DNA from: a virus
Length of the DNA: 64,000 nt
Virus record (IMG/VR): IMGVR_UViG_3300009155_000044
Location: 1-64,000 of that record
Direction: 5' to 3' (one strand)
The position numbers and the translations under genes were made by a program. Shown here piece after piece: positions 1-64,000 of this stretch (positions within the stretch are counted from its first letter, which is position 1; every line of letters begins with the position of its first letter). The notes under the pieces are model-generated. The model had not been told where the DNA came from. It worked only from the letters and a program-made list of their open reading frames with translations, and searched no databases.

Positions 1-447
1 TTCTCTTTTTGCGCTGAAGCTAGAGGATTTAAAGTTACGAAATCATCTTTTAATGATGAAATGAATCATATAGATTTTTACATTCAGTCCTCCGAAAACG
101 TTAAAGTTTCTGTAGATGTTAAAAGTAGAAAAAAAATTAATCGTGCAGATGATAAAGTCAACGATGATTTAATTTGGATTGAATTTAAAAACGTTCAAGG
201 TCGCAATGGATGGCTGTATGGCAAAGCTGATTTTATTTGTTTTGAGAGAGAAAATGATTTCATCATGGTGAATCGAAAATCTTTGGCTAAACTTTCTGAA
301 AAACTTGTTGACACTTCCCTGATCAACGTGCATCGTTCCGCTCCTCTCTATACTGGCTACCAACGAAAAAATCGCAAAGATCTTCTCTCTCTCATAAAAA
401 TAACTGACATAATAGACAACATAAAACACATCATATTCACAAAATGA
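1..447 (+). CDS. Partial nuclease-like protein, 5' end outside window
   Basis: The frame is open from base 1, so the N-terminus lies upstream of the window. The visible part has an acidic residue in MNHIDFYI, then VDVKSRKK, then WIEFKNVQG...GWLYGKADF. This D...D-x-K arrangement followed by a conserved W-x-x-x-KNV-x-G segment looks like small PD-(D/E)XK-fold phage proteins. That is inference from pattern only. The stop overlaps the next start by ATGA, so it heads a translationally coupled run of four small genes. Confidence 0.5.
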   Translation, partial: FSFCAEARGFKVTKSSFNDEMNHIDFYIQSSENVKVSVDVKSRKKINRADDKVNDDLIWIEFKNVQGRNGWLYGKADFICFERENDFIMVNRKSLAKLSEKLVDTSLINVHRSAPLYTGYQRKNRKDLLSLIKITDIIDNIKHIIFTK

Positions 448-707
448 TTGCTAAACTCATCGAATCAAGCTTCAACTTCACGCAACTAGATCCACTCTCA
501 TCTTATCCAATACAATTAACTTGTTTGCTAAATAAATATTTGCCAAATATTGTTCTTCATAATGTTTTAATTAACAATATTGAATACAAGATGGAAATCA
601 AGAAAACCTATTTCATCTCTGATGAAATCATTTTAATTCATGGCTTCTTATCTTGTGAAAATGAACTTGGACTAGTAACTTTTGAACTCTCTCTTTCTAA
701 CAACTAA
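444..707 (+). CDS. Hypothetical protein, 87 aa
   Basis: Not recognised. It starts in a 4-nt ATGA overlap with the upstream gene and is followed with no gap by the next ORF. No signal peptide, transmembrane segment or metal motif is visible; the composition is that of a small soluble protein. Confidence 0.6.
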   Translation: MIAKLIESSFNFTQLDPLSSYPIQLTCLLNKYLPNIVLHNVLINNIEYKMEIKKTYFISDEIILIHGFLSCENELGLVTFELSLSNN

Positions 708-950
708 ATGAGATCTATGACATTAAAAAATCGAATTGATGAAATTGATGCTACTGGGCTTGATGCTTTGTGGGCAATTTTAAAATATAAAGAAATTGGC
801 ATTTTGCGAAAAGTAAAGTGCATGGCTTATGTTTTGAATGTTGACTCAGATGAATTAATCAGCCAACTGCCACAAGACGAAGGTCGCCTTCTAGACCAAC
901 CAACCAGAACTGAAATTCACAAACATCTACTCGCTCGCTCTAAAAACTAA
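708..950 (+). CDS. Hypothetical protein, 80 aa
   Basis: Not recognised. It starts directly after the upstream TAA. A second in-frame ATG four codons in (717) is an alternative start. It is charged and looks helical. It overlaps the next start by one base, consistent with coupled translation of the 1-1162 group. Confidence 0.6.
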   Translation: MRSMTLKNRIDEIDATGLDALWAILKYKEIGILRKVKCMAYVLNVDSDELISQLPQDEGRLLDQPTRTEIHKHLLARSKN

Positions 951-1162
951 TGAATAGTTCATACTATATCTTTTCTCCAAATGGAGAATTCATTCAATCT
1001 TACAATGAAGCTCTTGAAGATTCTTTCAAGTGGGCTAAATGCTGCGCTAATCAGTGTAATGGATACATTATGAGAGTAGTGACACAAGGCAAAGATAGAA
1101 TTTCTTCTGAGTTTGTTTGGGGGCAAACTCCCGAAATGCCTTCCCCTCACGGGAATGATTAA
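950..1162 (+). CDS. Hypothetical protein, 70 aa
   Basis: Not recognised. Last gene of the coupled group; its ATG shares a base with the preceding TAA. The sequence begins MNSSYYIFSPNGEFIQSY, resembling short single-domain phage proteins of unknown function. A stable hairpin follows at 1199-1230. Confidence 0.55.
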   Translation: MNSSYYIFSPNGEFIQSYNEALEDSFKWAKCCANQCNGYIMRVVTQGKDRISSEFVWGQTPEMPSPHGND

Positions 1163-1198
1163 AGAGAAATGAAAATCTCTTTTTGCTAGTTACTTGCG

Positions 1199-1230
1199 CT
1201 CTCCTCATGGCTCCATGCCGTGAGGAGAGC
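1199..1230 (+). terminator. Perfect 10-bp hairpin without U-tail
   Basis: GCTCTCCTCA pairs with TGAGGAGAGC across a 12-13 nt loop that may pair further (GGC/GCC). No T-run follows, so it may be a factor-dependent terminator, an RNA 3'-end stabiliser, or a leader structure for the HNH gene that starts 23 nt downstream. Confidence 0.45.
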
Positions 1231-1253
1231 ATTCGTTACTATTGATTGTTTAT

Positions 1254-1820
1254 ATGAATGCAGTAGATCCAAATGCTAAAGTTTCTTTACTTTTAAATAG
1301 CGCATGGCAACCAGTTTGTGCTGTCACTGCTCGCGCAGCTTTTTTACATATTTTAAAAGAGAGAGTGGGTGCTGTTGATGCTAATCAAAATATATTTTCC
1401 ACTTTTTCTCAGTGGATTAAAAATGGTTCATTTTTTGAGAATCAACCAGTTTTAAGAAGCTCTCAAAAGTCTTGGCCAATTCCCACAATCATTGTGGTTA
1501 CTCACAAGTTTTTTCGCCAATACAAAAAGACTAAGCTATCTCTTGGCGAATTAGCAAAAATTTATAATTATAGATGTCAGTATTGTTTAAATAAATTTAA
1601 ACTTTCAGAGTTGACAATTGATCATATAATTCCTAGAAGTGCTGGTGGAGCGGATGATCATAACAATAGAACTCTTGCTTGCACAAAATGTAATAATCGA
1701 AAAGGAAGTCAATTCCCATTTTTTAACATTAAAAATGAACAAGTGAATGCTCCACCTATTCCAGCTTTTGTTTTAAATGCTAATGCGCAAAGAGAAGAGT
1801 GGAAAGATTTTTTAATTTAA
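1254..1820 (+). CDS. HNH endonuclease
   Basis: A C-x2-C pair (CQYCLNKF) is followed by TIDHIIPRS, then NNRTLACTKCNNRKG. This is the HNH/zinc arrangement: the D-H of IDHI, the N of the NN pair and the second C-x2-C. HNH nucleases nick or cut DNA and many phage copies are free-standing homing enzymes or packaging-associated nucleases. Start chosen at ATG 1254 rather than an upstream TTG. The roughly 100-residue N-terminal region is not recognised. Confidence 0.85.
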   Translation: MNAVDPNAKVSLLLNSAWQPVCAVTARAAFLHILKERVGAVDANQNIFSTFSQWIKNGSFFENQPVLRSSQKSWPIPTIIVVTHKFFRQYKKTKLSLGELAKIYNYRCQYCLNKFKLSELTIDHIIPRSAGGADDHNNRTLACTKCNNRKGSQFPFFNIKNEQVNAPPIPAFVLNANAQREEWKDFLI

Positions 1821-1826
1821 TTTATT

Positions 1827-1946
1827 ATGAATAAAGAAGCAGGTAAAGGATCAAAACTTCGCAAAGGTGCAAACTTAAAAGCTTATAGAGACAACTATGA
1901 TAAAATCTTTCGTAAAGTTGAAGATCCAAAAAATCTCAAAAAATAG
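1827..1946 (+). CDS. Small conserved phage-type protein, 39 aa
   Basis: ATG 1827 follows the HNH gene by 6 nt. The peptide is basic, beginning MNKEAGKGSKLRKGANLKAY and continuing with a DNYDKIF motif. Its G-K-G-s-x-x-R...Y-x-x-N-Y-D-x-I-F pattern recurs in very small phage proteins of unknown function, which supports it as a real gene despite its size. Confidence 0.65.
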   Translation: MNKEAGKGSKLRKGANLKAYRDNYDKIFRKVEDPKNLKK

Positions 1947-1979
1947 TTGACGAGACATAAATCCTCGGCATATTAAAGC

Positions 1980-2891
1980 ATGAACTTATCCCTTTGCTGT
2001 ATCTCAAAAAGTCTCTCTGATGAAGGTCATCGTTTCAAAACAATGACTTACACTCAGTTTTGTAAAAAATCCCAAGATGAATCCATGAATGAATTGTGCG
2101 CTCGCATTTTGCACAATTTTAAAATTACTCATCGCACAATTAAATATTGCCAAGAAAACTACATTCAAGGATATCGACTCTCCTCATCTCTTGCTCCTGT
2201 TCTCACTCATAAAAATGTTAATTTAAAGATTAGCGATCTTCCAAATTATCCTTCAATTGTGCAAGAGTGCGAAAGTATTCAGCAAACATTGCAGAAACAG
2301 TATCTACGAATTTCTGCTCATCCTAGCGAGTATATCACGCTGAGTTCTTTGGATGAAAATTGCATCAAAAATAGCATTCTTGATTTAGAGCAACATGCTG
2401 AAATTTTTGAGTTACTTGGCTTGCCTAAAAGTTATCAGAATCCATTGAATATTCACATTCGACAAGATGGAGATCCAGTAGGCATCTCAAAAAGAGTGAT
2501 GAAAGTTTACGACTCTCTTCCCAACTCTGTTCGCAATCGACTAGTGATTGAAAACAACGATAATGCTAAAGGAGTTTGGAGCATTAAAAATCTTCTTAAA
2601 TACTTTCCCAATATTCCAATCACGTTCGATACTCTTCATCACAAACTATTAAGCGATGATTGGACTCATGACTACGCTTTTCACTCAGCAGCAGACTCTT
2701 GGACCTTTTTCACTCCATTGTTTCATTACTCAGAGGGCATTGTAGAGAAGGGTAAAGAAACTCGTAAACATGCTGACATGCCAACGAGTTATCCTACAAA
2801 TTATAATCGTCCAGTATTTTGGGATGTTGAATTAAAACACAAGTGCCACGCTATTTTTAAAATTCGTCAATTAGCAGCAAATAATTTGTAA
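1980..2891 (+). CDS. uvsE: UV damage endonuclease (UvsE/UvdE family)
   Basis: The 303-residue protein has the family's TIM-barrel signatures in order: RISAHPSEY near residue 110, a central IHIRQDGDP, VIENND near 190, ITFDTLHH near 215 and a C-terminal HADMPTSY segment. The conserved His, Glu and Asp residues bind the metal cluster that cuts 5' of UV photoproducts. The length is normal for the family. A TTGACG box at 1947 and an AT-rich -10 region end 3-4 nt before the ATG, so the mRNA is nearly leaderless. Its role is probably repair of phage DNA in light-exposed habitats. Confidence 0.93.
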   Translation: MNLSLCCISKSLSDEGHRFKTMTYTQFCKKSQDESMNELCARILHNFKITHRTIKYCQENYIQGYRLSSSLAPVLTHKNVNLKISDLPNYPSIVQECESIQQTLQKQYLRISAHPSEYITLSSLDENCIKNSILDLEQHAEIFELLGLPKSYQNPLNIHIRQDGDPVGISKRVMKVYDSLPNSVRNRLVIENNDNAKGVWSIKNLLKYFPNIPITFDTLHHKLLSDDWTHDYAFHSAADSWTFFTPLFHYSEGIVEKGKETRKHADMPTSYPTNYNRPVFWDVELKHKCHAIFKIRQLAANNL

Positions 2892-2972
2892 TTTCAGCTT
2901 GCATAATGACTCAGTCCTGCTATATTAGTTGCAGGTATAACTAATTGCTATTTCCAACACAACTACATTGCT

Positions 2973-3668
2973 ATGAAACTAATTAAATTGTTTATTTATT
3001 CTAATTTAGCCTTGATGGAACTCTGTTCTTGCTCGAACCCATTATTTAAATTGCGCAATTTCAAAGCTAATCTTGAAAAGGATGCTATTGCATATTCAGC
3101 TGACCCAGTGTCATACCCAACAGTAGTAGTTAATAATAGTTTTTTAAAAAAATCATCAAGCAAAAAGCCAGTTCAAGCTTCAAACAAACAAAAAATTTCA
3201 TCCTCTTATAATGTCACGAAACCTTATCCAATAACTGCGAAAGACTTGGATAAAATCCTACAAGGAAAACTTCGTAATAAGGGTCAAGACATTATTGATA
3301 TCAGTAAAAAATATAAAATTTGTCCATTATTTTTAACTGCAATTTGCTGTCATGAAAGTAGCAATGGATCATCTGTTTATGCTCAAAAATATAATAATGT
3401 GAGCGGTCAAATGAAACGCGATAAATCTTCTGGTAAATGGGGACCATTAAAATTTGCATCTGTGAATGAATGTTTAAATCGAACCGCATCAAACTTAAAA
3501 GAAAATTATATTGATGGTGGAAGAGTTACCATTTCTAAAATTCAAGCTAAGTACTGCCCAATTATCACTAATAAAAAAAGCAAAGACTATAATGATTCTC
3601 GCGGTGTAAATCAATATTGGGATAGTGGAATTCAAAAATGGATGACTAGAATACAGTGCGGAAAATAG
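2973..3668 (+). CDS. Lysozyme/glucosaminidase-like exported protein
   Basis: An N-terminal hydrophobic stretch ends in LMELCSCSNP, resembling a lipoprotein or signal-peptide cleavage region. A Ser/Lys-rich linker leads to a C-terminal domain containing ISKKYKICPLFLTAICCHESSNGSS; the Glu of HESS is placed like the catalytic Glu of lysozyme-superfamily glucosaminidases. YNNVSGQM and the conserved tail fit that fold. The likely role is peptidoglycan cleavage from the cell envelope side. Substrate and exact family are inferred. Confidence 0.65.
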   Translation: MKLIKLFIYSNLALMELCSCSNPLFKLRNFKANLEKDAIAYSADPVSYPTVVVNNSFLKKSSSKKPVQASNKQKISSSYNVTKPYPITAKDLDKILQGKLRNKGQDIIDISKKYKICPLFLTAICCHESSNGSSVYAQKYNNVSGQMKRDKSSGKWGPLKFASVNECLNRTASNLKENYIDGGRVTISKIQAKYCPIITNKKSKDYNDSRGVNQYWDSGIQKWMTRIQCGK

Positions 3669-3719
3669 ACTTGGCTTTAATAATTTATAATTACAAAACT
3701 ACTCTCACTCTTTAAAATC

Positions 3720-3866
3720 ATGAACACTCTATTAATATTTTTATACATCATTTTCTATACGATTATTGTTGTACCAATTTCTTTATTTTGCGACTGGAGA
3801 AAAAAAACTTTTCCAAAGTTTCTCGATAAATTTCTTAGCTTATTAGAGCGTAAAATGGGCTTGTAA
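3720..3866 (+). CDS. Small single-span membrane protein, 48 aa
   Basis: The ATG at 3720 opens a peptide with one hydrophobic segment (residues 3-23) followed by a basic amphipathic tail (DWRKKTFPKFLDKFLSLLER). No function is recognised. It follows the lysozyme-like gene, so a lysis accessory role is possible but unproven. Confidence 0.5.
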   Translation: MNTLLIFLYIIFYTIIVVPISLFCDWRKKTFPKFLDKFLSLLERKMGL

Positions 3867-3909
3867 GATTTATCTGGAAAAAATCTCTCATTGTAATACT
3901 ATATCTCAT

Positions 3910-3982
3910 GGGGATGTAACTCAGCTGGTAGAGTGGTAGCTTTGCAAGCTATTTGTCTGGGGTTCGAATCCCCACTTCTCCA
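3910..3982 (+). tRNA. tRNA-Ala (TGC)
   Basis: Cloverleaf folds with anticodon loop TTTGCAA and T-loop TTCGAAT. The acceptor stem has one mismatch and a G-U pair. CCA is not encoded. First of a three-gene cluster. Confidence 0.9.
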
Positions 3983-3989
3983 CTCATTT

Positions 3990-4061
3990 GCCTTCGTAGC
4001 TTAATGGTGAAGCGCCTCATTTGTAATGAGGATATTGCGGGTTCAAGTCCTGCCGAAGGCC
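3990..4061 (+). tRNA. tRNA-Thr (TGT)
   Basis: GCCTTCG pairs with CGAAGGC. The anticodon loop TTTGTAA lies in a 5-bp stem and the T-loop is TTCAAGT. Starts 8 nt after tRNA-Ala. Confidence 0.92.
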
Positions 4062-4083
4062 CACTTTTTTAATATTTTATTTC

Positions 4084-4168
4084 GGGTAGATGCCAGAGAG
4101 GCCAAATGGAGCAGACTGTAAATCTGTTAGCGTAATCGCTTTCGTAGGTTCAAATCCTACTCTACCCA
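4084..4168 (+). tRNA. tRNA-Tyr (GTA)
   Basis: Anticodon loop CTGTAAA, a long variable arm as expected of bacterial tRNA-Tyr, and acceptor GGGTAGA/TCTACCC. CCA is encoded at 4169-4171. Confidence 0.92.
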
Positions 4169-4247
4169 CCAATTTTTATGTTTACTTTTTTTTTATGTAG
4201 TTTATTATTTTGTCTAGGATTTTTAGTTTATTCATTACTCACAATCA

Positions 4248-4838
4248 ATGAATAAATTTTCTCCTAATTTTAAAGTTTTTCATAGTTGGGCTTGTAAATA
4301 TGCTCGCAAGCACAATAAAAAAATAGACATTCGACCAACATTTTATGTTCGCAATGGCGGGAATTGTTTGGGATATTGCGATGGAGACACAATGGTTGTG
4401 GCTAGAAAAGATGAGCTTTTCGAGGATACTTTTGTTCATGAATTTTCTCATTTGATGCAAGCAGTTAATAGAATCCCTTTATGGAGAGATGGTCATGATG
4501 ATTCTTTTTATTGTGATTTAAAATCTAAATCAGTCTCTATGAATAGTTGGAGTTCTTTTTGGCAAATTTTAACTATTGAACATGATTGCGAATTTCGTGC
4601 AATTAAATTGGTCAAACGGTGGAATCTGGGATGTGATAAAAAATACGCTCAAAGAGCAAATGCTCATTTGTATTATTTATGCTATCTATTTATTAATAAT
4701 AGTGAAATTCCATATGATCAATCATTTCCAGACATCACTGACAAAATGCCAAAAACTCTTTGTAGTTTGCAGTCTTTTAAAAAGATAGATATGAACATCA
4801 TGGAATTCATTTTTGAAAAATGCAATCCTATTCAGTAA
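4248..4838 (+). CDS. Predicted zinc metallopeptidase-like protein
   Basis: The 196-residue protein has FVHEFSHLMQ (H-E-x-x-H) near residue 65, followed about 45 residues later by the acidic segment TIEHDCEFRAIKL, which could supply the third zinc ligand. This organisation is seen in small phage metallopeptidase-like proteins of unknown substrate. It lies between two tRNA clusters. The protease assignment rests on the HExxH motif. Confidence 0.6.
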   Translation: MNKFSPNFKVFHSWACKYARKHNKKIDIRPTFYVRNGGNCLGYCDGDTMVVARKDELFEDTFVHEFSHLMQAVNRIPLWRDGHDDSFYCDLKSKSVSMNSWSSFWQILTIEHDCEFRAIKLVKRWNLGCDKKYAQRANAHLYYLCYLFINNSEIPYDQSFPDITDKMPKTLCSLQSFKKIDMNIMEFIFEKCNPIQ

Positions 4839-4882
4839 TATATCTATATGGCTCTTCCAAAACCTAAAAACCATCTAAACAT

Positions 4883-4954
4883 TCCCATGTAGCTCAACGG
4901 CAGAGCGATTCCCTGTTAAGGAATAAGTTGTAGGTTCGAATCCTACTGTGGGAG
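4883..4954 (+). tRNA. tRNA-Asn (GTT)
   Basis: Anticodon loop CTGTTAA, T-loop TTCGAAT, acceptor TCCCATG/TGTGGGA. CCA encoded at 4955-4957. Confidence 0.92.
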
Positions 4955-4967
4955 CCACTTTAATAAC

Positions 4968-5041
4968 AGGCTTATAGCTCAATTGGCAGAGTGTGGTTCT
5001 CCAAAAACCATGGGTTGTAGGTTCGAATCCTGCTAAGCCTG
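4968..5041 (+). tRNA. tRNA-Trp (CCA)
   Basis: Anticodon loop CTCCAAA within TGGTT/AACCA, T-loop TTCGAAT, acceptor AGGCTTA/TAAGCCT. Trp is otherwise rare, but the S-V repeat array at 15-21 kb uses very many TGG codons, so this tRNA may matter for its translation. Confidence 0.92.
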
Positions 5042-5057
5042 CAATTTTTATAATAAT

Positions 5058-5252
5058 ATGATTGATACAAGCGATTTCACCTCTCTACAATCTGATCAAA
5101 ATCTCATTAAAAAACTAATGAATCTCTCCATTGAGAGTGAATCAGATCAAAAAACCCTCTATTTCATTTTGAAGAATGATAAATTCTCTCAAGCTCAAAG
5201 AGACTGGATGAATACTTTACTCTTTAGAAAAGGAAGTTCTTTCTCACTTTGA
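5058..5252 (+). CDS. Hypothetical protein, 64 aa
   Basis: Not recognised. Starts 16 nt after tRNA-Trp; soluble, helical, no motifs. Near-identical arrays of acidic and polar residues give no hint of function. Confidence 0.5.
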   Translation: MIDTSDFTSLQSDQNLIKKLMNLSIESESDQKTLYFILKNDKFSQAQRDWMNTLLFRKGSSFSL

Positions 5253-5313
5253 TTTTAAATAATTTTTGATACTAATGAGTAGTTATTATCAAGAAAACAA
5301 AACAACAACACAT

Positions 5314-5802
5314 ATGAAAAACACAATTAAAGCAATCGTATTTGCCCTCGTTTCCTCTATTTCTGCATTGCAAGCAGGAGAGCCGCCTCTTCCACAAGTT
5401 GTAGCTTATGAACCAAGCGTGAAAGTTAATGCATTTGCAGCATCTCTTTTGAATGAAGATGCTGATGCAACTTATGGTGGCGGAGTTTCCATTGAAACTT
5501 TGAGCATCGATAGTGTAGGCTTACGAGCATCTCTTCTCGCTCTTGAAGATGAGACATTTACACTTGGTTTGAGCGCTCTTTACACAGTGCCAGTTAGCCA
5601 AACCTTTGGAATTTATAGTTTAGCAGGAGTAGACTATGAAGTTGATCAAGCATTTTGGAGCGCTTCTCTTGGTGGTGGAGTTACTGTGGCTCTCTCTCAG
5701 CGAGTCGATTTGTTCGTTGAAACTTCTTACAGCTTTGCTCTGGATACAGACAACAAGGACAAAGCTTGGGGAGTATCTGCTGGCGTAGGAGTTAAGTTCT
5801 AA
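5314..5802 (+). CDS. Outer-membrane beta-barrel-like protein
   Basis: ATG 5314 gives a clean signal peptide (MKNTIKAIVFALVSSISALQA, cleavage before GEPP). The rest alternates short amphipathic strands (for example SVGLRASLLAL, TLGLSALYTV, SASLGGGVTVAL, LFVETSYSFAL) and ends in VGVKF. A terminal Phe is the usual C-terminal signal for BAM-dependent barrels. An upstream in-frame start (5266) would mask the signal peptide and is rejected. The leader at 5284-5313 is rich in CAA/ACA. A phage protein placed in the host outer membrane could block superinfection or alter the surface; this is inference. Confidence 0.65.
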   Translation: MKNTIKAIVFALVSSISALQAGEPPLPQVVAYEPSVKVNAFAASLLNEDADATYGGGVSIETLSIDSVGLRASLLALEDETFTLGLSALYTVPVSQTFGIYSLAGVDYEVDQAFWSASLGGGVTVALSQRVDLFVETSYSFALDTDNKDKAWGVSAGVGVKF

Positions 5803-5807
5803 TTTAA

Positions 5808-5895
5808 GATGGGATGGCTGAGAGGTTTAAAGTAGCGCTTTGCTAAAGCGCCGTAGCCTTAAAAGCTACCGAGAGTTCGAATCTCTCTCTCATCG
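5808..5895 (+). tRNA. tRNA-Ser (GCT)
   Basis: Anticodon loop TTGCTAA, long variable arm, T-arm GAGAG/CTCTC, acceptor GATGGGA/TCTCATC. Begins 6 nt after the barrel-protein stop. Confidence 0.92.
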
Positions 5896-5901
5896 CTCTT
5901 T

Positions 5902-5972
5902 GCGGGTATAGCTTAGTGGTAAAGTCCTAGTTTTCCAAACTAGCTATGCGGGTTCAATTCCCGCTGCCCGCT
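5902..5972 (+). tRNA. tRNA-Gly (TCC)
   Basis: Anticodon loop TTTCCAA in CTAGT/ACTAG, T-loop TTCAATT, acceptor GCGGGTA/TGCCCGC. CCA encoded at 5973-5975. Confidence 0.93.
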
Positions 5973-5976
5973 CCAA

Positions 5977-6050
5977 AGACTCATAGCTCAGCTGGTTAGA
6001 GCATCGCTTTGATAAAGCGAAGGTCATTGGTTCAAGTCCAATTGAGTCTA
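5977..6050 (+). tRNA. tRNA-Ile (GAT)
   Basis: Anticodon loop TTGATAA, T-loop TTCAAGT, acceptor AGACTCA/TGAGTCT. Confidence 0.92.
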
Positions 6051-6056
6051 CTTTTA

Positions 6057-6141
6057 GGATGTGTGGTCGAGCGGTCTAAGTCAGCAGACTTGAAATCTGC
6101 CGTAGCGAGAGCTACCGAGAGTTCGAATCTCTCCGCATCCG
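6057..6141 (+). tRNA. tRNA-Ser (TGA)
   Basis: Anticodon loop CTTGAAA, long variable arm, T-loop TTCGAAT, acceptor GGATGTG/CGCATCC. Last gene of a four-tRNA cluster. TCT, the dominant Ser codon of the S-V array, is read by this wobble family. Confidence 0.92.
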
Positions 6142-6150
6142 TTATTTATA

Positions 6151-6182
6151 AAAGTGCAATTCGCAAGGATTGCACTTTTTTT
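6151..6182. terminator. Bidirectional Rho-independent terminator
   Basis: AAAGTGCAA pairs with TTGCACTTT and is followed by a T-run on the plus strand and by T's on the minus strand. It separates the tRNA cluster from the convergent beta-helix gene. Confidence 0.8.
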
Positions 6183-6184
6183 AT

Positions 6185-6916
6185 TTATTCATGAACTGCT
6201 GATCCTCGTCTAATAATGTATTTTTTATCTACATTTTTTAATGTATTATTTTTTACAAATACTTGAGTTTTACCATCTATATTTAAAAAAGTTGGCACAT
6301 TTTCAATAAAGCAGTTTTCCACTTTAGCATCGCCATGTTTTCTGGACGTACTCTCACCTATTCTAATAGCAGTGATGCCTCCTGTTATATAGCAGTCTTT
6401 AATGATTAATCCTACCGCTCCATTAATTTGACAACTCTTATCTCCTTTTGAGTTGTTATAAAATTTACAATTTAAAATTTTAAAATTATAACTTTTATCT
6501 TTAATATTTGAAATATAATCTTCGCTAACTCCAGTAAACAATATATTTTCAATTGTTACATTAGGAACTTGAACAACGATTCCTCCAGGAATATTTACTA
6601 TATAGCCATTTTTTAAAGTATAATTAGAAAGGTATAATCTAATTGGAGTATTAGATTCATTTTGACTATTTGATGATTTTTTCAAATTGGAGCCGTCTAA
6701 ACATCCTCCTTGCAAATCAATTACGTTGCCTATAATTTTTACTTTATTATTAGTTGCTTCTTTAACATCATTGATGCTATTCCAAACTGGAGTTCCAGTT
6801 AGTTTGATAGTGTACTTTGGTGTAAAACTAAGCTGATTTCCACTATATTTTGGACTTAAACTAGTGGATAATCCAACTAATGTTGCACAGAAAATTGATA
6901 ATAATTGTTCGATCAT
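6185..6916 (-). CDS. Parallel beta-helix (pectate-lyase-like) exported protein
   Basis: The 243-residue protein starts with a hydrophobic signal-like segment (IFCATLVGLSTSLS). It then has repeated short V/I/N-rich turns such as PNVTIENILFTG, YNFKILNCKF, VGLIIKDCYITG, DAKVENCFIENV and TQVFVKNNTLKN, the coil pattern of right-handed parallel beta-helices. Such folds cut or bind polysaccharides; pectate-lyase-type activity is possible but no catalytic residues can be assigned. It could act on host surface polysaccharide. Confidence 0.6.
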   Translation of the reverse strand: MIEQLLSIFCATLVGLSTSLSPKYSGNQLSFTPKYTIKLTGTPVWNSINDVKEATNNKVKIIGNVIDLQGGCLDGSNLKKSSNSQNESNTPIRLYLSNYTLKNGYIVNIPGGIVVQVPNVTIENILFTGVSEDYISNIKDKSYNFKILNCKFYNNSKGDKSCQINGAVGLIIKDCYITGGITAIRIGESTSRKHGDAKVENCFIENVPTFLNIDGKTQVFVKNNTLKNVDKKYIIRRGSAVHE

Positions 6917-6962
6917 ATTAATTAATTTAAAAAAGACTAAATTTAATTTAAAAAGTTATACT

Positions 6963-7273
6963 TTACGCGTCATAAACAAGACTATCCGAACCATATACTA
7001 GAGCATCACCTCCACAAACTAAAGAATTTAATTCAGCTGATTAACGGTGAGGCCAGCGAGTCTAAAGCCAGCATCATAAGGAGTAATGAGCAAACTAAAA
7101 AATCTTAAATTATAAACTCTACGATTAAATTCTCTAATTAAATGATCGTTAAAATCTACAAAAGAAGTTGCGCTCGCAAGTGCAGCTAAAACATTAGTTT
7201 GATAACTCTGCCAATCAGCAAGAACTGAAGATTTTTCAGAGTGAATCATAGACTGAAGAAAACGAGGATGCAT
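6963..7273 (-). pseudogene. Hypothetical 81-aa ORF (7028-7273) with a probable 3' frameshift
   Basis: The intact minus-strand ORF 7028-7273 (MHPRFLQSMI...TVNQLN) is not recognised. Just before its stop, another frame continues for about 25 residues (SAELNSLVCGGDALVYGSDS... to TAA at 6963). One extra T in GTTAATCAGC would join the two into a natural-looking sequence. This is either a single-base deletion (true or sequencing) or a programmed shift. Confidence 0.45.
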
Positions 7274-7344
7274 GAATATTTTTACACGTTTAAAATGATG
7301 AGTGTATAATATAATGAAACAATAATATAATAATAAAATAAATT

Positions 7345-7716
7345 ATGGCAATTCCAGCACAAAACCCAACAAATATTCCCGCAGTTCAAGAAAAATCATT
7401 CTTTGATCTGTGGCTTTATAACATTAATATTCATGCTCCAGCAGTTAATTCGGGGCGAATTTATATTGAAGCTCTTCCTTATAATCCAGACATTCAAGAA
7501 ATTGGTCCATCTTCAGGATTGGAAGTGATCTCTACTGATTCTTTGTTTCAAGCAGCTTACGATGTTCCAGAAGTGGGCATTGCTTATCAAGCAGTCATCA
7601 ATGCTATTGTTCCATTGAGAGAGTGGATAGCTATGCAAAATGCTCCTAAAGCTCCCCTTGTCATTGAGGAGATTCCAGAAGTTTTAACAGAAGTACCGAT
7701 AGAAGAAACAGTCTAA
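7345..7716 (+). CDS. Hypothetical protein upstream of endolysin, 123 aa
   Basis: Not recognised. Begins MAIPAQNPTNIPAV and ends in a Pro/Glu/Val-rich tail (EEIPEVLTEVPIEET). It is followed 2 nt later by the endolysin gene, so both are probably cotranslated. It may be a structural or lysis-associated protein. Confidence 0.6.
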   Translation: MAIPAQNPTNIPAVQEKSFFDLWLYNINIHAPAVNSGRIYIEALPYNPDIQEIGPSSGLEVISTDSLFQAAYDVPEVGIAYQAVINAIVPLREWIAMQNAPKAPLVIEEIPEVLTEVPIEETV

Positions 7717-7717
7717 T

Positions 7718-9283
7718 ATGAATATTCAATCTTTAATCAAAAGAGTTCAAGCATCTTTAAATTTAGAAGTGGATGGAATTGCTGGTCCCGCTACTTGGCA
7801 AGCTATTGCTGATAAACTAACTCCCGCTCTCAAAGAATCAGTGAGTGTTTCAGTTGTTAAAACTAATTCCTTGGCTAAAAAACTTGTAGAGCTTGCAAGA
7901 GAAGAAGTGGGAGTTGAAGAAGTTGACGGAACAAATTGTGGTCCAAGAGTTAATGAATATAAATCAGCAACAACTTTAAGTCCAAATGCTAGCTGGCCTT
8001 GGTGTTTTGATGAATCAGTTGATATTTTAACTGAAAATGGCTGGCGCAGTTTAAAAAAAATCGTTTCTTCAAAAGAAAAAATCAAAATAGCTCAAGTAGA
8101 TCAAAGCAATTTAGACATTACTTTTGACTATCCAACTGATTATATTCATAAAACAACAGATAATGCCTCTCAAGTTAAAGCTAGGGGGCTAAATTTTATA
8201 TGCGACAAGAATCATGAATTTTTTGCTTCTAAAAATAAAAGAAATTCTTCTCCAGATTTAATCGCGCTGTCTGAAATTCAATCATTTGTAAGCATCCCAT
8301 CTTGTTTTATAGCTTCAAAATATAATCAAAAGTATTCTGAATTAGATTTGGATTTTATTGCAGCTTTTGTGGCAGACGGATCTTTTCATCAAAGAAGTGA
8401 AAATCATAAACAAAAAATTCGCATACAAGTTAGTAAAGATCGTAAAGTTGAAGTTTTAAAATGTCATAATGGTTCATTTTATGAAGCTAAAAAAGTTTAT
8501 GGAAATAGTAAAAAGCCATTAACAACATTTGAATTTCACATTCCAGAATACTTTGATGAAATTTTCTCTGATTATAAGGAATTTAAATGGGAATGGGTTT
8601 TTTCTTTATGTTCAGAACAAATGAAATTCTTTTTAGAGAGATATTCTTTTTGGGATGGATGTTATGAAAGAAAAAATATTAGTACGTGTCGAGAACAAAA
8701 TCATGATATTTTTGTAGCAATGGGCATTATGGCGGGTATGCATCCAAATAGCTCTCGTAGAACAGTTAAAAGTGGCAAAACATGTTTTGAAATTTCTCTT
8801 GGAAATAAAAAAACTAGAACGCTCCAAGCATCTAATATTCATGAATACAATGAAAAAATTGAATTATATTGCGTAACAATGCCCAAGGGTCTTATTATTG
8901 TTAGAGATAGCAAAGGCACTCCATTTTTAACTGGTAATTGCGCTGCCTTTATTTGTTGGTTATTCAGGGAGACTATGAAAAACTCTAAATATTCTTTTTC
9001 TAGACCAACAACTGCTAGCGCATGGGGTTTTGAAAAGTGGGCTAGAGAAGAAAATGATTCTATCAAACTGCAAAAACCACACAACAATGACATTCAATCT
9101 GGCGACATTGTAATCTTTACTTTTTCGCACATTGGATTAGCAATTTCGGGAGTGGATTCTTCTGGTTATGTTCAAACAATAGAGGGCAATACTGACGGTG
9201 AAGGTAGTCGAGAAGGAGGTGCTGTTTTGCGAAAGAAACGCCACATTTCACAAATTCGCAGTAGAATTCGTACTTTTGAATAA
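7718..9283 (+). CDS. Endolysin (peptidoglycan-binding plus CHAP amidase) interrupted by an intein
   Basis: Residues 1-35 form a peptidoglycan-binding repeat (VDGIAGPATWQAI). The catalytic domain starts near residue 52 and is split at SWPW/CAAFICWLF, exactly before the expected CHAP/NlpC-type nucleophile Cys. After the intein the domain resumes with NDIQSGDIVIFTFSHIGLA, which holds the expected His. Splicing would give a 209-residue enzyme, normal for this type. It cleaves peptidoglycan peptide bonds at lysis. A holin-like gene follows 24 nt downstream. Confidence 0.88.
   Translation: MNIQSLIKRVQASLNLEVDGIAGPATWQAIADKLTPALKESVSVSVVKTNSLAKKLVELAREEVGVEEVDGTNCGPRVNEYKSATTLSPNASWPWCFDESVDILTENGWRSLKKIVSSKEKIKIAQVDQSNLDITFDYPTDYIHKTTDNASQVKARGLNFICDKNHEFFASKNKRNSSPDLIALSEIQSFVSIPSCFIASKYNQKYSELDLDFIAAFVADGSFHQRSENHKQKIRIQVSKDRKVEVLKCHNGSFYEAKKVYGNSKKPLTTFEFHIPEYFDEIFSDYKEFKWEWVFSLCSEQMKFFLERYSFWDGCYERKNISTCREQNHDIFVAMGIMAGMHPNSSRRTVKSGKTCFEISLGNKKTRTLQASNIHEYNEKIELYCVTMPKGLIIVRDSKGTPFLTGNCAAFICWLFRETMKNSKYSFSRPTTASAWGFEKWAREENDSIKLQKPHNNDIQSGDIVIFTFSHIGLAISGVDSSGYVQTIEGNTDGEGSREGGAVLRKKRHISQIRSRIRTFE
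8003..8938 (+). mobile_element. Intein in the endolysin (312 aa)
   Basis: Block A is CFDESVDILTENGWRSL (Cys1). A block-B-like segment contains CDKNHEFFAS. The end is GLIIVRDSKGTPFLTGN followed by extein Cys. The penultimate residue is Gly rather than His. The middle part (DFIAAFVADGSF) resembles one degenerate LAGLIDADG motif, so a homing endonuclease may be present or decaying. Confidence 0.88.
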
Positions 9284-9306
9284 ATATTAGTGTAATAAAT
9301 AGTATT

Positions 9307-9513
9307 ATGGACCTTCTTCTTCAAATCTTTAAAGCTCAGCCATGGTTTCCAGTTGTTACTGCTGTTGTTACAGCAGCATCAGCAGTGGCTGCAATCACTC
9401 CAACTCCTAAACCAGGATCTCGCTGGGCAAAACTCTATAAAATCATTGATTTTGCTGCACTTAATATTGGCAAAGCAAAAGACACTGGAATTGCTCCCGT
9501 TGTTAAAAAATAA
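9307..9513 (+). CDS. Holin-like small membrane protein, 68 aa
   Basis: One hydrophobic segment (residues 12-31, FPVVTAVVTAASAVAAI) is followed by TPTPKPGSRWAKLYKIIDFAALNIGKAKD. Short proteins with this organisation sit beside phage endolysins and are usually regarded as holin or antiholin candidates. Here it directly follows the endolysin. Confidence 0.6.
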   Translation: MDLLLQIFKAQPWFPVVTAVVTAASAVAAITPTPKPGSRWAKLYKIIDFAALNIGKAKDTGIAPVVKK

Positions 9514-9541
9514 TTGACAACTGAGAAATTCTCTCTATACT
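9514..9541 (+). promoter_or_regulatory. Sigma70-like promoter
   Basis: TTGACA at 9514-9519, a 16-bp spacer and TATACT at 9536-9541. The predicted start near 9548 lies only about 13 nt before a terminator-like hairpin. Confidence 0.75.
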
Positions 9542-9560
9542 TGCGGAACTAAAACATTTA

Positions 9561-9586
9561 GCAGTCCCATCTTGGGACTGCTTTTT
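9561..9586 (+). terminator. Terminator or attenuator hairpin directly after a promoter
   Basis: GCAGTCCC pairs with GGGACTGC and is followed by TTTTT. Because a promoter starts only about 13 nt upstream, most transcripts could end as 40-nt RNAs. It may attenuate the gene at 9592 or terminate the upstream lysis transcript. Confidence 0.7.
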
Positions 9587-9591
9587 CATTT

Positions 9592-9804
9592 ATGAATACT
9601 AAAACTAGATACGAAATCATTCACAGTGGCAATCGAATTGGCGCTTTTTCCACTTCAATTCGTCAAAAAGCTTTTGAAAGTTATGCATCAATATGCGAGG
9701 CTTTTCCAAAAGACGTTGTGATGATTAAAGAAATTATTAACATCACAAATATTATTGCTCAGTCTGACGATCATCGACAATGCTCTTTTAACTTTGATGA
9801 GTAA
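9592..9804 (+). CDS. Hypothetical protein, 70 aa
   Basis: Not recognised. It begins MNTKTRYEIIHSGNRIGAF, has no membrane segment, and starts 5 nt after the attenuator-like hairpin's T-run. Confidence 0.55.
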   Translation: MNTKTRYEIIHSGNRIGAFSTSIRQKAFESYASICEAFPKDVVMIKEIINITNIIAQSDDHRQCSFNFDE

Positions 9805-9844
9805 AAATCATCTCTTGCATCCTGATCAAGTATCAAATACTCTT

Positions 9845-9872
9845 GACAAATCATCATGATGGGCTACTATTG
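9845..9872 (+). promoter_or_regulatory. Promoter of the phosphoesterase gene
   Basis: TTGACA, a 16-bp spacer and TACTAT, followed by a leader of about 40 nt before ATG 9913. Confidence 0.6.
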
Positions 9873-9912
9873 CACTAGATTGAAAACTTCATCTTTTCTA
9901 GATTAAAATAAT

Positions 9913-10587
9913 ATGGACATTTATATTCTTGGCGATAATCATGGTCAATACAGTGAATTATTAAAAATTATTAATAAATTTGACTTGCGCGACTCTTACA
10001 TACTTCATGTTGGCGATGGTGGAGAAGGATTTTTAGATAATTATAGATCTTTGGATTTGTATTGCGATTTAAATAGTGTATTCTTAAGCAGGAATATTCA
10101 ATACTTGAGCATTCGCGGCAATCATAGCAATCCTGATTTTTTTCATGGTAATTTTAAACTATCTAATTTTGAGCTTTTGGAAGATTATTCGTTTCGAGAA
10201 ATCGAAGGAATTAAATTCTTCTTCGTGGGTGGAGCAATATCCATCGACCGAAAAGTTAGACAAGAAGGAATAGACTGGTGGAGAGGAGAGGAGTTTGTTT
10301 TAATTCCTGAAAAAGCGCAAAAATGTGATGTTTTAATCACTCACTCCGCTCCAAATTGGAATGGTCCAACTACTAAAGGTCCAATTCGTAGCTGGGAAAT
10401 TGACGATGCAACTCTTTGGGCAGAGTGCTGCGAAGAGAGAAAAAATATTTCCGAATTAATTCGTTTATGTCAGCCCGATAAACATTTTTGCGGTCACTTT
10501 CACAGTGTTTTTCTTGCGCAAAATAATAATTGTAAAAGCCGCGTTTGCGCTGAACTTGAACTCTACAGACTAAACTATGAAAAATAA
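9913..10587 (+). CDS. Calcineurin-like metallophosphoesterase
   Basis: The motifs run in order: GDNHGQ (D-x-H, residues 7-12), HVGDGGEGF (G-D), IRGNHS (G-N-H), DVLITHSAP and CGHFHS (G-H-x-H). This is the complete dinuclear metal site of the calcineurin-like fold. It hydrolyses phosphoesters; the substrate could be phosphoprotein, nucleotide or RNA end and cannot be told from sequence. Length of 224 aa is typical of phage versions. Confidence 0.9.
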   Translation: MDIYILGDNHGQYSELLKIINKFDLRDSYILHVGDGGEGFLDNYRSLDLYCDLNSVFLSRNIQYLSIRGNHSNPDFFHGNFKLSNFELLEDYSFREIEGIKFFFVGGAISIDRKVRQEGIDWWRGEEFVLIPEKAQKCDVLITHSAPNWNGPTTKGPIRSWEIDDATLWAECCEERKNISELIRLCQPDKHFCGHFHSVFLAQNNNCKSRVCAELELYRLNYEK

Positions 10588-10654
10588 AGTATCACTCATT
10601 AATAGATGCTGACATCATGTCTCACATTCATAAAATATATGTGTAATAAATTAT

Positions 10655-11446
10655 ATGGATAAAATAAGCGGGATATATAAAATCAAATGTTTAAAAAATG
10701 AAAAAATTTATATAGGTTCATCATTTAATATAATAAAAAGAATTGATAATCATTTTAAAAAATTAAAAAATAAAAATCATATAAATAGACATCTTCAAGC
10801 ATCTTACGATATATACGGTGAAGATAATTTTACTTGGGAAATTTTAGAGCAATGTGATGTTGAATTTTTGTTAGACAGGGAACAGTTTTGGATGGATAAA
10901 ACTAAGTGTTACGATAGAACACTTGGATTTAATAACTGTATGAAATCAGATAGACCTTCGGGGTATAAGCATACTGAAGAAGCAAAGCTTAAAATATCGG
11001 AATTAAAATCAGGAAGAAAGTTAAGTCAAGAACATATAGATAAAATTGCAAAATCCAACACTGGTAAAAAAAGAAGCGAAGAATATAAGCGTAAAATGTC
11101 AGAATCTAGATTAGGCGAAAAAAATCCAATGTTTGGAAAAAAACAAGATGAAAACCATAAAGCAGAGAGAATGAAAAATTTTCTAGCTACTCCAAGATGG
11201 AATAAAGGCTTGACGAAAGAAGAAGATCCTCGTCTACTAAAACTAGCTTGGTGGAAAGGTAAAATACCACCCAACGCTCTTAAATGTCAATTGATAAATA
11301 AAAAAACTGAAGAAATTTGGTTTGCTGATTCTTTAAGAAAATTAGCTGATAATTGTCCATTAAGTTTATCTACAATTAATAGATTAAAAAATAATACTTG
11401 TAGCGATATAATAAAACAAACTTACGAATTAAAATATGAATATTAA
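10655..11446 (+). CDS. GIY-YIG homing endonuclease with NUMOD-type repeats
   Basis: SGIYKIKCL then KIYIGSS give the GIY...YIG motif, with R and the catalytic E in LLDREQFWMDK. The C-terminal half carries KLSQEHIDKIAKSNTGKKRSEE-type repeats (NUMOD3-like DNA-binding segments) and a terminal helix-turn-helix-like region. It overlaps the start of thyX by 11 nt. Free-standing homing nucleases of this class often target a neighbouring conserved gene. Its codons are more A-rich than those of its neighbours, suggesting recent arrival. Confidence 0.9.
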   Translation: MDKISGIYKIKCLKNEKIYIGSSFNIIKRIDNHFKKLKNKNHINRHLQASYDIYGEDNFTWEILEQCDVEFLLDREQFWMDKTKCYDRTLGFNNCMKSDRPSGYKHTEEAKLKISELKSGRKLSQEHIDKIAKSNTGKKRSEEYKRKMSESRLGEKNPMFGKKQDENHKAERMKNFLATPRWNKGLTKEEDPRLLKLAWWKGKIPPNALKCQLINKKTEEIWFADSLRKLADNCPLSLSTINRLKNNTCSDIIKQTYELKYEY

Positions 11447-12077
11447 ACTAATAGCTGCAACTTCACCAAGAGTCGAAGGATTGCATAATGCTGAAGATAT
11501 TGTTTCGTACTGTGCAAGAGTAAGTAATCCATCTAATCAGATGAATACTGAAACCGCACCAAGACTTCTCAAATATCTAATTAAACATCAACATTGGAGT
11601 CCATTTGAAATGGCAAGTGTTACTATTGAAATTACTACAAGTAGAGCTATTGCCGCACAAATTCTAAGACATAGATCTTTCGCATTTCAGGAATTCAGTC
11701 AAAGATACAGTGTAGCTACAAAGTTAGAGGATATTCAATGGCGAATGCAAGGCCAAACCAATAGACAAGTTGGTGATGCTAAAGTCGATTTATCGCCAGA
11801 AAAACTTGAATTAGTCAATAATGCGCTTGGCAGTAGTCTTAAAGCGTATGACGCATTAATTGAAGTTGGTGTTGCTAAAGAATGCGCTAGAATGGTGTTG
11901 CCATTAACTACGCAGACTACCATGTATATGACAGGCACACTTCGCAGCTGGATTCATTACATCGAATTGAGAGCAAAGGAAGATACGCAAAAGGAACACA
12001 GAGAAATTGTCGTAGGAATCAAGGATATATTTATACAAGAGTTCCCTGTCGTTAGTGAAGCTTTAGGTTGGACTTGA
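11436..12077 (+). CDS. thyX: Flavin-dependent thymidylate synthase
   Basis: The 213-residue protein has QILRHRSFAFQEFSQRYS, a ThyX signature (RHR...E-S-x-R-Y) that binds dUMP and FAD. The N-terminal SYCARVSNP and C-terminal GTLRSWIHYIELR are also family segments. It makes dTMP from dUMP with methylenetetrahydrofolate and NAD(P)H, supplying T for AT-rich phage DNA. Its start lies inside the end of the GIY-YIG gene, so its translation may be coupled to it. Confidence 0.95.
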   Translation: MNIKLIAATSPRVEGLHNAEDIVSYCARVSNPSNQMNTETAPRLLKYLIKHQHWSPFEMASVTIEITTSRAIAAQILRHRSFAFQEFSQRYSVATKLEDIQWRMQGQTNRQVGDAKVDLSPEKLELVNNALGSSLKAYDALIEVGVAKECARMVLPLTTQTTMYMTGTLRSWIHYIELRAKEDTQKEHREIVVGIKDIFIQEFPVVSEALGWT

Positions 12078-12080
12078 AAC

Positions 12081-12323
12081 GTGACTGACAACATTTCAAT
12101 AGATACAATTCGAGCATCTGCATGAAAATCTACAAAAGATTCTATGTGGAGGACAGTATGTAGTACAATATTCCCATTATCAGATTATGAGATTTGGGAC
12201 TCTAGAAAAGATTATATAAGAACTATACATAACTCCATAAGAAATAATGTGAGTTCTTCTGTAAAAGATTACTTTACAACTGAAATATTAATACAATATT
12301 ACGAACAAAATGCTAGTATTTAA
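12081..12323 (+). pseudogene. Decayed S-V repeat family member
   Basis: GTG 12081 opens TDNISIDTIRASA and hits TGA at 12123. The same frame continues with KSTKDSMWRTV...WDSRKDYIRTIHNSIRNNV and ends SSSVKDYFTTE plus a short tail. Residue spacing and the SVKDYF end match the array at 15-21 kb. From ATG 12144 a 59-residue ORF remains. It is a diverged outlying copy, probably inactivated or shortened. Confidence 0.6.
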
Positions 12324-12356
12324 CCTCATTTTTTGTTATATACTGTAAAGATATAT

Positions 12357-12674
12357 ATGGAAACAGAAAAGTCATTATTAAAGGAATTCATAGAACATGG
12401 ATGGATTGTTCCTTTGATTGGGGCTGGAGCAATGTTGGCAAGATTATTATCATCCGACTCTAATTTAACCATAGCTAATCAAATCAAACGCATCATCACT
12501 GCTGCTATCAGCAGTGGTGTTGCATGGTTTGTTTTAGAGCAGACAGATATTTCTAGTCTTTACAAAGCAGTTACTTATGGCATTATAGGAGTCATCTCAC
12601 CAGAAGTGATTACTGGCATTGTGAACATTGGAATGAAATTTGCATCTGATCCATTTAAATTCTTTAAAAAATAA
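12357..12674 (+). CDS. Holin-like membrane protein, 105 aa
   Basis: ATG 12357 is preferred over an upstream TTG at 12333. The protein has hydrophobic segments near residues 14-30 (GWIVPLIGAGAMLARLL), 45-60 and 66-90, with KRIITAAISSGVAWF between them. The arrangement resembles LydA-type phage holins. It would permeabilise the inner membrane for endolysin release. It is several genes away from the endolysin, so two holin-like genes exist. Confidence 0.6.
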   Translation: METEKSLLKEFIEHGWIVPLIGAGAMLARLLSSDSNLTIANQIKRIITAAISSGVAWFVLEQTDISSLYKAVTYGIIGVISPEVITGIVNIGMKFASDPFKFFKK

Positions 12675-12675
12675 A

Positions 12676-12825
12676 ATGTATCAGTATAATTGTAAAATCA
12701 TTGAAATTATTGATGGAGATACTGTTAAAGTTGATATTGATGTTGGCTTTAATATTTGGATGAACAACATGGTCATTCGACTACTGGGAATATTAGAAGC
12801 TCTGGGAAAAATTCCCAAAAATTGA
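12676..12825 (+). pseudogene. Truncated staphylococcal-nuclease-like (thermonuclease) remnant
   Basis: CKIIEIIDGDTVKVDIDVGF followed by NMVIRLLGI is the N-terminal part of an SNase-like domain (D-G-D-T-V and R-L-x-G-I). After I-L the sequence departs and stops at 49 residues, lacking the catalytic Glu/Arg and the rest of the barrel. It is a truncated gene or a binding-only fragment. Confidence 0.65.
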
Positions 12826-12836
12826 TTGAAAATCCT

Positions 12837-12863
12837 TGACTCTTTCTGAATGAGTGGTAAAAT
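12837..12863 (+). promoter_or_regulatory. Leaderless promoter of the 12871 gene
   Basis: TTGACT, about 16 bp, TAAAAT, then 7 nt to ATG 12871. Transcription would start at or just before the start codon. Confidence 0.65.
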
Positions 12864-12870
12864 ATAGGAC

Positions 12871-13296
12871 ATGAGTGCCTATTCTAATATTCAAGATAAG
12901 TCCGCAGAAATTGTTTATAAAAAGCGGGGTAAAAAATACGCGCCAGTCAATGATCCTTGGGGTTATCAAGGACTCTCTGCTGGTTGGTGGTTGGTAAAAG
13001 TATCTGACAAAGGAGGAGTCTCCATGCGCAGTACTATTTATCCTCGCAACGCTGAAATTATTGCTGCTGCTCGCGACAAGTGTCAGTCTTTGATTCAAAT
13101 CATTCGAGAAGCTAGTGAAGCTCGACCATCTAAAGTGCAAATTTCCCCAGAAGCATTAGCAGATTGGCAAGCTTTAATCGCTAAACATGGATCAGAATTT
13201 AGTCAACTTCAATACCCCAGCTTTAACGAGAATGCTGAAAAAATCATTGAAGCTTTAATGTCTGATAAAGTTCCACAAAATGAAAATCATTTTTAA
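12871..13296 (+). CDS. Hypothetical protein, 141 aa
   Basis: Not recognised. Soluble, with an N-terminal region containing GYQGLSAGWWLVKV and a helical C-terminus. The start is fixed by the -10 box ending 7 nt upstream. Confidence 0.65.
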   Translation: MSAYSNIQDKSAEIVYKKRGKKYAPVNDPWGYQGLSAGWWLVKVSDKGGVSMRSTIYPRNAEIIAAARDKCQSLIQIIREASEARPSKVQISPEALADWQALIAKHGSEFSQLQYPSFNENAEKIIEALMSDKVPQNENHF

Positions 13297-13350
13297 TAAA
13301 ATTAAAAAATCATTAATCTTAAATACGATTGAAGAATTTTGAAAAAACGT

Positions 13351-13434
13351 TGACAAGGAAACTCTTCCATGGTAATGTTCAACATAATAAAAATTGCATC
13401 AACAAAACAAAATACAAACCAACAAAACAAAACA
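13351..13434 (+). promoter_or_regulatory. Promoter and CAA-rich leader
   Basis: TTGACA, a 17-bp spacer and TAATGT, followed by a leader of about 55 nt made almost entirely of A and C (repeats of AACAAAAC). It has no Shine-Dalgarno and no likely secondary structure. Similar leaders precede the genes at 5314 and 14428. Confidence 0.55.
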
Positions 13435-14394
13435 ATGATTGAATCCCTTACTCCAGAACAAACTGCCAAAATGCCAGAATACACTAAAAAGTGGCTTGCA
13501 ATTGGCATTAACACTGATCGTCTTGACTACGATGAAACTGTGAGCATCATTCACAAAGTGCAAACTAATTTGCTCAAAACTGAGACTACTCCAGTTATTA
13601 TTGTTAATAATCCAGTAGAAGCTTGGGTTGCTTGTCACTTCCTTAAAGCTGGTGTTGAAGTGAAAGATGTTCCTGCGAAAGTTGAAGAATACTTTGTCAA
13701 AGGACTTAAAATGGAGATTGAGACTTATACCACTCCGTATCTCAACGGATCGTTCGACGCGAACGTTTGGAGCTTCTACGACTTCTTCAAAGATGAAGTA
13801 GGAATTGACTTCAAAGAAGCGAGTGAGAATTATGCTATCTGGCATTCGACTCATAAGCTTGGGCAGATTTATCCAATGCCGACGGCAGTGGTTGTGAGTC
13901 AAAAGCCTACTGTGATTCACCTCAATGAAGACAATGTGACTCACTGTGACGGTGGTCCAGCCATTGCTTACGATGGTTATGGACTAAACAGTATCTTCAT
14001 CCTCAACGGAACGAGAGTTCCTGAGTGGTTGGCAGTTACTCCAAGCAATGAACTCACTCTTGATCAGTACAATACTCTGGACAATGCAGACCACAAAATG
14101 GAGTTTGTTCGTAAATTCGGAGTTGAAAGAATGCTCTCTTTTGGCAAGAAGATTGACTCTTACGAAAACTATCCTGATCAAGAGTGGTGGACTAAGAGTG
14201 AGTATGAACTTTGGGACATGGCCGCTTTGTACTCAGGCATTGATTATGCTCCTCACCTGAAGATGCTTAATCAAACTGTTGGAGTGTGGCATGTCGAAAG
14301 TGTCTCTCCAGAGTGTAAGAATCTTAAACAGGCTATTGCAGAACGACTTGGAGGCATTGACTTATCAGATCATGAAATTGTGGGCATCGCTTAA
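13435..14394 (+). CDS. Conserved phage protein of unknown function, 319 aa
   Basis: It begins MIESLTPEQTAKMPEYTKKW and resembles the DUF6745-like proteins whose N-terminus is a T-x-E-Q-x...W motif. Residues near 180 contain VIHLNEDNVTHCDGGPAIAY and a following NGTRVPEW, similar to the H-x-D-G-P-A-V-E repeats of the protein at 32397. GC content is higher than in its neighbours. It probably pairs functionally with the next gene. Function unknown. Confidence 0.65.
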   Translation: MIESLTPEQTAKMPEYTKKWLAIGINTDRLDYDETVSIIHKVQTNLLKTETTPVIIVNNPVEAWVACHFLKAGVEVKDVPAKVEEYFVKGLKMEIETYTTPYLNGSFDANVWSFYDFFKDEVGIDFKEASENYAIWHSTHKLGQIYPMPTAVVVSQKPTVIHLNEDNVTHCDGGPAIAYDGYGLNSIFILNGTRVPEWLAVTPSNELTLDQYNTLDNADHKMEFVRKFGVERMLSFGKKIDSYENYPDQEWWTKSEYELWDMAALYSGIDYAPHLKMLNQTVGVWHVESVSPECKNLKQAIAERLGGIDLSDHEIVGIA

Positions 14395-14427
14395 TTAAAC
14401 ATCCAACAACAAACAATAAGCAAATAT

Positions 14428-14787
14428 ATGAAAAAGAAAATCACCAATATTAAAAAGAAAATTATTCTTCACGGCGAATGCATTGTGGCTCAGTGCTCTA
14501 GTCTTCCTGATGATGTCATTGCAGAGAGTCATGCAACTTCATCCGTTATCGTGGCTAATAGCGAAGTCACTGGAAATCATCACGTTATTGCTAATAAGCC
14601 TGGAGTTGTTTTTTATAACTCCAAGACTACTGGCAAGCGCTACATGAATAGCTCTGTTCCTACTAATATTAGTTGTGTAATGGCTGAGCGTCACACTACC
14701 ATTGACATTGTGCCTGGCACTTATGTAATTGGCATTCAACAAGAATACGATTACATCGCTCAAGCTAAGCGAAATGTAGCTGATTAA
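14428..14787 (+). CDS. Conserved phage protein of unknown function, 119 aa
   Basis: Starts after a CAA-rich leader, 33 nt behind the 319-residue gene. It contains TGNHHVIANKPGVVFYN, ERHTTIDIVPGTYVIGIQQEYD; the H-H and H-T-T...PGTY pattern recurs in phage proteins found beside the preceding type. Possibly a small beta-rich metal-binding protein. Function unknown. Confidence 0.6.
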   Translation: MKKKITNIKKKIILHGECIVAQCSSLPDDVIAESHATSSVIVANSEVTGNHHVIANKPGVVFYNSKTTGKRYMNSSVPTNISCVMAERHTTIDIVPGTYVIGIQQEYDYIAQAKRNVAD

Positions 14788-14817
14788 TTAATTTCTAGGG
14801 AATTCTGTAGGGAATTT

Positions 14818-14855
14818 AAAGGCTCTCTGAAATACAACTTCAGAGAGCCTTTTTA
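14818..14855. terminator. Strong Rho-independent terminator
   Basis: AAGGCTCTCTGAA pairs with TTCAGAGAGCCTT, followed by T's on both strands. It insulates the S-V array from upstream genes. A single repeat unit (AATTCTGTAGGG) lies just before it at 14801. Confidence 0.85.
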
Positions 14856-14866
14856 TTATAATAAAA

Positions 14867-15043
14867 TGAATAACAACGATGTGGAAAATCTTTAAATTCT
14901 TCTAATCTTGAAGTTCGGAGGAATGTAGGATTTAAAATATGGATGTTGACAGATTATGCTGTATGGAATAATGACTCTTTTTATAATATGAGTATCATTA
15001 TAAAAAGACCTGTAGCAGATTCTGTAAGAGATCACTTCAAATA
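14867..15043 (+). pseudogene. Decayed S-V repeat family member
   Basis: ATG 14867 (MNNNDVENL) hits a stop after 9 codons. Another frame continues with DYAVWNNDSFYNMS and ends RPVADSVRDHFK. Start- and end-module matches to the family, separated by a frameshift, mark it as a degenerate edge copy of the array. Confidence 0.6.
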
Positions 15044-15061
15044 AAAATTAATAATAAAGCA

Positions 15062-15241
15062 ATGAACAATTTTAATATTCGTAAAGCTGTATGGGATTCT
15101 GTATGGGATTCTGTAGGATGTTTAGTATGGGATTCTGCATGGGATTCTATATGGAGTTCTGTATATAATTCTGTAGAGAGTTCTGTAGGAAGTTCTGTAC
15201 AAGCTTCTACAAAAGATTACTTTCAAAACGACCTCCGCTGA
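15062..15241 (+). CDS. S-V repeat protein 1 (59 aa)
   Basis: Start module MNNFNIRKAV, about 10 tetrads including one irregular unit (VGCLVWD), and end module STKDYFQNDLR. The DLR/KLR ending is shared only with copy 2 and, in diverged form, with copies 12 and 25. Confidence 0.7.
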   Translation: MNNFNIRKAVWDSVWDSVGCLVWDSAWDSIWSSVYNSVESSVGSSVQASTKDYFQNDLR

Positions 15242-15250
15242 AATAAAGCA

Positions 15251-15490
15251 ATGAATGACATTAGCGTCTATAAAGCTGTATGGGATTCTGTAGAGGATTC
15301 TGTAGAGGACTCTGTAAGTAATTCTGTATCGAATTCTGTATGGAATTCTGTATCGAATTCTATAGCAGTTTCTGTAGCGGTTTCTGTAAGGAGTTATGTA
15401 AGGGATCTTGTAGAAGATTCTGTATGGAATTCTGTATTGGATTCTGTAGAGGATTCTACAAAAGATTACTTTCAAAACAAACTCCGCTAA
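15251..15490 (+). CDS. S-V repeat protein 2 (79 aa)
   Basis: Start MNDISVYKAVWDSVEDSV, ending TKDYFQNKLR. It contains runs of VSNSV and a VAVSVAVSV segment. The spacer before the ATG (AAATAAAGCA) is the alternative inter-gene linker seen also at 15491-15499 and 21178-21189. Confidence 0.75.
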   Translation: MNDISVYKAVWDSVEDSVEDSVSNSVSNSVWNSVSNSIAVSVAVSVRSYVRDLVEDSVWNSVLDSVEDSTKDYFQNKLR

Positions 15491-15499
15491 AATAAAGCA

Positions 15500-15724
15500 A
15501 TGAACAGTACTATCATTCGTAAAGCTGTATGGAATTCTGTAAAGGATTCTGTAAAGGATTCTGTAGAGGATCCTATATGGGTTTTTGTAGAGGTTTCTGT
15601 ATCGCGTTCTATAAGGATTTCTGTAGAGGCTTCTATATCGCGTTCTGTAGAGGTTTCTGTATCGCGTTCTGTAGAGTTTGATTCTGTAAGGAGTTCTGTA
15701 AGGGATCACTTCGAACAAAAATGA
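15500..15724 (+). CDS. S-V repeat protein 3 (74 aa)
   Basis: Start MNSTIIRKAV, end SVRDHFEQK. It contains three VSRS units and one extra codon (EFDSV), a 3-nt insertion that keeps the frame, which argues for selection on the protein. Confidence 0.75.
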   Translation: MNSTIIRKAVWNSVKDSVKDSVEDPIWVFVEVSVSRSIRISVEASISRSVEVSVSRSVEFDSVRSSVRDHFEQK

Positions 15725-15726
15725 TT

Positions 15727-15930
15727 ATGAACGACTCCACTATTCGTGAAGCTGCAAGCATAGGTAGTTCTATATGCACTTCTATAGAGAATGACGCATG
15801 GCATTCTATAATTAATGCTGTAGACGATTCTATATGGGAGCTTGTAATGAATTCTCTATTAGATTCTGGATGGGAGTCTATAAGGGATTTTGTAGGAAGT
15901 TCTGTAGGGGAATACTTCGAACAAAAATAA
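15727..15930 (+). CDS. S-V repeat protein 4, diverged (67 aa)
   Basis: MNDSTIREAASIGSSI start; tetrad spacing is kept but many units are changed (IENDAWHSIINAVDDSI). It ends VGSSVGEYFEQK. An older copy between near-identical ones. Start taken at the second ATG, which matches the family. Confidence 0.7.
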   Translation: MNDSTIREAASIGSSICTSIENDAWHSIINAVDDSIWELVMNSLLDSGWESIRDFVGSSVGEYFEQK

Positions 15931-15932
15931 TT

Positions 15933-16124
15933 ATGAATAAAATTAATGATTCTGTAGAGGGATCTGCAAGGGATTCTGTAAGGAGTTATGTAAGGAGGTC
16001 TGTAGAGGTTTCTGTATGGGATTCTGTAGCGAGTTCTGTAGCGAGTTCTGTAGCGAGTTCTGCATGGAGTTCTGTAGGGGATTCTGTAGATGATTCTGCA
16101 AGAGATTACTTCGAACAAAAATAA
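15933..16124 (+). CDS. S-V repeat protein 5 (63 aa)
   Basis: MNKINDSVEGSARDSV start, three successive VASSVASSVASSA units from in-register 12-bp duplication, end DSARDYFEQK. Coupled to copy 4 by TAA-TT-ATG. Confidence 0.75.
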   Translation: MNKINDSVEGSARDSVRSYVRRSVEVSVWDSVASSVASSVASSAWSSVGDSVDDSARDYFEQK

Positions 16125-16130
16125 ATAATT

Positions 16131-16346
16131 ATGAATAAAATTAATAAATCTGTATGGAATTCTGTAGGGGATTCTGTAGGTAATTCTGTATGGAATTCTG
16201 TAAGTAATTCTGTATGGAATTCTGTAGGGGATTCTGTATGGCATTCTTTAATGAGTTCTGTAAGGAGTTCTGTAGGGGATTTTGTATTGGCTTCTATAAG
16301 AACTTCTATAGCAGATTCTGCAAGAGATTATTTTGAACAAAATTAA
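16131..16346 (+). CDS. S-V repeat protein 6 (71 aa)
   Basis: MNKINKSVWNSV start. The segment VLASIRTSIADSARDYFEQ at its end is shared almost exactly with copy 24, although the middles differ. It overlaps the next ORF. Confidence 0.75.
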   Translation: MNKINKSVWNSVGDSVGNSVWNSVSNSVWNSVGDSVWHSLMSSVRSSVGDFVLASIRTSIADSARDYFEQN

Positions 16347-16347
16347 T

Positions 16348-16584
16348 ATCAATAAAATTAATGACAATATGTGGAATTTAATGTGGAATTCTCCTAGAAC
16401 TTCTATAATAGAGTTTGTCGCGAATCCTATATATAATATTATATCACATTCTGTCGAGGATGATCTACGTTATTCTATAAGGATTTCTGTAGGGGATTCT
16501 GTAAGAGATTCTACAAGAGATTCTATAGGAGATTCTATAGAAGATTCTGTAAGAGATTATTTCAAACAAAATAATTATGAATAA
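16348..16584 (+). CDS. S-V repeat protein 7, diverged, with ATC in place of ATG
   Basis: Alignment to the family puts the start at 16348, where the codon is ATC; the next in-frame ATG is 16369. The first half is diverged (MWNLMWNSPRTSIIEF) while the last eight units are regular, ending DSVRDYFKQNNYE. Either translation is reduced or it starts at 16369. Confidence 0.55.
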   Translation: MNKINDNMWNLMWNSPRTSIIEFVANPIYNIISHSVEDDLRYSIRISVGDSVRDSTRDSIGDSIEDSVRDYFKQNNYE

Positions 16585-16864
16585 AATTAATGATTCTGTA
16601 GAGGGATCTGTAAGGAGTTCTGTAAGGGATTCTGTATGGAGTTCTGTATGGAATTCTGTAAATCATTCTGTATGGAGTTCTGTAGTGAGTTCTGTAGGTA
16701 ATTCTGTATGGAATTCTGTATATAATTCTGTAGGGAGTTCTGTAGTGAGTTCTGTTCGCGTAAGTCGTTCAAAATCAATGAGTTACGCAGTAGGGAGTTC
16801 TGTAGATGATTCTGTAGAGGATTTTGTCGTAGGTTTTGTAATCGATTACTTCGAACAAAAATAA
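16577..16864 (+). CDS. S-V repeat protein 8 (95 aa)
   Basis: Starts in an 8-nt overlap with copy 7. Its VNHSVWSSVVSSVG block recurs in copy 19. A non-repeat insert (VRVSRSKSMSYAVG) interrupts the tetrads, and it ends DFVVGFVIDYFEQK. Confidence 0.75.
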   Translation: MNKINDSVEGSVRSSVRDSVWSSVWNSVNHSVWSSVVSSVGNSVWNSVYNSVGSSVVSSVRVSRSKSMSYAVGSSVDDSVEDFVVGFVIDYFEQK

Positions 16865-16870
16865 ATAATT

Positions 16871-17059
16871 ATGAATAAAATTAATGATTCTGTAGAGGGA
16901 TCTGTAAGGAGTTCTGTAAGGGATTCTGTAGGGAGTTCTGTATGGGTTTCTGTATGGGTTTCTGTAGCGAGTTCTGTATGGCATTCTGTAAAGGGTTCTG
17001 TAAGGAGTTCTGTCGGAGATTCTGCAAGAGATTATTTCGATTATTTCAAACAAAAATAA
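16871..17059 (+). CDS. S-V repeat protein 9 (62 aa)
   Basis: The N-terminal MNKINDSVEGSVRSSVRDSV is identical to that of copy 8. The end has a duplicated DYFDYFKQK, a 9-nt slip that stays in frame. Confidence 0.75.
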   Translation: MNKINDSVEGSVRSSVRDSVGSSVWVSVWVSVASSVWHSVKGSVRSSVGDSARDYFDYFKQK

Positions 17060-17061
17060 TT

Positions 17062-17238
17062 ATGAATGATGAAATTAATTATACTGAGATATTTAATATT
17101 AGAAGCTTTATAGGTTCTTTTATAAGCAATTCTGTAGAAATATCTGTATGGAGCGATATATGGGATACTATAGTGCATCCTATGAAAGATTCTGTACGGC
17201 GTTCTATACGCGATTTTGTAGATGATTACTTCGAATAA
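17062..17238 (+). CDS. S-V repeat protein 10, diverged (58 aa)
   Basis: MNDEINYTEIFNIRSFIGSF start; only the tetrad register, several S-V pairs and the DFVDDYFE end identify it. Last copy before the first foreign gene. Confidence 0.65.
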   Translation: MNDEINYTEIFNIRSFIGSFISNSVEISVWSDIWDTIVHPMKDSVRRSIRDFVDDYFE

Positions 17239-17278
17239 AATCAACGATTAACTATTCAGCAAAATTCCCCGAAAACCT

Positions 17279-17307
17279 CTTGACTTCCATATCGATTGAA
17301 GTATGCT
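17279..17307 (+). promoter_or_regulatory. Leaderless promoter inside the array
   Basis: TTGACT, 16 bp, TATGCT, 5 nt, ATG 17313. The TTG that could be read as a start codon is the -35 box. Confidence 0.6.
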
Positions 17308-17312
17308 CAATC

Positions 17313-17807
17313 ATGCTCAAAATTCAAACTATTAAAATGCCTCAATTATCTTGCGAATTAGAAGAATTTCTTTCTGCAACAGATCAAGACTTGAATCTCG
17401 CCCAAGAAGTTTCTAATTGGACGCTTAAGAGGAGTGAAGGAATTTATTCTGACGGGGAATTTGCTTATTATTCAGTAATTATGGAAATTCCCATCAGAGG
17501 CATTATAGATCGCACTATGCATAAACCAGTTTGGATTCGATCTACTGTGAAGATGCATTCTGGTGGACGTTGGGAACCTGATGAGTATGATGAAGTTTTA
17601 GTAGATGCAGGCCAAGTTTTTTTATCTTTAGCGGATGCTGTGAAACAATCAAAACTAGATAACTATGAGAAAGAACTGATGGAAATAAACAACTCTTGCT
17701 CAATTTGTGATGGTTCTGGAATGGAAGATTATTTTGCAGAAATTTCTTGCAAAGCTTGTTTGGGCGCAGGTCATCATTTTTTCATTAAACCGCAAAAAAA
17801 TAAATAA
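17313..17807 (+). CDS. Protein with DnaJ-like CxxCxGxG zinc motifs
   Basis: A 164-residue protein unrelated to the S-V family. The C-terminus has CSICDGSG and CKACLGAG, two C-x2-C-x-G-x-G knuckles as in the DnaJ zinc centre. The N-terminal 120 residues are not recognised. It has its own promoter and interrupts the array, so it was probably inserted between repeat genes. It could be a metal-stabilised binding protein. Confidence 0.7.
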   Translation: MLKIQTIKMPQLSCELEEFLSATDQDLNLAQEVSNWTLKRSEGIYSDGEFAYYSVIMEIPIRGIIDRTMHKPVWIRSTVKMHSGGRWEPDEYDEVLVDAGQVFLSLADAVKQSKLDNYEKELMEINNSCSICDGSGMEDYFAEISCKACLGAGHHFFIKPQKNK

Positions 17808-17812
17808 CTTAT

Positions 17813-17883
17813 ATGAGATAATTAAAATTTAAAGTATATATTCCTGATTATGAGAAATCAAAAGATTACTTCCAACAAAAATA
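17813..17883 (+). pseudogene. Fused remnants: YopX-like gene start joined to an S-V gene tail
   Basis: ATGAGATAATTAAAATTTAA... at 17813-17855 matches the first about 40 bases of the YopX-like gene at 21499 with a few substitutions. It is followed by AAAGATTACTTCCAACAAAA, the S-V end module. It looks like the scar of a recombination between the right flank and the array interior. Confidence 0.6.
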
Positions 17884-17886
17884 ATT

Positions 17887-18114
17887 ATGAATAAAATTGA
17901 AAATTCTACAAGGTATTCTGTAAGGGCTTCTGTAAGGGCTTCTGTAAGGGTTTCTGTAAGCAATTATGTAAGGGATTCTGCAAGGGATTCTGTAAGGGAT
18001 TCTGTATGGGATTCTGTGTGGGTTTCTGTGGGGGTTTCTGTGGGGGTTTCTGTGGGGAGTTCTGTATGGAATTCGGTAGGGGATTACTTTTCAAAACGAA
18101 CTCCACTAAAATAA
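17887..18114 (+). CDS. S-V repeat protein 12 (75 aa)
   Basis: MNKIENSTRYSVRASV start, with several identical tandem units (VRASV, then VGVSV three times) from recent slippage. It ends VGDYFSKRTPLK. Confidence 0.75.
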   Translation: MNKIENSTRYSVRASVRASVRVSVSNYVRDSARDSVRDSVWDSVWVSVGVSVGVSVGSSVWNSVGDYFSKRTPLK

Positions 18115-18118
18115 AGGA

Positions 18119-18352
18119 ATGAACAACTTTAACATTCGTAATTCTGTAAGGAATTCTGTATGGGATTCTGTAGCGGGTTCCATATGGGATTCTGTAGGGG
18201 ATTCTGTATGGGATTCTACAAGGAGTTTTGTAAGTTATGCTGTATGGGATTCTGTAAGGGATTCTGTAAGGGATTCTGTATGGAATTCTGTAGAGGATCC
18301 TGTGTGGGATTCTGTGTGGAGTTCTGTAGAGAATTATTTCCAACAAAAATAA
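18119..18352 (+). CDS. S-V repeat protein 13 (77 aa)
   Basis: MNNFNIRNSVRNSV start as in copy 1, one FVSYAV irregularity, end VENYFQQK shared with copies 14 and 15. Confidence 0.75.
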   Translation: MNNFNIRNSVRNSVWDSVAGSIWDSVGDSVWDSTRSFVSYAVWDSVRDSVRDSVWNSVEDPVWDSVWSSVENYFQQK

Positions 18353-18354
18353 TT

Positions 18355-18522
18355 ATGAATAAAATTAACGTTGCTGTAAGGAATTCTGTATGGAGTTCTG
18401 TATGGAGTTCTGTAGGGTTTTCTGTAAGGTGGTCTGTAGGGGATTCTGTAGGGGATTCTGTAGGGAGTTCTGTAAGGGATTCTGTATTGATTTCTGTAGA
18501 GAATTATTTCCAACAAAAATAA
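18355..18522 (+). CDS. S-V repeat protein 14 (55 aa)
   Basis: MNKINVAVRNSVWSSV start and VLISVENYFQQK end. TAA-TT-ATG coupled to its neighbours on both sides. Confidence 0.75.
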   Translation: MNKINVAVRNSVWSSVWSSVGFSVRWSVGDSVGDSVGSSVRDSVLISVENYFQQK

Positions 18523-18524
18523 TT

Positions 18525-18752
18525 ATGAATAAAATTGAAAATTCTGTAAGGGATTCTGTAAGGGATTCTGTATGGAGTTCTGTAAGGTGGTCTGTAGGGG
18601 ATTCTGTAGGGGATTCTGTAGCGAGTTCTGTGGGGCGTTCTGTAAGAGATTCTGTATGGTGGTCTGTAATGAATCCTGTAGCAGATTCTGTAGGGAGTTC
18701 TGTAAGCGATTCTGTATGGAGTTCTGTAGAGAATTATTTCAAACAAAAATAA
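18525..18752 (+). CDS. S-V repeat protein 15 (75 aa)
   Basis: MNKIENSVRDSV start. The block VGRSVRDSVWWSVMNPV is shared with copy 21, which has a different start and end, evidence of segment exchange. Confidence 0.75.
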   Translation: MNKIENSVRDSVRDSVWSSVRWSVGDSVGDSVASSVGRSVRDSVWWSVMNPVADSVGSSVSDSVWSSVENYFKQK

Positions 18753-18754
18753 TT

Positions 18755-18952
18755 ATGAATAAAATTAACGTTGCTGTAAGGAATTCTGTATGGGATTCTG
18801 TAGCGAGTTCTGTAAGGGTTTCTGTAAGGTGGTCTGTATGGAATTCTGTAGGGGATTCTGTAGGGAGTTCTGTATGGGATTCTGTAGGGCGTTTTGTAAG
18901 TGATTCTATCAAAGATTCTGTTAAAGATTACTTCAATAAAATAAAACAATGA
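18755..18952 (+). CDS. S-V repeat protein 16 (65 aa)
   Basis: MNKINVAVRNSVWDSV start, end DSIKDSVKDYFNKIKQ. It overlaps the next ORF by 4 nt. Confidence 0.75.
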   Translation: MNKINVAVRNSVWDSVASSVRVSVRWSVWNSVGDSVGSSVWDSVGRFVSDSIKDSVKDYFNKIKQ

Positions 18953-19095
18953 CCTATTTTAACATTCGTAAAGCTGTAGTGAATTCTGTAGGGAGTTCTG
19001 TAGGGAGTTCTGTAGGAGACATTTCAGAACAAAAAGTAGACGTTTGGCTTCTTCGTTACTTTCGCCAATTAATAATTAATAATAATGAAAACTGA
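18949..19095 (+). CDS. S-V repeat protein 17, truncated with foreign C-terminus (48 aa)
   Basis: MTYFNIRKAVVNSV, two VGSSV units, then GDISEQKVDVWLLRYFRQL, which is not repeat-like. The end module is missing: the ORF reads into the 5' end of the inserted gene at 19085. Confidence 0.6.
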   Translation: MTYFNIRKAVVNSVGSSVGSSVGDISEQKVDVWLLRYFRQLIINNNEN

Positions 19096-19366
19096 CACAC
19101 TAAATATTAGATATAATAGAATAAGAAAAGAGTGGTGCGTAAGCTATAAAAGATCTGATATTGAGCGCATTGATCATGTACCTAGACCATGTCACATGGG
19201 ATTCTATCACTTCCATCGAAAAATTGGACCAAAAAAAGCTTTTGCTGAACTCAAAAAGTTTTTGATAGACGAAACAAATAAAGAAATTTTATCGCTTCAA
19301 GAATATATAAATGAAATGAATGCTCTACAATTGCCCGATTGGATTACTAATAAAAAAAAGAACTGA
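19085..19366 (+). CDS. Hypothetical protein inside the array, 93 aa
   Basis: Not recognised. Basic, with RIRKEWCVSYKRSD and HVPRPCHMGFYHFHRKIG. It starts in an 11-nt overlap with copy 17 and ends at a TGA that itself begins repeat DNA. It appears to have replaced the junction between two S-V genes. Confidence 0.6.
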   Translation: MKTDTLNIRYNRIRKEWCVSYKRSDIERIDHVPRPCHMGFYHFHRKIGPKKAFAELKKFLIDETNKEILSLQEYINEMNALQLPDWITNKKKN

Positions 19367-19443
19367 TTCTGTAGTGAGTTCTGTAGTGAGTTCTGTAGAG
19401 CGTTCTGTAGAGGATTCTGTAAAAGATTACTTTCAAATAAAAT
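19365..19443 (+). pseudogene. 5'-truncated S-V gene remnant
   Basis: Five tetrads (DSVVSSVVSSVERSVEDSV) and the end VKDYFQIK lie directly behind the inserted gene without a start module. This is the left-over 3' half of the S-V gene disrupted by the insertion. Confidence 0.7.
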
Positions 19444-19687
19444 GAACTTGAATAAAATTAGCAATACTGTAAGGGCTTCTGTAGTGAATTCTGTATGTGA
19501 TTCTGTAGGGAGTTCTGCATGGAATTCTGTAAATCATTCTGTATGGAGTTCTGTAGTGAGTTCTGTAGGGGATTCTGTATGGCATTCTGTATGGCATTCT
19601 GTATGGCATTCTGTATGGCATTCTGTAGGGGATTCTATATTGCGCTCTGTAGAGGATTCTGTAAAAGATTACTTTCAAATAAAATGA
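19442..19687 (+). CDS. S-V repeat protein 19 (81 aa)
   Basis: MNLNKISNTVRASV start, four exact VWHS repeats, end VKDYFQIK. It overlaps the next start by ATGA. Confidence 0.75.
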   Translation: MNLNKISNTVRASVVNSVCDSVGSSAWNSVNHSVWSSVVSSVGDSVWHSVWHSVWHSVWHSVGDSILRSVEDSVKDYFQIK

Positions 19688-19965
19688 ACTTGAATAAAAT
19701 TAACGATGCTGTAAGTAATTCTGTATGGAATTCTGTATGGAATTCTGTAAGTAATTCTGTATGGAATTCTGTATGGAATTCTGTAAGGGGTTCTGTATGG
19801 GGTTCTGTAGGACGTTCTATAAAGAGTTCTGTAAGAGTTGATGTAGGACGTTCTATAAAGAGTTCTGTAAGAGTTGATGTAGGACGTTTTATAAAGAGTT
19901 CTGTAAGAGTTGATGTAAGGGATTCTGTAGAGAGTTCTGTAAAAGATTGCTTTCAAATAAAATGA
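19684..19965 (+). CDS. S-V repeat protein 20 (93 aa)
   Basis: MNLNKINDAVSNSV start. A higher-order 48-bp duplication repeats VGRSIKSSVRVDV three times. End VKDCFQIK. ATGA overlaps on both sides. Confidence 0.75.
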   Translation: MNLNKINDAVSNSVWNSVWNSVSNSVWNSVWNSVRGSVWGSVGRSIKSSVRVDVGRSIKSSVRVDVGRFIKSSVRVDVRDSVESSVKDCFQIK

Positions 19966-20300
19966 ACTTGAATAAAATTAGCAATACTATAAGGGTTTCT
20001 GTAGATGATTCTGCATGGGCTTCTGTAGCGAGTTCTGTGGGGCGTTCTGTAAGAGATTCTGTATGGTGGTCTGTAATGAATCCTGTAAATGATTCTGTAA
20101 GTAATTCTGTAAGTAATTTTGTATGGAATTCTGTATATAATTCTATAGCAGTTTCTGTAGGGCGTTCTGTAGGGGATTCTGTAGGGGATTCTGTATGGCA
20201 TTCTGTAGGGGATTCTATATTGCGCTCTGTAGGGGATTCTGTATGGGATTTTGTACAGGCTTCTGTAAGGGATTATTTTAAACAAAATGATTATGAATAA
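19962..20300 (+). CDS. S-V repeat protein 21 (112 aa, longest)
   Basis: MNLNKISNTIRVSV start, VGRSVRDSVWWSVMNPV block shared with copy 15, YNSIAVSV block as in copy 2, end VRDYFKQNDYE. Clearly mosaic. Confidence 0.75.
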   Translation: MNLNKISNTIRVSVDDSAWASVASSVGRSVRDSVWWSVMNPVNDSVSNSVSNFVWNSVYNSIAVSVGRSVGDSVGDSVWHSVGDSILRSVGDSVWDFVQASVRDYFKQNDYE

Positions 20301-20496
20301 AATTAACGATGCTGTAAGTAATTCTGTAAGGAATTCTGTAAGGAATTCTGTATGGAGTTTTGTATGGAGTTCTGTAAGGGATTCTGTAAGGTGGTCTGTA
20401 TGGAATTCTGTAGGGGATTCTGTAGCAGATTCTGTATGGGATTCTGTAGGGAGTTCTGTAGGGGATTCTGCAAGAGATTATTTCAAACAAAAATAA
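20293..20496 (+). CDS. S-V repeat protein 22 (67 aa)
   Basis: MNKINDAVSNSVRNSV start. Its second half (VRWSVWNSVGDSVADSV) is identical to the first half of copy 23. End DSARDYFKQK. Confidence 0.75.
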   Translation: MNKINDAVSNSVRNSVRNSVWSFVWSSVRDSVRWSVWNSVGDSVADSVWDSVGSSVGDSARDYFKQK

Positions 20497-20498
20497 TT

Positions 20499-20738
20499 AT
20501 GAATAAAATTAACGATTCTGTAAGGGATTCTGTAAGGTGGTCTGTATGGAATTCTGTAGGGGATTCTGTAGCAGATTCTGTATGGGATTCTGTAGCGAGT
20601 TCTGTAGAGGATTCTGTAGAGGATTCTGTATGGAATTCTGTATGGAATTCTGTATTGAGTTCTGTATGGGATTCTGTAAGGAATTCTGTAGGGGATTCTG
20701 TAAGAGATTCTGCAAGAGATTATTTCAAACAAAAATAA
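20499..20738 (+). CDS. S-V repeat protein 23 (79 aa)
   Basis: MNKINDSVRDSVRWSV start; the regular tetrads are uninterrupted; end DSARDYFKQK. Very close to copy 22, suggesting a recent duplication. Confidence 0.75.
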   Translation: MNKINDSVRDSVRWSVWNSVGDSVADSVWDSVASSVEDSVEDSVWNSVWNSVLSSVWDSVRNSVGDSVRDSARDYFKQK

Positions 20739-20740
20739 TT

Positions 20741-20932
20741 ATGAATAAAATTAACGATGCTATAAGGAAGTCTATATTGAGTTCTGTATGGAATTCTGTA
20801 GGGAATTCTATAGGGAATTCTGTAGGGAGTTCTGTAAGGAGTTTTGTAAGGGATTCTGTAGAGGATTCTGTATTGGCTTCTATAAGAACTTCTATAGCAG
20901 ATTCTGTAAGAGATTATTTCAAACAAAAATAA
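20741..20932 (+). CDS. S-V repeat protein 24 (63 aa)
   Basis: MNKINDAIRKSILSSV start; end ASIRTSIADSVRDYFKQK matches that of copy 6. Confidence 0.75.
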   Translation: MNKINDAIRKSILSSVWNSVGNSIGNSVGSSVRSFVRDSVEDSVLASIRTSIADSVRDYFKQK

Positions 20933-20934
20933 TT

Positions 20935-21177
20935 ATGAATAAAATTAATGATTCTGTAGAGGGATCTGTAAGGAGTTTTGTAAGGAGTTCTGTAGGGAGT
21001 TCTGTAGGGAGTTCTGCATGGGATTCTGTATGGATTTCTGTAGCGAGTTCTGTATGGGTTTCTGTAAGGGTTTCTGTAGGGGATTCTGTATTGGATTCTG
21101 TATGGGATTCTGTAGGGAGTTCTGTATGGCATTCTGTAAGGAATTCTGTAAGGGATTACTTCGCAAATGAACTCTAA
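20935..21177 (+). CDS. S-V repeat protein 25 (80 aa)
   Basis: The start MNKINDSVEGSVRSFV matches copies 5, 8 and 9. The end VRDYFANEL is a variant of the NKLR type and is followed by the AAATAAAGCA linker. Confidence 0.75.
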   Translation: MNKINDSVEGSVRSFVRSSVGSSVGSSAWDSVWISVASSVWVSVRVSVGDSVLDSVWDSVGSSVWHSVRNSVRDYFANEL

Positions 21178-21189
21178 TAAAATAAAGCA

Positions 21190-21273
21190 ATGAATAACTC
21201 TGATATTCGTAATTCTGTAAGGAATTCTGTAAGGGGTTCTGTATGGGATTCTGTAAAAAATTACTTCGAATAA
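21190..21273 (+). CDS. S-V repeat protein 26, minimal (27 aa)
   Basis: MNNSDIRNSVRNSV, two more tetrads and VKNYFE. Right-hand end of the array; the shortest member with both modules. Confidence 0.55.
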   Translation: MNNSDIRNSVRNSVRGSVWDSVKNYFE

Positions 21274-21307
21274 AAAATGATCAAAAAATATTTTACAGAA
21301 ACATCTT

Positions 21308-21333
21308 GATTTCCGCTCAAATCTCAGTACTCT
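21308..21333 (+). promoter_or_regulatory. Leaderless promoter
   Basis: TTGATT, 16 bp, TACTCT, 5 nt, ATG 21339. Confidence 0.5.
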
Positions 21334-21338
21334 AAACT

Positions 21339-21473
21339 ATGTTTGAACTTCAAGCTAAAATCAACAATCATTAGCAACGCATTTTACAACATTCGAATGA
21401 ATCTTATCTGAAGATTATAGGAGAGCGCCAATTCTCCCGTTATGAAAAACGCCGAATAGTTAAACTTCGGTAG
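21339..21473 (+). pseudogene. Small gene interrupted by in-frame TAG
   Basis: ATG 21339 codes MFELQAKINNH, then TAG at 21372, then in the same frame 32 codons (QRILQHSNESYLKIIGER to KLR) to TAG 21471. The basic, helix-like continuation suggests one 44-residue protein with an amber mutation, for example CAG to TAG, or readthrough. Confidence 0.45.
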
Positions 21474-21498
21474 AATAAACTATAAGAAAATAAACTAT

Positions 21499-21870
21499 AT
21501 GAGACAATTAAAATTTAGGGTATATATTCCTGATCATCAGAAGTTTTGTTACTTTTGGTTAAATAATTTTGATTACTCTGATCGTTACTTACATCAATAT
21601 TTGCATCCCGTCCAACAATGGACAGGATTGACAGATTCAAAAGGCGTTGAAATTTACGAGGGAGACATTGTTAAAACTATTTATGAAAATGATCCTGATT
21701 TTAATATTGGAACTATTATTTATGATGTTTTAACTGGAGCTTATAGAATTAAAGCTTTAAAAAATTTATTGCCTATTATAACTTATAGATTTGTAGATGG
21801 CAAACCACAAGAATTATTACAAGTAGTTAATGAAGTTATTGGAAATGAGCACGAATTACCTTTAAATTAA
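21499..21870 (+). CDS. YopX-family protein
   Basis: The protein begins MRQLKFRVYIPDHQKFCYFW and has the family core VQQWTGLTDSKGVEIYEGDIV (residues 38-58), then GTIIYDVLTGAY. YopX proteins are common in phages and have a small SH3-like beta fold of unknown function. A partial copy of its first 40 bases sits at 17813 inside the S-V array. Confidence 0.85.
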   Translation: MRQLKFRVYIPDHQKFCYFWLNNFDYSDRYLHQYLHPVQQWTGLTDSKGVEIYEGDIVKTIYENDPDFNIGTIIYDVLTGAYRIKALKNLLPIITYRFVDGKPQELLQVVNEVIGNEHELPLN

Positions 21871-21873
21871 ATT

Positions 21874-22119
21874 ATGAAACAAATTGGAGACTACAAATAC
21901 ACTGACGAACAAATGATTAAAATTGATGAGTATAAAACGCTTATTAATAAAATGCAAAAATATGAAGATGAAATGTACAAAGAATTATTGCAAAAAGAAT
22001 TGACATTACAATCTAGCGATGATAATGGGGAATTCTCAAAAAAAGATGAAGAATTCTTATTTGAGTACATTTTTAACGATTATGAAATTACTAATGACGA
22101 AAAAACTCCAAATGAGTAA
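21874..22119 (+). CDS. Hypothetical protein, 81 aa
   Basis: Not recognised. Follows the YopX-like gene by 3 nt and is probably cotranslated. Highly charged and helical with an acidic C-terminus. Confidence 0.55.
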   Translation: MKQIGDYKYTDEQMIKIDEYKTLINKMQKYEDEMYKELLQKELTLQSSDDNGEFSKKDEEFLFEYIFNDYEITNDEKTPNE

Positions 22120-22127
22120 TTACAAAT

Positions 22128-22268
22128 AGTTTTCGGGGCAAGAGAGTTGTTTTTAATTATATTAATAGCTTTGTGTAAATACTCTGGAAAGATTCTGTGA
22201 GTTTAAACAAGGATCTTTACGCAATTATTATAAGAGATTAATCTTTGCCCTGAAAACTACTCTTTTTT
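22128..22268 (+). ncRNA. Candidate structured RNA closed by a 15-bp helix
   Basis: AGTTTTCGGGGCAAG (22128-22142) pairs with the segment ending at 22258 (TTTGCCCTGAAAACT) over 15 contiguous pairs with two G-U. Inside, two imperfect hairpins can form (TGTAAATACTC with GAGTTTAAACA; ATCTTTA with TAAGAGAT), giving a junction. T6 follows at 22263. It could be an independent RNA or an elaborate 3'-UTR of the upstream gene. No known family is recognised. Confidence 0.45.
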
Positions 22269-22612
22269 ATACTAAAAATTCGCCTCTAAAACTATTGCTT
22301 CAATCATCAATTTTATGAAAGATTTTATGGCGTTTCCCGCTATCTTTCTCAACCCCTTTTCTCCCTTAAAATAACCCCCCTAAACATCTCCCTTTCCCTT
22401 CTAGAACATCTTCTCCTATAAGAACAAAAAGAAACTCTCTTTCTTTACAATTAAAACAACTCTCTTATATAGAAATGATACTAGAGAAAGAGAAGAAAAA
22501 AAGATTCTTTGAGAGAAGAAGAGAGAGGTTGGTGGGAGAGAGTGGAGAAGTCCACCAATTAAAATTCTTTTTAACCTTTTTATGTTAGGATGCCGCATTT
22601 TGCACGATTTAA
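22269..22612. other. Gene-poor interval with pyrimidine-to-purine switch
   Basis: No convincing gene. The plus strand is pyrimidine-rich (runs of CCCC, CTCCC, TTTCCC) at about 22330-22410, mixed to about 22480, then strongly purine-rich (GAGAAAGAGAAG...) to 22545. A 19-codon ORF at 22315 is possible but unsupported. Such asymmetry can mark replication or transcription switch regions. Confidence 0.4.
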
Positions 22613-22658
22613 GTGACATTTTGTCACATTTAGAGCAATTTGTGCGACATTTTGTCAC
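22613..22658. promoter_or_regulatory. Two palindromic operator-like sites
   Basis: GTGACATTTTGTCAC at 22613-22627 and GCGACATTTTGTCAC at 22644-22658 share the inverted repeat TGACA-TTT-TGTCA, spaced 31 bp start to start. They end 13 bp before the next gene's ATG. They look like a repressor-binding pair. Confidence 0.5.
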
Positions 22659-22670
22659 ACTTTTAATTTT

Positions 22671-22895
22671 ATGAACATCTTTTTTAAATTCTTAACGCTA
22701 GCAATAGCCATCATCATCTCTCCCATCGTGGGTTTAGCCATCGCCACGATAACATTTTTCATGAGCATCGTGGGTTTCATCAATGGAACGGTAGATGCGC
22801 TAACCAAAAAGCCAGCGTTAGAAGAGCCAGAAGAGGAGCTTGGCGTGTGGGAAAAGTATGTAAAAGAACTAGAAAAAAAATCAAAAGACAATTAA
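22671..22895 (+). CDS. Small membrane protein with two spans, 74 aa
   Basis: Residues 5-25 and 27-45 are hydrophobic (FLTLAIAIIISPIVGLAIAT; FFMSIVGFINGTVDAL). An acidic then lysine-rich cytoplasmic tail follows. Function is unknown. It sits behind two palindromic sites and may be tightly regulated. Confidence 0.55.
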   Translation: MNIFFKFLTLAIAIIISPIVGLAIATITFFMSIVGFINGTVDALTKKPALEEPEEELGVWEKYVKELEKKSKDN

Positions 22896-22901
22896 AGTGT
22901 C

Positions 22902-23107
22902 CTTTTTACCCCCCTAAAATACAACTTTTTGAGCTTTGGTGCACTTTTTACCCCCCTAAAACAAGAAAAACTAATACTAAAACAACATTTGACCCATTTC
23001 GCGCCAGATCCAAGCTCTCCAGCCCCCCTTTTTTGCGTTTAAAGTACCAGTTTGGAGCCTTAAAGTACGTTTTGTATGCTTTTTACCCCCCTAAAATACA
23101 ACTTTAA
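22902..23107. repeat. Three direct repeats of CTTTTTACCCCCCTAAAAyA
   Basis: Copies lie at about 22902, 22943 and 23079, the first and third extending to ATACAACTTT. C6 tracts on one strand between A/T blocks are unusual for this AT-rich genome. No gene is convincing here; the overlapping ORF merely translates the repeat as FYPPKIQL. Confidence 0.6.
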
Positions 23108-23194
23108 TGGCAAAAGTGTTTTTTTTCTCTAGGCAAAACACAACTTTTATCAAAAAACTAGTTGACTCTGCTTTGATTCTCGGTAGCATATAGT

Positions 23195-23440
23195 ATGCCA
23201 GCGCAAAAACACATCATTTACAGTCAAATAGGAACGAAAAACTTCTCTACCAAAGTTTTTGATTTGATTGATGAGCATCTTCTTTCTGGAACTGATGAAG
23301 TTCGACACTCCACATTTAAAATGATGGAAAACTTAGTGTTCGAATTACAAATGACAAACCCCGAAATATACAACAGTCAATACAGCGTCAATAACGACAC
23401 AAAGACAAGCTCGACAAGCGGCGAGTATAGTGTAAAATAA
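23195..23440 (+). CDS. Hypothetical protein, 81 aa, leaderless
   Basis: Not recognised. TTGACT at 23162, 16 bp, TAGCAT and five bases precede the ATG, so the mRNA is probably leaderless. Helical core (VFDLIDEHLL, FKMMENLVFELQM) and a Ser/Thr-rich tail. Confidence 0.6.
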   Translation: MPAQKHIIYSQIGTKNFSTKVFDLIDEHLLSGTDEVRHSTFKMMENLVFELQMTNPEIYNSQYSVNNDTKTSSTSGEYSVK

Positions 23441-23443
23441 TGC

Positions 23444-23542
23444 ATGGTAAAACTTTTTAAAAAAATAAAAAAACTTTTTAAAAAAAGAGAAACTCTTAGT
23501 GCTACACAATATTTACAAGATAGAGAAAGAGAACTTTTTTAA
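23444..23542 (+). CDS. Small basic amphipathic protein, 32 aa
   Basis: MVKLFKKIKKLFKKRETLSA followed by TQYLQDREREL. A basic amphipathic helix plus a short conserved-looking L-x-x-R-x-R-E-L end. It starts 3 nt after the upstream stop. The tail resembles that of small DUF3563-like bacterial proteins, but this is a weak resemblance. Confidence 0.4.
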   Translation: MVKLFKKIKKLFKKRETLSATQYLQDRERELF

Positions 23543-23543
23543 C

Positions 23544-23616
23544 GAATAAGTAGCTCAGTTGGTAGAGCAATTGGCTTTTAACCAGTCGGTCCTGGGTTCA
23601 AGTCCCAGCTTATTCA
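23544..23616 (+). tRNA. tRNA-Lys (TTT)
   Basis: Anticodon loop CTTTTAA in TTGG/CCAG, T-loop TTCAAGT, acceptor GAATAAG/CTTATTC. CCA encoded at 23617-23619. Confidence 0.93.
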
Positions 23617-23628
23617 CCAAATAATTTT

Positions 23629-23700
23629 TGCAGAGTGGAGCAGTGGTAGCTCAGCAGGCTCATAACCTGATGGTCGTTGGTTCGAATCCAACCTCTGCAA
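23629..23700 (+). tRNA. tRNA-Met (CAT), elongator-like
   Basis: Anticodon loop CTCATAA, acceptor TGCAGAG/CTCTGCA with a paired 1-72, which argues against an initiator tRNA. T-loop TTCGAAT. Confidence 0.88.
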
Positions 23701-23705
23701 CGAAT

Positions 23706-23779
23706 AGACGTATAGCTCAGTTGGTTAGAGCACAAAACTCATAATTTTATGGTCCTGGGTTCGAGTCCCAGTGCGTCTA
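23706..23779 (+). tRNA. tRNA with CAT anticodon (Met or Ile2)
   Basis: Anticodon loop CTCATAA in an AAAA/TTTT stem, acceptor AGACGTA/TGCGTCT, T-loop TTCGAGT. The second CAT tRNA could be the lysidine-modified Ile tRNA reading ATA, which would suit an AT-rich genome with many ATA codons. Confidence 0.85.
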
Positions 23780-23820
23780 CTAAATTACGAAAAACATTTT
23801 GCCAAATAAGAAAAAACTCA

Positions 23821-23848
23821 TTGACATTATTCGAGACTCCTATATTAT
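23821..23848 (+). promoter_or_regulatory. Promoter of tRNA-Leu
   Basis: TTGACA, 16 bp, TATTAT, with tRNA-Leu starting 25 nt downstream. Confidence 0.7.
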
Positions 23849-23873
23849 AAGCATATAGAATATTACTTTTAAT

Positions 23874-23956
23874 GGGGATGTGGTGAAATGGCAACCACAA
23901 CAGACTTAAAATCTGTCGCCCGTAAAGGCTTGAGGGTTCGAGTCCCTCCATCCCCA
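23874..23956 (+). tRNA. tRNA-Leu (TAA)
   Basis: Anticodon loop CTTAAAA, long variable arm, T-loop TTCGAGT, acceptor GGGGATG/CATCCCC. CCA encoded at 23957-23959. Confidence 0.93.
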
Positions 23957-24112
23957 CCATTTTTGATGCACCAAATTACGAACGTGATTTCTCCAAATAA
24001 ACAAACTTTGCAACTTTTGCCGCTAAGGGTGGAACGGATGAGTGAGGCGCAACGTAGCTCGCCCTCTGCCCTTGGTGGCAATCTCGCATTAATAAAATCG
24101 TAAATTACGAAC

Positions 24113-24796
24113 GTGATTTTGCCAAATAAACACAATCAAGATTATATTTCTAATTTCATCTCGCAACCCAACCAAAGATGGATACTGCACGTTTTGTTTC
24201 TTAGAATTCCCAAGAACGCAAGCTCTTCAATGATGCAGTTGCTTGGCAATTATAATCTGATTAAAAAGCATGAACAAAAATTCATTTCTCAAGCAGATAA
24301 GAAAGTTTACAAAGGATTGTTTGATCCTACTCATGCCACGCAAGAGGAAGTTTACAAAGTGTTGCGCGAAGATGCAAGAAAGAGTTTCTCGTTTTGCATT
24401 GTGAGAAATCCTTGGAGTCGAGCAGTGTCCATGTATCATTTCGCCAAAAAAATGAACTTGGCAAAACTATACGGCATAGATGAAAATGTGAGCTTCGAAG
24501 AGTTCTTGGAAATTACGAACGAGTTCGCGGCAAATAAACAGTTCATTGCTGCGTTTCCACAAACTCGATGGACGCGAGGACCAATTCAATTGGACGAGAT
24601 TTTAAAATTTGAAACTCTTTCTAGCGATTACGAACAGATGAGAGCTAAATATAGCTTGACTCATTTACCCGCACAAATTCCGCACGTTAATAGTACAGTG
24701 CATGATGCTTATCAAAGCTACTATTCTAGTAGCTCAAAAAAGATTGTGGAACTAATTTTCGGCGAGGACATTGAAGAATTTAAATATCAATTTTAA
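24113..24796 (+). CDS. Sulfotransferase-family protein
   Basis: LFLRIPKNASSSMMQLL (near residue 30) matches the 5'-phosphosulfate loop of PAPS-dependent sulfotransferases, and SFCIVRNPWSRAVSMYHF (near residue 95) matches the 3'-phosphate-binding motif. Length of 227 aa fits the carbohydrate sulfotransferase-like group. It would move sulfate from PAPS to a sugar or other acceptor. There is no ATG before the P-loop; GTG 24113 or TTG 24119 lies within a dispersed repeat, so the 5' end may have been rebuilt by recombination. Confidence 0.8.
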   Translation: MILPNKHNQDYISNFISQPNQRWILHVLFLRIPKNASSSMMQLLGNYNLIKKHEQKFISQADKKVYKGLFDPTHATQEEVYKVLREDARKSFSFCIVRNPWSRAVSMYHFAKKMNLAKLYGIDENVSFEEFLEITNEFAANKQFIAAFPQTRWTRGPIQLDEILKFETLSSDYEQMRAKYSLTHLPAQIPHVNSTVHDAYQSYYSSSSKKIVELIFGEDIEEFKYQF

Positions 24797-24930
24797 AAAT
24801 GTTGATTGCAGAGAATTTTTTGATTCTCCAAGAAAAATTTAAACTTGAAAAAACCCCTTGACCTCATTCCACTCTAGTGTACTGTGCCCCCATCAACGAG
24901 ACAGTCTCTTGATTAACCCATACTAAAATA

Positions 24931-25206
24931 ATGAACTCAACATCTCCTAAACGTCGCGGTCGTCCTCCTGGTAGCAACAGCTTTGCAAAAGTTAAACTGC
25001 AAGACTTGATTTCTATGGTTGGCGAAAATGCAGTCATCAAAGTGTCCACTCTATGGTTGCGTGAAAACGACATCTCTATTGAGCAAAAAGCGACTCTCAT
25101 TAAAACAATCGTAGAACCAAGTGAGCCAGAAAACAAAATCGCTTTTAGCATGACCAGCTTCGATGAGCAAGACTCTGCTAATGAGTGGTCAGCAGAAGAT
25201 GCTTGA
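24931..25206 (+). CDS. AT-hook DNA-binding protein, 91 aa
   Basis: SPKRRGRPPGSN at residues 5-16 contains the AT-hook core R-G-R-P, which binds the minor groove of AT-rich DNA. The rest is helical with an acidic tail. The TGA stop overlaps the TTGACA of the next promoter. TTGACC with a 16-bp spacer and TACTGT lie at 24858, giving a leader of about 45 nt. Confidence 0.75.
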   Translation: MNSTSPKRRGRPPGSNSFAKVKLQDLISMVGENAVIKVSTLWLRENDISIEQKATLIKTIVEPSEPENKIAFSMTSFDEQDSANEWSAEDA

Positions 25207-25230
25207 CACGTTTTGATTCTCACCTACTCT
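25203..25230 (+). promoter_or_regulatory. Promoter of the RuvB-like gene
   Basis: TTGACA at 25203, 16 bp, TACTCT; the leader to ATG 25268 is a run of CACTC/ACTCC repeats. Confidence 0.6.
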
Positions 25231-25267
25231 ACCACTCCACTTCACTCCACTCTACTACTACACTAAA

Positions 25268-26179
25268 ATGGAAAACTTCTCTAATCTCGTTGGTCAAGAT
25301 CACATCAAACGACAGTTGGATTTTTATCTCAACAGTCAAAGCTCTGAGACGCGCATTCCTTTCATCATGATGAATGCTGCAAAGGGCAGTGGTAAGACTG
25401 AATTTTGTCGCAATTTTGCCAAGGCACTGAAGAAACCAATCATGGAGATTAACTGCTCCACGATTAAAGACTCTAGTCAGTTCTTCGATCAGATTTTTGT
25501 GCCCATGATCATGAACAATAAAATCACAGTTTTGTTTGATGAGTGTCATGCTTTGCCAAAGAGTTTGATGATGAGTTTTCTCACTGTGTTTAATACTCAA
25601 GGACCAACTGTGCGGCAGTTTGCTTTTAATGACAACATTGCAGAGTTTGATTTTAACAAACAAACTTATTTGTTTGCTACTACTGATCAAGAGAAAGTGT
25701 TCGCTCCTCTTAAGGACCGATTCACCATCATTGATTTCAAGCCGTACACCAGCAACGAAATGGCTCAAATCATTAGCAAAACAGCAGATTGGGTAGAGTT
25801 TAAAGATGATGTGCTTGAAGTGGTCGCAGAGAGTGTTCGCGGCAATGCTCGCAGTGCAGTTCTTCGCTCAGATGAAATCTTGCGATACTGCAACAAAAAC
25901 AATCAGAGCGTATTCGGACTTGATGACTGGACTGAGCTTTGCAGCTTAGTGAACATTGAAAAGAATGGCTTGCGCAATTCTGAAATTGAAGTTCTCACCA
26001 TCTTGAAAGAAAGAGGCGACTGCACTTTGGGCATGTTGAGTTCAGTCACTGGCTTGAGCCGCACCACTCTGCAACGTGACATTGAAAGTTTCTTGCTGAA
26101 GAAAAACTTTATTAGAATTGATGGCACTCGAAAAATTACCACCAAGGGTTTGAATGCTCTTGCTGGTCAGTTGGAATAG
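25268..26179 (+). CDS. RuvB-like AAA+ ATPase
   Basis: NLVGQDHIKRQLDFYL at the N-terminus, Walker A AAKGSGKTEF (residues 36-45), Walker B ITVLFDECHALPK, a sensor-like YLFATTD and an arginine-finger region APLKDRF match RuvB and clamp-loader ATPases in order. The C-terminus (LSRTTLQRDIESFLLKKNFI...TTKGLNAL) is a winged helix as in RuvB. No RuvA is visible. Probably branch migration or clamp handling in phage replication and recombination. Confidence 0.82.
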   Translation: MENFSNLVGQDHIKRQLDFYLNSQSSETRIPFIMMNAAKGSGKTEFCRNFAKALKKPIMEINCSTIKDSSQFFDQIFVPMIMNNKITVLFDECHALPKSLMMSFLTVFNTQGPTVRQFAFNDNIAEFDFNKQTYLFATTDQEKVFAPLKDRFTIIDFKPYTSNEMAQIISKTADWVEFKDDVLEVVAESVRGNARSAVLRSDEILRYCNKNNQSVFGLDDWTELCSLVNIEKNGLRNSEIEVLTILKERGDCTLGMLSSVTGLSRTTLQRDIESFLLKKNFIRIDGTRKITTKGLNALAGQLE

Positions 26180-26191
26180 TAGTAGGTAACA

Positions 26192-26222
26192 TGGGGCAGG
26201 GAGTGTAGTGGCTCCTTGCCCC
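26192..26222 (+). terminator. GC-rich hairpin after the RuvB-like gene
   Basis: GGGGCAGGGAG pairs with CTCCTTGCCCC (one mismatch or G-U) around a 9-nt loop. No U-tract follows, so termination would need a factor, or the structure may protect the mRNA end. Confidence 0.5.
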
Positions 26223-26236
26223 AAACCAATCATAAA

Positions 26237-26323
26237 ATGCATCCCCCTTATTTTTTGCTTGTGAATCTTCTCATCTTGACCATTGTTGCTCTTCAGCGAC
26301 CATCAGTATTTAAACGAAAGTAA
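26237..26323 (+). CDS. Possible small membrane peptide, 28 aa
   Basis: MHPPYFLLVNLLILTIVALQ then RPSVFKRK: one hydrophobic span and a basic tail, between the hairpin and the aberrant tRNA. Coding status uncertain. Confidence 0.3.
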   Translation: MHPPYFLLVNLLILTIVALQRPSVFKRK

Positions 26324-26329
26324 AACTTT

Positions 26330-26404
26330 GAAGCTGTATCGGAACTCGCTTCTAACGAGTAGTACCGTAATGGAACAATGGTAGTTCGATTCTACCCAGC
26401 TTCA
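26330..26404 (+). tRNA. Aberrant tRNA-Arg (TCT) lacking a D-arm
   Basis: Acceptor GAAGCTG/CAGCTTC, T-arm GGTAG-TTCGATT-CTACC and encoded CCA are perfect. A perfect anticodon arm ACTCG-CTTCTAA-CGAGT is present. Only seven bases join acceptor and anticodon stems, where a D-arm should be, and 19 bases fill the variable region. Total length is still 75 nt. Either a minimal or rearranged functional tRNA or a pseudo-tRNA. Confidence 0.55.
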
Positions 26405-26892
26405 CCAATTTTTCTTAGTCCATTATCAAACTCCCAGTGACAGTTCGGGCATAGCTGTATGATATTATCTTTATGATTAACATCTCTAATCAAAGATGAA
26501 TCATCAAATGATGACACAGCTTTTATATGGCACAACTCAACATGTTTGTCGTAACTGCAAAAAGCACATGGCATTTTAGTCAAGTCTTTAAACCAAAAGC
26601 GAGCAAAGCCTCTTATCTGAACATTCGCTGATGATGGATGCAAATGTTTATTTCTTTCTCGATACTCGCCGAGGGTAGTATTTAAAATAAATTCTTTTTT
26701 GTTTTTAAAGTTATCTTGATAATGCTTCTCGCACAAACTAGATCGATGATTCCTAACAATGCAATTGCAATCTTTATGAGCGCAAGTCTTTGACAGTTTT
26801 CTTTTGGGAATTTTATTGGTATACTTAGCAGCACAGCTACGAGAACAAAATTTAGGATTCTCTGTTTCACATTCACAAGATAAACATTTCAT
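26392..26892 (-). CDS. HNH endonuclease with N-terminal zinc fingers
   Basis: N-terminal CLSCECETENPKFCSRSC gives a C-x2-C...C-x3-C knuckle. The C-terminal HNH part has PCAFCSYDKHVELCHIKAV, DNIIQLCPNCHWEFDNG. Minus strand; its stop codon lies in the T-arm of the aberrant tRNA-Arg (GEAG encoded by tRNA DNA). A second orphan tRNA 3' half lies just upstream of its start. It is probably a mobile homing gene inserted in a tRNA locus. Confidence 0.82.
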   Translation of the reverse strand: MKCLSCECETENPKFCSRSCAAKYTNKIPKRKLSKTCAHKDCNCIVRNHRSSLCEKHYQDNFKNKKEFILNTTLGEYRERNKHLHPSSANVQIRGFARFWFKDLTKMPCAFCSYDKHVELCHIKAVSSFDDSSLIRDVNHKDNIIQLCPNCHWEFDNGLRKIGEAG

Positions 26893-26944
26893 ATAACATA
26901 TATTACACTAATGGAAACGACATCAGAATAAATATATTTTTAAT

Positions 26945-26972
26945 CTTGGTTCGATTCCAAGTAGATCCACCA
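26945..26972 (+). pseudogene. Orphan tRNA 3' half
   Basis: T-arm CTTGG-TTCGATT-CCAAG followed by TAGATCC and ACCA. No matching 5' GGATCTA half is found nearby. Probably the displaced 3' end of a tRNA disrupted when the HNH gene arrived. Confidence 0.6.
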
Positions 26973-26990
26973 CTTTTTATTCATTTTTAT

Positions 26991-27018
26991 TTGACAACCT
27001 CAACTCTTCGAGTATAGT
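26991..27018 (+). promoter_or_regulatory. Leaderless promoter of the SprT-like gene
   Basis: TTGACA, 16 bp, TATAGT, 6 nt, ATG 27025. Confidence 0.75.
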
Positions 27019-27024
27019 AATCTC

Positions 27025-27492
27025 ATGAACGTCATCCTTGCTAAAAACCTTGCCAAATCTCTCATGTCCAAACATCGTTTGCACGGTTGGACTTTTCACT
27101 TCACTCGTAAAAAAAGAGTGTTCGGAAGTTGCTTTTATCGCTTACAACAAATTCACTTGTCTATTCCCCTGATAGAATGCAACAGTGAAGAAGAAGTTCG
27201 CGATACCATCTTGCATGAGATTGCTCATGCTCACGCTTACATCCTGTATGGAGAAACTGACCATGGCTACTGGTGGAAGAAAATATGCTTAGAGATTGGC
27301 GCTAAGCCAGAGAGATTCTTCACTGAGAGTGTTGCGCGAGTCAAGCCCAAGTATCATCTCATCCACTCTGAGACTGGACAAAAGCTTCGCTCTTATCATC
27401 GCTTGCCAAGCTGGCACAAAGAAATTGGTCTTCGCTTTATTAATGGCAAACGTAAAGAAACTATTGGTAAACTGCAACTCATCCCAGCTTAA
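27025..27492 (+). CDS. SprT-like zinc metalloprotein
   Basis: DTILHEIAHAHAYILYG contains H-E-x-x-H, and DHGYWWKKICLEIGAKPERF holds the third His and the SprT-type H-G-x-x-W/F-K. The 155-residue length and a C-terminal basic region (FINGKRKETIG) fit SprT-like/Spartan domains, implicated in DNA-protein crosslink processing. A second, more diverged member is at 34271. Confidence 0.85.
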   Translation: MNVILAKNLAKSLMSKHRLHGWTFHFTRKKRVFGSCFYRLQQIHLSIPLIECNSEEEVRDTILHEIAHAHAYILYGETDHGYWWKKICLEIGAKPERFFTESVARVKPKYHLIHSETGQKLRSYHRLPSWHKEIGLRFINGKRKETIGKLQLIPA

Positions 27493-27498
27493 CACTAT

Positions 27499-27684
27499 AT
27501 GAACATGCAAGTCGATACAATTAAACTCTTCAATGCTATCACAGAAGCTTTGCGAGAAATGGAAAAATTTCCACAAGATTCTACTCAAGACATTTGGAAC
27601 GAATATCTTGAATCTTGGGATACTGGACTCAGAATGAACTATAATCTTGAGTTGGAACCTATAATATCTAGAAGTGTAAACTAA
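27499..27684 (+). CDS. Hypothetical protein, 61 aa
   Basis: Not recognised. It starts 6 nt after the SprT-like gene; acidic, helical, with two possible ATG starts (27499, 27505). Confidence 0.5.
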   Translation: MNMQVDTIKLFNAITEALREMEKFPQDSTQDIWNEYLESWDTGLRMNYNLELEPIISRSVN

Positions 27685-27720
27685 AGGAGCAGCAGTCTCA
27701 CCACATAAATTAACAAAGCT

Positions 27721-27876
27721 ATGAATATAGGAGACTATGTAATTGTAACATGGGACGATGGAGAGGAAGAGCATGGATTTATAACATGTATTAGTGGTGA
27801 ATTGTGCTACATTCATTTCTCTTGGTCATTTAATGACATAACATTTAAAAAATCTAGAGTCAGACTTGCAAACTAA
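27721..27876 (+). CDS. Hypothetical small protein, 51 aa
   Basis: MNIGDYVIVTWDDGEEEHGF then a beta-rich sequence ending SRVRLAN. It resembles small SH3/tudor-like barrels (G-D-x-V...G-x-I). Its last codons are already part of the GTTGCAAA repeat. Confidence 0.5.
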   Translation: MNIGDYVIVTWDDGEEEHGFITCISGELCYIHFSWSFNDITFKKSRVRLAN

Positions 27877-27879
27877 AAA

Positions 27880-27988
27880 GTTGCAAATAAGAGAGTTGCA
27901 AATAAGGGAGTTGCAAATAAGGGAGTTGCAAATAAGACTCCCCTTAATAAGGAGTTGCAAACGAAAAAGTTACAAATAAGACTCCCCT
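27880..27988 (+). repeat. 15-bp tandem repeats GAGTTGCAAATAAGG
   Basis: Four close units and two diverged ones. In one frame they code E-L-Q-I-R pentapeptides. The same repeat occurs at 35485-35577. No start codon is clear here, so it is listed as DNA repeat only. Confidence 0.7.
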
Positions 27989-27999
27989 AAATAAAGAAG

Positions 28000-28026
28000 C
28001 CGCTCAGAAATGAGTGGTTTTTTTTT
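28000..28026 (+). terminator. Rho-independent terminator
   Basis: CCGCTCA-GAAA-TGAGTGG followed by nine T's. Ends the rightward 27025-27876 transcript. Confidence 0.9.
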
Positions 28027-28049
28027 GTGCCGTCAAGAGAAAGGGCGTA

Positions 28050-28127
28050 GTTGTAACTCGTTGATAATCAACGCACTAGCAATTCGCGCCCCGCGACTCC
28101 CTAAGTCGCTGAAAATCAACGACTTAG
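28050..28127 (-). repeat. Twin-palindrome module 1 (inverted orientation)
   Basis: Palindromes AACTCGTTGATAATCAACG and GTCGCTGAAAATCAACGAC flank a GC-rich core (GCGCCCCGCG). It is oriented opposite to the other modules and lies at the left border of the minus-strand block. Confidence 0.75.
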
Positions 28128-28202
28128 AGAATCGTATTCTCTACTGTTCCGTAAAGAGGTAAGCGCAAGAGTTTTTTGAATTTAAATTCTTTTTAAGCGC
28201 TC

Positions 28203-28276
28203 GCAACCTGTTGATTTTCAACGACTTACGCGAACGCGGGGCGCGAACTCATAACTCGTTGATTTTCAACGACTTA
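28203..28276 (+). repeat. Twin-palindrome module 2
   Basis: CTGTTGATTTTCAACGACTT, a CGAACGCGGGGCGCGAA core and AACTCGTTGATTTTCAACG. No clear TTGACA promoter precedes it. The terminator at 28297-28326 follows. Confidence 0.75.
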
Positions 28277-28296
28277 TCAATTCCCGTTCGTTGACG

Positions 28297-28326
28297 CAAA
28301 AAAAGCCCACCCCGAAGGGTGGACTT
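28297..28326. terminator. Terminator of the DNA glycosylase-like gene
   Basis: CCCACCCC-GAA-GGGTGG stem with seven A's on the left, giving a U-tract for minus-strand transcripts. Confidence 0.8.
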
Positions 28327-28344
28327 GAATTAAATTGTCAACAA

Positions 28345-28953
28345 TTATTCTGCAAAAAGTTTTGGTACAGACTTATCGTCTTCTAGGCGACCAGAGTACT
28401 TCATCCACAAGGTGAGATCAATATCGGCAATGCTCATGAATGGGAAGTTTCCGCGAGCTAAGAAAAGAAATTGTTTTTCTAATGCGAGATACTGCTTAAC
28501 ATTCGTTGGAGTACTCTGGGGAACGTCCACCACTTGGTTCTCGCGCAACCATTTGAGAATGTGGGTATCGAGTACGGCACATTGGCAATTTGGGCGGGTA
28601 TGAAGCAAAAAGAATCGTGCGGTCTTCTGACCAACTCCATGCACATTCATCAGATCCTCTAGGGAACAGGTTGCAAGATCGAGATCGACCGCACCCATTA
28701 CTGCTTTGGTTAGACGATTATACTGTCCGATCCGAGAGGCACATAGGGCATTGTAGATTCCGATCTCACCCAAGTTCTTCAGCACTTCAAAAGGTGTTTC
28801 TCCTTCGATGGTGTGAAGTAGTTTGGCGAGGCACTTAGCTGCATAGTCGCTATTCTTCCCAGCGCAGAACAACCCAAACAAAAAGAATGATTGGAGTTCA
28901 GCAGTGGTGCGAGTGAAGTTTGTGATCTTCGTGGGATCAATTAGTAGTTGCAT
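28345..28953 (-). CDS. HhH-GPD DNA glycosylase-like protein
   Basis: The 202-residue protein has a helix-hairpin-helix MNVHGVGQKTARFFLLHTR followed about 20 residues later by AVLDTHILKWL, the catalytic-Asp position of HhH-GPD glycosylases; no iron-sulfur cluster is visible. It resembles the 8-oxoguanine glycosylase branch. The start is moved to 28953 because a TAGACA/TACCTT promoter ends 6-7 nt upstream and would otherwise lie inside the gene. Confidence 0.7.
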   Translation of the reverse strand: MQLLIDPTKITNFTRTTAELQSFFLFGLFCAGKNSDYAAKCLAKLLHTIEGETPFEVLKNLGEIGIYNALCASRIGQYNRLTKAVMGAVDLDLATCSLEDLMNVHGVGQKTARFFLLHTRPNCQCAVLDTHILKWLRENQVVDVPQSTPTNVKQYLALEKQFLFLARGNFPFMSIADIDLTLWMKYSGRLEDDKSVPKLFAE

Positions 28954-29041
28954 GTGAGTAAGGTAGCAGTTGTCTGTGGGTTTGTCTATAATTATTTTCA
29001 AATATATTTAAGCTCTGAAGCATATAGTGTTAGAAGGAGAG

Positions 29042-29123
29042 GCGAATTGATAACTCGTTGATTTTCAAGGGGTTACGCGGGCGCGGGGCGCGAATTGCTA
29101 GTGCGTTGATTATCAACGACTTG
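29042..29123 (+). repeat. Twin-palindrome module 3
   Basis: GCGAATTGATAACTCGTTGA... and GCGAATTGCTAGTGCGTTGA... halves with a CGCGGGCGCGGGGC core. The first palindrome has decayed (TTCAAGGGGTT). The upstream sequence matches module 5's spacer but the -35 TTGACA is lost. Confidence 0.8.
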
Positions 29124-29144
29124 TGACTCTGCATTTACGGGCGC

Positions 29145-29172
29145 AAAAAACCCGCCCCGAAGGGTGGGCTTT
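29145..29172. terminator. Terminator of the 29184-29947 minus-strand operon
   Basis: CCCGCCCCGAAGGGTGGG with six A's to the left (U-tract on the minus transcript). Confidence 0.8.
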
Positions 29173-29183
29173 AAGTTAGGCTT

Positions 29184-29588
29184 TTAACTGTCTGGGTTCT
29201 CCGCTGAGATCACCCCCCCGTGTTTGAGATTGTAAGTGCTCCAGTCACTATTTCGCTCATCTTGCTGATCAACTAATTTGTTCCATGCTTCAATAGTGAT
29301 AAGTTTGCCGCTTTCCCATACCATTTCATTAGAGCAATTTCTACAAAAATAATCAAGCTTATCACACGCTGGACAGAAAAAGTCGTTACCGTCAGGAAGA
29401 TTGAACCAACAAAAGTACTCATCTTCCTGACCATGTAGCCTATCCTTTTCTCGCCGAGATTGAATAGTGCGGTTGCTCTTACAGTATGCGCAGTTGCCAT
29501 GGTTGCGGCAACTGCGGTCAAAAACTAAGCTGCGGCGATACTGCACACGCTTTTCTTTACCGTATTTGATTGCTTTGTCTAGGCTCAT
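29184..29588 (-). CDS. Zinc-ribbon-like protein, 134 aa
   Basis: CRNHGNCAYCKSN (residues 27-39) and CPACDKLDYFCRNC (near 73-86) supply two four-Cys/His zinc sites. The N-terminal MSLDKAIKYGKEKRVQYRRS is basic. A truncated near-identical copy of the first 66 residues is at 37082. Function unknown; possibly nucleic-acid binding. Confidence 0.65.
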   Translation of the reverse strand: MSLDKAIKYGKEKRVQYRRSLVFDRSCRNHGNCAYCKSNRTIQSRREKDRLHGQEDEYFCWFNLPDGNDFFCPACDKLDYFCRNCSNEMVWESGKLITIEAWNKLVDQQDERNSDWSTYNLKHGGVISAENPDS

Positions 29589-29815
29589 ATTTTTGGTTCG
29601 GTGTGTGAAACGATGTCTTCCATTGTTTGGGTGAGCGTTTTATATGCGATGGAAAGGCGCATTGCTTGTTCGCGTGTGCATTGTGAAGCAGCATACGCTA
29701 CTGCTTTTTCGTAGCTGTGCCAGTACTTTTCCACATCTGCCGCATACATGATGATTCTATCAAGTTCAGGATCAACGGTGACATTGAGAGCATCGATGAC
29801 GGTAGTGTTTGCCAT
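29585..29815 (-). CDS. Hypothetical protein, 76 aa
   Basis: Not recognised. Helical, ends with an ATGA overlap to the zinc-ribbon gene, so the two are translated together. Confidence 0.6.
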   Translation of the reverse strand: MANTTVIDALNVTVDPELDRIIMYAADVEKYWHSYEKAVAYAASQCTREQAMRLSIAYKTLTQTMEDIVSHTEPKI

Positions 29816-29842
29816 ATTAATGTTGGTTATATTAAATTAATT

Positions 29843-29947
29843 TTAAAGTCCGCATGGGAATCTTTTCATCAGAAGCGCCAATATAGCACCGATCAATAAA
29901 ATGTAAAGAATTAAAAATGGAAACGGATTGGGAAATTTTGGAGTCAT
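29843..29947 (-). CDS. Small membrane peptide, 34 aa
   Basis: MTPKFPNPFPFLILYILLIG then AILALLMKRFPCGL: one span with a basic end. It lies between two minus-strand genes with small gaps, supporting it as the first gene of the operon. Confidence 0.5.
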   Translation of the reverse strand: MTPKFPNPFPFLILYILLIGAILALLMKRFPCGL

Positions 29948-29949
29948 AA

Positions 29950-30297
29950 CTAATTGATAATGATGATTTTTTTTCCGCAGATTAAAACGGCGGAAGCTTG
30001 CGTGACTGGATTTCCAGATTCATTTTCATAAAAGTAGTCAAAGAGGTATGGATTGTAGTTGACTGCTGTGAGTTTTTTATAGTAGTTGAAGCTTCCTGAT
30101 TCAGTGCCGCAAATGTAAGCATGAACGTTTTTCCGCTTTTGTTGCAAGACTCTCTCTCTTCCAGCCTTGGACACTCGAAAGGTAACGTTGTCTAAAGCGA
30201 CAGAGTCAGCATGGCGCACCACGCGCCAGACTCCGTTGATTTTTTTCTGAACGGAAATCTTTTTCTTTTGTAGGTTAAAGTAACAGCGAGTGTCCAT
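29950..30297 (-). CDS. Conserved phage protein of unknown function, 115 aa
   Basis: MDTRCYFNLQKKKISVQ... with HADSVALDNVTFRVSKAGRERVL and KRKNVHAYICG, a pattern seen in phage and proteobacterial proteins of unknown role. Start set at 30297: TTGCAC, 16 bp, TACAAT and 6 nt precede this ATG, so upstream in-frame codons are promoter DNA. Confidence 0.65.
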   Translation of the reverse strand: MDTRCYFNLQKKKISVQKKINGVWRVVRHADSVALDNVTFRVSKAGRERVLQQKRKNVHAYICGTESGSFNYYKKLTAVNYNPYLFDYFYENESGNPVTQASAVLICGKKIIIIN

Positions 30298-30377
30298 GAG
30301 AATATTGTACAGTAGAACGGGAGATGTGCAACACTTTTTTTCAATTAAAATGCATTGAAATTTTTGGAAAAACGCGG

Positions 30378-30406
30378 TTGACAAGCGATGGAAGATTTTT
30401 TGTTAT
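30378..30406 (+). promoter_or_regulatory. Plus-strand promoter of module 4
   Basis: TTGACA, 17 bp, TGTTAT. It directs transcription rightward into the twin palindromes. Confidence 0.6.
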
Positions 30407-30414
30407 TAGAGGCG

Positions 30415-30495
30415 GCGAATTGCTAAACTGTTGAAAATCAACGACTTACGCGGGCGCGGGGCGTGAATTGCTAGCGCGTTGATTATCAACGACTT
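30415..30495 (+). repeat. Twin-palindrome module 4
   Basis: CTGTTGAAAATCAACGACTT then the CGCGGGCGCGGGGC core and GCGCGTTGATTATCAACGACTT. In the first palindrome the loop is inverted (AAA for TTT) yet pairing is kept. The terminator at 30518-30541 follows. Confidence 0.8.
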
Positions 30496-30517
30496 GTGAC
30501 TCTGCATTTACGGGCGC

Positions 30518-30541
30518 AAAAAACCCACCCCGAAGGGTGGG
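30518..30541. terminator. Terminator of the 30554-31118 minus-strand genes
   Basis: CCCACCCCGAAGGGTGGG with A6 to the left, just before the stop of the 30554 gene. Confidence 0.8.
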
Positions 30542-30553
30542 TCAGCATAGTAG

Positions 30554-30811
30554 TTATTGGTAAAGTTTATGAATTGCTTCAGCAGCTTCTCTAGCTAAGT
30601 CTCTCTCTAGTTTTTGAATAAAGTTAATTCCAGCAGGGCCTTCAAGACTCTTGCTTCCTCCTAGATAGCAGAAAATTGCTTTGCCTGTTGCAATGCGATG
30701 GTTGCGTTCTTCAACGGCAGCATTCCACTGCTTTTCTGCAACGAAAGAGTCGACGCTCTCCCTACAGTCGTTCAAGTGAGCTTTTTTAATCAGGAATTGA
30801 TAGGTAGTCAT
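30554..30811 (-). CDS. Hypothetical protein, 85 aa
   Basis: Not recognised. It contains FCYLGGSKSLEGPAGINFIQK and a helical C-terminus. Second gene of a two-gene unit behind the 31118 promoter. Confidence 0.55.
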   Translation of the reverse strand: MTTYQFLIKKAHLNDCRESVDSFVAEKQWNAAVEERNHRIATGKAIFCYLGGSKSLEGPAGINFIQKLERDLAREAAEAIHKLYQ

Positions 30812-30842
30812 TTTGTTGTTGGTTGTGGGTAAAGAGACTGTC

Positions 30843-31118
30843 TCAGATCATCACAAAAGTTTCCCGAATCTTGCCGCACTTGAAAGTCAGCACATTTTCC
30901 TTGTGCGCAGAAACCCAACCATCGCGGTTGCGGTCCACAAAGCTAGTGTAACCACCTTCTTTCAAAGCGACGGTTGCGGGAGAGTCAACGCCCTTCACTA
31001 ACCGATTATAACAGTTCTTGCCATTAATGGTGCGGGAGGTGCCGTCCTTTTTAGTAAAGGTGATGCTGAAGAATTTGCCTTTAGTGGAGGCGATGAGGTC
31101 GTCAAGTTGGTTTGTCAT
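30843..31118 (-). CDS. KGKFFSI-family small protein, soluble paralog
   Basis: The 91-residue protein contains TKGKFFSITFT, INGKN-x-YNRLV, SFVDRNRDGWVS and FKCGK, all shared with the membrane-anchored paralog at 36349. Beta-rich; function unknown. Leaderless: TTGCAC, 16 bp, TACTAT and 8 nt before ATG. Confidence 0.65.
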   Translation of the reverse strand: MTNQLDDLIASTKGKFFSITFTKKDGTSRTINGKNCYNRLVKGVDSPATVALKEGGYTSFVDRNRDGWVSAHKENVLTFKCGKIRETFVMI

Positions 31119-31199
31119 AGTTCACTATAGTACCATACTCTCAGCAGAGTGCAACATTTATTTTGACTTTAAAATGATTTTTTTTCTGAAAATTTGCCC

Positions 31200-31228
31200 T
31201 TGACAAGCTCTGAAGCATATAGTGTTAG
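31200..31228 (+). promoter_or_regulatory. Plus-strand promoter of module 5
   Basis: TTGACA, 17 bp, TGTTAG, reading into the palindromes. Confidence 0.55.
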
Positions 31229-31236
31229 AAGGAGAG

Positions 31237-31317
31237 GCGAATTGATAACTCGTTGATTTTTAACGACTTACGCGGGCGCGGGGCGTGAATTGCTAGCGCG
31301 TTGATTATCAACGACTT
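31237..31317 (+). repeat. Twin-palindrome module 5
   Basis: Nearly identical to module 3 over promoter spacer and body, indicating recent duplication. One base change (TTTTTAACG) weakens the first palindrome. The terminator follows at 31340. Confidence 0.8.
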
Positions 31318-31339
31318 GCGACTCTGCTTTTACGGGCGC

Positions 31340-31370
31340 AAAAAACCCACCCCGAAGGGTGGGCTTTAAG
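31340..31370. terminator. Terminator of the GP88 unit
   Basis: CCCACCCCGAAGGGTGGG with A6 on the left. Confidence 0.8.
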
Positions 31371-31436
31371 TTAGGCTCTATTTTTGGTTAGTGATAGTAG
31401 AGTTAGGATGATGGCGAGCGCTAAAGTGGTAATCAT
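31371..31436 (-). CDS. Tiny membrane peptide, 21 aa
   Basis: MITTLALAIILTLLSLTKNR is almost entirely one hydrophobic span. It starts 1 nt after the GP88 stop and ends right at the terminator, which suggests coupled translation of a real microprotein. Confidence 0.45.
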   Translation of the reverse strand: MITTLALAIILTLLSLTKNRA

Positions 31437-31437
31437 G

Positions 31438-32133
31438 TTAGGCATTTACCAGTTTGGATTTAACAACAAATCCAGAAGAATCTTTTCTGGCGCGACCCTT
31501 GGCTTTCAGCCCAACGATAACGTTTTTACCGTCGAGAAAGCGAACGTCGGTGTCATCACCGTTAACAACAGTTTTGCCAAGGTAAGTGCTAGGAAGTTCA
31601 TCGAACACGACGGCGATGTTGCCGCCCATGGAAGCGATCAACTCCACAGCAGTCTGGTTGTTTTCCTTGCGGCTGAAGGTGAGGTGATAATTGCTAGGGA
31701 GCTTGCCTTGGAGATACTGCACCATTCTGTTAGTGTTAGGGGTGTAGTCGTAAAACTGGATGTCGGGCCACTTGGAAAAGTCTAGTAATTTGTGCCATCC
31801 CACATCGGAAAGGACATTAAGGCGAATCGCGCACTTCATTCCTGCCCGCTTTGCGCTTTTCTGCGCAGCATTAATTTCTGATTCCAATTGAATCAAGAAA
31901 GTCTTTTGATGGTCAACAAATAGCATAGTGCGGTTCTTTCGCGCTGTCCTGACGTTTTCAAACACGCCGCGACCAGCGGTTTCCAAGCAACCAAAGATGC
32001 ACCCCTCGCTAGCAAAGGGGCACAGATTGATCTTGCCATTCATTATGTTAGGGACGAAAGACAATCCCCATGTCATGATGCCCATTTTTTCGCCTTTGAT
32101 AATCTTCGTGTTGTTTTTAGAGAGTAACTTCAT
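31438..32133 (-). CDS. GP88-family phage protein
   Basis: CPFASEGCIFGCLETAGRG (residues 38-56) is the hallmark Cys cluster of the phage gene-product-88 family, followed by R-x-x-R-x-x-x-F and LNVLSDVGWHKL. The family is widespread in phages with unknown biochemical role; the three spaced Cys could bind metal. Leaderless promoter: TTGCAA, 16 bp, TATAGT, 6 nt. Confidence 0.82.
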   Translation of the reverse strand: MKLLSKNNTKIIKGEKMGIMTWGLSFVPNIMNGKINLCPFASEGCIFGCLETAGRGVFENVRTARKNRTMLFVDHQKTFLIQLESEINAAQKSAKRAGMKCAIRLNVLSDVGWHKLLDFSKWPDIQFYDYTPNTNRMVQYLQGKLPSNYHLTFSRKENNQTAVELIASMGGNIAVVFDELPSTYLGKTVVNGDDTDVRFLDGKNVIVGLKAKGRARKDSSGFVVKSKLVNA

Positions 32134-32222
32134 GTCTGAACTATAGCACAGGAAAAAGAGATTGCAACGTTTTTTTGAATTTAAATTGATTTAAATTTTC
32201 TGAAATTATTTAAAATTCGCGG

Positions 32223-32251
32223 TTGACAAGGGCTGAAGCGATAGATGTTAT
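32223..32251 (+). promoter_or_regulatory. Plus-strand promoter of module 6
   Basis: TTGACA, 17 bp, TGTTAT. Confidence 0.6.
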
Positions 32252-32260
32252 AAGGGACTG

Positions 32261-32340
32261 GGAATTGATAACTCGTTGATTTTCAACGAGTTACGTGGGC
32301 GCGGGGCGCGAATTGCTAGTGCGTTGATTTTCAACGAGTT
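32261..32340 (+). repeat. Twin-palindrome module 6
   Basis: Both palindromes are perfect here (AACTCGTTGATTTTCAACGAGTT and CGTTGATTTTCAACG) around GTGGGCGCGGGGC. The terminator at 32361-32383 follows. Confidence 0.82.
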
Positions 32341-32360
32341 GCACATCCCCTGAAGCAGAG

Positions 32361-32383
32361 AAGCCCACCCCGAAGGGTGGGCT
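32361..32383. terminator. Terminator-like hairpin
   Basis: GCCCACCCCGAAGGGTGGGC without a long A-tract, so it is weaker than its relatives. Confidence 0.65.
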
Positions 32384-32396
32384 AAACTTGCTCGTA

Positions 32397-32738
32397 TTAA
32401 ATATCTCCTTTCAGAAAATCTGATCGAGTTGCCTCCAAATTATTTATGGCTACATCGAGAGCGTTAATGAGTTTATCGCGAGCATTAATGAGTTTTTGGA
32501 CATCGAAACTAGGCTTTTTAATTTTGCCATTTTGATACCACCAGTCTTTTGAGCCATCAGGGCACTCAATGACAGGACCATCATAGCGACGGAGCTTTCC
32601 ATTTTGATACCAACATTTTAAGCCACTAGCACACTCTACGGCAGGACCATCATCGCGATGGAGTATAGATTGGCCTGCATCGCAGTAATAATATTTACTG
32701 CCGCAAGGATGAATTACAATATATTGATTTTGATTCAT
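32397..32738 (-). CDS. DGP-repeat (MORN-like) protein, 113 aa
   Basis: Two repeats of the H-R-D-D-G-P-A-V-E...G-x-K-x-W-Y-Q-N-G-K type are visible (residues 27-50 and 52-73), then a helical tail. Similar repeats occur in many phage and bacterial proteins of unknown role and in the 13435 gene here. Promoter TTGCAC, 16 bp, TATAGT, 8 nt to ATG. Confidence 0.7.
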   Translation of the reverse strand: MNQNQYIVIHPCGSKYYYCDAGQSILHRDDGPAVECASGLKCWYQNGKLRRYDGPVIECPDGSKDWWYQNGKIKKPSFDVQKLINARDKLINALDVAINNLEATRSDFLKGDI

Positions 32739-32817
32739 GATTCTCTACTATAGACTAAAAGGGGAGTGGTGCAAGTCTTTTTTTGATTTAAAGTATTTTT
32801 TTTTCTGAAATTCGCTG

Positions 32818-32846
32818 TTGACAAGGGCTGAAGCGGTAGATGTTAT
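32818..32846 (+). promoter_or_regulatory. Plus-strand promoter of module 7
   Basis: TTGACA, 17 bp, TGTTAT. Confidence 0.6.
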
Positions 32847-32855
32847 AAGGGGCTG

Positions 32856-32936
32856 GGAATTGATAGCGCGTTGATTTTCAACGAGTTACGCGAATGCGGG
32901 GCGCGAATTGCTAGTGCGTTGAAAGTCAACGAGTTA
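32856..32936 (+). repeat. Twin-palindrome module 7
   Basis: GCGCGTTGATTTTCAACGAGTT and GTGCGTTGAAAGTCAACGAGTT. The loop changes from TTT to AAG but the stems are kept. The following terminator (32966-32992) is unrelated in sequence to those of the other modules. Confidence 0.82.
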
Positions 32937-32965
32937 CGCAATCCCATTTGGGTGGACGCGAAAAA

Positions 32966-32992
32966 CCCCGCAATCGGTTAGGATTGCGGGGC
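32966..32992. terminator. Terminator of the DUF932 gene
   Basis: CCCCGCAATC-GGTTA-GGATTGCGGGG, preceded by A5. Confidence 0.8.
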
Positions 32993-33004
32993 TTGCGCTA
33001 GCGG

Positions 33005-33763
33005 TTAGGCGACCAGCATTTCAGCATCGATTTCAATGATGCTGTCATGTTTCGCAACCCGATCAAACACGCTTTGCATCACCATGGTGCGCTGGGGCAA
33101 CTTGGTCAAATCTCCGTTCTTGAGATTTTCAGTGACAGAGTTGTAAAGACTCCACAGGGAATTGCCAGTGAACTCAGGATGACGGGGAGCGCGAAACTCC
33201 AGAATCGCGTTGTAAATGTCGCGAGCGGGGAAGGCTTTGCTATCTACCAACTTCACTAGCAAGTCCGAAGCGGTGGCGTCACCGATCACGGTTTCTTGAT
33301 AAGCTTTGATGCGCTTGCCCATGTCATTCCAGTGACTCACCACGCGGGACACTGCACTAGCGAGAACGCGAGGAATGTCATTCATGATGTTGGTAGTGTG
33401 GCGGCGAGCCAGCTTGATATCGCTTGCGAAGCACAAGTTATCACAAACGATCATGCGGTTGCCAACGCAAATGCTGGCGGCGAAAGTTTTATCGTGAGCG
33501 TTTCGGAGACCCAGCACGATGTTGCGATCAGCACTGTCAATGCCAGTTCCGCGCAAAGCGAAACCTCCAAAGTAGCGCAAGCCGCCGCGAGAGAGAGCGT
33601 GTTCTTCCTCGACGATTTCCAGGCCAGCATTGGAAATGGCAGTCCTGGTAGACTCTGCCAGCAAAGCATGAGGAATGGGTTGGAAACGATCCACAGCATC
33701 GGGAGTGGGAACGTTGGCGAGGGCAAGAGCGGAAACGACGTTTTTGGCAAGGAGGAGAGACAT
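33005..33763 (-). CDS. DUF932-like protein, 252 aa
   Basis: ALRGTGIDSADRNIVLGLRNAHDKTFAASICVGNRMIVCDNLCF (residues 69-112) matches the core of DUF932 (R-N-S-H-D-x-S...R-x-V-C-x-N). Such proteins are frequent in phages and plasmids without known activity. Its GC content is clearly higher than that of its neighbours, hinting at separate acquisition. The promoter TTGCGC/TATAGT lies 50-70 nt upstream, with a GTTGCACGTTGCAAC hairpin in the leader, so it is not leaderless. Confidence 0.72.
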   Translation of the reverse strand: MSLLLAKNVVSALALANVPTPDAVDRFQPIPHALLAESTRTAISNAGLEIVEEEHALSRGGLRYFGGFALRGTGIDSADRNIVLGLRNAHDKTFAASICVGNRMIVCDNLCFASDIKLARRHTTNIMNDIPRVLASAVSRVVSHWNDMGKRIKAYQETVIGDATASDLLVKLVDSKAFPARDIYNAILEFRAPRHPEFTGNSLWSLYNSVTENLKNGDLTKLPQRTMVMQSVFDRVAKHDSIIEIDAEMLVA

Positions 33764-33888
33764 ATGGTTATTAGCTAGTGGTTTGGTTTAAGAGTTGCAA
33801 CGTGCAACTAAAAAGACTATAGACGAGATTCTGGAAGGCGCAACATTTATTTTGAGTTTCATGCAATTATTTTTTTCGAAATTCGCGG

Positions 33889-33917
33889 TTGACAAGGATG
33901 AAAGCAATAGATGTTAT
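33889..33917 (+). promoter_or_regulatory. Plus-strand promoter of module 8
   Basis: TTGACA, 17 bp, TGTTAT. Confidence 0.6.
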
Positions 33918-33925
33918 ACGATGGT

Positions 33926-34006
33926 GCGAATTGATAACTCGTTGATTTTCAACGACTTACGCGGGCGCGGGGCGCGAATTGCTAGTGCGTTGAAAGTCAA
34001 CGATTT
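33926..34006 (+). repeat. Twin-palindrome module 8
   Basis: Standard first half, second palindrome CGTTGAAAGTCAACG; core CGCGGGCGCGGGGC. The terminator at 34020-34047 follows. Confidence 0.82.
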
Positions 34007-34019
34007 AGCGATGAGCAGA

Positions 34020-34047
34020 AAAAAGCCCACTCCGAAGAGTGGGCTAG
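34020..34047. terminator. Terminator of the 34073-34842 minus-strand group
   Basis: GCCCACTC-CGAA-GAGTGGGC with A6 to the left. The stem has a compensatory change (CCCACTC/GAGTGGG instead of CCCACCC). Confidence 0.8.
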
Positions 34048-34072
34048 TAGAGTTAGCGTGTTAGAGGATGAC

Positions 34073-34261
34073 TCATTCAGATTCAACCTTGTTGATCCAC
34101 TCGTCCATAATTTTTAGGTCTTCCTTTTCTTTGTTGCAGTATTCCATTTCTGGCATGTATCCATGAGTCAAAATTGACTCATGCCACTGTTCATTTTCTT
34201 TCATAGCGTTTGCCACTAGGCTGCAAATGATTGCCATGACTTCGTTTGATGGTTTTTCCAT
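34073..34261 (-). CDS. Hypothetical protein, 62 aa
   Basis: Not recognised. Acidic, helical, begins MEKPSNEVMAIICSLVANAM. It is 9 nt from the SprT-like gene upstream of it. Confidence 0.55.
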   Translation of the reverse strand: MEKPSNEVMAIICSLVANAMKENEQWHESILTHGYMPEMEYCNKEKEDLKIMDEWINKVESE

Positions 34262-34270
34262 TTTGTTATT

Positions 34271-34603
34271 TTAGTTGATTTTTATGAATCGGGAAGGAGA
34301 AACTCCGATCTTCAAACACTGTAGCTTGAAACTCTTTCCATGCAAATCATTTTTTCCATTTTTAATTGGCCAGCCGCCATGTTCGCGCCAGTCTAAAAAG
34401 TGTGCCATTTCATGCTTTAAAATGCTGAAAAATAGTTTGCCGCTTTTCAAAGAGGTGAGAGAAAAAATGATTTTGTTGTTTTCAACATCTGCCAAAGCTA
34501 AAGCCCACTTGAGCGAATCGTTCCACTCCAACTGGACATCATCTAGGTTCCATCGTTGCAGCAGAGAAGATGCTGCAAGTTGAGCTTCAGCTTTGGAAAT
34601 CAT
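34271..34603 (-). CDS. Second SprT-like zinc metalloprotein, 110 aa
   Basis: LKHEMAHFLDW (H-E-x-x-H) followed by DLHGKSFKLQCLKIG (third His in H-G-x-x-F) and a short C-terminus. Start taken at 34603; upstream in-frame codons derive from tRNA-like DNA. Shorter and diverged from the 27025 gene. Confidence 0.75.
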   Translation of the reverse strand: MISKAEAQLAASSLLQRWNLDDVQLEWNDSLKWALALADVENNKIIFSLTSLKSGKLFFSILKHEMAHFLDWREHGGWPIKNGKNDLHGKSFKLQCLKIGVSPSRFIKIN

Positions 34604-34617
34604 GAGATTAGAAAAAG

Positions 34618-34655
34618 TACACCTGCTGGGGATCGAACCCATGAGCTACAGGTGT
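34618..34655 (-). pseudogene. tRNA acceptor/T-arm minihelix remnant
   Basis: On the minus strand ACACCTG-TAGCTC is joined directly to GGGTTCGATCCCC and CAGGTGT-A. Acceptor halves and T-arm are intact but the rest of the D-arm and the whole anticodon arm are deleted. It can fold as a minihelix. Confidence 0.6.
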
Positions 34656-34662
34656 AAAGTGT

Positions 34663-34842
34663 TTATTCCAGCCGAAAAGCTTTTTTTCGCAAGCTCTCAT
34701 CAACTTGCTTTTCCAGCCATGACTTTTGTTCAAAAACTTTTGAACCATAAACTGGATTGGACTGTGCGGCAGTGAACCACTGCTCCATTTGCTTGTCGCT
34801 TGGAAACAGAATTTGCTGAAGGAAGTAGAAGATTTTTTTCAT
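34663..34842 (-). CDS. Hypothetical protein, 59 aa
   Basis: MKKIFYFLQQILFPSDKQME followed by a charged helical region ending KKAFRLE. Not recognised. TATACT lies 3 nt before the ATG, consistent with the near-leaderless layout, although the -35 is unclear. Confidence 0.6.
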   Translation of the reverse strand: MKKIFYFLQQILFPSDKQMEQWFTAAQSNPVYGSKVFEQKSWLEKQVDESLRKKAFRLE

Positions 34843-34893
34843 AGTAGTATAGTGGAGATTTAAAATGACAGGTTTTGCGCGAGAGTCAAGAAA

Positions 34894-35166
34894 TTATTCT
34901 TCATCGTAATTTTCTTCATTCTCTTCTTCATCCACTTCTGATTCGATGAGATCAATCAAGTCATCAAAAGTGGGACCGTTGCGAAATGCTGCTTCATATC
35001 CCTTGCCCATTCCGACAGAGGCAGACAGCGCTCCAAGGAACTCTGGACACAAGAATCGTCTCTGATCATCTGGGAATGATTGCAGCATGTGTTCGATGCT
35101 ATTAACAATTTCGCCAATCTGATTAGCGCTGTCACTAATCTGCTCCAGCATTTCTTTTTTATTCAT
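34894..35166 (-). CDS. Hypothetical acidic protein, 90 aa
   Basis: MNKKEMLEQISDSANQIGEI start, very acidic C-terminus (ESEVDEEENEENYDEE). Promoter TTGCAG, 16 bp, TATCAT lies about 45 nt upstream, so the longer upstream frame is not used. Confidence 0.6.
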   Translation of the reverse strand: MNKKEMLEQISDSANQIGEIVNSIEHMLQSFPDDQRRFLCPEFLGALSASVGMGKGYEAAFRNGPTFDDLIDLIESEVDEEENEENYDEE

Positions 35167-35249
35167 GATGTTAATGGGTTGGAATGTTGTTGAACCGTCC
35201 AGAATGATACCACAGGTTTGAAGGACTGCAACTTTTATTTTCAATTAAA

Positions 35250-35447
35250 TTATTCGTTCAGCGCTGTGAAACAGCGGGATCCAATCAGGTCGTCAACATA
35301 ATCTGGTTCCAGCAGAAATTCGTGCGCGAGAATGCGCTCTGGAGACTCACCATCCCACACGCGAGCGCGAGCCTCATTAACACATTGGCGAGCTTCATCA
35401 GGGAGAACTCCATCGCGGCGAATAATAATTTCTTCTATAATGTTCAT
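35250..35447 (-). CDS. Hypothetical protein, 65 aa
   Basis: Not recognised; MNIIEEIIIRRDGVLPDEAR, then C-V-N-E-A-R-A-R. Leaderless promoter TTGACA, 16 bp, TACTAT, 6 nt to ATG. Confidence 0.6.
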   Translation of the reverse strand: MNIIEEIIIRRDGVLPDEARQCVNEARARVWDGESPERILAHEFLLEPDYVDDLIGSRCFTALNE

Positions 35448-35464
35448 GAGGCTATAGTAATGCG

Positions 35465-35584
35465 ATGAAAGATCTTGTCAAGAGAGAGTTGCAAGCGAGT
35501 GAGTTGCAAATAGAGGAGTTGCAAATAGCGAAGTTGCAAATAGCGAAGTTGCAAATAGCGAAGTTGCAAATAGCAGTGTGTTAA
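35465..35584 (+). CDS. Possible ELQIA-repeat peptide, 39 aa
   Basis: ATG 35465 reads MKDLVKRELQASELQIEELQ and then AKLQI pentapeptides to TAA 35584. The repeat is the 15-bp unit GTTGCAAATAGCGAA, also present at 27880-27988. It starts within the divergent promoter region of the 35447 gene. Either a small pentapeptide-repeat gene or a non-coding tandem repeat. Confidence 0.4.
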   Translation: MKDLVKRELQASELQIEELQIAKLQIAKLQIAKLQIAVC

Positions 35585-35610
35585 ATAGGAGTAGCAAAAA
35601 AATACAAAGC

Positions 35611-35739
35611 AATCTTGTAACTCGTTGATTTTCAACGTACTAGCAATTTGCGCCCCAAGATTGCGTAACTCATTGATTTTGAACGACTTACGCGAACGCG
35701 GGGCGCGAACTCGTAACTCGTTGATTTTCAACGACTTAG
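35611..35739. repeat. Twin-palindrome module 9 (triple, head-to-head)
   Basis: Three palindromes at 35619, 35667 and 35715. The first is inverted relative to the other two, as if module 1-type and module 2-type units were fused. No TTGACA promoter is visible. Confidence 0.78.
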
Positions 35740-35759
35740 CAATTCCTATTCCTTGATAG

Positions 35760-35785
35760 AAAAAAACCCACCCTTTCGGGTGGGC
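35760..35785. terminator. Terminator of the 35800 gene
   Basis: CCCACCC-TTTC-GGGTGGG with A6 to the left. Confidence 0.82.
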
Positions 35786-35799
35786 CAAGTTTGATTGAT

Positions 35800-36087
35800 T
35801 CAGATTTTTTCCCAGAGGTCGCCTAGCAATTCCATCGTTTTTTCAAAGTGCAGGTCTTCCCTTTCAATAGCAGAGGTCAGGTCGCCGTAAGCTTTAACCC
35901 GCTTAGAATAAGCTTCCTCCAATTCCGCGTCCAATTTGTCGAGTACGGAATTAATGGTAGTTTGATTGTGAGCCAATGTAGACGCACTCCTTGCAAGGAG
36001 CACTTGAGCGTAGCTGAGTCGCCATTGCGCGTAGAAAAAGCGCAGGGTGAGGGACTTGTGACTAGAGATGAGATCGAATGAATTCAT
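35800..36087 (-). CDS. Coiled-coil protein, 95 aa
   Basis: Heptad-like helices (VLDKLDAELEEAYSKRVKAY). Not recognised. Promoter TTGCGC, 16 bp, TATAGT and AGAGAATC before ATG, the same 5' end as the 32397 gene. Confidence 0.6.
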   Translation of the reverse strand: MNSFDLISSHKSLTLRFFYAQWRLSYAQVLLARSASTLAHNQTTINSVLDKLDAELEEAYSKRVKAYGDLTSAIEREDLHFEKTMELLGDLWEKI

Positions 36088-36167
36088 GATTCTCTACTAT
36101 AAACTAGAAAGGGAGTGGCGCAAGATCTTTTTTTGAATTTAAAGTATTTTTTTTCTGAAATTCGCTG

Positions 36168-36196
36168 TTGACAAGGGCGGAGGCGTGAGATGGTAG
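36168..36196 (+). promoter_or_regulatory. Plus-strand promoter of module 10
   Basis: TTGACA, 17 bp, TGGTAG (weaker -10). Confidence 0.5.
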
Positions 36197-36204
36197 ATGA
36201 GAGA

Positions 36205-36286
36205 GCGAATTGATAACCTGTTGATTTTCAACGACTTACGCGGGCGCGGGGCGCGAATTGCTAGTGCGTTGATTTTCAACGACTTA
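36205..36286 (+). repeat. Twin-palindrome module 10
   Basis: First palindrome AACCTGTTGATTTTCAACG, second standard. The terminator at 36309-36334 follows. The whole segment 36160-36391 is duplicated at 36845-37080. Confidence 0.82.
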
Positions 36287-36308
36287 CAGCGATGCATTCT
36301 CTAGCAAC

Positions 36309-36334
36309 AAAAAAACCCACCCTTTCGGGTGGGT
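36309..36334. terminator. Terminator of the 36349 gene
   Basis: ACCCACCC-TTTC-GGGTGGGT with A7 on the left. Confidence 0.82.
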
Positions 36335-36348
36335 CGAGTTTGCTAGTG

Positions 36349-36774
36349 CTAGTGATTAACTATCATGTTCAATTTCCCACAGATGAACCGAATATTTTTT
36401 GCTTTTTTAAGCTGTACCCAAGATTCACGATTCCTATCAATAAACCATGAGAACTTGCTTTTTTGTGAGAGAAGGGAGCGGTAAAAGTTTTTGCCATTGA
36501 TAACTTTCTTTTCACCGTTTGGCAGAGTGAAGCTGATGCTAAAGAACTTTCCCTTACTGGCTTGAACTAGCGCTTCCAAGTGCGCGAACATTTTTTTCTG
36601 CTTTGCCATGCGGCAGAAGTGAGAGTTCAGCAGCATGAATGCTAGGGCTGCGCCCGTCACGATCCAAAGGACGAGGAAAAAGTAAAAGATGTTATGGCGC
36701 GAGATGTGAACGCCAAGGGCATTCATTTCGAGAGAGACAGCAATAAGTGAGGTGGTGGGCAAGAAGAATTTCAT
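36349..36774 (-). CDS. Membrane-anchored KGKFFSI-family protein, 141 aa
   Basis: Two hydrophobic segments (residues 3-18 and 29-52, IFYFFLVLWIVTGAALAF) precede a domain with SKGKFFSISFT, INGKNFYRSLL, FIDRNRESWV and FICGK, paralogous to the 30843 gene. The added membrane anchor suggests the same domain works in two locations. Leaderless promoter TTGCGC, 16 bp, TATAGT, 8 nt. Confidence 0.68.
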   Translation of the reverse strand: MKFFLPTTSLIAVSLEMNALGVHISRHNIFYFFLVLWIVTGAALAFMLLNSHFCRMAKQKKMFAHLEALVQASKGKFFSISFTLPNGEKKVINGKNFYRSLLSQKSKFSWFIDRNRESWVQLKKAKNIRFICGKLNMIVNH

Positions 36775-36855
36775 GATTCCCTACTATACATGAGAGAGAG
36801 TAACGCGCAAGTCTTTTTTTTTGAATTTAAAGTATTTTTTTTCTGAAATTCGCTG

Positions 36856-36884
36856 TTGACAAGGGCGGAGGCGTGAGATGTTAG
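36856..36884 (+). promoter_or_regulatory. Plus-strand promoter of module 11
   Basis: TTGACA, 17 bp, TGTTAG. Confidence 0.55.
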
Positions 36885-36892
36885 ATGAGAGA

Positions 36893-36974
36893 GCGAATTG
36901 ATAACTCGTTGATTTTCAACGACTTACGCGGGCGCGGGGCGCAAATTGCTAGTGCGTTGATTTTCAACGACTTA
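36893..36974 (+). repeat. Twin-palindrome module 11
   Basis: Near-identical to module 10 including flanks; core GCGCGGGGCGCAAATTG. The terminator at 36997-37022 follows. Confidence 0.82.
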
Positions 36975-36996
36975 CAACAGCGCATTTTCTAGCAAC

Positions 36997-37022
36997 AAAA
37001 AAACCCACCCTTTCGGGTGGGT
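36997..37022. terminator. Terminator copied with module 11
   Basis: ACCCACCC-TTTC-GGGTGGGT with A7, same as at 36309. Confidence 0.8.
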
Positions 37023-37037
37023 CGAGTTTGCCAGCAC

Positions 37038-37282
37038 TAGTGATTAACCATCATGTTCAATTTTCCACAGATGAACCGACGTCAGTCGGGAAGATTGTGC
37101 CAACCAAAGTACTCATCTTCCTGACCATGTAGCCTATCCTTTTCGCGCTGAGATTGAATAGTGCGATTGCTCTTACAGTATTCGCAGCTGCCATGGTTGC
37201 GGCAAGTGCGGTCAAAGGCTAAACTGCGGCGATACTGAACGCGCTTTTCTTTACCGTATTTGATTGCTTTTTCTAGGCTCAT
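37038..37282 (-). pseudogene. Chimera: truncated zinc-ribbon paralog joined to tail of the KGKFFSI gene
   Basis: ORF 37082-37282 codes 66 residues nearly identical to the start of the 29184 protein (first zinc knuckle kept, second lost) and stops at TGA after LPD. In the same frame the DNA continues RFICGKLNMMVNH and TAG, the C-terminus of the 36349 gene, with about two changes in 43 bases. A segmental duplication has fused unrelated gene ends. Promoter TTGCGC/TATAGT is intact. Confidence 0.7.
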
Positions 37283-37368
37283 ATTTTGATTCCCTACTAT
37301 ACATGAGAGAGAGCAACGCGCAAGATCTTTTTATATGATTTATTATTTTTTTTTCTTGAATTTCGCGG

Positions 37369-37397
37369 TTGACAAGGGCGGAGGCGTGAGATGTTAG
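37369..37397 (+). promoter_or_regulatory. Plus-strand promoter of module 12
   Basis: TTGACA, 17 bp, TGTTAG. Confidence 0.55.
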
Positions 37398-37405
37398 ATG
37401 AGAGA

Positions 37406-37487
37406 GCGAATTGATAACTCGTTGATTTTCAACGACTTACGCGAACGCGGGGCGCGAATTGCTAGCGCGTTGAAAGTCAACGAGTTA
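37406..37487 (+). repeat. Twin-palindrome module 12
   Basis: Second palindrome CGTTGAAAGTCAACG, core CGAACGCGGGGC. The terminator at 37510-37535 follows. Confidence 0.82.
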
Positions 37488-37509
37488 CAGCGCTGCATTC
37501 GCGAGCAGC

Positions 37510-37535
37510 AAAAAAACCCACCCTTTCGGGTGGGT
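37510..37535. terminator. Terminator of the 37550 gene
   Basis: ACCCACCC-TTTC-GGGTGGGT with A7. Confidence 0.82.
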
Positions 37536-37549
37536 CGAGTTTGCTAGTA

Positions 37550-37687
37550 TTAGTCTTCGACTGGATCTTCCACTTGAGCGTAGAACTCATCTAGGAAAGC
37601 GTCGTATTCCGCCACCTCACCCGCATCAGCGGGCCAATGTGGGGAAATGTTATCGAATAGGTTGTGGAAGGTAGTGGTATCGTTCAT
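37550..37687 (-). CDS. Hypothetical acidic protein, 45 aa
   Basis: MNDTTTFHNLFDNISPHWPA then an acidic tail. Not recognised. It sits in a complete unit: TTGCGC, 16 bp, TATACT, 8 nt, ATG, gene, terminator. Confidence 0.65.
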   Translation of the reverse strand: MNDTTTFHNLFDNISPHWPADAGEVAEYDAFLDEFYAQVEDPVED

Positions 37688-37768
37688 GATCCCCTAGTAT
37701 ACCAGACTGCGGGAAAGGCGCAAGACATTTTATTCATTTAAAAGATTTTCTTTTCTTGAATTTCGCCC

Positions 37769-37797
37769 TTGACAATGGCGCGGGGCGTATTTGTTAT
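37769..37797 (+). promoter_or_regulatory. Plus-strand promoter of module 13
   Basis: TTGACA, 17 bp (GC-rich, unlike the other spacers), TGTTAT. Confidence 0.6.
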
Positions 37798-37805
37798 ACG
37801 GAGGG

Positions 37806-37887
37806 GCGAATTGATAACTCGTTGATTTTCAAGGGGTTACGCGAACGGGGGGCGCGAATTGCTAGCGCGTTGATTTTCAACGAGTTA
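37806..37887 (+). repeat. Twin-palindrome module 13
   Basis: First palindrome decayed (TTTTCAAGGGGTT, as in module 3), second CGTTGATTTTCAACG. Two terminator hairpins follow (37921-37943, 37963-37983). Confidence 0.82.
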
Positions 37888-37920
37888 CAACGACGTATTT
37901 TGCTAGTGCTAGTATAACAG

Positions 37921-37983
37921 AAGCCCACCCTTTCGGGTGGGCCGACTTGCTAGCGTTAGGAGTGCCCACCCTTTCGGGTGGGC
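37921..37983. terminator. Tandem CCCACCC-TTTC-GGGTGGG hairpins
   Basis: Two copies 40 bp apart downstream of the 37997 minus-strand gene; likely duplicated terminators. Confidence 0.7.
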
Positions 37984-37996
37984 TAGTTTACTAATG

Positions 37997-38179
37997 TCAG
38001 ACATCGCATCCTTGACTCTGAAGGGACTTTTTAATTTCCTCCCATCGGCAAGCAGCTTGTTCAGCAAGCAGAGATGCTTCAACGTAAGCGTTAAGCGCTT
38101 CGCTCAATCTCTTTTCAAGACTGAGGATGATGATTTCATCGGTGAGGTGGAGGGATTCGGTTGCAGTGGTTTTTTCCAT
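37997..38179 (-). CDS. Hypothetical protein, 60 aa
   Basis: MEKTTATESLHLTDEIIILS followed by a long helix (RLSEALNAYVEASLLAEQAA). Start 38179 set by TTGCGT, 16 bp, TATAGT and 6 nt; the longer upstream frame would include the promoter. Confidence 0.6.
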   Translation of the reverse strand: MEKTTATESLHLTDEIIILSLEKRLSEALNAYVEASLLAEQAACRWEEIKKSLQSQGCDV

Positions 38180-38246
38180 GTTTTTACTATACGCGATGGA
38201 TGCGGGAACGCAAGTTTTATTTTTTCTTTTCAGAACTTTTTTCAAG

Positions 38247-38275
38247 GCACGAAAAAGCCCACTCTTTCGAGTGGG
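38247..38275. terminator. Terminator of the 38291 gene
   Basis: CCCACTC-TTTC-GAGTGGG with A5 on the left. Confidence 0.78.
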
Positions 38276-38290
38276 TTAAAGTTGATAGCG

Positions 38291-38482
38291 CTAGAGGCTT
38301 GTGATCCAATAGACTTTCGCGTTGTCAATGGCGTACATAGTTGCGCGATACAAGCGGCACTGCACTGATCGACCGCCATGCTGTTTCCAAAGCGCAATCG
38401 TTTCCGCGTGGAAAGCATCTGTCCAGCCATTGCTGTAACCTAAGTTTTTGTAACCTGCTTCAATCATTTCTTGCTCATTCAT
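38291..38482 (-). CDS. Hypothetical protein, 63 aa
   Basis: MNEQEMIEAGYKNLGYSNGW...CRLYRATMYAIDNAKVYW. Not recognised. First minus-strand unit of the block; TTGCGT, 16 bp, TATAGT, 8 nt to ATG. Confidence 0.62.
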   Translation of the reverse strand: MNEQEMIEAGYKNLGYSNGWTDAFHAETIALWKQHGGRSVQCRLYRATMYAIDNAKVYWITSL

Positions 38483-38591
38483 AGTCCCCTACTATAGGCG
38501 AGGGATGGCAGAACGCAAGTTTTATTTTGAACTTTTAGACGTTTTTTTCACGGCGGAAAAAGTTCCCAACGGAAGAAAAAAAGCTTGCGTT

Positions 38592-38619
38592 TCTTTCTCC
38601 ATGGGGTAAAGTGAAGGCA
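38592..38619 (+). promoter_or_regulatory. Leaderless plus-strand promoter
   Basis: TTGCGT, 16 bp, TAAAGT, 6 nt, ATG 38619. Same class as the minus-strand promoters, so the class is not strand-specific. Confidence 0.7.
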
Positions 38620-38786
38620 TGAACGAAATCACTAAAGCACAGAAATTGGCCATAGCTAAAATCACCGCATGGGAAAAAAAGATGTCAGAACTTGACACCT
38701 ACGATGAAATTGCCGATGCGTTAGAGCATGAACGGGATGCGCTAGAGTTCGGACGGGACAGCGCAAAGTATAACGGCGCACACTAA
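38619..38786 (+). CDS. Hypothetical protein, 55 aa
   Basis: MNEITKAQKLAIAKITAWEK, then an acidic helix. Not recognised. It is a complete leaderless unit followed by a terminator at 38792-38813. Confidence 0.6.
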   Translation: MNEITKAQKLAIAKITAWEKKMSELDTYDEIADALEHERDALEFGRDSAKYNGAH

Positions 38787-38791
38787 CCAAA

Positions 38792-38813
38792 CAGCCCGCC
38801 CGAAAGGGCGGGC
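38792..38813 (+). terminator. GC-rich hairpin terminator
   Basis: GCCCGCCC-GAAA-GGGCGGGC, short of T's on the plus strand. Confidence 0.65.
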
Positions 38814-38838
38814 ATCTAAACCTTAACACAAAATCAAA

Positions 38839-39033
38839 ATGACAAATCCGAATCCTAACTCTAACTCAATTTACAACATCCAAGAACTGGCGGATGTGTT
38901 ATTCAACACTAAAAATTTTAGCGGCAGTCAGATGAGAGCCATTAAAGAATGGGAGGATGAAAACGGCATCCTAACGCTGGACGAAAAGGTTGCCGCAATT
39001 CAGTTAGCGAATAAGATGTGGGACAACGCCTAA
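38839..39033 (+). CDS. Hypothetical protein, 64 aa
   Basis: MTNPNPNSNSIYNIQELADV, helical, ends KMWDNA. Not recognised. Followed by a terminator at 39051. Confidence 0.58.
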   Translation: MTNPNPNSNSIYNIQELADVLFNTKNFSGSQMRAIKEWEDENGILTLDEKVAAIQLANKMWDNA

Positions 39034-39050
39034 CGCTAGCAAGTCGGCCC

Positions 39051-39073
39051 ACCCTTCGGGGTGGGCTTTTTTG
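39051..39073 (+). terminator. Rho-independent terminator
   Basis: CCCACCCTTCGGGGTGGG followed by CTTTTTTG. Confidence 0.85.
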
Positions 39074-39334
39074 TTAGACTAGCGCTAGCAAGTACCCCCC
39101 CCATTTCTCAAAAAGATGTTAGAGCTATCCTAACAGAAGCGGCGGGGGGGACATTCTCCTCAATCTACGACTAGTCTCCAAACCAAAAGAACCAAACAGC
39201 GCTCTCCAGACCACCCCCCCCAATTAAAAAAAACCAAACCTAAAAAACACTAAAATCCCCGAACAAAAACAGAAAAAAAACCAAACGCCCAAAACTAGAA
39301 ATCAAAAAAAACAGAAAAAAGTGTAAAAAAAAAA
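39074..39334. other. A/C-rich intergenic boundary before the morphogenesis genes
   Basis: No gene seen. It contains C8 (39096), G7 (39146) and C8 (39215) homopolymer tracts, then about 120 bp of almost only A and C (AACCAAA-type). The C8 and G7 tracts could pair. It may be the leader of the structural operon or a replication-related region. Confidence 0.4.
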
Positions 39335-40132
39335 GTGAGCACTCTTTACAGCAATCTTCCCTCTAGCATCATCTTTTCTGGAATTGAAACAAATTTCGCA
39401 TCGCTCTCTTCTAGCATCAGTTTCTCCTCTAAACTAGAAGAGAATAAGAATCTCTCTCTTGCCCCGAATCAAAATTTTAAAATTGGCGGCAGTTTAGAGT
39501 CTAAAATTAGTCTCAACTTTTTTGCCGCGCAAAACTCAAATTTCTCAGGAGCATCACTAGTTTTGTCCTCACTCACTGGAGATGTTTTTAGCAGCATCAA
39601 AATTGGAAGTGTAGTTTTTAGTGGTTGCTACTTGGAAAACTTGTCTGTTGAAATTGTTCCCTTCTCGCCAGTCATCATGACCGCAGATTTTATTTGTTTA
39701 AAAACTATAGATAGTAATGGATTATCCCCGTCCACTGCACTAGCTTCCTCTCCAGAGAGTGGCAGTGGAATTTGCTATGGTCATAACATCACATCTTTTA
39801 ATGACACTCTTTTAACAAACACAAAAGAGAGTTTATCGTACAAAGTTTCCTGCAATCGCACTCCAGTATACACTCTTGGAAATGTTGATGCCACATCTTG
39901 CTTCTTAGACTCTGTAGTGAAAGAAATATCCATCAAGTCAGACAACATTAAACAATTCATAAACTATCAGAGCTACGGCGATATTTTATCAGTAAATTTA
40001 AACACTGAACTGCCCCAAACTTTAGGCACCATTTCTTTTTCTAGCGCATCAAAAATAGTTTCACAAAATCTCTCAATAAGTTCCGAAGATGTGCTCGCTG
40101 GCCAAGTTACTTTGCGCGAAATAGTTTTGTAA
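39335..40132 (+). CDS. Putative virion structural protein, 265 aa, GTG start
   Basis: Ser-rich and beta-rich (SSSISFSSKLEENKNLSLAP, GSLESKISLNFF). The segment with a Cys followed by ENLSVEIVPFSPVIMTADF resembles the C-terminal region of the tail-tube-like paralogs at 55312 and 56688 (RLDSESFSSS...TVDLVF). Probably a tail or head-completion protein. No ATG fits near the start; GTG 39335 is used after an A-rich tract. Confidence 0.5.
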   Translation: MSTLYSNLPSSIIFSGIETNFASLSSSISFSSKLEENKNLSLAPNQNFKIGGSLESKISLNFFAAQNSNFSGASLVLSSLTGDVFSSIKIGSVVFSGCYLENLSVEIVPFSPVIMTADFICLKTIDSNGLSPSTALASSPESGSGICYGHNITSFNDTLLTNTKESLSYKVSCNRTPVYTLGNVDATSCFLDSVVKEISIKSDNIKQFINYQSYGDILSVNLNTELPQTLGTISFSSASKIVSQNLSISSEDVLAGQVTLREIVL

Positions 40133-40148
40133 GTGTAATTTATTTTAG

Positions 40149-40880
40149 ATGTCCAAGAAAAAAATTGAAAAACCAGTCGCTCAATTACAAATTCATTCTC
40201 AAATTGAGCATTCCATAAAATTAAAACAAAGAAAATTTAAATTCACAGACAAACAAAGAAAATTCTTAGAAATTGCTCTTGAACCTCAAAACTCTATCAT
40301 TTTTGTAGCTGGACCAGCAGGTTCTGCAAAAAGCTATTCTAGCATTTATGTTGCTTTGCAGCTTTTAATGTCGGATCGAGACAAGCAATTGCTCTACGTT
40401 CGCAGCATCATCGAGAGTGCTGACAAAGGACTAGGAAGTTTGCCAGGAGACATGGCTGAAAAATTTGATCCATTTCTCATGCCGCTATACGATAAACTAG
40501 ATGAGATGGTGGAAACTCCAGACATAGTTTGGTTAAAAACGCAAGAAAAAATTGCAGCTATTCCAGTAAACTTTTTGAGAGGAGCAAATTGGAGCAACAA
40601 AGTCATTGTTGTGGATGAAGCTCAAAACTTCACTTTCAAAGAACTAACAACAGTGATTACTCGCATTGCCGAAGGCTCTAAACTCATGATTTGCGGCGAC
40701 TACATGCAAAGTGACATTGGCTCACGCTCTGGTTTTCGTGAAATGTTTGAACTGTTCAATGATGAAGCTAGCCGCGAGCGAGGAGTGCAGTGTTTTGGCT
40801 TCGATAATTCCGACATTGTGAGAAGTGAAATTCTCAAGTTTTTAGTTTCTAAGTTAGAAACTCGATCAGCAAAAGTGTAA
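40149..40880 (+). CDS. phoH: PhoH-like ATPase
   Basis: FVAGPAGSAKSYSSIYVALQ (Walker A variant G-P-A-G-S-A-K-S), LPGDMAEKFDPFLMPLYDKL and KVIVVDEAQNFTFKELT (Walker B) are characteristic of PhoH. SKLMICGDYMQSD follows as in the family. PhoH proteins are P-loop ATPases common in phages, some with RNA-helicase/nuclease partners; the phage role is unknown. Confidence 0.9.
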   Translation: MSKKKIEKPVAQLQIHSQIEHSIKLKQRKFKFTDKQRKFLEIALEPQNSIIFVAGPAGSAKSYSSIYVALQLLMSDRDKQLLYVRSIIESADKGLGSLPGDMAEKFDPFLMPLYDKLDEMVETPDIVWLKTQEKIAAIPVNFLRGANWSNKVIVVDEAQNFTFKELTTVITRIAEGSKLMICGDYMQSDIGSRSGFREMFELFNDEASRERGVQCFGFDNSDIVRSEILKFLVSKLETRSAKV

Positions 40881-40888
40881 AAGGAATT

Positions 40889-40948
40889 GGGGCCGCTGCA
40901 ACACTTAGCCGTGTAGGCTACTAGTATTCGAAAATGCAGCGAGTCCCC
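40889..40948 (+). ncRNA. Candidate compact RNA with H-type pseudoknot
   Basis: Outer pairing GGGG (40889) with CCCC (40945) and GCTGCA (40895) with TGCAGC (40935). Inside, ACAC (40901) pairs with GTGT (40911), and its loop TAGCC (40906) pairs with GGCTA (40916), forming a tight pseudoknot. All helices are perfect within 60 nt. It lies between phoH and the zinc-ribbon/sigma genes. No known family is recognised. Confidence 0.5.
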
Positions 40949-40973
40949 ATTTAAAATAATAGAATTATAATTT

Positions 40974-40995
40974 TATACACTTATAATAAGTGTAT
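40974..40995. promoter_or_regulatory. Palindrome abutting a start codon
   Basis: TACACTTATAATAAGTGTA is a near-perfect palindrome ending 1-2 bases before ATG 40996; it contains TATAAT. Possible operator over a promoter, or a leader hairpin. Confidence 0.5.
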
Positions 40996-41355
40996 ATGAA
41001 TAATATTTTTTGTTTTGAGTGCGGAAATAAACACTCTTACACTTACTCGAAACCAAAGTTTTGCTCAAATTGTGGGTCAGGGTTCAGCCTAGTTAAAACT
41101 GCTCTTAAAACAGCGTTAGCTCATGCTATTCAAGAAGATGAAGAAGATGAAGAAGATCTTGATTCTTCTGATTTTTCAGATGCTGTGCGCGTTCCCAAGC
41201 TTCGCAGCCTAGCAGTAGATGTAGAGTCAGACTACGAGGGTACTTCCAGTTTTAAACTAGGATCTTTATTTGGATCTAATTCTGACGACTCTCCTAGACG
41301 CAAAAAATCAACCCAAAATTTTGAAGATTTTATTGAAAAAAAGCGTGTCCAATAA
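40996..41355 (+). CDS. Zinc-ribbon protein, 119 aa
   Basis: CFECGNKHSYTYSKPKFCSNCG gives C-x2-C...C-x2-C at residues 5-26, then an acidic stretch (EDEEDEEDLDSSDF) and a basic C-terminus. Directly precedes the sigma-like gene, overlapping it by 11 nt. Such N-terminal ribbons with acidic linkers may contact RNA polymerase or DNA; this is inference. Confidence 0.7.
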   Translation: MNNIFCFECGNKHSYTYSKPKFCSNCGSGFSLVKTALKTALAHAIQEDEEDEEDLDSSDFSDAVRVPKLRSLAVDVESDYEGTSSFKLGSLFGSNSDDSPRRKKSTQNFEDFIEKKRVQ

Positions 41356-42028
41356 AACCTCATACACTGAACACTATGCAACAATTGATGCTGTAGTTCA
41401 AAAGTTTCAAAAAAAATGGCAACTCAAAGCTATTGCTTGGTTTGATTTTGAAGATGTATCTCAAATGGTCAAGCTGCACATTTATAAAAAGTGGCACATG
41501 TGGGACGAGTCGAAACCTCTTGAACCATGGATTGCTCGAATTACTAGCAATCAAATCAAAAACATTATTCGAAACAACTACACAAACTATGTGCGTCCAT
41601 GCATGAATTGCGAGTTTAACATGGGCGGCACACTATGTGCTAAAAATTCATCTGGAAATCAAGAAGAATCTTGCAGCGACTATGCTAAATGGTCAAAATT
41701 AAAAAAAATTGGCTACGGAATAAAAATGCCTCTATCCATTGAGAATCATACTGTAGAAGTTGATCAAAAACAAGACTCTTACATTCATTTTGATTCATCA
41801 CTAGAAGAGTTGAACAAAATGATGAAAAACTCTTTATCGGCAGAGTATTACACAGTTTATGTTATGCTTTTTTTAGACAAAAAATCAGAAGAAGATGTTG
41901 CAGAGTTTATGGGTTATAAAACAAATGAGAAAAACCGCAAAGCTGGCTATAAGCAAATCAAAAATTTAAAGAATATGCTGAAAAATAAAGCTAAAGAAAT
42001 CATTTATCAAAACGATATCATCAAATGA
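41345..42028 (+). CDS. Sigma-factor-like protein (probable late transcription)
   Basis: AIAWFDFEDVSQMVKLHIYKKW followed by KPLEPWIARITSNQIKNIIRNNY matches sigma region 2 (the D-x-x-Q...W...N...R core helices) as in T4 gp55-type and ECF-like sigma factors. A Cys cluster (CMNCEFNMGGTLC...C) and a C-terminal region with SAEYYTVYVMLFLDKKSEEDVAEFMGY resembling region 4 follow. GTG 41345 chosen to limit overlap to 11 nt. It likely redirects host polymerase to late promoters. Confidence 0.72.
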   Translation: MSNKTSYTEHYATIDAVVQKFQKKWQLKAIAWFDFEDVSQMVKLHIYKKWHMWDESKPLEPWIARITSNQIKNIIRNNYTNYVRPCMNCEFNMGGTLCAKNSSGNQEESCSDYAKWSKLKKIGYGIKMPLSIENHTVEVDQKQDSYIHFDSSLEELNKMMKNSLSAEYYTVYVMLFLDKKSEEDVAEFMGYKTNEKNRKAGYKQIKNLKNMLKNKAKEIIYQNDIIK

Positions 42029-43077
42029 CTCTACTCCCAGAACAAGAAGCTGCTATTCAAGAGATTGTTAAATCAACAACTGATTTAAATGAAATTGTAC
42101 GCCTTGTGTTTAACAACTCTAGCCTCGACGGCAGAAGCAGAGAGGGCCGATTAGTTAGATCTTATCTTATTAGCAGCAAAGTTAAATTCAAAACAACAAA
42201 AAGAGAGAAAGTAGATCCTTTAGACTTTTCTCCAGAGCAAAGAAAATTCATCATTGCAAATGCTAATGCTGGACTATCATCTTTAGCCATTGCTCGCTTG
42301 ATATTTCCACTACAAGATGTGGGAGCGCTCTCAATTGAGCAGAGATCAGTCTTAGATGTGATTAGAGAAGAGAATCCAGACTTTACCCCAAGCTCTGATG
42401 TGGACACTCCCTTGGGCAATTATATTGCGCCAAAATCACCAGGAAGAATTGTAAAAAAAATCAATGATGCAACTGGCAGTTCATTAGAAGATGAAAAACT
42501 CAATCGACAGCATAAAATCTGCATAGATCGTTTGGGAATTAATTTAAATAATTCTCGCTTTTTAACAATTGTTAATAATTACACTTCAAAAGAAGATAGA
42601 GTCTTATTTGAAGAAGAATTTGTTCGTTTAACATGGGACAAGCCAGATTTAACATCTGATGAGTTGAACTTGTACATGAATGTGTGCAAAGAAATTATTA
42701 GTTTAGAAATTGTTAGCAAACATTTAAACAAACTAAACGATGCTTTTGATGTTGCTAGCGATAATGATGAAATGACGGTTCGATTAGCAGAAATCATCAA
42801 AGCAAAAAGCTCAGAATATCATCAGTGTGAGAGTCGCATTGAAAACTTAACAAAAAAACTACAAGGAGATCGATCTGAGCGAATGAAGAGCCGCCATAAA
42901 GAGAATTCTTCTATATTATCACTAGTTCAATTTTTTCAAGATGAGGAAGAGAGAGTCAACATGGTTCGCATTGCGGAAATGCAGCGGCAACTAGTAAAAG
43001 ATGAGGCTGAAAAGATTGAAGGAATGGCTGACTGGAAAGCTAGAGTTTTAGGAATTTCAATTGAAGATGTGCTTTAA
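42025..43077 (+). CDS. Hypothetical protein, possible small terminase or regulator, 350 aa
   Basis: N-terminal region with STDLNEIVRLVFNNSSLDGRS and FSPEQRKFIIANANAGLSSLAIARLIFP, helix-turn-helix-like, then long helical segments with a coiled coil (YHQCESRIENLTKKLQGD). It overlaps the sigma gene by ATGA and lies two genes before the large terminase. Small-terminase function is possible from position only. Confidence 0.5.
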   Translation: MTLLPEQEAAIQEIVKSTTDLNEIVRLVFNNSSLDGRSREGRLVRSYLISSKVKFKTTKREKVDPLDFSPEQRKFIIANANAGLSSLAIARLIFPLQDVGALSIEQRSVLDVIREENPDFTPSSDVDTPLGNYIAPKSPGRIVKKINDATGSSLEDEKLNRQHKICIDRLGINLNNSRFLTIVNNYTSKEDRVLFEEEFVRLTWDKPDLTSDELNLYMNVCKEIISLEIVSKHLNKLNDAFDVASDNDEMTVRLAEIIKAKSSEYHQCESRIENLTKKLQGDRSERMKSRHKENSSILSLVQFFQDEEERVNMVRIAEMQRQLVKDEAEKIEGMADWKARVLGISIEDVL

Positions 43078-43987
43078 ATGCCAAGAATGCAATTCAGAGT
43101 TTGATGCTTTAAAAAGCTTGCACGCTCACGTTAAAAAGCACAACATGCTTTTGGGAGATTATTACGTCAAGCACTATAGGCGCAGAAACAAATTAACTGA
43201 CGAACTTATTCCTTTTAAAAATTATAGTGAATATTTTGAAAAAGATTTTTCTAATTACGAGCAATTATTAAAGTGGTGTGAAATTTCTCCCGAAAAAGAA
43301 GTGTCCGATTATATATTGCTTCTTTTAAAAAATAGAATAGATAAAAAACAATTAAAATATGGACCCAGTACTATTGAATTGTATTCTGCCAATCTCCCAC
43401 CTATTAGTTTATACAAAAAACATTTCGGAAGCTATTCTGCTGCATGTGAAAAATGCGGCGTTAAACCTATGTTCGCGAGTTCAATTGCACGTAGTTTTCA
43501 TAATGATTTCTCAAGCGTCAAAATTTTTATAGACACTAGAGAACAGAAACCACTAGAGTTTAAAAATTCTGAAAAGTTAAAATTAGACGCTGGAGACTAT
43601 GCTGTTTCTGGAAGCGACTATAAATATTGCTATGTTGACCGAAAATCTATTGAAGACTTGGCTGGAACCTTATCTTCTGGAAATGCTCGCTTTAGAAAAG
43701 AACTTGAGCGTTGCAGAAGTGCGGGATGCTTTTTATTTATTGTAATTGAAGAAGATTTATATAAATTAGAGAGCTTAACCATCTTTAAACGCAGGCAAAT
43801 AAATTTACAATTTATTTTACACGCTCTTAGAGATGTTCAGCAAGAGTATGGCGACTGCTGTCAGTTCATTTTTAGTGGCAGCAGAAAACGCAGTGAATTT
43901 TTAATTCCTAAACTGTTAGTTTTAGGGGATGTTATGAAAAATGTTGATGTGCAATATTATTTGAACATTGGACTATTAGATTATTAA
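43067..43987 (+). CDS. ERCC4-type nuclease with C2H2 zinc finger
   Basis: CQECNSEFDALKSLHAHVKKH at the N-terminus is a C2H2 finger. Near residue 155 IFIDTREQKPLEF, then LDAGDYAV, YVDRKSIEDLAGTL and RFRKELERCR form the XPF/ERCC4 G-D-x(n)-V/D-R-K-S nuclease core. It probably cuts branched DNA, for example during packaging or recombination. ATG 43067 overlaps the upstream gene by 11 nt. Confidence 0.85.
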   Translation: MCFKCQECNSEFDALKSLHAHVKKHNMLLGDYYVKHYRRRNKLTDELIPFKNYSEYFEKDFSNYEQLLKWCEISPEKEVSDYILLLLKNRIDKKQLKYGPSTIELYSANLPPISLYKKHFGSYSAACEKCGVKPMFASSIARSFHNDFSSVKIFIDTREQKPLEFKNSEKLKLDAGDYAVSGSDYKYCYVDRKSIEDLAGTLSSGNARFRKELERCRSAGCFLFIVIEEDLYKLESLTIFKRRQINLQFILHALRDVQQEYGDCCQFIFSGSRKRSEFLIPKLLVLGDVMKNVDVQYYLNIGLLDY

Positions 43988-43993
43988 AATATT

Positions 43994-46900
43994 ATGAGTT
44001 GGGAAGCTGGACATCAAAAACTACACAATAAATTCAGAGGTATTAATGAAGAAATTCTCAATACCAAAGGATTTATTGATGAGAGAAAATCTAAAATTTT
44101 ATTATATAAATTTTTAAAAGAAAATCCCTCGTTCACTTCTGAATTCATGACAGGAGTCTCTTTGTTTCCTTTTCAACACATGGCTATTAAAGCGATGATG
44201 GACTCTGATTACTTTTTGGGAATATGGTGTTTAGATGAAAATGAATACGTTTTAACAGAAAGTGGTTTCAAGAAAATTAAAGATGTGAGTGTTGGAGAAC
44301 GAGTAAGATCTAGAAATAAATTAAATCTAGTTACTGATAAAAAATTCAACTCTCCCAATGAAAAAGGATTATATATCAAAACATTTTCAGGAGATTCTTT
44401 CAAGGCAAAACTTGGCCATAAAACTTTAATTTACAATAGCTCAACTTTAGATTTAGAATTTAAAGAGATTGAAACTTTAACAACTGAAGATTTCTTGCCA
44501 ATTAAACTTGGCATGAACTGTTGGGGAGATGTTCAATTGGTAGAGAACTCTCCAAAGATGAACATCGAAGATTGTGATTATTGGTATTTTTTATTAGGAT
44601 ACATGATTGGAGATGGATATTTTGACGACTACACTATGCACTGGTGTTCTGAAGATTCCAAGGTTATTGATATGACAATGGCTAAAGCTAAAGAGTATTT
44701 TCCTAAAAATAAAATTATTTGCCGCTCAAGAGCTAATAATGGATTTTTAGAAATGGGAATTTCTAGCAAAGATTTAATTGACTGGTTAAAATCTATTGGA
44801 TTTGATAGATCTTTAAAAGCAAAAAATAAAATCATACCAGACTCTATCCTCCAAATTAATGAGCAAAAAATGGCAGCTTTAATTAGCGGAATTTTTAGTG
44901 CAGATGGATATTGCAGCGTTCTAAAAGATAAAAGACACTCTAATTCAAAAACAGTTAAATTAGGATTAAAGAATACATCTATTGAATTGCTGAGACAGGT
45001 GAAAATGCTGCTTAATAATTTTGGAGTAGAATCTTCTATTAGATATAGTGGATCTCATAAAGATGTTCCATACTATGATTTAAAAATACTTAAAAGTGGA
45101 CATCAAAAATTTAGCGATAGAATTGGATTCGTTTCAGATCATAAACAAAATAATTTATTAGAGGTTTTAAATCTTCCAAGTAGAAAATATCAAATAAATT
45201 TAGTGCCAAATTTAGGAACTTATCTAAAGAAAAAATATAAAACGTGGCAAAAGTTATTTGGAGTAGCGGGAAACTTTGGTAAAGACATGCGTTTGGATTC
45301 TGCCTTATCAGCAAAGTTTTTAGATGAAAAAGATAAGGAGAGTCTTTTGCTTTTACAAAATGAAAATGTTTATTTTTCAAAAATTGAAACTATAACCTCC
45401 ATCGAAACTTCCACAGTAGACATTACAGTTGATTCTGAAGAGAATTACGTGGGTAATGGTATTGTGCATCATAATTCCCGTGGGATGTCCAAGTGCAGTC
45501 ATTACGATTCATTAGTGTGGACAGATAGAGGACTTATTAAAATTGGAGATATTAAAATTGGAGATAAAGTTCAAAGCCTTATAGGATTCAATGAAGTTGA
45601 AAATAAAGTTATAAATAATAAGCAGCAATCTTATAAGATTACTACTCAATCAGGATTAGTTTCTAATGGTTTGGATTATCATAAATTATTAGTCTTTAAT
45701 AAAGATTTAGAATTCGAATGGAAATTTTCTAAAGATATCATTATTGATGATATTTTGGTTATTAAAAAATTCAAAACTCTAGAACTTTTGCAAAAAGATA
45801 TTTTTGCAGATTTTAAATTTGAAAATAACGTAGTTAATTTTAATAAACCAAAAGTTGTTAAATTTGATAATGCACCTTTAAAGGATTGGTACTATTTCTT
45901 TGGTTTGCTTATTGGAGATGGGTGTATTTTAAATAGGGGAATATCTATCACTTCTGAAGATTTTGAAATTAAAGATTTTTTAGAAGCTTTTTCTTTAAAA
46001 CTGGGCCTTAATTTAACCGTTGTAAATAAACCAGGAAAAACCAAAGATTTTAGAATTTATTCAAAGGAATTAATTTCATTTTTATATCATTTAGGATTTG
46101 ATCAAAAAAAAGCTTGCGAAAAAAATATCCCAAGTATTTTAACACAAGCTTCATCAGAAAATATTCAATTTTTAATGAGAGGATTATTTGATACAGATGG
46201 ATATTGCGCCACTCAAAGAAAAGAAAAAAAAGGAACTCGTGTAAGGGTCGGATTTACTTCAACTAGCGAAGTACTAATCCATCAAATACTTAATCTATGT
46301 TTACAAGAAGGTTTTCTTTTTAAGAAAAAATTAACATTTAAAGGTGGTGCATCTAATTTTCCTAATGGAAAAATTTACAACTGCAATAAAGCTTGGAGTT
46401 TAATTTTAAGCGATGGCAAATCTGTAAAAGAATTTGGTGAAAAAATTGGTTTTAATATCAAAAGAAAACAATCTAAAATTCTTGATTTACAAGAACAAAC
46501 TTCACAAGATGGTAGTTTTTGTGAATTCATACCATATGTCGGAGATTTTTTAAAGAAAAAACTCAATAAGAAATCTATTTGTTTCATTAAAGACGAAAAA
46601 AAAATAAAATTAAATTTTAGAGAAAAAACTAGCAGAGTTCTTTTGAATAAAATTTTAAATTTTGAAAACTTACCAGATGATATTCGGGAAAAACTTAATT
46701 TTTTAAATAAAAATGATGTATATTTTGAAAAAGTTAAATCAGTAGAAATGGACGAATGCGTCACTGTTGATATTCAGGTTGCTAATGAACATTGTTATAT
46801 AGCAGATGGGATAGTTAATCACAACTCCTTTTCTACAGCAGTGTTTGCCATCTTAGATGCGACGTTAAATCAAGGAGTTCACATTGGAATTATTAGTAAA

Positions 46901-48433
46901 TCATTTCGTCAGTCAAAAATGATTTTTAGAAAAATTGAAGAAATTTCTAGAAGTCCAAAAGCTGGATTTTTAGCTCAGTGCATCACTAGAATTTCCAAAA
47001 CAAATGATGAGTGGATCATTGAAATTGGTAGAAGTCGAATCACTGCTCTTCCATTAGGAGATGGTGAAAAATTAAGAGGTTTTCGCTTTCAAAGAATGAT
47101 TATTGACGAACTTCTTTTGATGCCAGAAAAGATTTTAAATGAAGTTATTCTTCCATTCTTATCTGTGGTGGAAAATCCTACAGAAAGACAGCAGCTTCAC
47201 GATTTAGAGAGTAAATTAATAGCCAAGGGAGAAATGATAGAAGAGGATCGCTATCGCTGGCCAAGTAATAAGATTATTGGTTTATCATCAGCAAGTTACA
47301 AGTTTGAATACTTGTACAAATTGTATCAAGAGTATGAACGACTCATTATGCATCCAGATAAGCAAGATGGCGCTCACAGAGTCATCATGCACTTTAGCTA
47401 CGACTGCGCTCCACAGCAATTATACGATCAGAACTTGCTCAGCCAAGCAAAAGCTACAATGAGTCAATCTCAATTTGAAAGAGAATTTGGAAGCGTATTT
47501 ACAGATGATAGCTCAGGCTATTTTAAAGTTAGCAAAATGGCTCTCTGCACAGTAGTTGATGGAGAGGGACAAAGTGTGGAAATCGTGGGAGAATCAAAGG
47601 CTGAATATATTGCTAGTTTTGACCCTTCATGGTCAGAGAGTGATGGATCAGATGATTTTGCTATTCAATTAATCAAATTAAATCCATCCAAGAAAGGAGG
47701 AACTGTGGTTCACTCTTATGCTATGCCAGGAACTAATTTGAAAAAGCACATCGAGTATTTTCACTATTTATTAAGTAATTTTAATATTATAGCTGTTGTG
47801 GGAGACTACAATGGAGGCGTTCAATTTTTAAGCGCATGTAATGAGAGCGAACTTTTTAAAAGAGATGGTTTAAAACTTGAAACTTTTGATTTTGATTTTG
47901 ACAACATAGCAGATTATGACAAATCTTTACGCGAGGCTAGAAGTCAATACAATTTAACAACTAAAAGAATAGTTCATTTGAGAAAGCCTAGTTCTTTTTG
48001 GATTAGATATGCTAATGAATTGCTTCAAGGATCTTTTGATCATCGAAGAATCTGGTTTGCGGGCATGGCAATTGATGATGATTACTCTAAGCAAAAAACT
48101 GCCAAGATTAGCATTGATGATATCAAGTATAGTAAAATAGAAGAGGATCTTTCTTCTGGGGCAAAGTTGATTGATTTTATTGAGCATCAGAAAGACATGA
48201 TTGAATTAATTAAAGTTCAATGCGCTCTTGTGCAAGTAACAACATCCACTCAAGGAACTCAAAGTTTTGATTTGCCCTCAAATCTCAAAAAACAAAAGGG
48301 TGCAAACAGAGCTAGAAAAGATTCTTACTCAGCTTTAGTGTTGGGAAACTGGATGATGCACATGTATTATGACATGATGGCAGTGGAAGCAACTGCTGCT
48401 CCGATTGGATTCACTCCAATGTTTATTTGTTGA
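43994..48433 (+). CDS. terL: Terminase large subunit with two inteins
   Basis: Exteins total 619 aa. N-terminal FPFQHMAIKAMMDSDYFLGIW leads to the P-loop SRGMSKSFSTAV, cut twice: before SRGMSK and before SFSTAV. Walker B is QRMIIDELLLMP. The C-terminal RNase-H-like nuclease has YIASFDPSWSES, VVGDYNGG and ARKDSYSALVLG with the catalytic Asp residues. The enzyme pumps and cuts DNA into proheads. Both inteins must splice to rebuild the ATP site. Confidence 0.95.
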   Translation: MSWEAGHQKLHNKFRGINEEILNTKGFIDERKSKILLYKFLKENPSFTSEFMTGVSLFPFQHMAIKAMMDSDYFLGIWCLDENEYVLTESGFKKIKDVSVGERVRSRNKLNLVTDKKFNSPNEKGLYIKTFSGDSFKAKLGHKTLIYNSSTLDLEFKEIETLTTEDFLPIKLGMNCWGDVQLVENSPKMNIEDCDYWYFLLGYMIGDGYFDDYTMHWCSEDSKVIDMTMAKAKEYFPKNKIICRSRANNGFLEMGISSKDLIDWLKSIGFDRSLKAKNKIIPDSILQINEQKMAALISGIFSADGYCSVLKDKRHSNSKTVKLGLKNTSIELLRQVKMLLNNFGVESSIRYSGSHKDVPYYDLKILKSGHQKFSDRIGFVSDHKQNNLLEVLNLPSRKYQINLVPNLGTYLKKKYKTWQKLFGVAGNFGKDMRLDSALSAKFLDEKDKESLLLLQNENVYFSKIETITSIETSTVDITVDSEENYVGNGIVHHNSRGMSKCSHYDSLVWTDRGLIKIGDIKIGDKVQSLIGFNEVENKVINNKQQSYKITTQSGLVSNGLDYHKLLVFNKDLEFEWKFSKDIIIDDILVIKKFKTLELLQKDIFADFKFENNVVNFNKPKVVKFDNAPLKDWYYFFGLLIGDGCILNRGISITSEDFEIKDFLEAFSLKLGLNLTVVNKPGKTKDFRIYSKELISFLYHLGFDQKKACEKNIPSILTQASSENIQFLMRGLFDTDGYCATQRKEKKGTRVRVGFTSTSEVLIHQILNLCLQEGFLFKKKLTFKGGASNFPNGKIYNCNKAWSLILSDGKSVKEFGEKIGFNIKRKQSKILDLQEQTSQDGSFCEFIPYVGDFLKKKLNKKSICFIKDEKKIKLNFREKTSRVLLNKILNFENLPDDIREKLNFLNKNDVYFEKVKSVEMDECVTVDIQVANEHCYIADGIVNHNSFSTAVFAILDATLNQGVHIGIISKSFRQSKMIFRKIEEISRSPKAGFLAQCITRISKTNDEWIIEIGRSRITALPLGDGEKLRGFRFQRMIIDELLLMPEKILNEVILPFLSVVENPTERQQLHDLESKLIAKGEMIEEDRYRWPSNKIIGLSSASYKFEYLYKLYQEYERLIMHPDKQDGAHRVIMHFSYDCAPQQLYDQNLLSQAKATMSQSQFEREFGSVFTDDSSGYFKVSKMALCTVVDGEGQSVEIVGESKAEYIASFDPSWSESDGSDDFAIQLIKLNPSKKGGTVVHSYAMPGTNLKKHIEYFHYLLSNFNIIAVVGDYNGGVQFLSACNESELFKRDGLKLETFDFDFDNIADYDKSLREARSQYNLTTKRIVHLRKPSSFWIRYANELLQGSFDHRRIWFAGMAIDDDYSKQKTAKISIDDIKYSKIEEDLSSGAKLIDFIEHQKDMIELIKVQCALVQVTTSTQGTQSFDLPSNLKKQKGANRARKDSYSALVLGNWMMHMYYDMMAVEATAAPIGFTPMFIC
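44228..45475 (+). mobile_element. Terminase intein 1 (416 aa)
   Basis: Starts CLDENEYVLTESGFKKI and ends with VGNGIVHHN before Ser+1. Two LAGLIDADG-type motifs (FLLGYMIGDGYF, LISGIFSADGYC) indicate a dodecapeptide homing endonuclease, probably active. Inserted after W78. Confidence 0.93.
45494..46825 (+). mobile_element. Terminase intein 2 (444 aa)
   Basis: Starts CSHYDSLVWTDRGLIKIGDI and ends with IADGIVNHN before Ser+1. LAGLIDADG motifs FFGLLIGDGCI and LMRGLFDTDGYC are present. Only the six residues SRGMSK separate it from intein 1. The two inteins differ widely, so they are independent invasions rather than a duplication. Confidence 0.93.
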
Positions 48434-48487
48434 CTTTAAACTTTTAAAGTTGACTTTTACTATTTCAGTGTAAATCAAAATGAAATC

Positions 48488-50473
48488 ATGGAAAAAAGAG
48501 CGTATACTAAAAAGTCTGATTATTGGTCTAATTTTACTAAAGCATCTGTAGAAGGAACTGCTGCACAAAATGGAGAGTTCGTTCCAGAATTATCTGGTGA
48601 TCCTTTTTACGTCTCACAGTCTTCATTCAAATCAACATCAAATGCAGCTTATTCTCGCAAAGCATCGTCAACAACTTATAATAGAAAAAATGTAGGAGCT
48701 TTTGTTCCAGTAATTGATCGATATGGCAGCATTCGCAATGGACTTTTGCCTTATGATTATGCAATGGATGGAGTTAATGTTAGAGAGGCTATTGAACTGT
48801 GTCAAAAAGCTTATGCTAATGTGTCTGTTTTTCGCAATGCTATTGATGTTATGTCTGAGTTTGCCAATACTGAACTTTACTTAGAGGGTGGAACAAAAAA
48901 AAGTCGTGATTTTTTCAATGAGTGGTTTAAAAGAATTAAAATTTGGAACTTGAAAGATCAGTACTTTAGAGAGTACTACAGAGGAGGAAACATTTTCTTG
49001 TACAGAGTTGATGGTAAATTTAAAGCTGATGATTTTGCTCTTTTAGTAAAACAGCTTGGCGGAGTGTCTAAAATTAATAATTCTATTCCTGTTAAGTATA
49101 TTTTGCTCAATCCTTTTGACGTTGTCGCTAGGAGAAGCTCTAGTTTTGCAACTGGATTGTACGAAAAAATTCTTTCAGAATACGAACTCTCTCGCCTTCA
49201 AACTCCTGTTACAGAAGAGGACAAAGATATTTTAAATGGTCTGCCACCAAAGGTGAGAGAGCAGATTAAAATAGGAACTTACTTTAAAGATGGCTTGAAA
49301 ATTGAACTTGATCCATCTAAATTAAGTTATTCCTTTTATAAAAAGCAAGACTACGAACCGTTTGCAGTTCCATTTGGATTTTCAGTTTTAGAAGATATCA
49401 ATGCTAAATTAGAGTTGAAAAAAATGGATCAAGCGATTACTCGCACTGTAGAGAACGTTATTCTTCTCATCACAATGGGAACGGATCCAGACAAGGGCGG
49501 CATTAATGCTAATAATTTGCAAGCTATGCAAGGCTTGTTCCGAAATGAGAGCGTGGGCAGAGTTTTAGTTTCAGACTATACAACAAAAGCTGATTTTGTC
49601 ATTCCAGATCTTAACAAAGTTCTTGGTTCTGAAAAATATAAAGTGTTAAATGAGGACATCAAACAAGGATTACAAAACATCATTGTTGGAGAAGAGAAAT
49701 ATAGCGCTACAGAAGTTAAAGCTCAGATTTTTGTTGATCGTTTAAAAGAGTCTCGCAATGCTTTCTTGAATGACTTTTTGCAAGTTGAGATTAAACGCAT
49801 AGCTAAAAATCTTGGCTTTAGATCTTATCCTACAGCATGTTTTAGAGACATTGACATGAGAGATCAAACTCAACTCATGAGAGTTTCTAGTCGTTTAATG
49901 GAGCTAGGCATTCTCACTCCTCAACAAGGCATGGAAATGTTCCAAACTGGCAAATTTCCAAAACCAGAAGACATCTCTCCAGCACAATCAGTTTATATTG
50001 ATGAGAGAAAAGATGGATACTATAATCCTATTGTTGGGGGAATTCCTTTCATCTCTCCTCCAACTCCAGTTGCTGGCAAAATCAATGCTACTAATAAAGT
50101 ACCTGGACGACCAGAGGGAACAACTGGTATTCCAATCGTGAAAGCTGAATATTCTGTTAAAAATATTCATTCTACCATTAAAAAAATGGAGCAAATGAGA
50201 GCTTTAGCAGATGCTTCTCTTAAAAAGAAATTTAAAATTAAAACTCTCTCAGAACAGCAGTCTAGTATTTTAGATCAACTGTGCGAGAAAGTTATTGTTT
50301 CTAAAGATGCAGAAAATTGGGCATCTTGTGCTAGTTCTTGTGTAAACGACTTTGAACAAATTTCTCTTTTGCAACCAAAAGAGGAAATCTTATCCATTTT
50401 AGCGGAGCATCAACTCGAAGATGACTTGTCAGCAGCAATCCTTTACCACTCAAACCAAATCAATGAAAATTAA
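48488..50473 (+). CDS. Portal protein
   Basis: Follows terL as usual. SVFRNAIDVMSEFANTELYLEG, FFNEWFKRIKIWNLKDQYFREYYRGGNIFLYRVDGKF and the central clip/stem region (LEDINAKLELKKMDQAITRTVENVILLITMG) fit phage portal proteins, which form the dodecameric DNA channel. 661 aa, on the large side. Confidence 0.8.
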   Translation: MEKRAYTKKSDYWSNFTKASVEGTAAQNGEFVPELSGDPFYVSQSSFKSTSNAAYSRKASSTTYNRKNVGAFVPVIDRYGSIRNGLLPYDYAMDGVNVREAIELCQKAYANVSVFRNAIDVMSEFANTELYLEGGTKKSRDFFNEWFKRIKIWNLKDQYFREYYRGGNIFLYRVDGKFKADDFALLVKQLGGVSKINNSIPVKYILLNPFDVVARRSSSFATGLYEKILSEYELSRLQTPVTEEDKDILNGLPPKVREQIKIGTYFKDGLKIELDPSKLSYSFYKKQDYEPFAVPFGFSVLEDINAKLELKKMDQAITRTVENVILLITMGTDPDKGGINANNLQAMQGLFRNESVGRVLVSDYTTKADFVIPDLNKVLGSEKYKVLNEDIKQGLQNIIVGEEKYSATEVKAQIFVDRLKESRNAFLNDFLQVEIKRIAKNLGFRSYPTACFRDIDMRDQTQLMRVSSRLMELGILTPQQGMEMFQTGKFPKPEDISPAQSVYIDERKDGYYNPIVGGIPFISPPTPVAGKINATNKVPGRPEGTTGIPIVKAEYSVKNIHSTIKKMEQMRALADASLKKKFKIKTLSEQQSSILDQLCEKVIVSKDAENWASCASSCVNDFEQISLLQPKEEILSILAEHQLEDDLSAAILYHSNQINEN

Positions 50474-50855
50474 CTTAGGCGATATTAAAGCTCCATTAGA
50501 AAAAACAGTAACATTACAAAATGGAGAATATGAAATTTCTCTTTCTAAAATGGGGCCAAAGCAAGAGCATCTTTACAAGCAGTTTATGAATCACTGCGCT
50601 ATGAATGAAGAGGATCTTGTCAACACTGCTGGAATGAGCAAAGAGGCTACCATGTCTACATGCGCTATGCAATTTGACAAGATGAAAGCGATGATGATGG
50701 AAAAGAGCACTTCTGGAGAACTCACTCCCGCTCAAAAGAAACTTCCTCTTCCACTCCAAAAAGCTATTTTAAAAAAAATGGATAGTCCCAATGATTCTGC
50801 TAAGCATGAAAATAAAGAGAGCACTCAAATGGAAAATACTGAAGAAGGAAAATAA
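50463..50855 (+). CDS. Hypothetical protein between portal and protease, 130 aa
   Basis: ATG 50463 overlaps the portal end by 11 nt. It is Met/Lys-rich and helical (QFDKMKAMMMEKSTS) with a charged tail. Possibly a scaffold-associated or head-assembly protein. Not recognised. Confidence 0.5.
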   Translation: MKINLGDIKAPLEKTVTLQNGEYEISLSKMGPKQEHLYKQFMNHCAMNEEDLVNTAGMSKEATMSTCAMQFDKMKAMMMEKSTSGELTPAQKKLPLPLQKAILKKMDSPNDSAKHENKESTQMENTEEGK

Positions 50856-50861
50856 TTATTA

Positions 50862-52445
50862 ATGAAGCAATATAAATATACTAGCTCATTTTTCTCGCCA
50901 ATTCGCTTTTGCGCATTGGGAGATGAGTCTTTTATTTCTAAAGCTTCACTTGAAAATTTAAAACCTCTTATTCCTCAAGAAATTAACTTTTCTGAGAATA
51001 TTGATTTGTTGGGAGTAGCATTTAATGCTGCTGTTGTGAATAAATTTAATAAGAATGATGATGGAATGGATGCAGTTACAGCATCTCAAATTGTTAAAAA
51101 CTTTATTCACAAACCAACGAACATTGAGCATGATAAGAATCAAATTGTTGGACACATTGTTTCTGCTGGCTTTAGCGAATATGGAGAAGACAGCGCTTTA
51201 ATCTCTTTAGACGCTGTAGCATCTAGAACTGATGCTTTTAATATTTCTCTTGGGGCTGTGGTTTATAAATATGTTAACAAAGATTTTGCTAGCATGATTC
51301 AAAGATCAGTAGATCCAACTGACACTATTTATCAGCATATTTCTACTAGTTGGGAGATTGGTTTTAATGATTTTACCATTGCAGTTGGCGGCGAGGATTT
51401 CTCAGACTGCGAACTAATCACTAATCCAAAACACTTTGAAGAGATGAAAGCTAAATTAAAAGCTTATGGTGGTCCAGGTAGATTGAGCGATGGCTCTAAA
51501 GTTTATCGCATTTTGAAAGGAGAAGTTTTTCCACTAGGAATTGGATTCACAACAAATCCAGCAGCAGATGTTAAAGGTTTATTCTCAGATCAATCAGAAT
51601 TCAAGCAATTTCCAGTTCAAGAAAAAAAATCAATTTTTAGCATTAAGCACCCCCTCTTTAGTGAAAAAAATAAATCTAAAATTTCACAAGATAAAATTCT
51701 TGCTGTAAATAACACAAAAATCAAGACTATGGATGTAGAAAAAATTCTCTTAGAGTTAAAAGACGTTCTTTTGGAAAAGAAATTTTCCGAAGAAGCCGTG
51801 GCTAATATGACCAACACATTTGCTGATGCTATCAAGCAGAAAGATGCTGAATACAAAGCTTCTTTAGTAGCAGCTGCAAAAGAAAAAGAAGCATTAGCTG
51901 CTGAGCGCGAAGCTCTTCAAGCTTCCATGGCTGAAATTCGCGAACAGCTTGCAACTTCCAGTCAAAAGCTTGCAGAATTTGAAGCTTTCAAGAAAATTGA
52001 AGAGGGTTTGGCCCGATTCAATTCTCGCATGGACACTGTTGATCAAAGCTACGAATTAGATGCTGAAGATCGACAATTTTTAGTTCAAGAACTCAAGTCT
52101 TTGGATGAAACAGAAGAAAGCTTCGCTTCCTTCCAAGGCAAATTAGCAGTTGTGTGGAAACACAAAAACAAAGAAGCTAAAGCTTCTATTGACAAGAGCA
52201 TTCAAGACAAAATTGATGCTGAAGTTGAAAAGAAAATCGCTAAACTCAAATTATCAAAAGCTTCTGAAGAAAAAGAAGCTGAAAAAGAACTAGAAGAGTC
52301 TGATTCAATTCCTGATGCTATTGAAAATGCTGAAGCTTCCGAAGCTGGCATTAGTAGCTCAAATGAAACATCTTCTCGTTCTGAACCATCTCTGCGCGAT
52401 AAATTCGCCGCAGCTTTTAACCGTAACAATATTATCATTTCCTAA
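50862..52445 (+). CDS. Prohead protease fused to scaffold-like coiled coil
   Basis: The N-terminal 200 residues include KNFIHKPTNIEHDKNQIVGHI (His) and YQHISTSWEIGF (Ser in S-T-S-W-E), a layout seen in phage prohead proteases. Residues 300-460 are a long Ala/Glu/Lys coiled coil (AAAKEKEALAAEREALQASM), typical of internal scaffolds. A fusion would couple shell assembly to maturation cleavage. Confidence 0.68.
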   Translation: MKQYKYTSSFFSPIRFCALGDESFISKASLENLKPLIPQEINFSENIDLLGVAFNAAVVNKFNKNDDGMDAVTASQIVKNFIHKPTNIEHDKNQIVGHIVSAGFSEYGEDSALISLDAVASRTDAFNISLGAVVYKYVNKDFASMIQRSVDPTDTIYQHISTSWEIGFNDFTIAVGGEDFSDCELITNPKHFEEMKAKLKAYGGPGRLSDGSKVYRILKGEVFPLGIGFTTNPAADVKGLFSDQSEFKQFPVQEKKSIFSIKHPLFSEKNKSKISQDKILAVNNTKIKTMDVEKILLELKDVLLEKKFSEEAVANMTNTFADAIKQKDAEYKASLVAAAKEKEALAAEREALQASMAEIREQLATSSQKLAEFEAFKKIEEGLARFNSRMDTVDQSYELDAEDRQFLVQELKSLDETEESFASFQGKLAVVWKHKNKEAKASIDKSIQDKIDAEVEKKIAKLKLSKASEEKEAEKELEESDSIPDAIENAEASEAGISSSNETSSRSEPSLRDKFAAAFNRNNIIIS

Positions 52446-52455
52446 TTAAAAAAAT

Positions 52456-53094
52456 ATGGCACTTCGAATCTTACCATTCAGACAATATTCCGAAACTGAT
52501 GTTATCAACATGTTTGCACTTGATGTGGCGCATGTTGGTGATAGCACAACTGGAACTACTAACGGAGACGCTGGCGTTTTCGTCACAACTAGCTCGGGCA
52601 ACTTGAACCTTGATACTATCACTTATGATAACGCTTATGGCACGTATTTAGGTAAAACAGATTATGCTTTTGTTGGTGGAAATTCTTATCCAAGAGTTTC
52701 GCTTTCTGTCAAACCAGCAACATCTGGAGATGGTCTTCTTGGAATGACTCTCTATCAAACAGCAAAGACTGATGAAAATGGAGAAAAACTTCTCTATTAT
52801 CCTCAGAAAGCCGCTGAACTTCAAGCTGTTCTTCCTGGACAAGCTGTTCCAATTGCTACTCGCGGATTGTTCACTATCACTAGCACAGCTTATAATGGCG
52901 CTATTGGTATTGGAAGTGGATTAAAGCTTCCATCTGGAACTTCTGGAACTCTCACTGGTTGTGCAATGACTGATCCTACTCGCGTGGCTATGGTCATTGC
53001 TACAGGATCTCGCACAGTTAGCACATCCATTCCCGATCAATTCGCAGGAACAGGCTCTAGCAATTACGCTATCATTGCTCTTGGAATCGCTTAA
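52456..53094 (+). CDS. Putative capsid decoration or stabilising protein, 212 aa
   Basis: MALRILPFRQYSETDVINMF, then Gly/Thr/Ser-rich beta sequence. Its position between the protease-scaffold and the capsid gene is where decoration or head-stabilising proteins lie. Function inferred from position. Confidence 0.5.
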   Translation: MALRILPFRQYSETDVINMFALDVAHVGDSTTGTTNGDAGVFVTTSSGNLNLDTITYDNAYGTYLGKTDYAFVGGNSYPRVSLSVKPATSGDGLLGMTLYQTAKTDENGEKLLYYPQKAAELQAVLPGQAVPIATRGLFTITSTAYNGAIGIGSGLKLPSGTSGTLTGCAMTDPTRVAMVIATGSRTVSTSIPDQFAGTGSSNYAIIALGIA

Positions 53095-53116
53095 TTTTAA
53101 CCCTTTTAAAATATAA

Positions 53117-54259
53117 ATGAAAATTACACTCAAAAGAACTCCTGAGCAAATCGAGTTGATCAAGGCTATGGCCTCGAAAAATCGCGCTGTTGCATCAGAA
53201 GCACAAACAGCTCTCGCTGAATTTATTGGTCCAGTTTTAGCTGAAGTGATTAACAACGCTCCAACACTCAGTAACTTGTTTACAGTGTTTCAGTTCAACA
53301 AGGATGATAATCCTAGCATTCCTCTTGATCTCTACTACGATGTAACTGCTGAAGATTACATCACTGTTTACAGTCAGAGCGTTGCTGGTGGTCTTCCCCA
53401 GAACCAAGTGATCCCAACTGTGAGCGAAATGAAAATCGCTACTTATTCTCTCGACTCTGCACTCAGCTTTGATAAGCGCTATGCAGCTAAGAGCCGCATG
53501 GATGTGATTAGCAAAACTTTCACTCGCATGGCTCAAGAGATTCTCTTCAAACAAGAGAAAACTTCTGCAAACTTGATTCTCGCAGCTTTAGCTAATGCAA
53601 CTACTAATACTAAAAGTCACGTTCAACGATCTTCAGTTGCTGGGCGCTTCCTCTTAGCTGACCTCAACGAACTGTTCACTCTCGCCAAGAGAATCAACAC
53701 ATCATGGCTTAGAGGCACTCCAGAGAGTCGTTCTAGTCGTGGCATCACTGACATCATTGTTTCTCCAGAAGTTGTTCAAGAGCTTCGCGCAATGGCTTAT
53801 AATCCTATCAATACAAAAGGAAGTCCTGTTGGCGGACAAGCTGCTGATGGTCTTGCTGCTCCAGAAGAAATGAGAACTTCAATCTATAATAGTGCTGGTA
53901 TTCCAGAGTTTTATGGAGTTTCAATCATGGAAATCAATGAGCTTGGCAAGGGTCAGCGCTTTAATACCATTTTTGGTAACGTTGCTGGAAGTAAAACCTT
54001 CTCTAATGCTGCTAATACAACTACCGCAGCATTCACAGCTGCTAGTGAAGAAATTCTTATTGGTATTGATCGTACTCGCGAATCCTTGATTCGCGCAGTT
54101 GCTACTGATGCTGATACAGGATCCGAATTCAATCTCGTCGCTGATGACCAGTACTCTATTCGTCAGAATAAAATTGGATACTTTGGTGGTCTTGAAGAAG
54201 GTCGCATGGTGCTTGACACTCGCGCTCTTGTTGGCAAAATCGTCTCTGGATTATCATAA
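53117..54259 (+). CDS. Major capsid protein
   Basis: The 380-residue protein has an N-terminal helical arm, LFTVFQFNKDDNPSIPLDLYYDV, a spine-helix region (RMAQEILFKQEKTSANLILAAL), ITDIIVSPEVVQELRAMAYN and GVSIMEINELGKGQ, the usual order in HK97-fold shells. Followed by a strong terminator, as expected for the most abundant virion protein. Confidence 0.75.
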   Translation: MKITLKRTPEQIELIKAMASKNRAVASEAQTALAEFIGPVLAEVINNAPTLSNLFTVFQFNKDDNPSIPLDLYYDVTAEDYITVYSQSVAGGLPQNQVIPTVSEMKIATYSLDSALSFDKRYAAKSRMDVISKTFTRMAQEILFKQEKTSANLILAALANATTNTKSHVQRSSVAGRFLLADLNELFTLAKRINTSWLRGTPESRSSRGITDIIVSPEVVQELRAMAYNPINTKGSPVGGQAADGLAAPEEMRTSIYNSAGIPEFYGVSIMEINELGKGQRFNTIFGNVAGSKTFSNAANTTTAAFTAASEEILIGIDRTRESLIRAVATDADTGSEFNLVADDQYSIRQNKIGYFGGLEEGRMVLDTRALVGKIVSGLS

Positions 54260-54277
54260 GATAATCTTTCTTAAACT

Positions 54278-54306
54278 GAGCCGCCCTGAAAGGGGCGGCT
54301 CTTTTT
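54278..54306 (+). terminator. Terminator after the capsid gene
   Basis: GAGCCGCCCC-type stem (GAGCCGCCC/GGGGCGGCTC) followed by TTTTTATTT. Confidence 0.9.
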
Positions 54307-54340
54307 ATTTAAAAACGCTGTATTTAATTTATAATATAGT

Positions 54341-54781
54341 ATGACTAAAACAAATCAAATGGAAACTGCTAATGGAGTTGCTAACGGTTCAGATCAATAT
54401 TCTAGCAACACATTGATTCAAGAAATCAATGAAATGCGAGCTTCAAATTCTACAAACACTCCAGAATTTGTATCAAAAATGAGACAGCTTGAAGTTCTTT
54501 TGGGAGTGTCTGAAATTAGTCCATTTGGAACTAATGAACTAGAAGTCTTTCAAGAAATGCTGTCTGACATGAGCGTATCAGAAATGCAAAAACTTGCTCA
54601 AAAGGTTGGAATCAATCCTTTTTACGACTATCCAAACTTAAAGAAAAACTTAGTAAAAGAATTCACTGCTTCTACTCGCAATAGTCGCAGAAACATTATG
54701 CCAACTTCTATGAATAGTTTTGTCATGGATCCTAATAATCCTGAACATAAACACTTAATGAAGCTTATTAATGATATTTAG
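54341..54781 (+). CDS. Hypothetical structural-region protein, 146 aa
   Basis: Not recognised. Helical with SEISPFGTNELEVFQEML and a C-terminal basic stretch (TASTRNSRRNIMP). Between capsid and connector-like genes. Confidence 0.5.
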   Translation: MTKTNQMETANGVANGSDQYSSNTLIQEINEMRASNSTNTPEFVSKMRQLEVLLGVSEISPFGTNELEVFQEMLSDMSVSEMQKLAQKVGINPFYDYPNLKKNLVKEFTASTRNSRRNIMPTSMNSFVMDPNNPEHKHLMKLINDI

Positions 54782-54795
54782 TGTAAAATGCTTAT

Positions 54796-55254
54796 ATGAG
54801 CGCTATTAGTGATTTAAGTTCTGGTATTTTTCAAACTGAATTTGATGGAGATTCTGGAATCGTTCCAGAGTCTTACATCTCCTCTTGGTTGAATGCTAAT
54901 CTTGGCCAATTAAACTCACTAATTAACACATCTTATAGTGGTAGTGGAGCAGCTTTAGATTTGGAATCTAGCGCTATTTACAAAGAAATGTATCTGTGCA
55001 GTTACTATAATAAACAGTCTCGTAATGCTCTTAGAGGAATACTATCAACATCTAGTGGAGGAGACGTTTTGAGTTTGCGAGATGGTAATAGTTCAGTATC
55101 GTTCACTAATAAAAATGAAGTGGCAAAAGTATACAAGTCTATGGCAACAGACTGTCAAGCTAAAATTGACGTTATGAGTCACAAATATAACATGTATCAA
55201 TCTGAGCCATTACAAGTGGGAGGAATTGAAACGTCCATCAACTTGAGCTACTAG
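54796..55254 (+). CDS. Putative head-tail connector protein, 152 aa
   Basis: Mixed helical protein (YISSWLNANLGQLNSLINTS; AIYKEMYLCSYYNKQSRNAL) in the position of gp6-like head completion proteins. Followed by a bidirectional terminator separating it from leftward tail genes. Confidence 0.45.
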   Translation: MSAISDLSSGIFQTEFDGDSGIVPESYISSWLNANLGQLNSLINTSYSGSGAALDLESSAIYKEMYLCSYYNKQSRNALRGILSTSSGGDVLSLRDGNSSVSFTNKNEVAKVYKSMATDCQAKIDVMSHKYNMYQSEPLQVGGIETSINLSY

Positions 55255-55266
55255 ATTTTAAAACAT

Positions 55267-55301
55267 AAAAAAAGGAGCATGGATGACCATGCTCCTTTTT
55301 T
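55267..55301. terminator. Bidirectional terminator between head and tail transcripts
   Basis: AAAAAAAGGAGCATGG-ATGA-CCATGCTCCTTTTTT, symmetrical. Confidence 0.9.
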
Positions 55302-55311
55302 ATTAGCGTTA

Positions 55312-56649
55312 TTAGTATGAGAATATTGCTGCTCCACTTGGAGCGCCATTGCTTCCAGTAGTAGAGAGTAAAAATCCATTAGCTCCTGTACCAAAAATAG
55401 TTCCAGCGCAAACTCCGCTCATATAAACTCCTCGCGTAGTATCATTTAAACTAGCATATTGAGTGGAGAAGACAAGATCAACAGTTTTATTTCCACCAAT
55501 GCTGCTAGAGAATGATTCACTATCTAAGCGGCATTTTTTAAGAGTATAAATTACTGCTGGAGTGGAAGTTGCAATTGTTGGATTTTTAATAGTTAAAGTG
55601 ATATTTTTCTCATAAGTTAAATCAATAATTCCTGCAAGATTTTCAGCAGTTATTTCATTCACTATAGCAGAAACTGAAAGCGTTGCAGTTCCTGGCAAAT
55701 CTAATGGTCTAGCAAATGCGAACCTGCTTCCAAGACGTTGAATTGGAGTTCTGGCAAGAGGAATAGCTAATGATGCGCTCTGAATGTGAAGAGCGTTTGA
55801 TCCAGTTAATTCTACAAAAACTCCACTTCCAACATCATTAAAAGCAGACAAATCTAATGTAATATCTCCAGGGCGCAAAGCAACGATTCCGCTTGCACCT
55901 AAACTAGATTTACCAAATGGAAGAAATGCATTTCCAGGGGTAAATCCACTTCCAGTTAAAGCTGTAACGCCACTAATAGCAACTCCGTTGGTTGGATTAA
56001 CAGATGCTAAACTAATTCCATAAAAACCAGAAAAAGCTCCAGAACCAACACCTCCAGTTGGAACTAAACCAGTCATAGCGTAAATGCTAGTACCAGCGTT
56101 TATATTAGCACCTTCAAAAGATACTGAAACTGTTGGCAAACTCCCCACTGCCGCATCAAGAGTATAGTTTGTGATGTAAGCGTTTCCAATGCCAATAAAG
56201 TTTTTAATAAATGCTGCTGAAGCTCCATAACCAGTTTGCCCAGTTACTGTTGCTGCCGCAGGAGCTACATTATTAACGTCATCTCCTTCAGCAGTGGTCA
56301 AAATATAAAAATTCTGACCACTAAAATCAGAAACCATGTGACCAGAAAGAAAAGTCTTTTCTCCGCTCAATCCAACTCCACTGTTTTGTACATAAAAACT
56401 CAAAGCTCTCTCATTGCTTCCATCTGTTAAATAGTAGGAGAAGTCAAGATTCACTGTTGGAGGTTCTAAAGCTACATAACCAATGCGCCCAAGTTCACCA
56501 AACTGATTGATGTCTTGGCGATTAATAGTGAAGCTATAGTTTGCGCTTTGAACTCTGTCGAGTTCAACATGTTGTCCATTGCCCGTGGAAGAGATGTCTT
56601 TGCTAATATATAAGGCATCTGATTGATAAATTACTCGATTTCTAGCCAT
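55312..56649 (-). CDS. Tail-tube-like structural protein, paralog A (445 aa)
   Basis: Starts MARNRVIYQSDALYISKDIS; shares with paralog B the blocks RVQSANYSFTINRQDINQFG, LARTPIQRLGSRFAFARPLD and KKCRLDSESFSSSIGGNKTV. It is beta-rich and Gly/Ser-rich, fitting a major tail protein; the extra 60 residues are mid-protein and C-terminal inserts. Leftward strand, opposite to the head genes. Confidence 0.62.
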   Translation of the reverse strand: MARNRVIYQSDALYISKDISSTGNGQHVELDRVQSANYSFTINRQDINQFGELGRIGYVALEPPTVNLDFSYYLTDGSNERALSFYVQNSGVGLSGEKTFLSGHMVSDFSGQNFYILTTAEGDDVNNVAPAAATVTGQTGYGASAAFIKNFIGIGNAYITNYTLDAAVGSLPTVSVSFEGANINAGTSIYAMTGLVPTGGVGSGAFSGFYGISLASVNPTNGVAISGVTALTGSGFTPGNAFLPFGKSSLGASGIVALRPGDITLDLSAFNDVGSGVFVELTGSNALHIQSASLAIPLARTPIQRLGSRFAFARPLDLPGTATLSVSAIVNEITAENLAGIIDLTYEKNITLTIKNPTIATSTPAVIYTLKKCRLDSESFSSSIGGNKTVDLVFSTQYASLNDTTRGVYMSGVCAGTIFGTGANGFLLSTTGSNGAPSGAAIFSY

Positions 56650-56687
56650 GATAGTTAAATAGGTTTGTGTTTATTTTATTAATATTA

Positions 56688-57836
56688 TTAAGAGTAGATG
56701 ACATTTGAGCCAACTCCGCTCATGAAAATTCCTCTTCCAGTTTCATTCAAGCTAGAGTATTGAGCGGAGAATACGAGATCAACAGTTTTATTTCCACCAA
56801 CACTGCTAGAGAATGATTCGCTATCTAAGCGGCACTTTTTAAGAGTATACGTTACTGCTGGAATGGCAGTTGTTGGATTGTTAATAGTTAAAGTAACATC
56901 TTTTTCAACAGTTAAATCAATAATTCCTGCAAGATTTTCCGCAGTCATTTCATTAACAATAGCAGATACTGAAAGTGTTGCAGCTGCTGGCAAATCTAAT
57001 GGCCTAGCAAATGCGAACCTGCTTCCAATGCGTTGAATTGGAGTTCTGGCAAGAGGAATAGCTAATGATGCGCTCTGAATGTGAATAGCGTTTGTGCTAG
57101 ATAATGCTACGAAAGCTCCTTGAAAATCAACATCAAAAGCTGTTAAATTTAACGTGATATCTCCAGGTCGAAGAGCAGTTATGTTGCTGTTTCCTAAAGA
57201 AGTTTTACCTGTTCCAAGAGTTACTCCAGTTCCAGAATATGAGAGTCCACTTTCTGGCTGAATTGATGCTAATTGCAATCCGCTCCATCCACCAGGACTA
57301 GACGTTACACCTGTAACAGCATTCATATTAGCAGCTTCGAATGAAACTGAAACTGTTGGAAGATTACCAACTGCCGCATCAAGAGTGTAGTTTGTGATGT
57401 AAGCATTACCAATGCCGATAGCATTTTTAATGTAGTTTCCAGCGCCAGCTACGTCTCCAGAAGTGTTATTAACATCGTTTCCTTCTGTAGAGGTTAAGAT
57501 GTAAAAATTTTGTCCGCTAAAGTCGGAAATCATGTGTCCAGAAAGAAATGTTTTCTCAACAGCAGTTCCAGTTTTTACATAAAAATTCAAAGCTCTTTCA
57601 TTGCTTCCATCTGTTAAGTAGTAAGTTAAATCAAGATTAACTGTGGGAGGTTCTAAAGCTACATAACCAATGCGTCCCAGTTCGCCAAATTGATTGACAT
57701 CTTGGCGATTAATAGTGAAGCTGTAGTTTGCGCTTTGAACGCGATCAAGTTGAGCGTGAGCGCCACTCACTGATCCAGTGATATTTTTACTAACGTATAA
57801 TGCGTCTGATTGATAAATTACTCGATTTCTAGCCAT
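56688..57836 (-). CDS. Tail-tube-like structural protein, paralog B (382 aa)
   Basis: Begins MARNRVIYQSDALYVSKNIT and is collinear with paralog A, lacking its insert and its Gly-rich tail. The leader before both ATGs (CCTATTTAACTAyCATG) is the same, showing duplication of the whole transcription/translation start. Two major tail proteins may make a mixed or length-variable tube. Confidence 0.62.
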   Translation of the reverse strand: MARNRVIYQSDALYVSKNITGSVSGAHAQLDRVQSANYSFTINRQDVNQFGELGRIGYVALEPPTVNLDLTYYLTDGSNERALNFYVKTGTAVEKTFLSGHMISDFSGQNFYILTSTEGNDVNNTSGDVAGAGNYIKNAIGIGNAYITNYTLDAAVGNLPTVSVSFEAANMNAVTGVTSSPGGWSGLQLASIQPESGLSYSGTGVTLGTGKTSLGNSNITALRPGDITLNLTAFDVDFQGAFVALSSTNAIHIQSASLAIPLARTPIQRIGSRFAFARPLDLPAAATLSVSAIVNEMTAENLAGIIDLTVEKDVTLTINNPTTAIPAVTYTLKKCRLDSESFSSSVGGNKTVDLVFSAQYSSLNETGRGIFMSGVGSNVIYS

Positions 57837-57900
57837 GGTAGTTAAATAGGTTTAATTGGGTTCGTTTCATTTACAGTTTTTCCCTATAAAAGAGAATTTT

Positions 57901-58749
57901 TTATTGTCTTGGATATCTTTGTTGGTGTATTTCAAAGTCTAAAAATCCAACATATAAGTTGTCTGTTAAAGTTGTTCTAGCTTTATCAGTTAATTTGGAA
58001 GCATTTACACTATTAATAAAAAATGAAGTATTAGAGCTATAAGTTGACTTTAAAGTTGAATAAGAATAAGATCCATTTTTTAAATCTCCATATTCTGTTT
58101 GAGGATGTCCAGAAAATGGAATGTTACAAAAGTTCTCGTTGTATGAATCTGCAAAAATAGATAAAACTCCATCAAGTTGATAAGCATTTTCAGCTAAAAT
58201 TACAGCTTTCATATTTATTTTAGTAGTGTCCATACCACCAAATGCGAATCCATCATTTTTCATAGAATCGCTAGACAAGAAAATAGCAGGCACCACTTGA
58301 TCATATGGAGATATATAATTTTCATCAGGGCTAGAAATTCTAGAGTTTTGAATATACTTTCTCTCTACAATCAAATCGTCCTCAGACTCATTAGTAAAAT
58401 AAACGTTAAAATCTTTGACTGAAAATGATCCTGTGATTGGAGCGGAAGTCGAGACTCCACTAGCTAAAACTCTTCCATTTTCAAAATCAATAATCAAAGA
58501 GTCGCTTCTTGGAACGAAAGATCCGCTAATATAAATTCCACTAGGAACTATTGCATTTGTGATGGAAGAATCTGTGACCCATTGTTTATAAGCGCTGCCA
58601 TAAGCTTTGTATCTAGCGTCTAATCGATCATCAGAATAATTGAAAAAATTTCCAGTTTGATTGGAAAATGCTTCTCCTTTGCGCAACAAGTAATTGTCAA
58701 ACCATAATAAAAAAGAAGTCGTGGCTCTGTGTTGGAATTGTTCTATCAT
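57901..58749 (-). CDS. Putative tail structural protein, 282 aa
   Basis: MIEQFQHRATTSFLLWFDNY, then beta-rich sequence with GIYISGSFVPRSDSLIIDFENG. Not recognised by family; its position between tail-completion and tube genes supports a tail-end or neck role. Confidence 0.5.
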   Translation of the reverse strand: MIEQFQHRATTSFLLWFDNYLLRKGEAFSNQTGNFFNYSDDRLDARYKAYGSAYKQWVTDSSITNAIVPSGIYISGSFVPRSDSLIIDFENGRVLASGVSTSAPITGSFSVKDFNVYFTNESEDDLIVERKYIQNSRISSPDENYISPYDQVVPAIFLSSDSMKNDGFAFGGMDTTKINMKAVILAENAYQLDGVLSIFADSYNENFCNIPFSGHPQTEYGDLKNGSYSYSTLKSTYSSNTSFFINSVNASKLTDKARTTLTDNLYVGFLDFEIHQQRYPRQ

Positions 58750-59327
58750 TTTAATTGAGCGAATAAGTTAGAGTATTTATTAATCAAAAGAGATATGTAT
58801 TGTTGATTTTTAAATGTTTTACTACTAGTTTTTACACTAGTTTGGATTCCCGCGCCAGATCTACTATTTTTACTTTTTAAATTTAAATAAAATCCTAGTC
58901 CAGAAATGCCAGTTTCGATTCCTTGCGCCCAGCTTCTGCCAGATGCCCATGGCATAGGAGTAACTTCAAAAATTTCCTTGGCTGTTGGAAGAAGTATCGA
59001 AAATTTAACTCCAGAAGCAACATCTCCAGAGTATTTAAAATTTGTTGCTTGTAGTTTTTCTAAAATTGGCTTGATGGGTTCATCTCCATCTTCAAATCCA
59101 ATAAATGAAAATAAATTGCCATATCCGCCAAGAGAACCACTAGAATTTGATGCTTGTGGACCATTTGAAATTTCTTGAGAGATTGGATGATTTAAAAACT
59201 CTTCAATCATTTTATCTTTTAAAGTTTCAAATTTTTCTTGAAAAGTTTTTTCAAAAGCTACTCGCAAGAGTTTTGGAGCTTGAGCATCTATTATGCTTTG
59301 TACATCTTTTGGAAGTTTCATAATCAA
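58746..59327 (-). CDS. Putative neck or tail-completion protein, 193 aa
   Basis: ATGA overlap with the next gene. Helical N-terminus (QSIIDAQAPKLLRVAFEKTF) followed by a beta domain and a basic C-terminal end. Position resembles gp10-type neck proteins. Confidence 0.45.
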   Translation of the reverse strand: MIMKLPKDVQSIIDAQAPKLLRVAFEKTFQEKFETLKDKMIEEFLNHPISQEISNGPQASNSSGSLGGYGNLFSFIGFEDGDEPIKPILEKLQATNFKYSGDVASGVKFSILLPTAKEIFEVTPMPWASGRSWAQGIETGISGLGFYLNLKSKNSRSGAGIQTSVKTSSKTFKNQQYISLLINKYSNLFAQLK

Positions 59328-59773
59328 GCATCAATTGGACTCAAGTAAAACTCGTAATATAAATTATCAAATAAACGAATTGGACTCCATTCACTAATGA
59401 TAGCGAATATTTTACCATCAACTTCTACTCGACGAGCTTCTTTTATAAAATCAGCACTTGCTAAATCCACAACAATTTTAACAGATCCTTGTGGTAGTAT
59501 GATTTTACTAGCTGGAGAGTTTGGATCTGACAAAATTTCTTCTTTTAAATTTGTATAATAAATTCTTGCTTGAATAGTTTGACTAACTTCTTGATTCACA
59601 ATGCTAGTAGTTTTGCCAGCATTGCCATAAATACCGTTAAATTTAGCATTAGCTGTTGGCGCTAATTTTTGAGCATTTTTATAAACAACAATGGTTCTTG
59701 AAAAAGTATCATGAAGATTATTATAAATATTATTTATTGCTGCTTGTTTTGATGCATTAATGAAACTTGCCAT
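59324..59773 (-). CDS. Putative head-closure protein, 149 aa
   Basis: INNIYNNLHDTFSRTIVVYK N-terminus, then a small beta barrel ending NLYYEFYLSPIDA. ATGA-coupled to the next gene. Assigned from position and size. Confidence 0.45.
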   Translation of the reverse strand: MASFINASKQAAINNIYNNLHDTFSRTIVVYKNAQKLAPTANAKFNGIYGNAGKTTSIVNQEVSQTIQARIYYTNLKEEILSDPNSPASKIILPQGSVKIVVDLASADFIKEARRVEVDGKIFAIISEWSPIRLFDNLYYEFYLSPIDA

Positions 59774-59818
59774 ATTGAAATTTACACTTTAAAAAGTATT
59801 ATATATAAAGGTATCAGG

Positions 59819-60109
59819 ATGAATGCTAAAAATTCTTTAGAGGATAGGTGTAAAAGGTCAATGTCTAGCTTATTTAAAGATATGCTAGTCATCATTGAAG
59901 ATTTAAAGTTTGAACATGACTTGCAATTTAGAAAAATATTAGATGTTCTACCAATTGAGCATCATAATGTAATTTATGCGGCAAATTATTTAACAGATGA
60001 TAAATCTACTCGATTGCGCAAAAGAGTTTTAGACATTGGAAATGAAGCTATTAGAGATTTTTCTGACGAATATGAAAAATATACTGTAACTTTTGTATTT
60101 AAAAATTAA
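59819..60109 (+). CDS. Hypothetical protein, 96 aa
   Basis: Not recognised. Helical, begins MNAKNSLEDRCKRSMSSLFK. Diverges from the leftward tail genes and heads the rightward tail-assembly group. Confidence 0.55.
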   Translation: MNAKNSLEDRCKRSMSSLFKDMLVIIEDLKFEHDLQFRKILDVLPIEHHNVIYAANYLTDDKSTRLRKRVLDIGNEAIRDFSDEYEKYTVTFVFKN

Positions 60110-60124
60110 AATATATTAAGGCAT

Positions 60125-60880
60125 ATGGATTTTAAAGAACTATACAATTTTACAGTAGATAAAGAAGTGGAAAAAGTAATCGAGTCTTCCAAGAAGGACA
60201 AGAAAACTGGTGAAGAAACTATCACTAAAAAAACAGTCAAGGAAAAAGTTCCAGTGATTATTAAACTAAAGCGTCCTTCTCGTAGAGAATTGGAAGAAGC
60301 CGAGTTGGAGTTTAGTGTTGAAATGAGTCGATGCGTTAAGAAGGGCATCTTAACAAAAGCTATGTTGGCTAAGAAGTATAGCGACACTGGCGGTTTGATG
60401 AGCGAAGATGACGCTCAATCATTGGTAGACTCTTATAAAAAGATTTTTGATTTGCAAAATGAATACTCTCGCTTAGAGATTGTTCAAAATAAAACTGACA
60501 AACAAAAAGAAAGAGTAGAAGAAATTTCCACTGAGCTTGTGAAAGTTCGCCGTCAAATTGTAGAGTTTGAAAGCAACTATCAATCTTTGTTTGATCATAC
60601 AGCAGATGTTAGAGCGCAGAATCGACTCATTCTCTGGTATGTAATCATGTTGACTCACATTCAAGAAGAGACTGATGAAAATCCTAAACCATTTTTTGGA
60701 AAAGGATCATTTGAGGACAAGATGGAAGAGTATTACAAGAGAGAAGAGGGCGAAGATCCTCTATATTTCTTAATTACTAAAAAGGCTGCAACAGTTTTAG
60801 CTTTCTGGTTCTTCAACCAAACCTCTGATAAAGACTCTTTTGATGGATTGATGAAACGACTCGAAACTAATGAACTGTGA
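60125..60880 (+). CDS. Putative tail assembly chaperone 1, 251 aa
   Basis: VPVIIKLKRPSRRELEEAELEF and a long charged helical body are usual in chaperones encoded just before the tape measure. The end overlaps the next start (GTGA). Inferred from position and composition. Confidence 0.5.
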   Translation: MDFKELYNFTVDKEVEKVIESSKKDKKTGEETITKKTVKEKVPVIIKLKRPSRRELEEAELEFSVEMSRCVKKGILTKAMLAKKYSDTGGLMSEDDAQSLVDSYKKIFDLQNEYSRLEIVQNKTDKQKERVEEISTELVKVRRQIVEFESNYQSLFDHTADVRAQNRLILWYVIMLTHIQEETDENPKPFFGKGSFEDKMEEYYKREEGEDPLYFLITKKAATVLAFWFFNQTSDKDSFDGLMKRLETNEL

Positions 60881-61857
60881 GTGAAGAAGAGTATATCTCT
60901 ATAGTTGGAGAAATCTTTGATGGTTGTACTGAATTTGAGTACGCTGGGAAACCAGCGTACTTGAAGCATTTCTCTATTAGAGATCAAAGGTATATTCATC
61001 GTTATTATGATAAATACAAATCCATCGCTTTAAAAAAAGGAATTCCCGACGAAAAAACAATTTTAGCTAGACTAAAAAATGACAACTTATGGTCTGATGA
61101 TGATGATTTAAAAATTGCTAATTTAGAAGTTGACATTAGCGCTTTAAAAGAGACTCAAAAAAATCTTTATTTGCAGTCTCAAAAAGATAAAGTTGGCAAA
61201 AATATAGCTTCAAAAACTAACGAATTAAATAAATTACAATCTACAAAACGAGAGGTTGCTGGAACTACTGCCGAATCTTACGCTTCTAATCGCACAAATG
61301 AAGAATTTATAAGATACATTTTATTTAAAGATGAGAGTTTAAAAGAGCATTTGTTTTCTCAAGAGGAATTTGATGAATTAGAAGACTATAACATCAACTA
61401 TTTAATCAAAGTATACTCATCTTCAAATCATCGTTTAAACGAAGATAATATTCAACACTGTGTTTTAAGAGATTTCTTTAACATGTATCTCTCTCAGACT
61501 GAAGATTTGTCAGCATTTTATGGCAAACCAATTATTCAACTATCAATTTTTCAATTAAAACTAGCATTGTATGCTAGAGTGTTTTTTAACATATTTCAAT
61601 ATAATGAAGACATTCCAGACACTATTAAAAAAGATCCATCTGCAATTTTAAGATTTTCAGAGAGCAAAAAAGGCGGCAATAAACAGTCAACAAAACGACA
61701 AGCTAAAGAATCTGAATCCACAGTAATTTTTGGCGCTACTAAAGAAGATTTAAAACAAATAGATCCTAATGCTCGCACCATTTCTTTAGAAGACGCAATC
61801 AAGAACAATGGAGGAAGTCTTAATATGGAACAAATGATGAAATTGATGGATGGTTAG
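60877..61857 (+). CDS. Putative tail assembly chaperone 2, 326 aa, GTG start
   Basis: GTG 60877 overlaps the upstream TGA. GKPAYLKHFSIRDQRYIHRYYDK, coiled coil, then a basic linker (ESKKGGNKQSTKRQAKESES). Immediately before the tape-measure gene, suggesting a chaperone role. No slippery site linking it with the first chaperone was seen; overlap replaces the classic frameshift. Confidence 0.5.
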   Translation: MSEEEYISIVGEIFDGCTEFEYAGKPAYLKHFSIRDQRYIHRYYDKYKSIALKKGIPDEKTILARLKNDNLWSDDDDLKIANLEVDISALKETQKNLYLQSQKDKVGKNIASKTNELNKLQSTKREVAGTTAESYASNRTNEEFIRYILFKDESLKEHLFSQEEFDELEDYNINYLIKVYSSSNHRLNEDNIQHCVLRDFFNMYLSQTEDLSAFYGKPIIQLSIFQLKLALYARVFFNIFQYNEDIPDTIKKDPSAILRFSESKKGGNKQSTKRQAKESESTVIFGATKEDLKQIDPNARTISLEDAIKNNGGSLNMEQMMKLMDG

Positions 61858-61894
61858 GATTTTTTAGTGTAAAGCTCTTAAAGGAGCAAGGACA

Positions 61895-64000
61895 ATGGCA
61901 TTACAACTTCCAGTAGTACAAACAGGTTTAGAAGCGAGCATTCAAGCGGCAATGAGAAATGCTGGCAAAGGCGCTGTGATTAATTTGGGAACTAGCGGCA
62001 AACAAATTGCCTCACTATCTCAACCACTAGGAAGAATCACTGGTCAAGCTGATCAATTCACAAAATCAATGGAAGCTGCGAATGCTCGCGTTTTCGCATT
62101 CGGAGCATCTGTTGGCATTATTAATAATGTTGCTAAAGCATTTAAAGGGATTATTACTAGCACAATAGAAGTTGAGACTTCTTTAGCAAATATTTATAGC
62201 GTTTTAGATAAAGCTGGATTAAGTGCTAAAGAGTTTGAAAGTGGACTATTTGAAGCTGCAAAAAATGCTGGGCAATCATTCAAAGTTGCTGCCGATGCAG
62301 CTTTAGAATTATCTCGTCAAGGTTTAAATTCACAAGATGTTTTAAAAAGATTAAATGATACTTTAATTTTAACTCGTTTATCTGGATTAGATTCTGCTGC
62401 TGCTGTAGAAGGCTTGAGCGCAGCATACAACTCTTTTGCTGGAACTGGTATTACAACTACAGAAATTCTTAATAAATTAGTTGCTGTTTCTCAAAAATAT
62501 GCAGTTTCTGAAAAAGATCTTATTGAAGGCATTAAAAGAGCAGGATCTACGGCTCAACAAGCTGGAGTTTCTTTTGATGAACTTGCAGCTTTGATTACTG
62601 CTGTACAAGAAAAGACTGCTAGAGGTGGTGCAGTTATTGGTAACTCTTTCAAAACTATTTTTGCTAGACTTCAAGATAAAACAACTCTTGAGTATTTAAG
62701 CGATTTAGGCATTGGAGTTACTGATTTAGAGGGAAAGGTTCTTCCAGCTACTGCAATCATGGAGGGATTAGCTGCAAAATTTAACGATTTTTCAAAAATT
62801 GGACAAGCTGACATTGCTGAAAAGCTGGGTGGTATTTATCAATTGGGAAATTTGCTTGCGGCACTTCAAGATTTATCTAGTGAACAGTCTAAGTATACAG
62901 GAGCTATTAAAGTATCAGCAGAAGCAGCTGATCAAGCTTATCAAAAAAATGCAGCTTTAAATAACACTCTAGAGAGCATCTTGAATAGAGTTTCAGTGAG
63001 TGCTGAACAGTTAGGAGCTACTCTTGGCTCGCTAGGAGTAACTGATAATTTAAAAAATATTTTAAATTTCTTTACTTGGCTTTTAGATGGTATTCAAAAA
63101 GTTTTACAAGAGGATAGTGGAATTGGTAAATTTTTTAAAGGATTAGTTGCTGGTATTGGTAATTTAATCTCTGGGCCAGGACTAGCACTATTTGGAGCTA
63201 TCATTCTTAAACTATCAAGAGATCTTGTTCAGTTTGGATTTTCTAGTTTAAAAAGTTTTTTTGGCATTGGTCAAGCTGCCAAGCAAATTGCAGATGTTGA
63301 AAAATCTGTTGCTCAAGCATTGTCTACAAATGTTTCTTTACAACAACGCTTGTTAGCTGTTGAGGGAGATCGAGCAGCACAGTTAAGAATTATCAGCGCT
63401 GAGATTATTGCTCAAGAAGCGATGCTTAGAAGAATTGCGAGCACATCAGCAGCAATTGCTCCTGGTTTATATGGAGGTGGCGTAAGATCAACAGGACAAG
63501 GCTTGCGCGTTCCAAAAGCTGCTGATGGATACATGCCAGCAGTTGCGGAAGAAGCCTCTAGCGTGAAGCGTGGAGTTGGTGGGGCTAAGCCTTCAGACAA
63601 GCCAGTAGTCATTCCAAACTTCAACTTTGGAGGGGGCAAGCGTGGAACCATGGTTGCAAACTCTGGAGAACACATTGTCCCAAACTTTAATGGAAGCGGC
63701 GGGAGCGCTATCTTCAATAGAGACATGGTGAGAAAAATGGGAATGCCTGTTGGAGCGCAAAAAATTAATTCTGCTGGAGGTTTTGTTCCAAATTTTGCTA
63801 ACGAAATTATTGAAAGTAAAACATTTGAAGTGCAACAATTACCTAAGTTTAAAAATATGGGTAAAGCAGATTTAAATGATGATTTTCAAACTTCTATAGA
63901 AATTATTAGACAAAAAAAATCCATTGGTCATTATAATGCTGCTGCTCAATCAATGGCTCAATCAATGGCTCAATCAATTTTGCCTGTATATGGAAAAAGT
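61895..64000 (+). CDS. Tape measure protein, 3' end outside window
   Basis: ATG 61895 behind a true Shine-Dalgarno (AAGGAG, 10 nt upstream). Open for 702 codons to the window edge. VEGLSAAYNSF...AVSEKDLIEGIKRAGSTAQQAGVSF and AVIGNSFKTIFARL match the TP901-type tape-measure core. Hydrophobic segments are near residue 430. Farther on, repeats of the type AGGFVPNFAN and SGEHIVPNFNG appear, a motif of large phage structural proteins. It sets tail length and guides DNA ejection. Confidence 0.85.
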   Translation, partial: MALQLPVVQTGLEASIQAAMRNAGKGAVINLGTSGKQIASLSQPLGRITGQADQFTKSMEAANARVFAFGASVGIINNVAKAFKGIITSTIEVETSLANIYSVLDKAGLSAKEFESGLFEAAKNAGQSFKVAADAALELSRQGLNSQDVLKRLNDTLILTRLSGLDSAAAVEGLSAAYNSFAGTGITTTEILNKLVAVSQKYAVSEKDLIEGIKRAGSTAQQAGVSFDELAALITAVQEKTARGGAVIGNSFKTIFARLQDKTTLEYLSDLGIGVTDLEGKVLPATAIMEGLAAKFNDFSKIGQADIAEKLGGIYQLGNLLAALQDLSSEQSKYTGAIKVSAEAADQAYQKNAALNNTLESILNRVSVSAEQLGATLGSLGVTDNLKNILNFFTWLLDGIQKVLQEDSGIGKFFKGLVAGIGNLISGPGLALFGAIILKLSRDLVQFGFSSLKSFFGIGQAAKQIADVEKSVAQALSTNVSLQQRLLAVEGDRAAQLRIISAEIIAQEAMLRRIASTSAAIAPGLYGGGVRSTGQGLRVPKAADGYMPAVAEEASSVKRGVGGAKPSDKPVVIPNFNFGGGKRGTMVANSGEHIVPNFNGSGGSAIFNRDMVRKMGMPVGAQKINSAGGFVPNFANEIIESKTFEVQQLPKFKNMGKADLNDDFQTSIEIIRQKKSIGHYNAAAQSMAQSMAQSILPVYGKS

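What the first reader, a model, noticed from the sequence alone, without database searches (positions are those of the whole stretch)
15062..21273. Array of 24 small paralogous genes built from a 12-bp / tetrapeptide S-V repeat
Seen directly: about 24 tandem ORFs of 27-112 codons, each with a constant start module (MNKIN or MNNFNIR), a variable number of [D/S/N]-S-V-x tetrads and a constant end (DYF-K/E-QK). Genes are joined by TAA-TT-ATG or ATGA. The V position varies only among V, I, A, T and L; the x position is nearly always an NNG codon (TGG, AGG, GGG, GAG, GCG). No array copy has an internal stop. Constant ends with a variable core in tandem cassettes suggest a diversifying multigene protein family, possibly a regular solenoid or amphipathic fibre with interchangeable W/R/G/E side chains.
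Basis: partly seen in the sequence, partly recalled or inferred. Interest (0 to 1): 0.93.

Follow-up and report, generated by a model that had tools for sequence, protein, structure and literature searches.

The report
Phage array of detached repeat-protein genes
This phage carries 25 tiny tandem genes made of a four-residue repeat that, in many other phages, sits inside one larger protein (DUF6745); repeatedly in evolution the repeat has left that protein and become a diversifying array of separate genes beside it, a kind of cis-to-trans switch that we found described nowhere.

Summary
In detail: 25 same-strand tetrad ORFs (338 tetrads) lie at 15062-21273. They are protein-coding. About 25 stops are expected at the variable codon and none occurs, and unrelated phages encode the same tetrad with different Ser/Val codons (TCT-GTA, TCA-GTA, AGC-GTG, TCG-GTC). 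The main finding is context. In many phages the tetrad block is a 5-58-unit insert inside a DUF6745 protein. In phages with tetrad mini-gene arrays, the DUF6745 gene lacks tetrads and usually lies beside the array on the same strand; in this window it is 668 bp upstream. A reverse scan from tetrad-free DUF6745 gave 55 clusters: 25 with tetrads inside, 20 with separate mini-genes, 10 with neither, 0 with both (Fisher p=7e-8, not corrected for kinship). On a tree the fused/split state changed at least four times. Silent sites of the tetrads are nearly frozen (0.7-4.5% in the window) while amino-acid-changing sites differ in 31-64% of copies. A near-identical strain differs by in-frame losses of 1 and 3 tetrads. 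Best reading: the mini-proteins are a detached, diversifying, interchangeable segment that works in trans with DUF6745 and a conserved ~120-aa partner (14428-14787). Physical docking and biochemical role are inferred, not shown.

The parts
13369..14394 (+). DUF6745 body gene without tetrads (likely start 13435); proposed partner of the array
   Evidence: PF20530 26.8 bits, E=3.7e-6, just under the 27-bit cut-off; groups with tetrad-bearing DUF6745 proteins in the tree
14428..14787 (+). ~119-aa small conserved partner gene (GE.TGH.H / H.EH / QQEY...V.D family)
   Evidence: same-strand homologue in 92 of 103 DUF6745 loci, usually adjacent; no Pfam family
14818..14852 (+). terminator-like hairpin plus T-run between the DUF6745/partner genes and the array
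   Evidence: consensus scan; number of such sites in the region not above shuffles
14943..15044 (+). degenerate copy ending ADSVRDHFK
   Evidence: ORF list
15062..15241 (+). tetrad gene 1 (MNNFNIR head)
15251..15490 (+). tetrad gene 2
15500..15724 (+). tetrad gene 3
15727..15930 (+). tetrad gene 4 (diverged)
15933..16124 (+). tetrad gene 5
16131..16346 (+). tetrad gene 6
16369..16584 (+). tetrad gene 7; standard start codon lost (ATG reads ATC), start uncertain
16577..16864 (+). tetrad gene 8
16871..17059 (+). tetrad gene 9
17062..17238 (+). tetrad gene 10 (diverged)
17280..17807 (+). unrelated ORF interrupting the array (weak DnaJ CxxCxG-like zinc motif)
17887..18114 (+). tetrad gene 11
18119..18352 (+). 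tetrad gene 12
18355..18522 (+). tetrad gene 13
18525..18752 (+). tetrad gene 14
18755..18952 (+). tetrad gene 15
18949..19095 (+). tetrad gene 16, truncated or degenerate
19085..19366 (+). inserted unrelated ORF (weak phage RpbA-like match)
19320..19445 (+). tetrad gene 17, 5' end replaced by the insertion
   Evidence: the same junction peptide in L018
19442..19687 (+). tetrad gene 18; one tetrad more than in strain L009
19684..19965 (+). tetrad gene 19; three tetrads more than in strain L009
19962..20300 (+). tetrad gene 20 (longest, 112 aa)
20293..20496 (+). tetrad gene 21; shares 80 identical bp with gene 22 at a 60-bp register shift
20499..20738 (+). tetrad gene 22 (modelled by AF2)
20741..20932 (+). 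tetrad gene 23
20935..21177 (+). tetrad gene 24
21190..21273 (+). tetrad gene 25 (27 aa)

Best explanation
The array encodes the detached, multiplied and diversifying repeat segment of a DUF6745 protein. In many phages one protein carries N-terminal part + tetrad block + DUF6745 domain. In this phage and its relatives the block is gone from the DUF6745 gene and is made instead as a panel of tetrad-only mini-proteins from a neighbouring array; DUF6745, a ~120-aa small partner and the mini-proteins form one module. The array grows, shrinks and reshuffles in 12-bp in-frame steps by recombination or slippage, and residues D and x of the tetrad (D/N/S/A and W/R/G/E) are diversified while S and V are kept. 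I infer that the mini-proteins associate in trans with the DUF6745 body (or bind the same partner or target as the fused block does), giving many interchangeable versions of one variable surface, most likely against a changing host component. Shown: coding, diversification, cis/trans exclusion, adjacency, repeated switching. Inferred: physical association, the host target, the advantage.
For: Coding: x-codon stops 0 against 25.5 expected in the window; about 170 expected and 1 seen over ten array phages; the same tetrads in unrelated phages with non-interchangeable Ser codons TCN and AGC. Link to DUF6745: blocks of 5-58 tetrads inside DUF6745 proteins; tetrad-free DUF6745 in most array phages (PF20530 search; A3 profile added the L030 record), mapped on the same strand as the array in 12 array records, the window itself being a further case: abutting or overlapping, 0.25-1.4 kb away, within the array, and in two records about 3 and 9 kb away; 0 of 26 records with tetrads in the LWxxGLVPS proteins have DUF6745. 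Reverse scan, 55 clusters: 25 fused, 20 split + mini-genes, 10 neither, 0 both, Fisher p=7e-8. At least 4 fused/split changes forced by supported branches. Diversification: fourfold sites diverge 0.7% (S3) and 4.5% (V3), replacement sites of D and x 31-64%; the genome's own codon use (TCT 34%, GTA 19%, AGG 4%, GGG 4%) does not explain it. Strain L009: 10 mismatches in 10.5 kb, and two gaps, of 12 and 36 bp, both in the array. Mosaic paralogues at shifted register.
Against: No interaction, expression or phenotype data. Ten of 55 DUF6745 clusters have neither tetrads nor mini-genes (three with about 9 kb or more of contig on both sides: L364, L399, L418), and Streptomyces DUF6745 proteins have no tetrads, so the body can exist without them. 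One long array record (L017, 108 kb) shows no DUF6745, though its array reaches the contig end. The kinship-corrected pair test is underpowered (2-3 pairs, all in the expected direction). Tetrads also occur in a second protein family without DUF6745. Zero 'both' depends on a threshold: under a looser rule L392 and L393 show one borderline ORF each. pN>pS may partly reflect shuffling of pre-existing tetrad types rather than new mutations.
Confidence: 0.6

Rival explanations
1. Relaxed spacer: the tetrads are an unstable, tolerated, mutation-prone linker; detached copies are translated but nearly neutral, kept only because the repeat rarely makes stops.
For: Length varies widely (5-58 tetrads fused; 3-39 mini-genes) and some phages have none; AF2 finds no fold for the block; some copies are decayed.
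Against: Stops at the x codon are strongly depleted in most array phages; heads, tails, strand and frame are kept; variation sits at replacement sites and not silent ones; repeated fission with the block kept in trans rather than simply lost.
Confidence: 0.2
2. Free-standing decoy, inhibitor or escape peptides: the mini-proteins act alone on a host or competitor target and the link with DUF6745 is only shared ancestry and synteny.
For: Diversification pattern, large arrays (up to 39 genes), each phage with its own constant ends.
Against: Near-exclusive cis or trans partnership with DUF6745 on the same strand, and the ~120-aa partner conserved with it.
Confidence: 0.12
3. Substrate peptides of a modifying system (RiPP-like precursors: constant leader and end, variable core, tandem copies).
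For: Constant heads and tails with variable core; in Streptomyces and Deinococcus plasmids DUF6745 and the ~120-aa partner lie beside STM4011-STM4015 with two radical SAM proteins.
Against: No modifying enzyme was recognised beside the arrays among the genes read; the variable part is the repeat itself; the bacterial members seen lack tetrads.
Confidence: 0.06
4. Diversity-generating retroelement or similar targeted mutagenesis makes the variation.
For: Variation is concentrated at few codon positions with silent sites frozen.
Against: No reverse transcriptase (PF00078) in the 120-kb record, with the search ringing in control genomes; changes are not adenine-specific.
Confidence: 0.02
5. Non-coding minisatellite that happens to be open.
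For: 12-bp repeat; several antisense frames are also rather open in this window.
Against: Stop depletion, frame-keeping indels, and the same amino-acid tetrad with different codons in different phages.
Confidence: 0.01

Closest known systems
DUF6745 proteins (PF20530), incl. Mycobacterium prophage prophiGD102-1 gp38, Caudoviricetes MW202476 UOF77368, Microcystis phage LMM01 gp174
   Same: The body gene upstream of the array is of this family; prophiGD102-1 gp38 holds QL tetrads (GDQLWGQLRDQL) and MW202476 holds SL tetrads (GSSLESSLW) in the same internal place
   Different: Here the body has no tetrads and the tetrads are separate, multiplied genes; the function of the family is unknown
Phage proteins ending ...PFQPAVDLWxxGLVPSFDGKxWRLHxG (some with an N-terminal DUF7666-like domain)
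   Same: Carry the same S-V tetrad block in the middle
   Different: No DUF6745 in 26 of 26 records, no ~120-aa partner in 41 of 41 loci
Pentapeptide-repeat proteins (PF00805)
   Same: Short-period repeat with a near-invariant small or hydrophobic core
   Different: Period 4, no Pfam match, no solenoid predicted
Diversity-generating retroelements
   Same: Diversity focused on few replacement sites
   Different: No reverse transcriptase; variation in tandem whole genes
RiPP precursor arrays
   Same: Tandem small genes, constant ends, variable core
   Different: The core is a tetrad repeat that is also found as an internal segment of a large protein; no phage-side modifying enzyme recognised

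Membership tests
DUF6745 (PF20530), for gene 13369-14394 | Score over the curated Pfam cut-off (27 bits) | tested here: inconclusive
   26.8 bits, E=3.7e-6; the near-identical G056 copy gives 27.4 bits when searched in its whole record
DUF6745 (PF20530), for gene 13369-14394 | Groups with clear members and keeps the conserved W..FYD / H..GPA / HG.R(V)P positions | tested here: met
   alignments A2, A3; tree
Tetrad mini-genes as a family across phages | Same [DNSA]-S-V-[WRGE] tetrad in frame with different codons and lineage-specific constant ends | tested here: met
Pentapeptide repeat | A(D/N)LXX with period 5, PF00805 match | tested here: not met
   no Pfam match; period 4
Heptad coiled coil | 3.5-residue hydrophobic periodicity | tested here: not met
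   strict 4-residue period over 338 tetrads
Diversity-generating retroelement | Reverse transcriptase and template repeat nearby | tested here: not met
   no PF00078 match in the 120-kb record
RiPP precursor array | Adjacent modification enzyme; modified product | tested here: inconclusive
   none recognised in the window near the array; radical SAM neighbours only for tetrad-free bacterial DUF6745; product not testable here
Physical complex of mini-proteins with DUF6745 | Direct binding | not testable with these tools
   only gene-level evidence

The most novel reading that the evidence does not exclude
Phages have repeatedly turned an internal repeat segment of one protein into a trans-acting, self-reshuffling library of interchangeable mini-subunits (up to 39 genes) that plug into the same body protein: a combinatorial diversity system without a retroelement or recombinase cassette, running on repeat instability plus diversifying selection.
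Probability: 0.35. Interest if true: 0.93.

Novelty: categorically new. Interest (0 to 1): 0.85.

Why it matters
If right, this is a new way for a virus to make protein diversity: cut the variable segment out of a protein, multiply it as tiny genes, and supply it in trans. The repeated fused/split switching gives a natural experiment (Rosetta-stone logic) that makes the function of the uncharacterised DUF6745 module testable, and it turns a large amount of phage 'hypothetical low-complexity' sequence into one recognisable system. No paper in the held open-access library contains the motif or the domain names searched.

Tried and rejected
PHROG, Pfam, NCBIfam and PADLOC scans of the mini-proteins gave only chance-level hits; tape-measure PHROG matches fall in the tetrads and were not used. 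tblastn of a mini-protein against INPHARED and the tblastn-confirmed GTDB scan found nothing, probably low-complexity filtering, so this was not taken as absence. A degenerate DNA pattern in GTDB genomes gave mostly chance or unrelated repeats; only five loci (L051, L070, L108, L119, L140) looked like true relatives, continuing into the DUF6745 or LWxxGLVPS C-terminal sequence. Foldseek of the DUF6745 model against the PDB gave nothing at E<=0.001; against viral models, only other DUF6745 or unnamed proteins. AF2 of a mini-protein gives a plain helix, judged uninformative. The pairwise pN/pS is confounded by aligning non-orthologous tetrads; the per-position comparison was preferred. A MAFFT alignment of the two strains scattered one 36-bp gap into spurious SNPs; the BLAST count of 10 mismatches and 2 gaps was used. 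A radical-SAM or RiPP reading was considered and rated low.
Full report
CHECKING THE OBSERVATION. The window is part of a 120-kb virus record; its long ORFs include terminase- and structural-looking proteins of a tailed phage (my reading of the translations). Between 15062 and 21273, + strand, I count 25 ORFs built from a 12-bp / four-residue repeat, with 338 tetrads by a simple alignment. 217 exact TTCTGTA cores lie in this stretch against 4 elsewhere on the + strand. A few copies are damaged: the usual ATG of the copy at 16369 reads ATC, 18949 is truncated, 19320 has lost its start to an insertion. Two unrelated ORFs (17280-17807, 19085-19366) break the array.

IT IS CODING. At the variable fourth codon (mostly NNG) 25.5 stop codons are expected if the three positions varied independently; none is seen, although TGG, one step from TGA and TAG, is the commonest codon. 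Over ten array phages about 170 are expected and 1 is seen. Other reading frames of the same stretches contain many stops. Most decisive, unrelated phages encode the same tetrad with other codons: TCT-GTA here, TCA-GTA, TCT-GTT, TCC-GTG, AGC-GTG, AGC-GTC, TCG-GTC elsewhere. AGC and TCN serines are not one step apart, so the amino acids, not the DNA, are what is shared.

WHERE ELSE IT OCCURS. A protein-guided scan and a degenerate DNA pattern scan of viral contigs found over a hundred stretches; GTDB genomes gave only five convincing relatives, on contigs of a few bacterial genomes or MAGs. Three settings appear. (i) Tandem tetrad-only mini-genes, each lineage with its own constant ends (DYFKQK here; YEY, YDY, YEF, YDT, REERKRR, PKIK elsewhere). 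(ii) A block of 5-58 tetrads inside a DUF6745 protein, between an N-terminal region (..KWxxIGLSTEPADRxxAExxIxxAYxxAGLxxPxIVWCxSPL..) and the Pfam domain (GQHDAxWLxFYDYF..). (iii) A block inside a second family ending LWxxGLVPSFDGKxWRLHxG.

THE LINK. The gene upstream of the array (13369-14394) is itself a DUF6745 protein, 26.8 bits against a 27-bit cut-off, with no tetrads. That is the rule, not the exception. Records with mini-gene arrays were searched for PF20530 and, where that failed or was weak, with a profile of tetrad-free DUF6745 proteins (which added the L030 record). In 12 array records besides the window itself, a tetrad-free DUF6745 gene could be placed on the array's strand: abutting or overlapping in two, 250-1,400 bp away in seven, inside the array in one, and about 3 and 9 kb away in two. 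By contrast 0 of 26 records with type (iii) proteins have DUF6745. The reverse test started from the tetrad-free alignment, with no tetrads in the query: 79 loci, 55 clusters at 85% identity, of which 25 carry tetrads inside the protein, 20 carry none inside but have separate same-strand tetrad genes within 10 kb, 10 have neither, and none has both (Fisher p = 7e-8, not corrected for kinship). Seven of the ten 'neither' cases have under 4 kb of contig on one side. Under a looser threshold two fused loci show one borderline extra ORF. In this wider set the tetrad is not always S-V: Q-V, N-V and E-V versions occur in split phages, and QL and SL versions inside named phage proteins (prophiGD102-1 gp38, MW202476). 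Gene order is often DUF6745 followed within tens of bases by the first mini-gene (L360, L368).

REPEATED SWITCHING. On a tree of DUF6745 proteins with the tetrads cut out, the split state needs four changes and supported branches force four; a second tree on the reverse-scan set also gives four fused/split changes. The window's clade is nested among fused proteins, which fits fission there, but the direction is not proven. A kinship-corrected pair test has only 2-3 informative pairs, all in the expected direction, and cannot reach significance.

HOW THE ARRAY EVOLVES. A near-identical strain (L009) differs over 10.5 kb by 10 mismatches and two gaps. Both gaps are in the array and are 12 and 36 bp long: one and three tetrads, in frame. 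Paralogues share long exact blocks at shifted registers (80 bp between the genes at 20293 and 20499, shifted by five tetrads), so recombination reshuffles them. In cousin phages with DUF6745 flanks about 79% identical, the arrays do not align gene for gene. Fourfold-degenerate third positions of Ser and Val differ from consensus in only 0.7% and 4.5% of tetrads, whereas first and second positions of the D and x codons differ in 31-64%. The genome's own codon use (TCT 34%, GTA 19%, AGG 4%, GGG 4%) does not explain this, and the x residues W, R and G are simply TGG, AGG and GGG. The array therefore looks like recent amplification of a founder tetrad whose replacement sites have been diversified; reshuffling of older variants would also contribute. 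In some other phages (G065, G067, G071) silent divergence is higher (10-28%), so their arrays are older. No reverse transcriptase is present in the record.

A THIRD PARTNER. A ~120-aa protein (window 14428-14787) has a same-strand homologue, usually adjacent, in 92 of 103 DUF6745 loci, including Microcystis phage LMM01 gp175, prophiGD102-1 gp37 and Streptomyces, in 34 of 36 further fused loci, and in 0 of 41 type (iii) loci. It has no Pfam or PDB match. In two bacterial plasmids the pair lies beside the STM4011-STM4015 cluster with two radical SAM proteins.

STRUCTURE. AF2 folds the DUF6745 body of a fused protein confidently (pLDDT mostly above 90) but leaves the tetrad block at 31-41. A mini-protein alone is modelled as one helix, pLDDT 79, pTM 0.34. 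With S, V, N, D and G and a period of exactly four, neither a stable amphipathic helix nor a known solenoid is established. The body has no PDB neighbour; viral-model neighbours are other DUF6745 or unnamed proteins.

MECHANISM. Shown: coding sequence, module partnership, cis/trans exclusion, repeated switching, 12-bp in-frame turnover, replacement-biased diversity. Inferred: that the mini-proteins dock on, or stand in for the insert of, the DUF6745 body; that their variety matters because a host target changes. The neutral-spacer rival remains the most serious; it explains length variability but not stop depletion, silent-site freezing, or why the block is kept in trans after leaving the protein.

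NOVELTY. No held paper contains the motif or mentions DUF6745 or DUF7666. Short-repeat proteins, gene fission and tandem gene families are each known kinds. A repeatedly evolved switch of one repeat segment between an internal insert and a diversifying gene array is, to my knowledge, not. The literature check is limited to open-access text.

Noticed in passing
14428-14787: Small protein family (GE.TGH.H, H.EH, RQ/QQ-EY...V.D) beside DUF6745 in phages, Streptomyces, Deinococcus and Nocardia plasmids; no Pfam family; in two bacterial plasmids the pair lies beside STM4011-STM4015 (two radical SAM proteins).
   Followed up: partly
L015, L016, L033, L040 and about 35 other loci: A second phage protein family (C-terminus LWxxGLVPSFDGKxWRLHxG, some with a DUF7666-like N-terminus) carries the same S-V tetrad block but no DUF6745 partner.
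   Followed up: partly
43994-48433: 1479-aa terminase-like ORF that appears to hold two intein-like inserts (CLDENEYVLT...GIVHHNS and CSHYDSLVWT...GIVNHNS).
   Followed up: no
7718-9283: 521-aa cell-wall-hydrolase-like ORF with an intein-like insert (CFDESVDILTENGW...FLTGNC).
   Followed up: no
17810-17880 and 21499-21870: Start of a YopX-like gene fused to the tail of a tetrad gene at 17810-17880; the complete YopX gene (PF09643) lies just after the array at 21499: recombination between array and neighbour.
   Followed up: no
19085-19366: Unrelated ORF inserted in the array, leaving a tetrad ORF whose 5' end (MLYNCPIGLLIKKRTDSV...) is also found in related phage L018.
   Followed up: no
32397-32738; L315; L316: LHRDDGPA-repeat proteins, which resemble a piece of DUF6745, occur in this phage and relatives.
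   Followed up: no
L395: A 917-aa DUF6745 ORF with about 128 S-V tetrads, the longest fused block seen.
   Followed up: no
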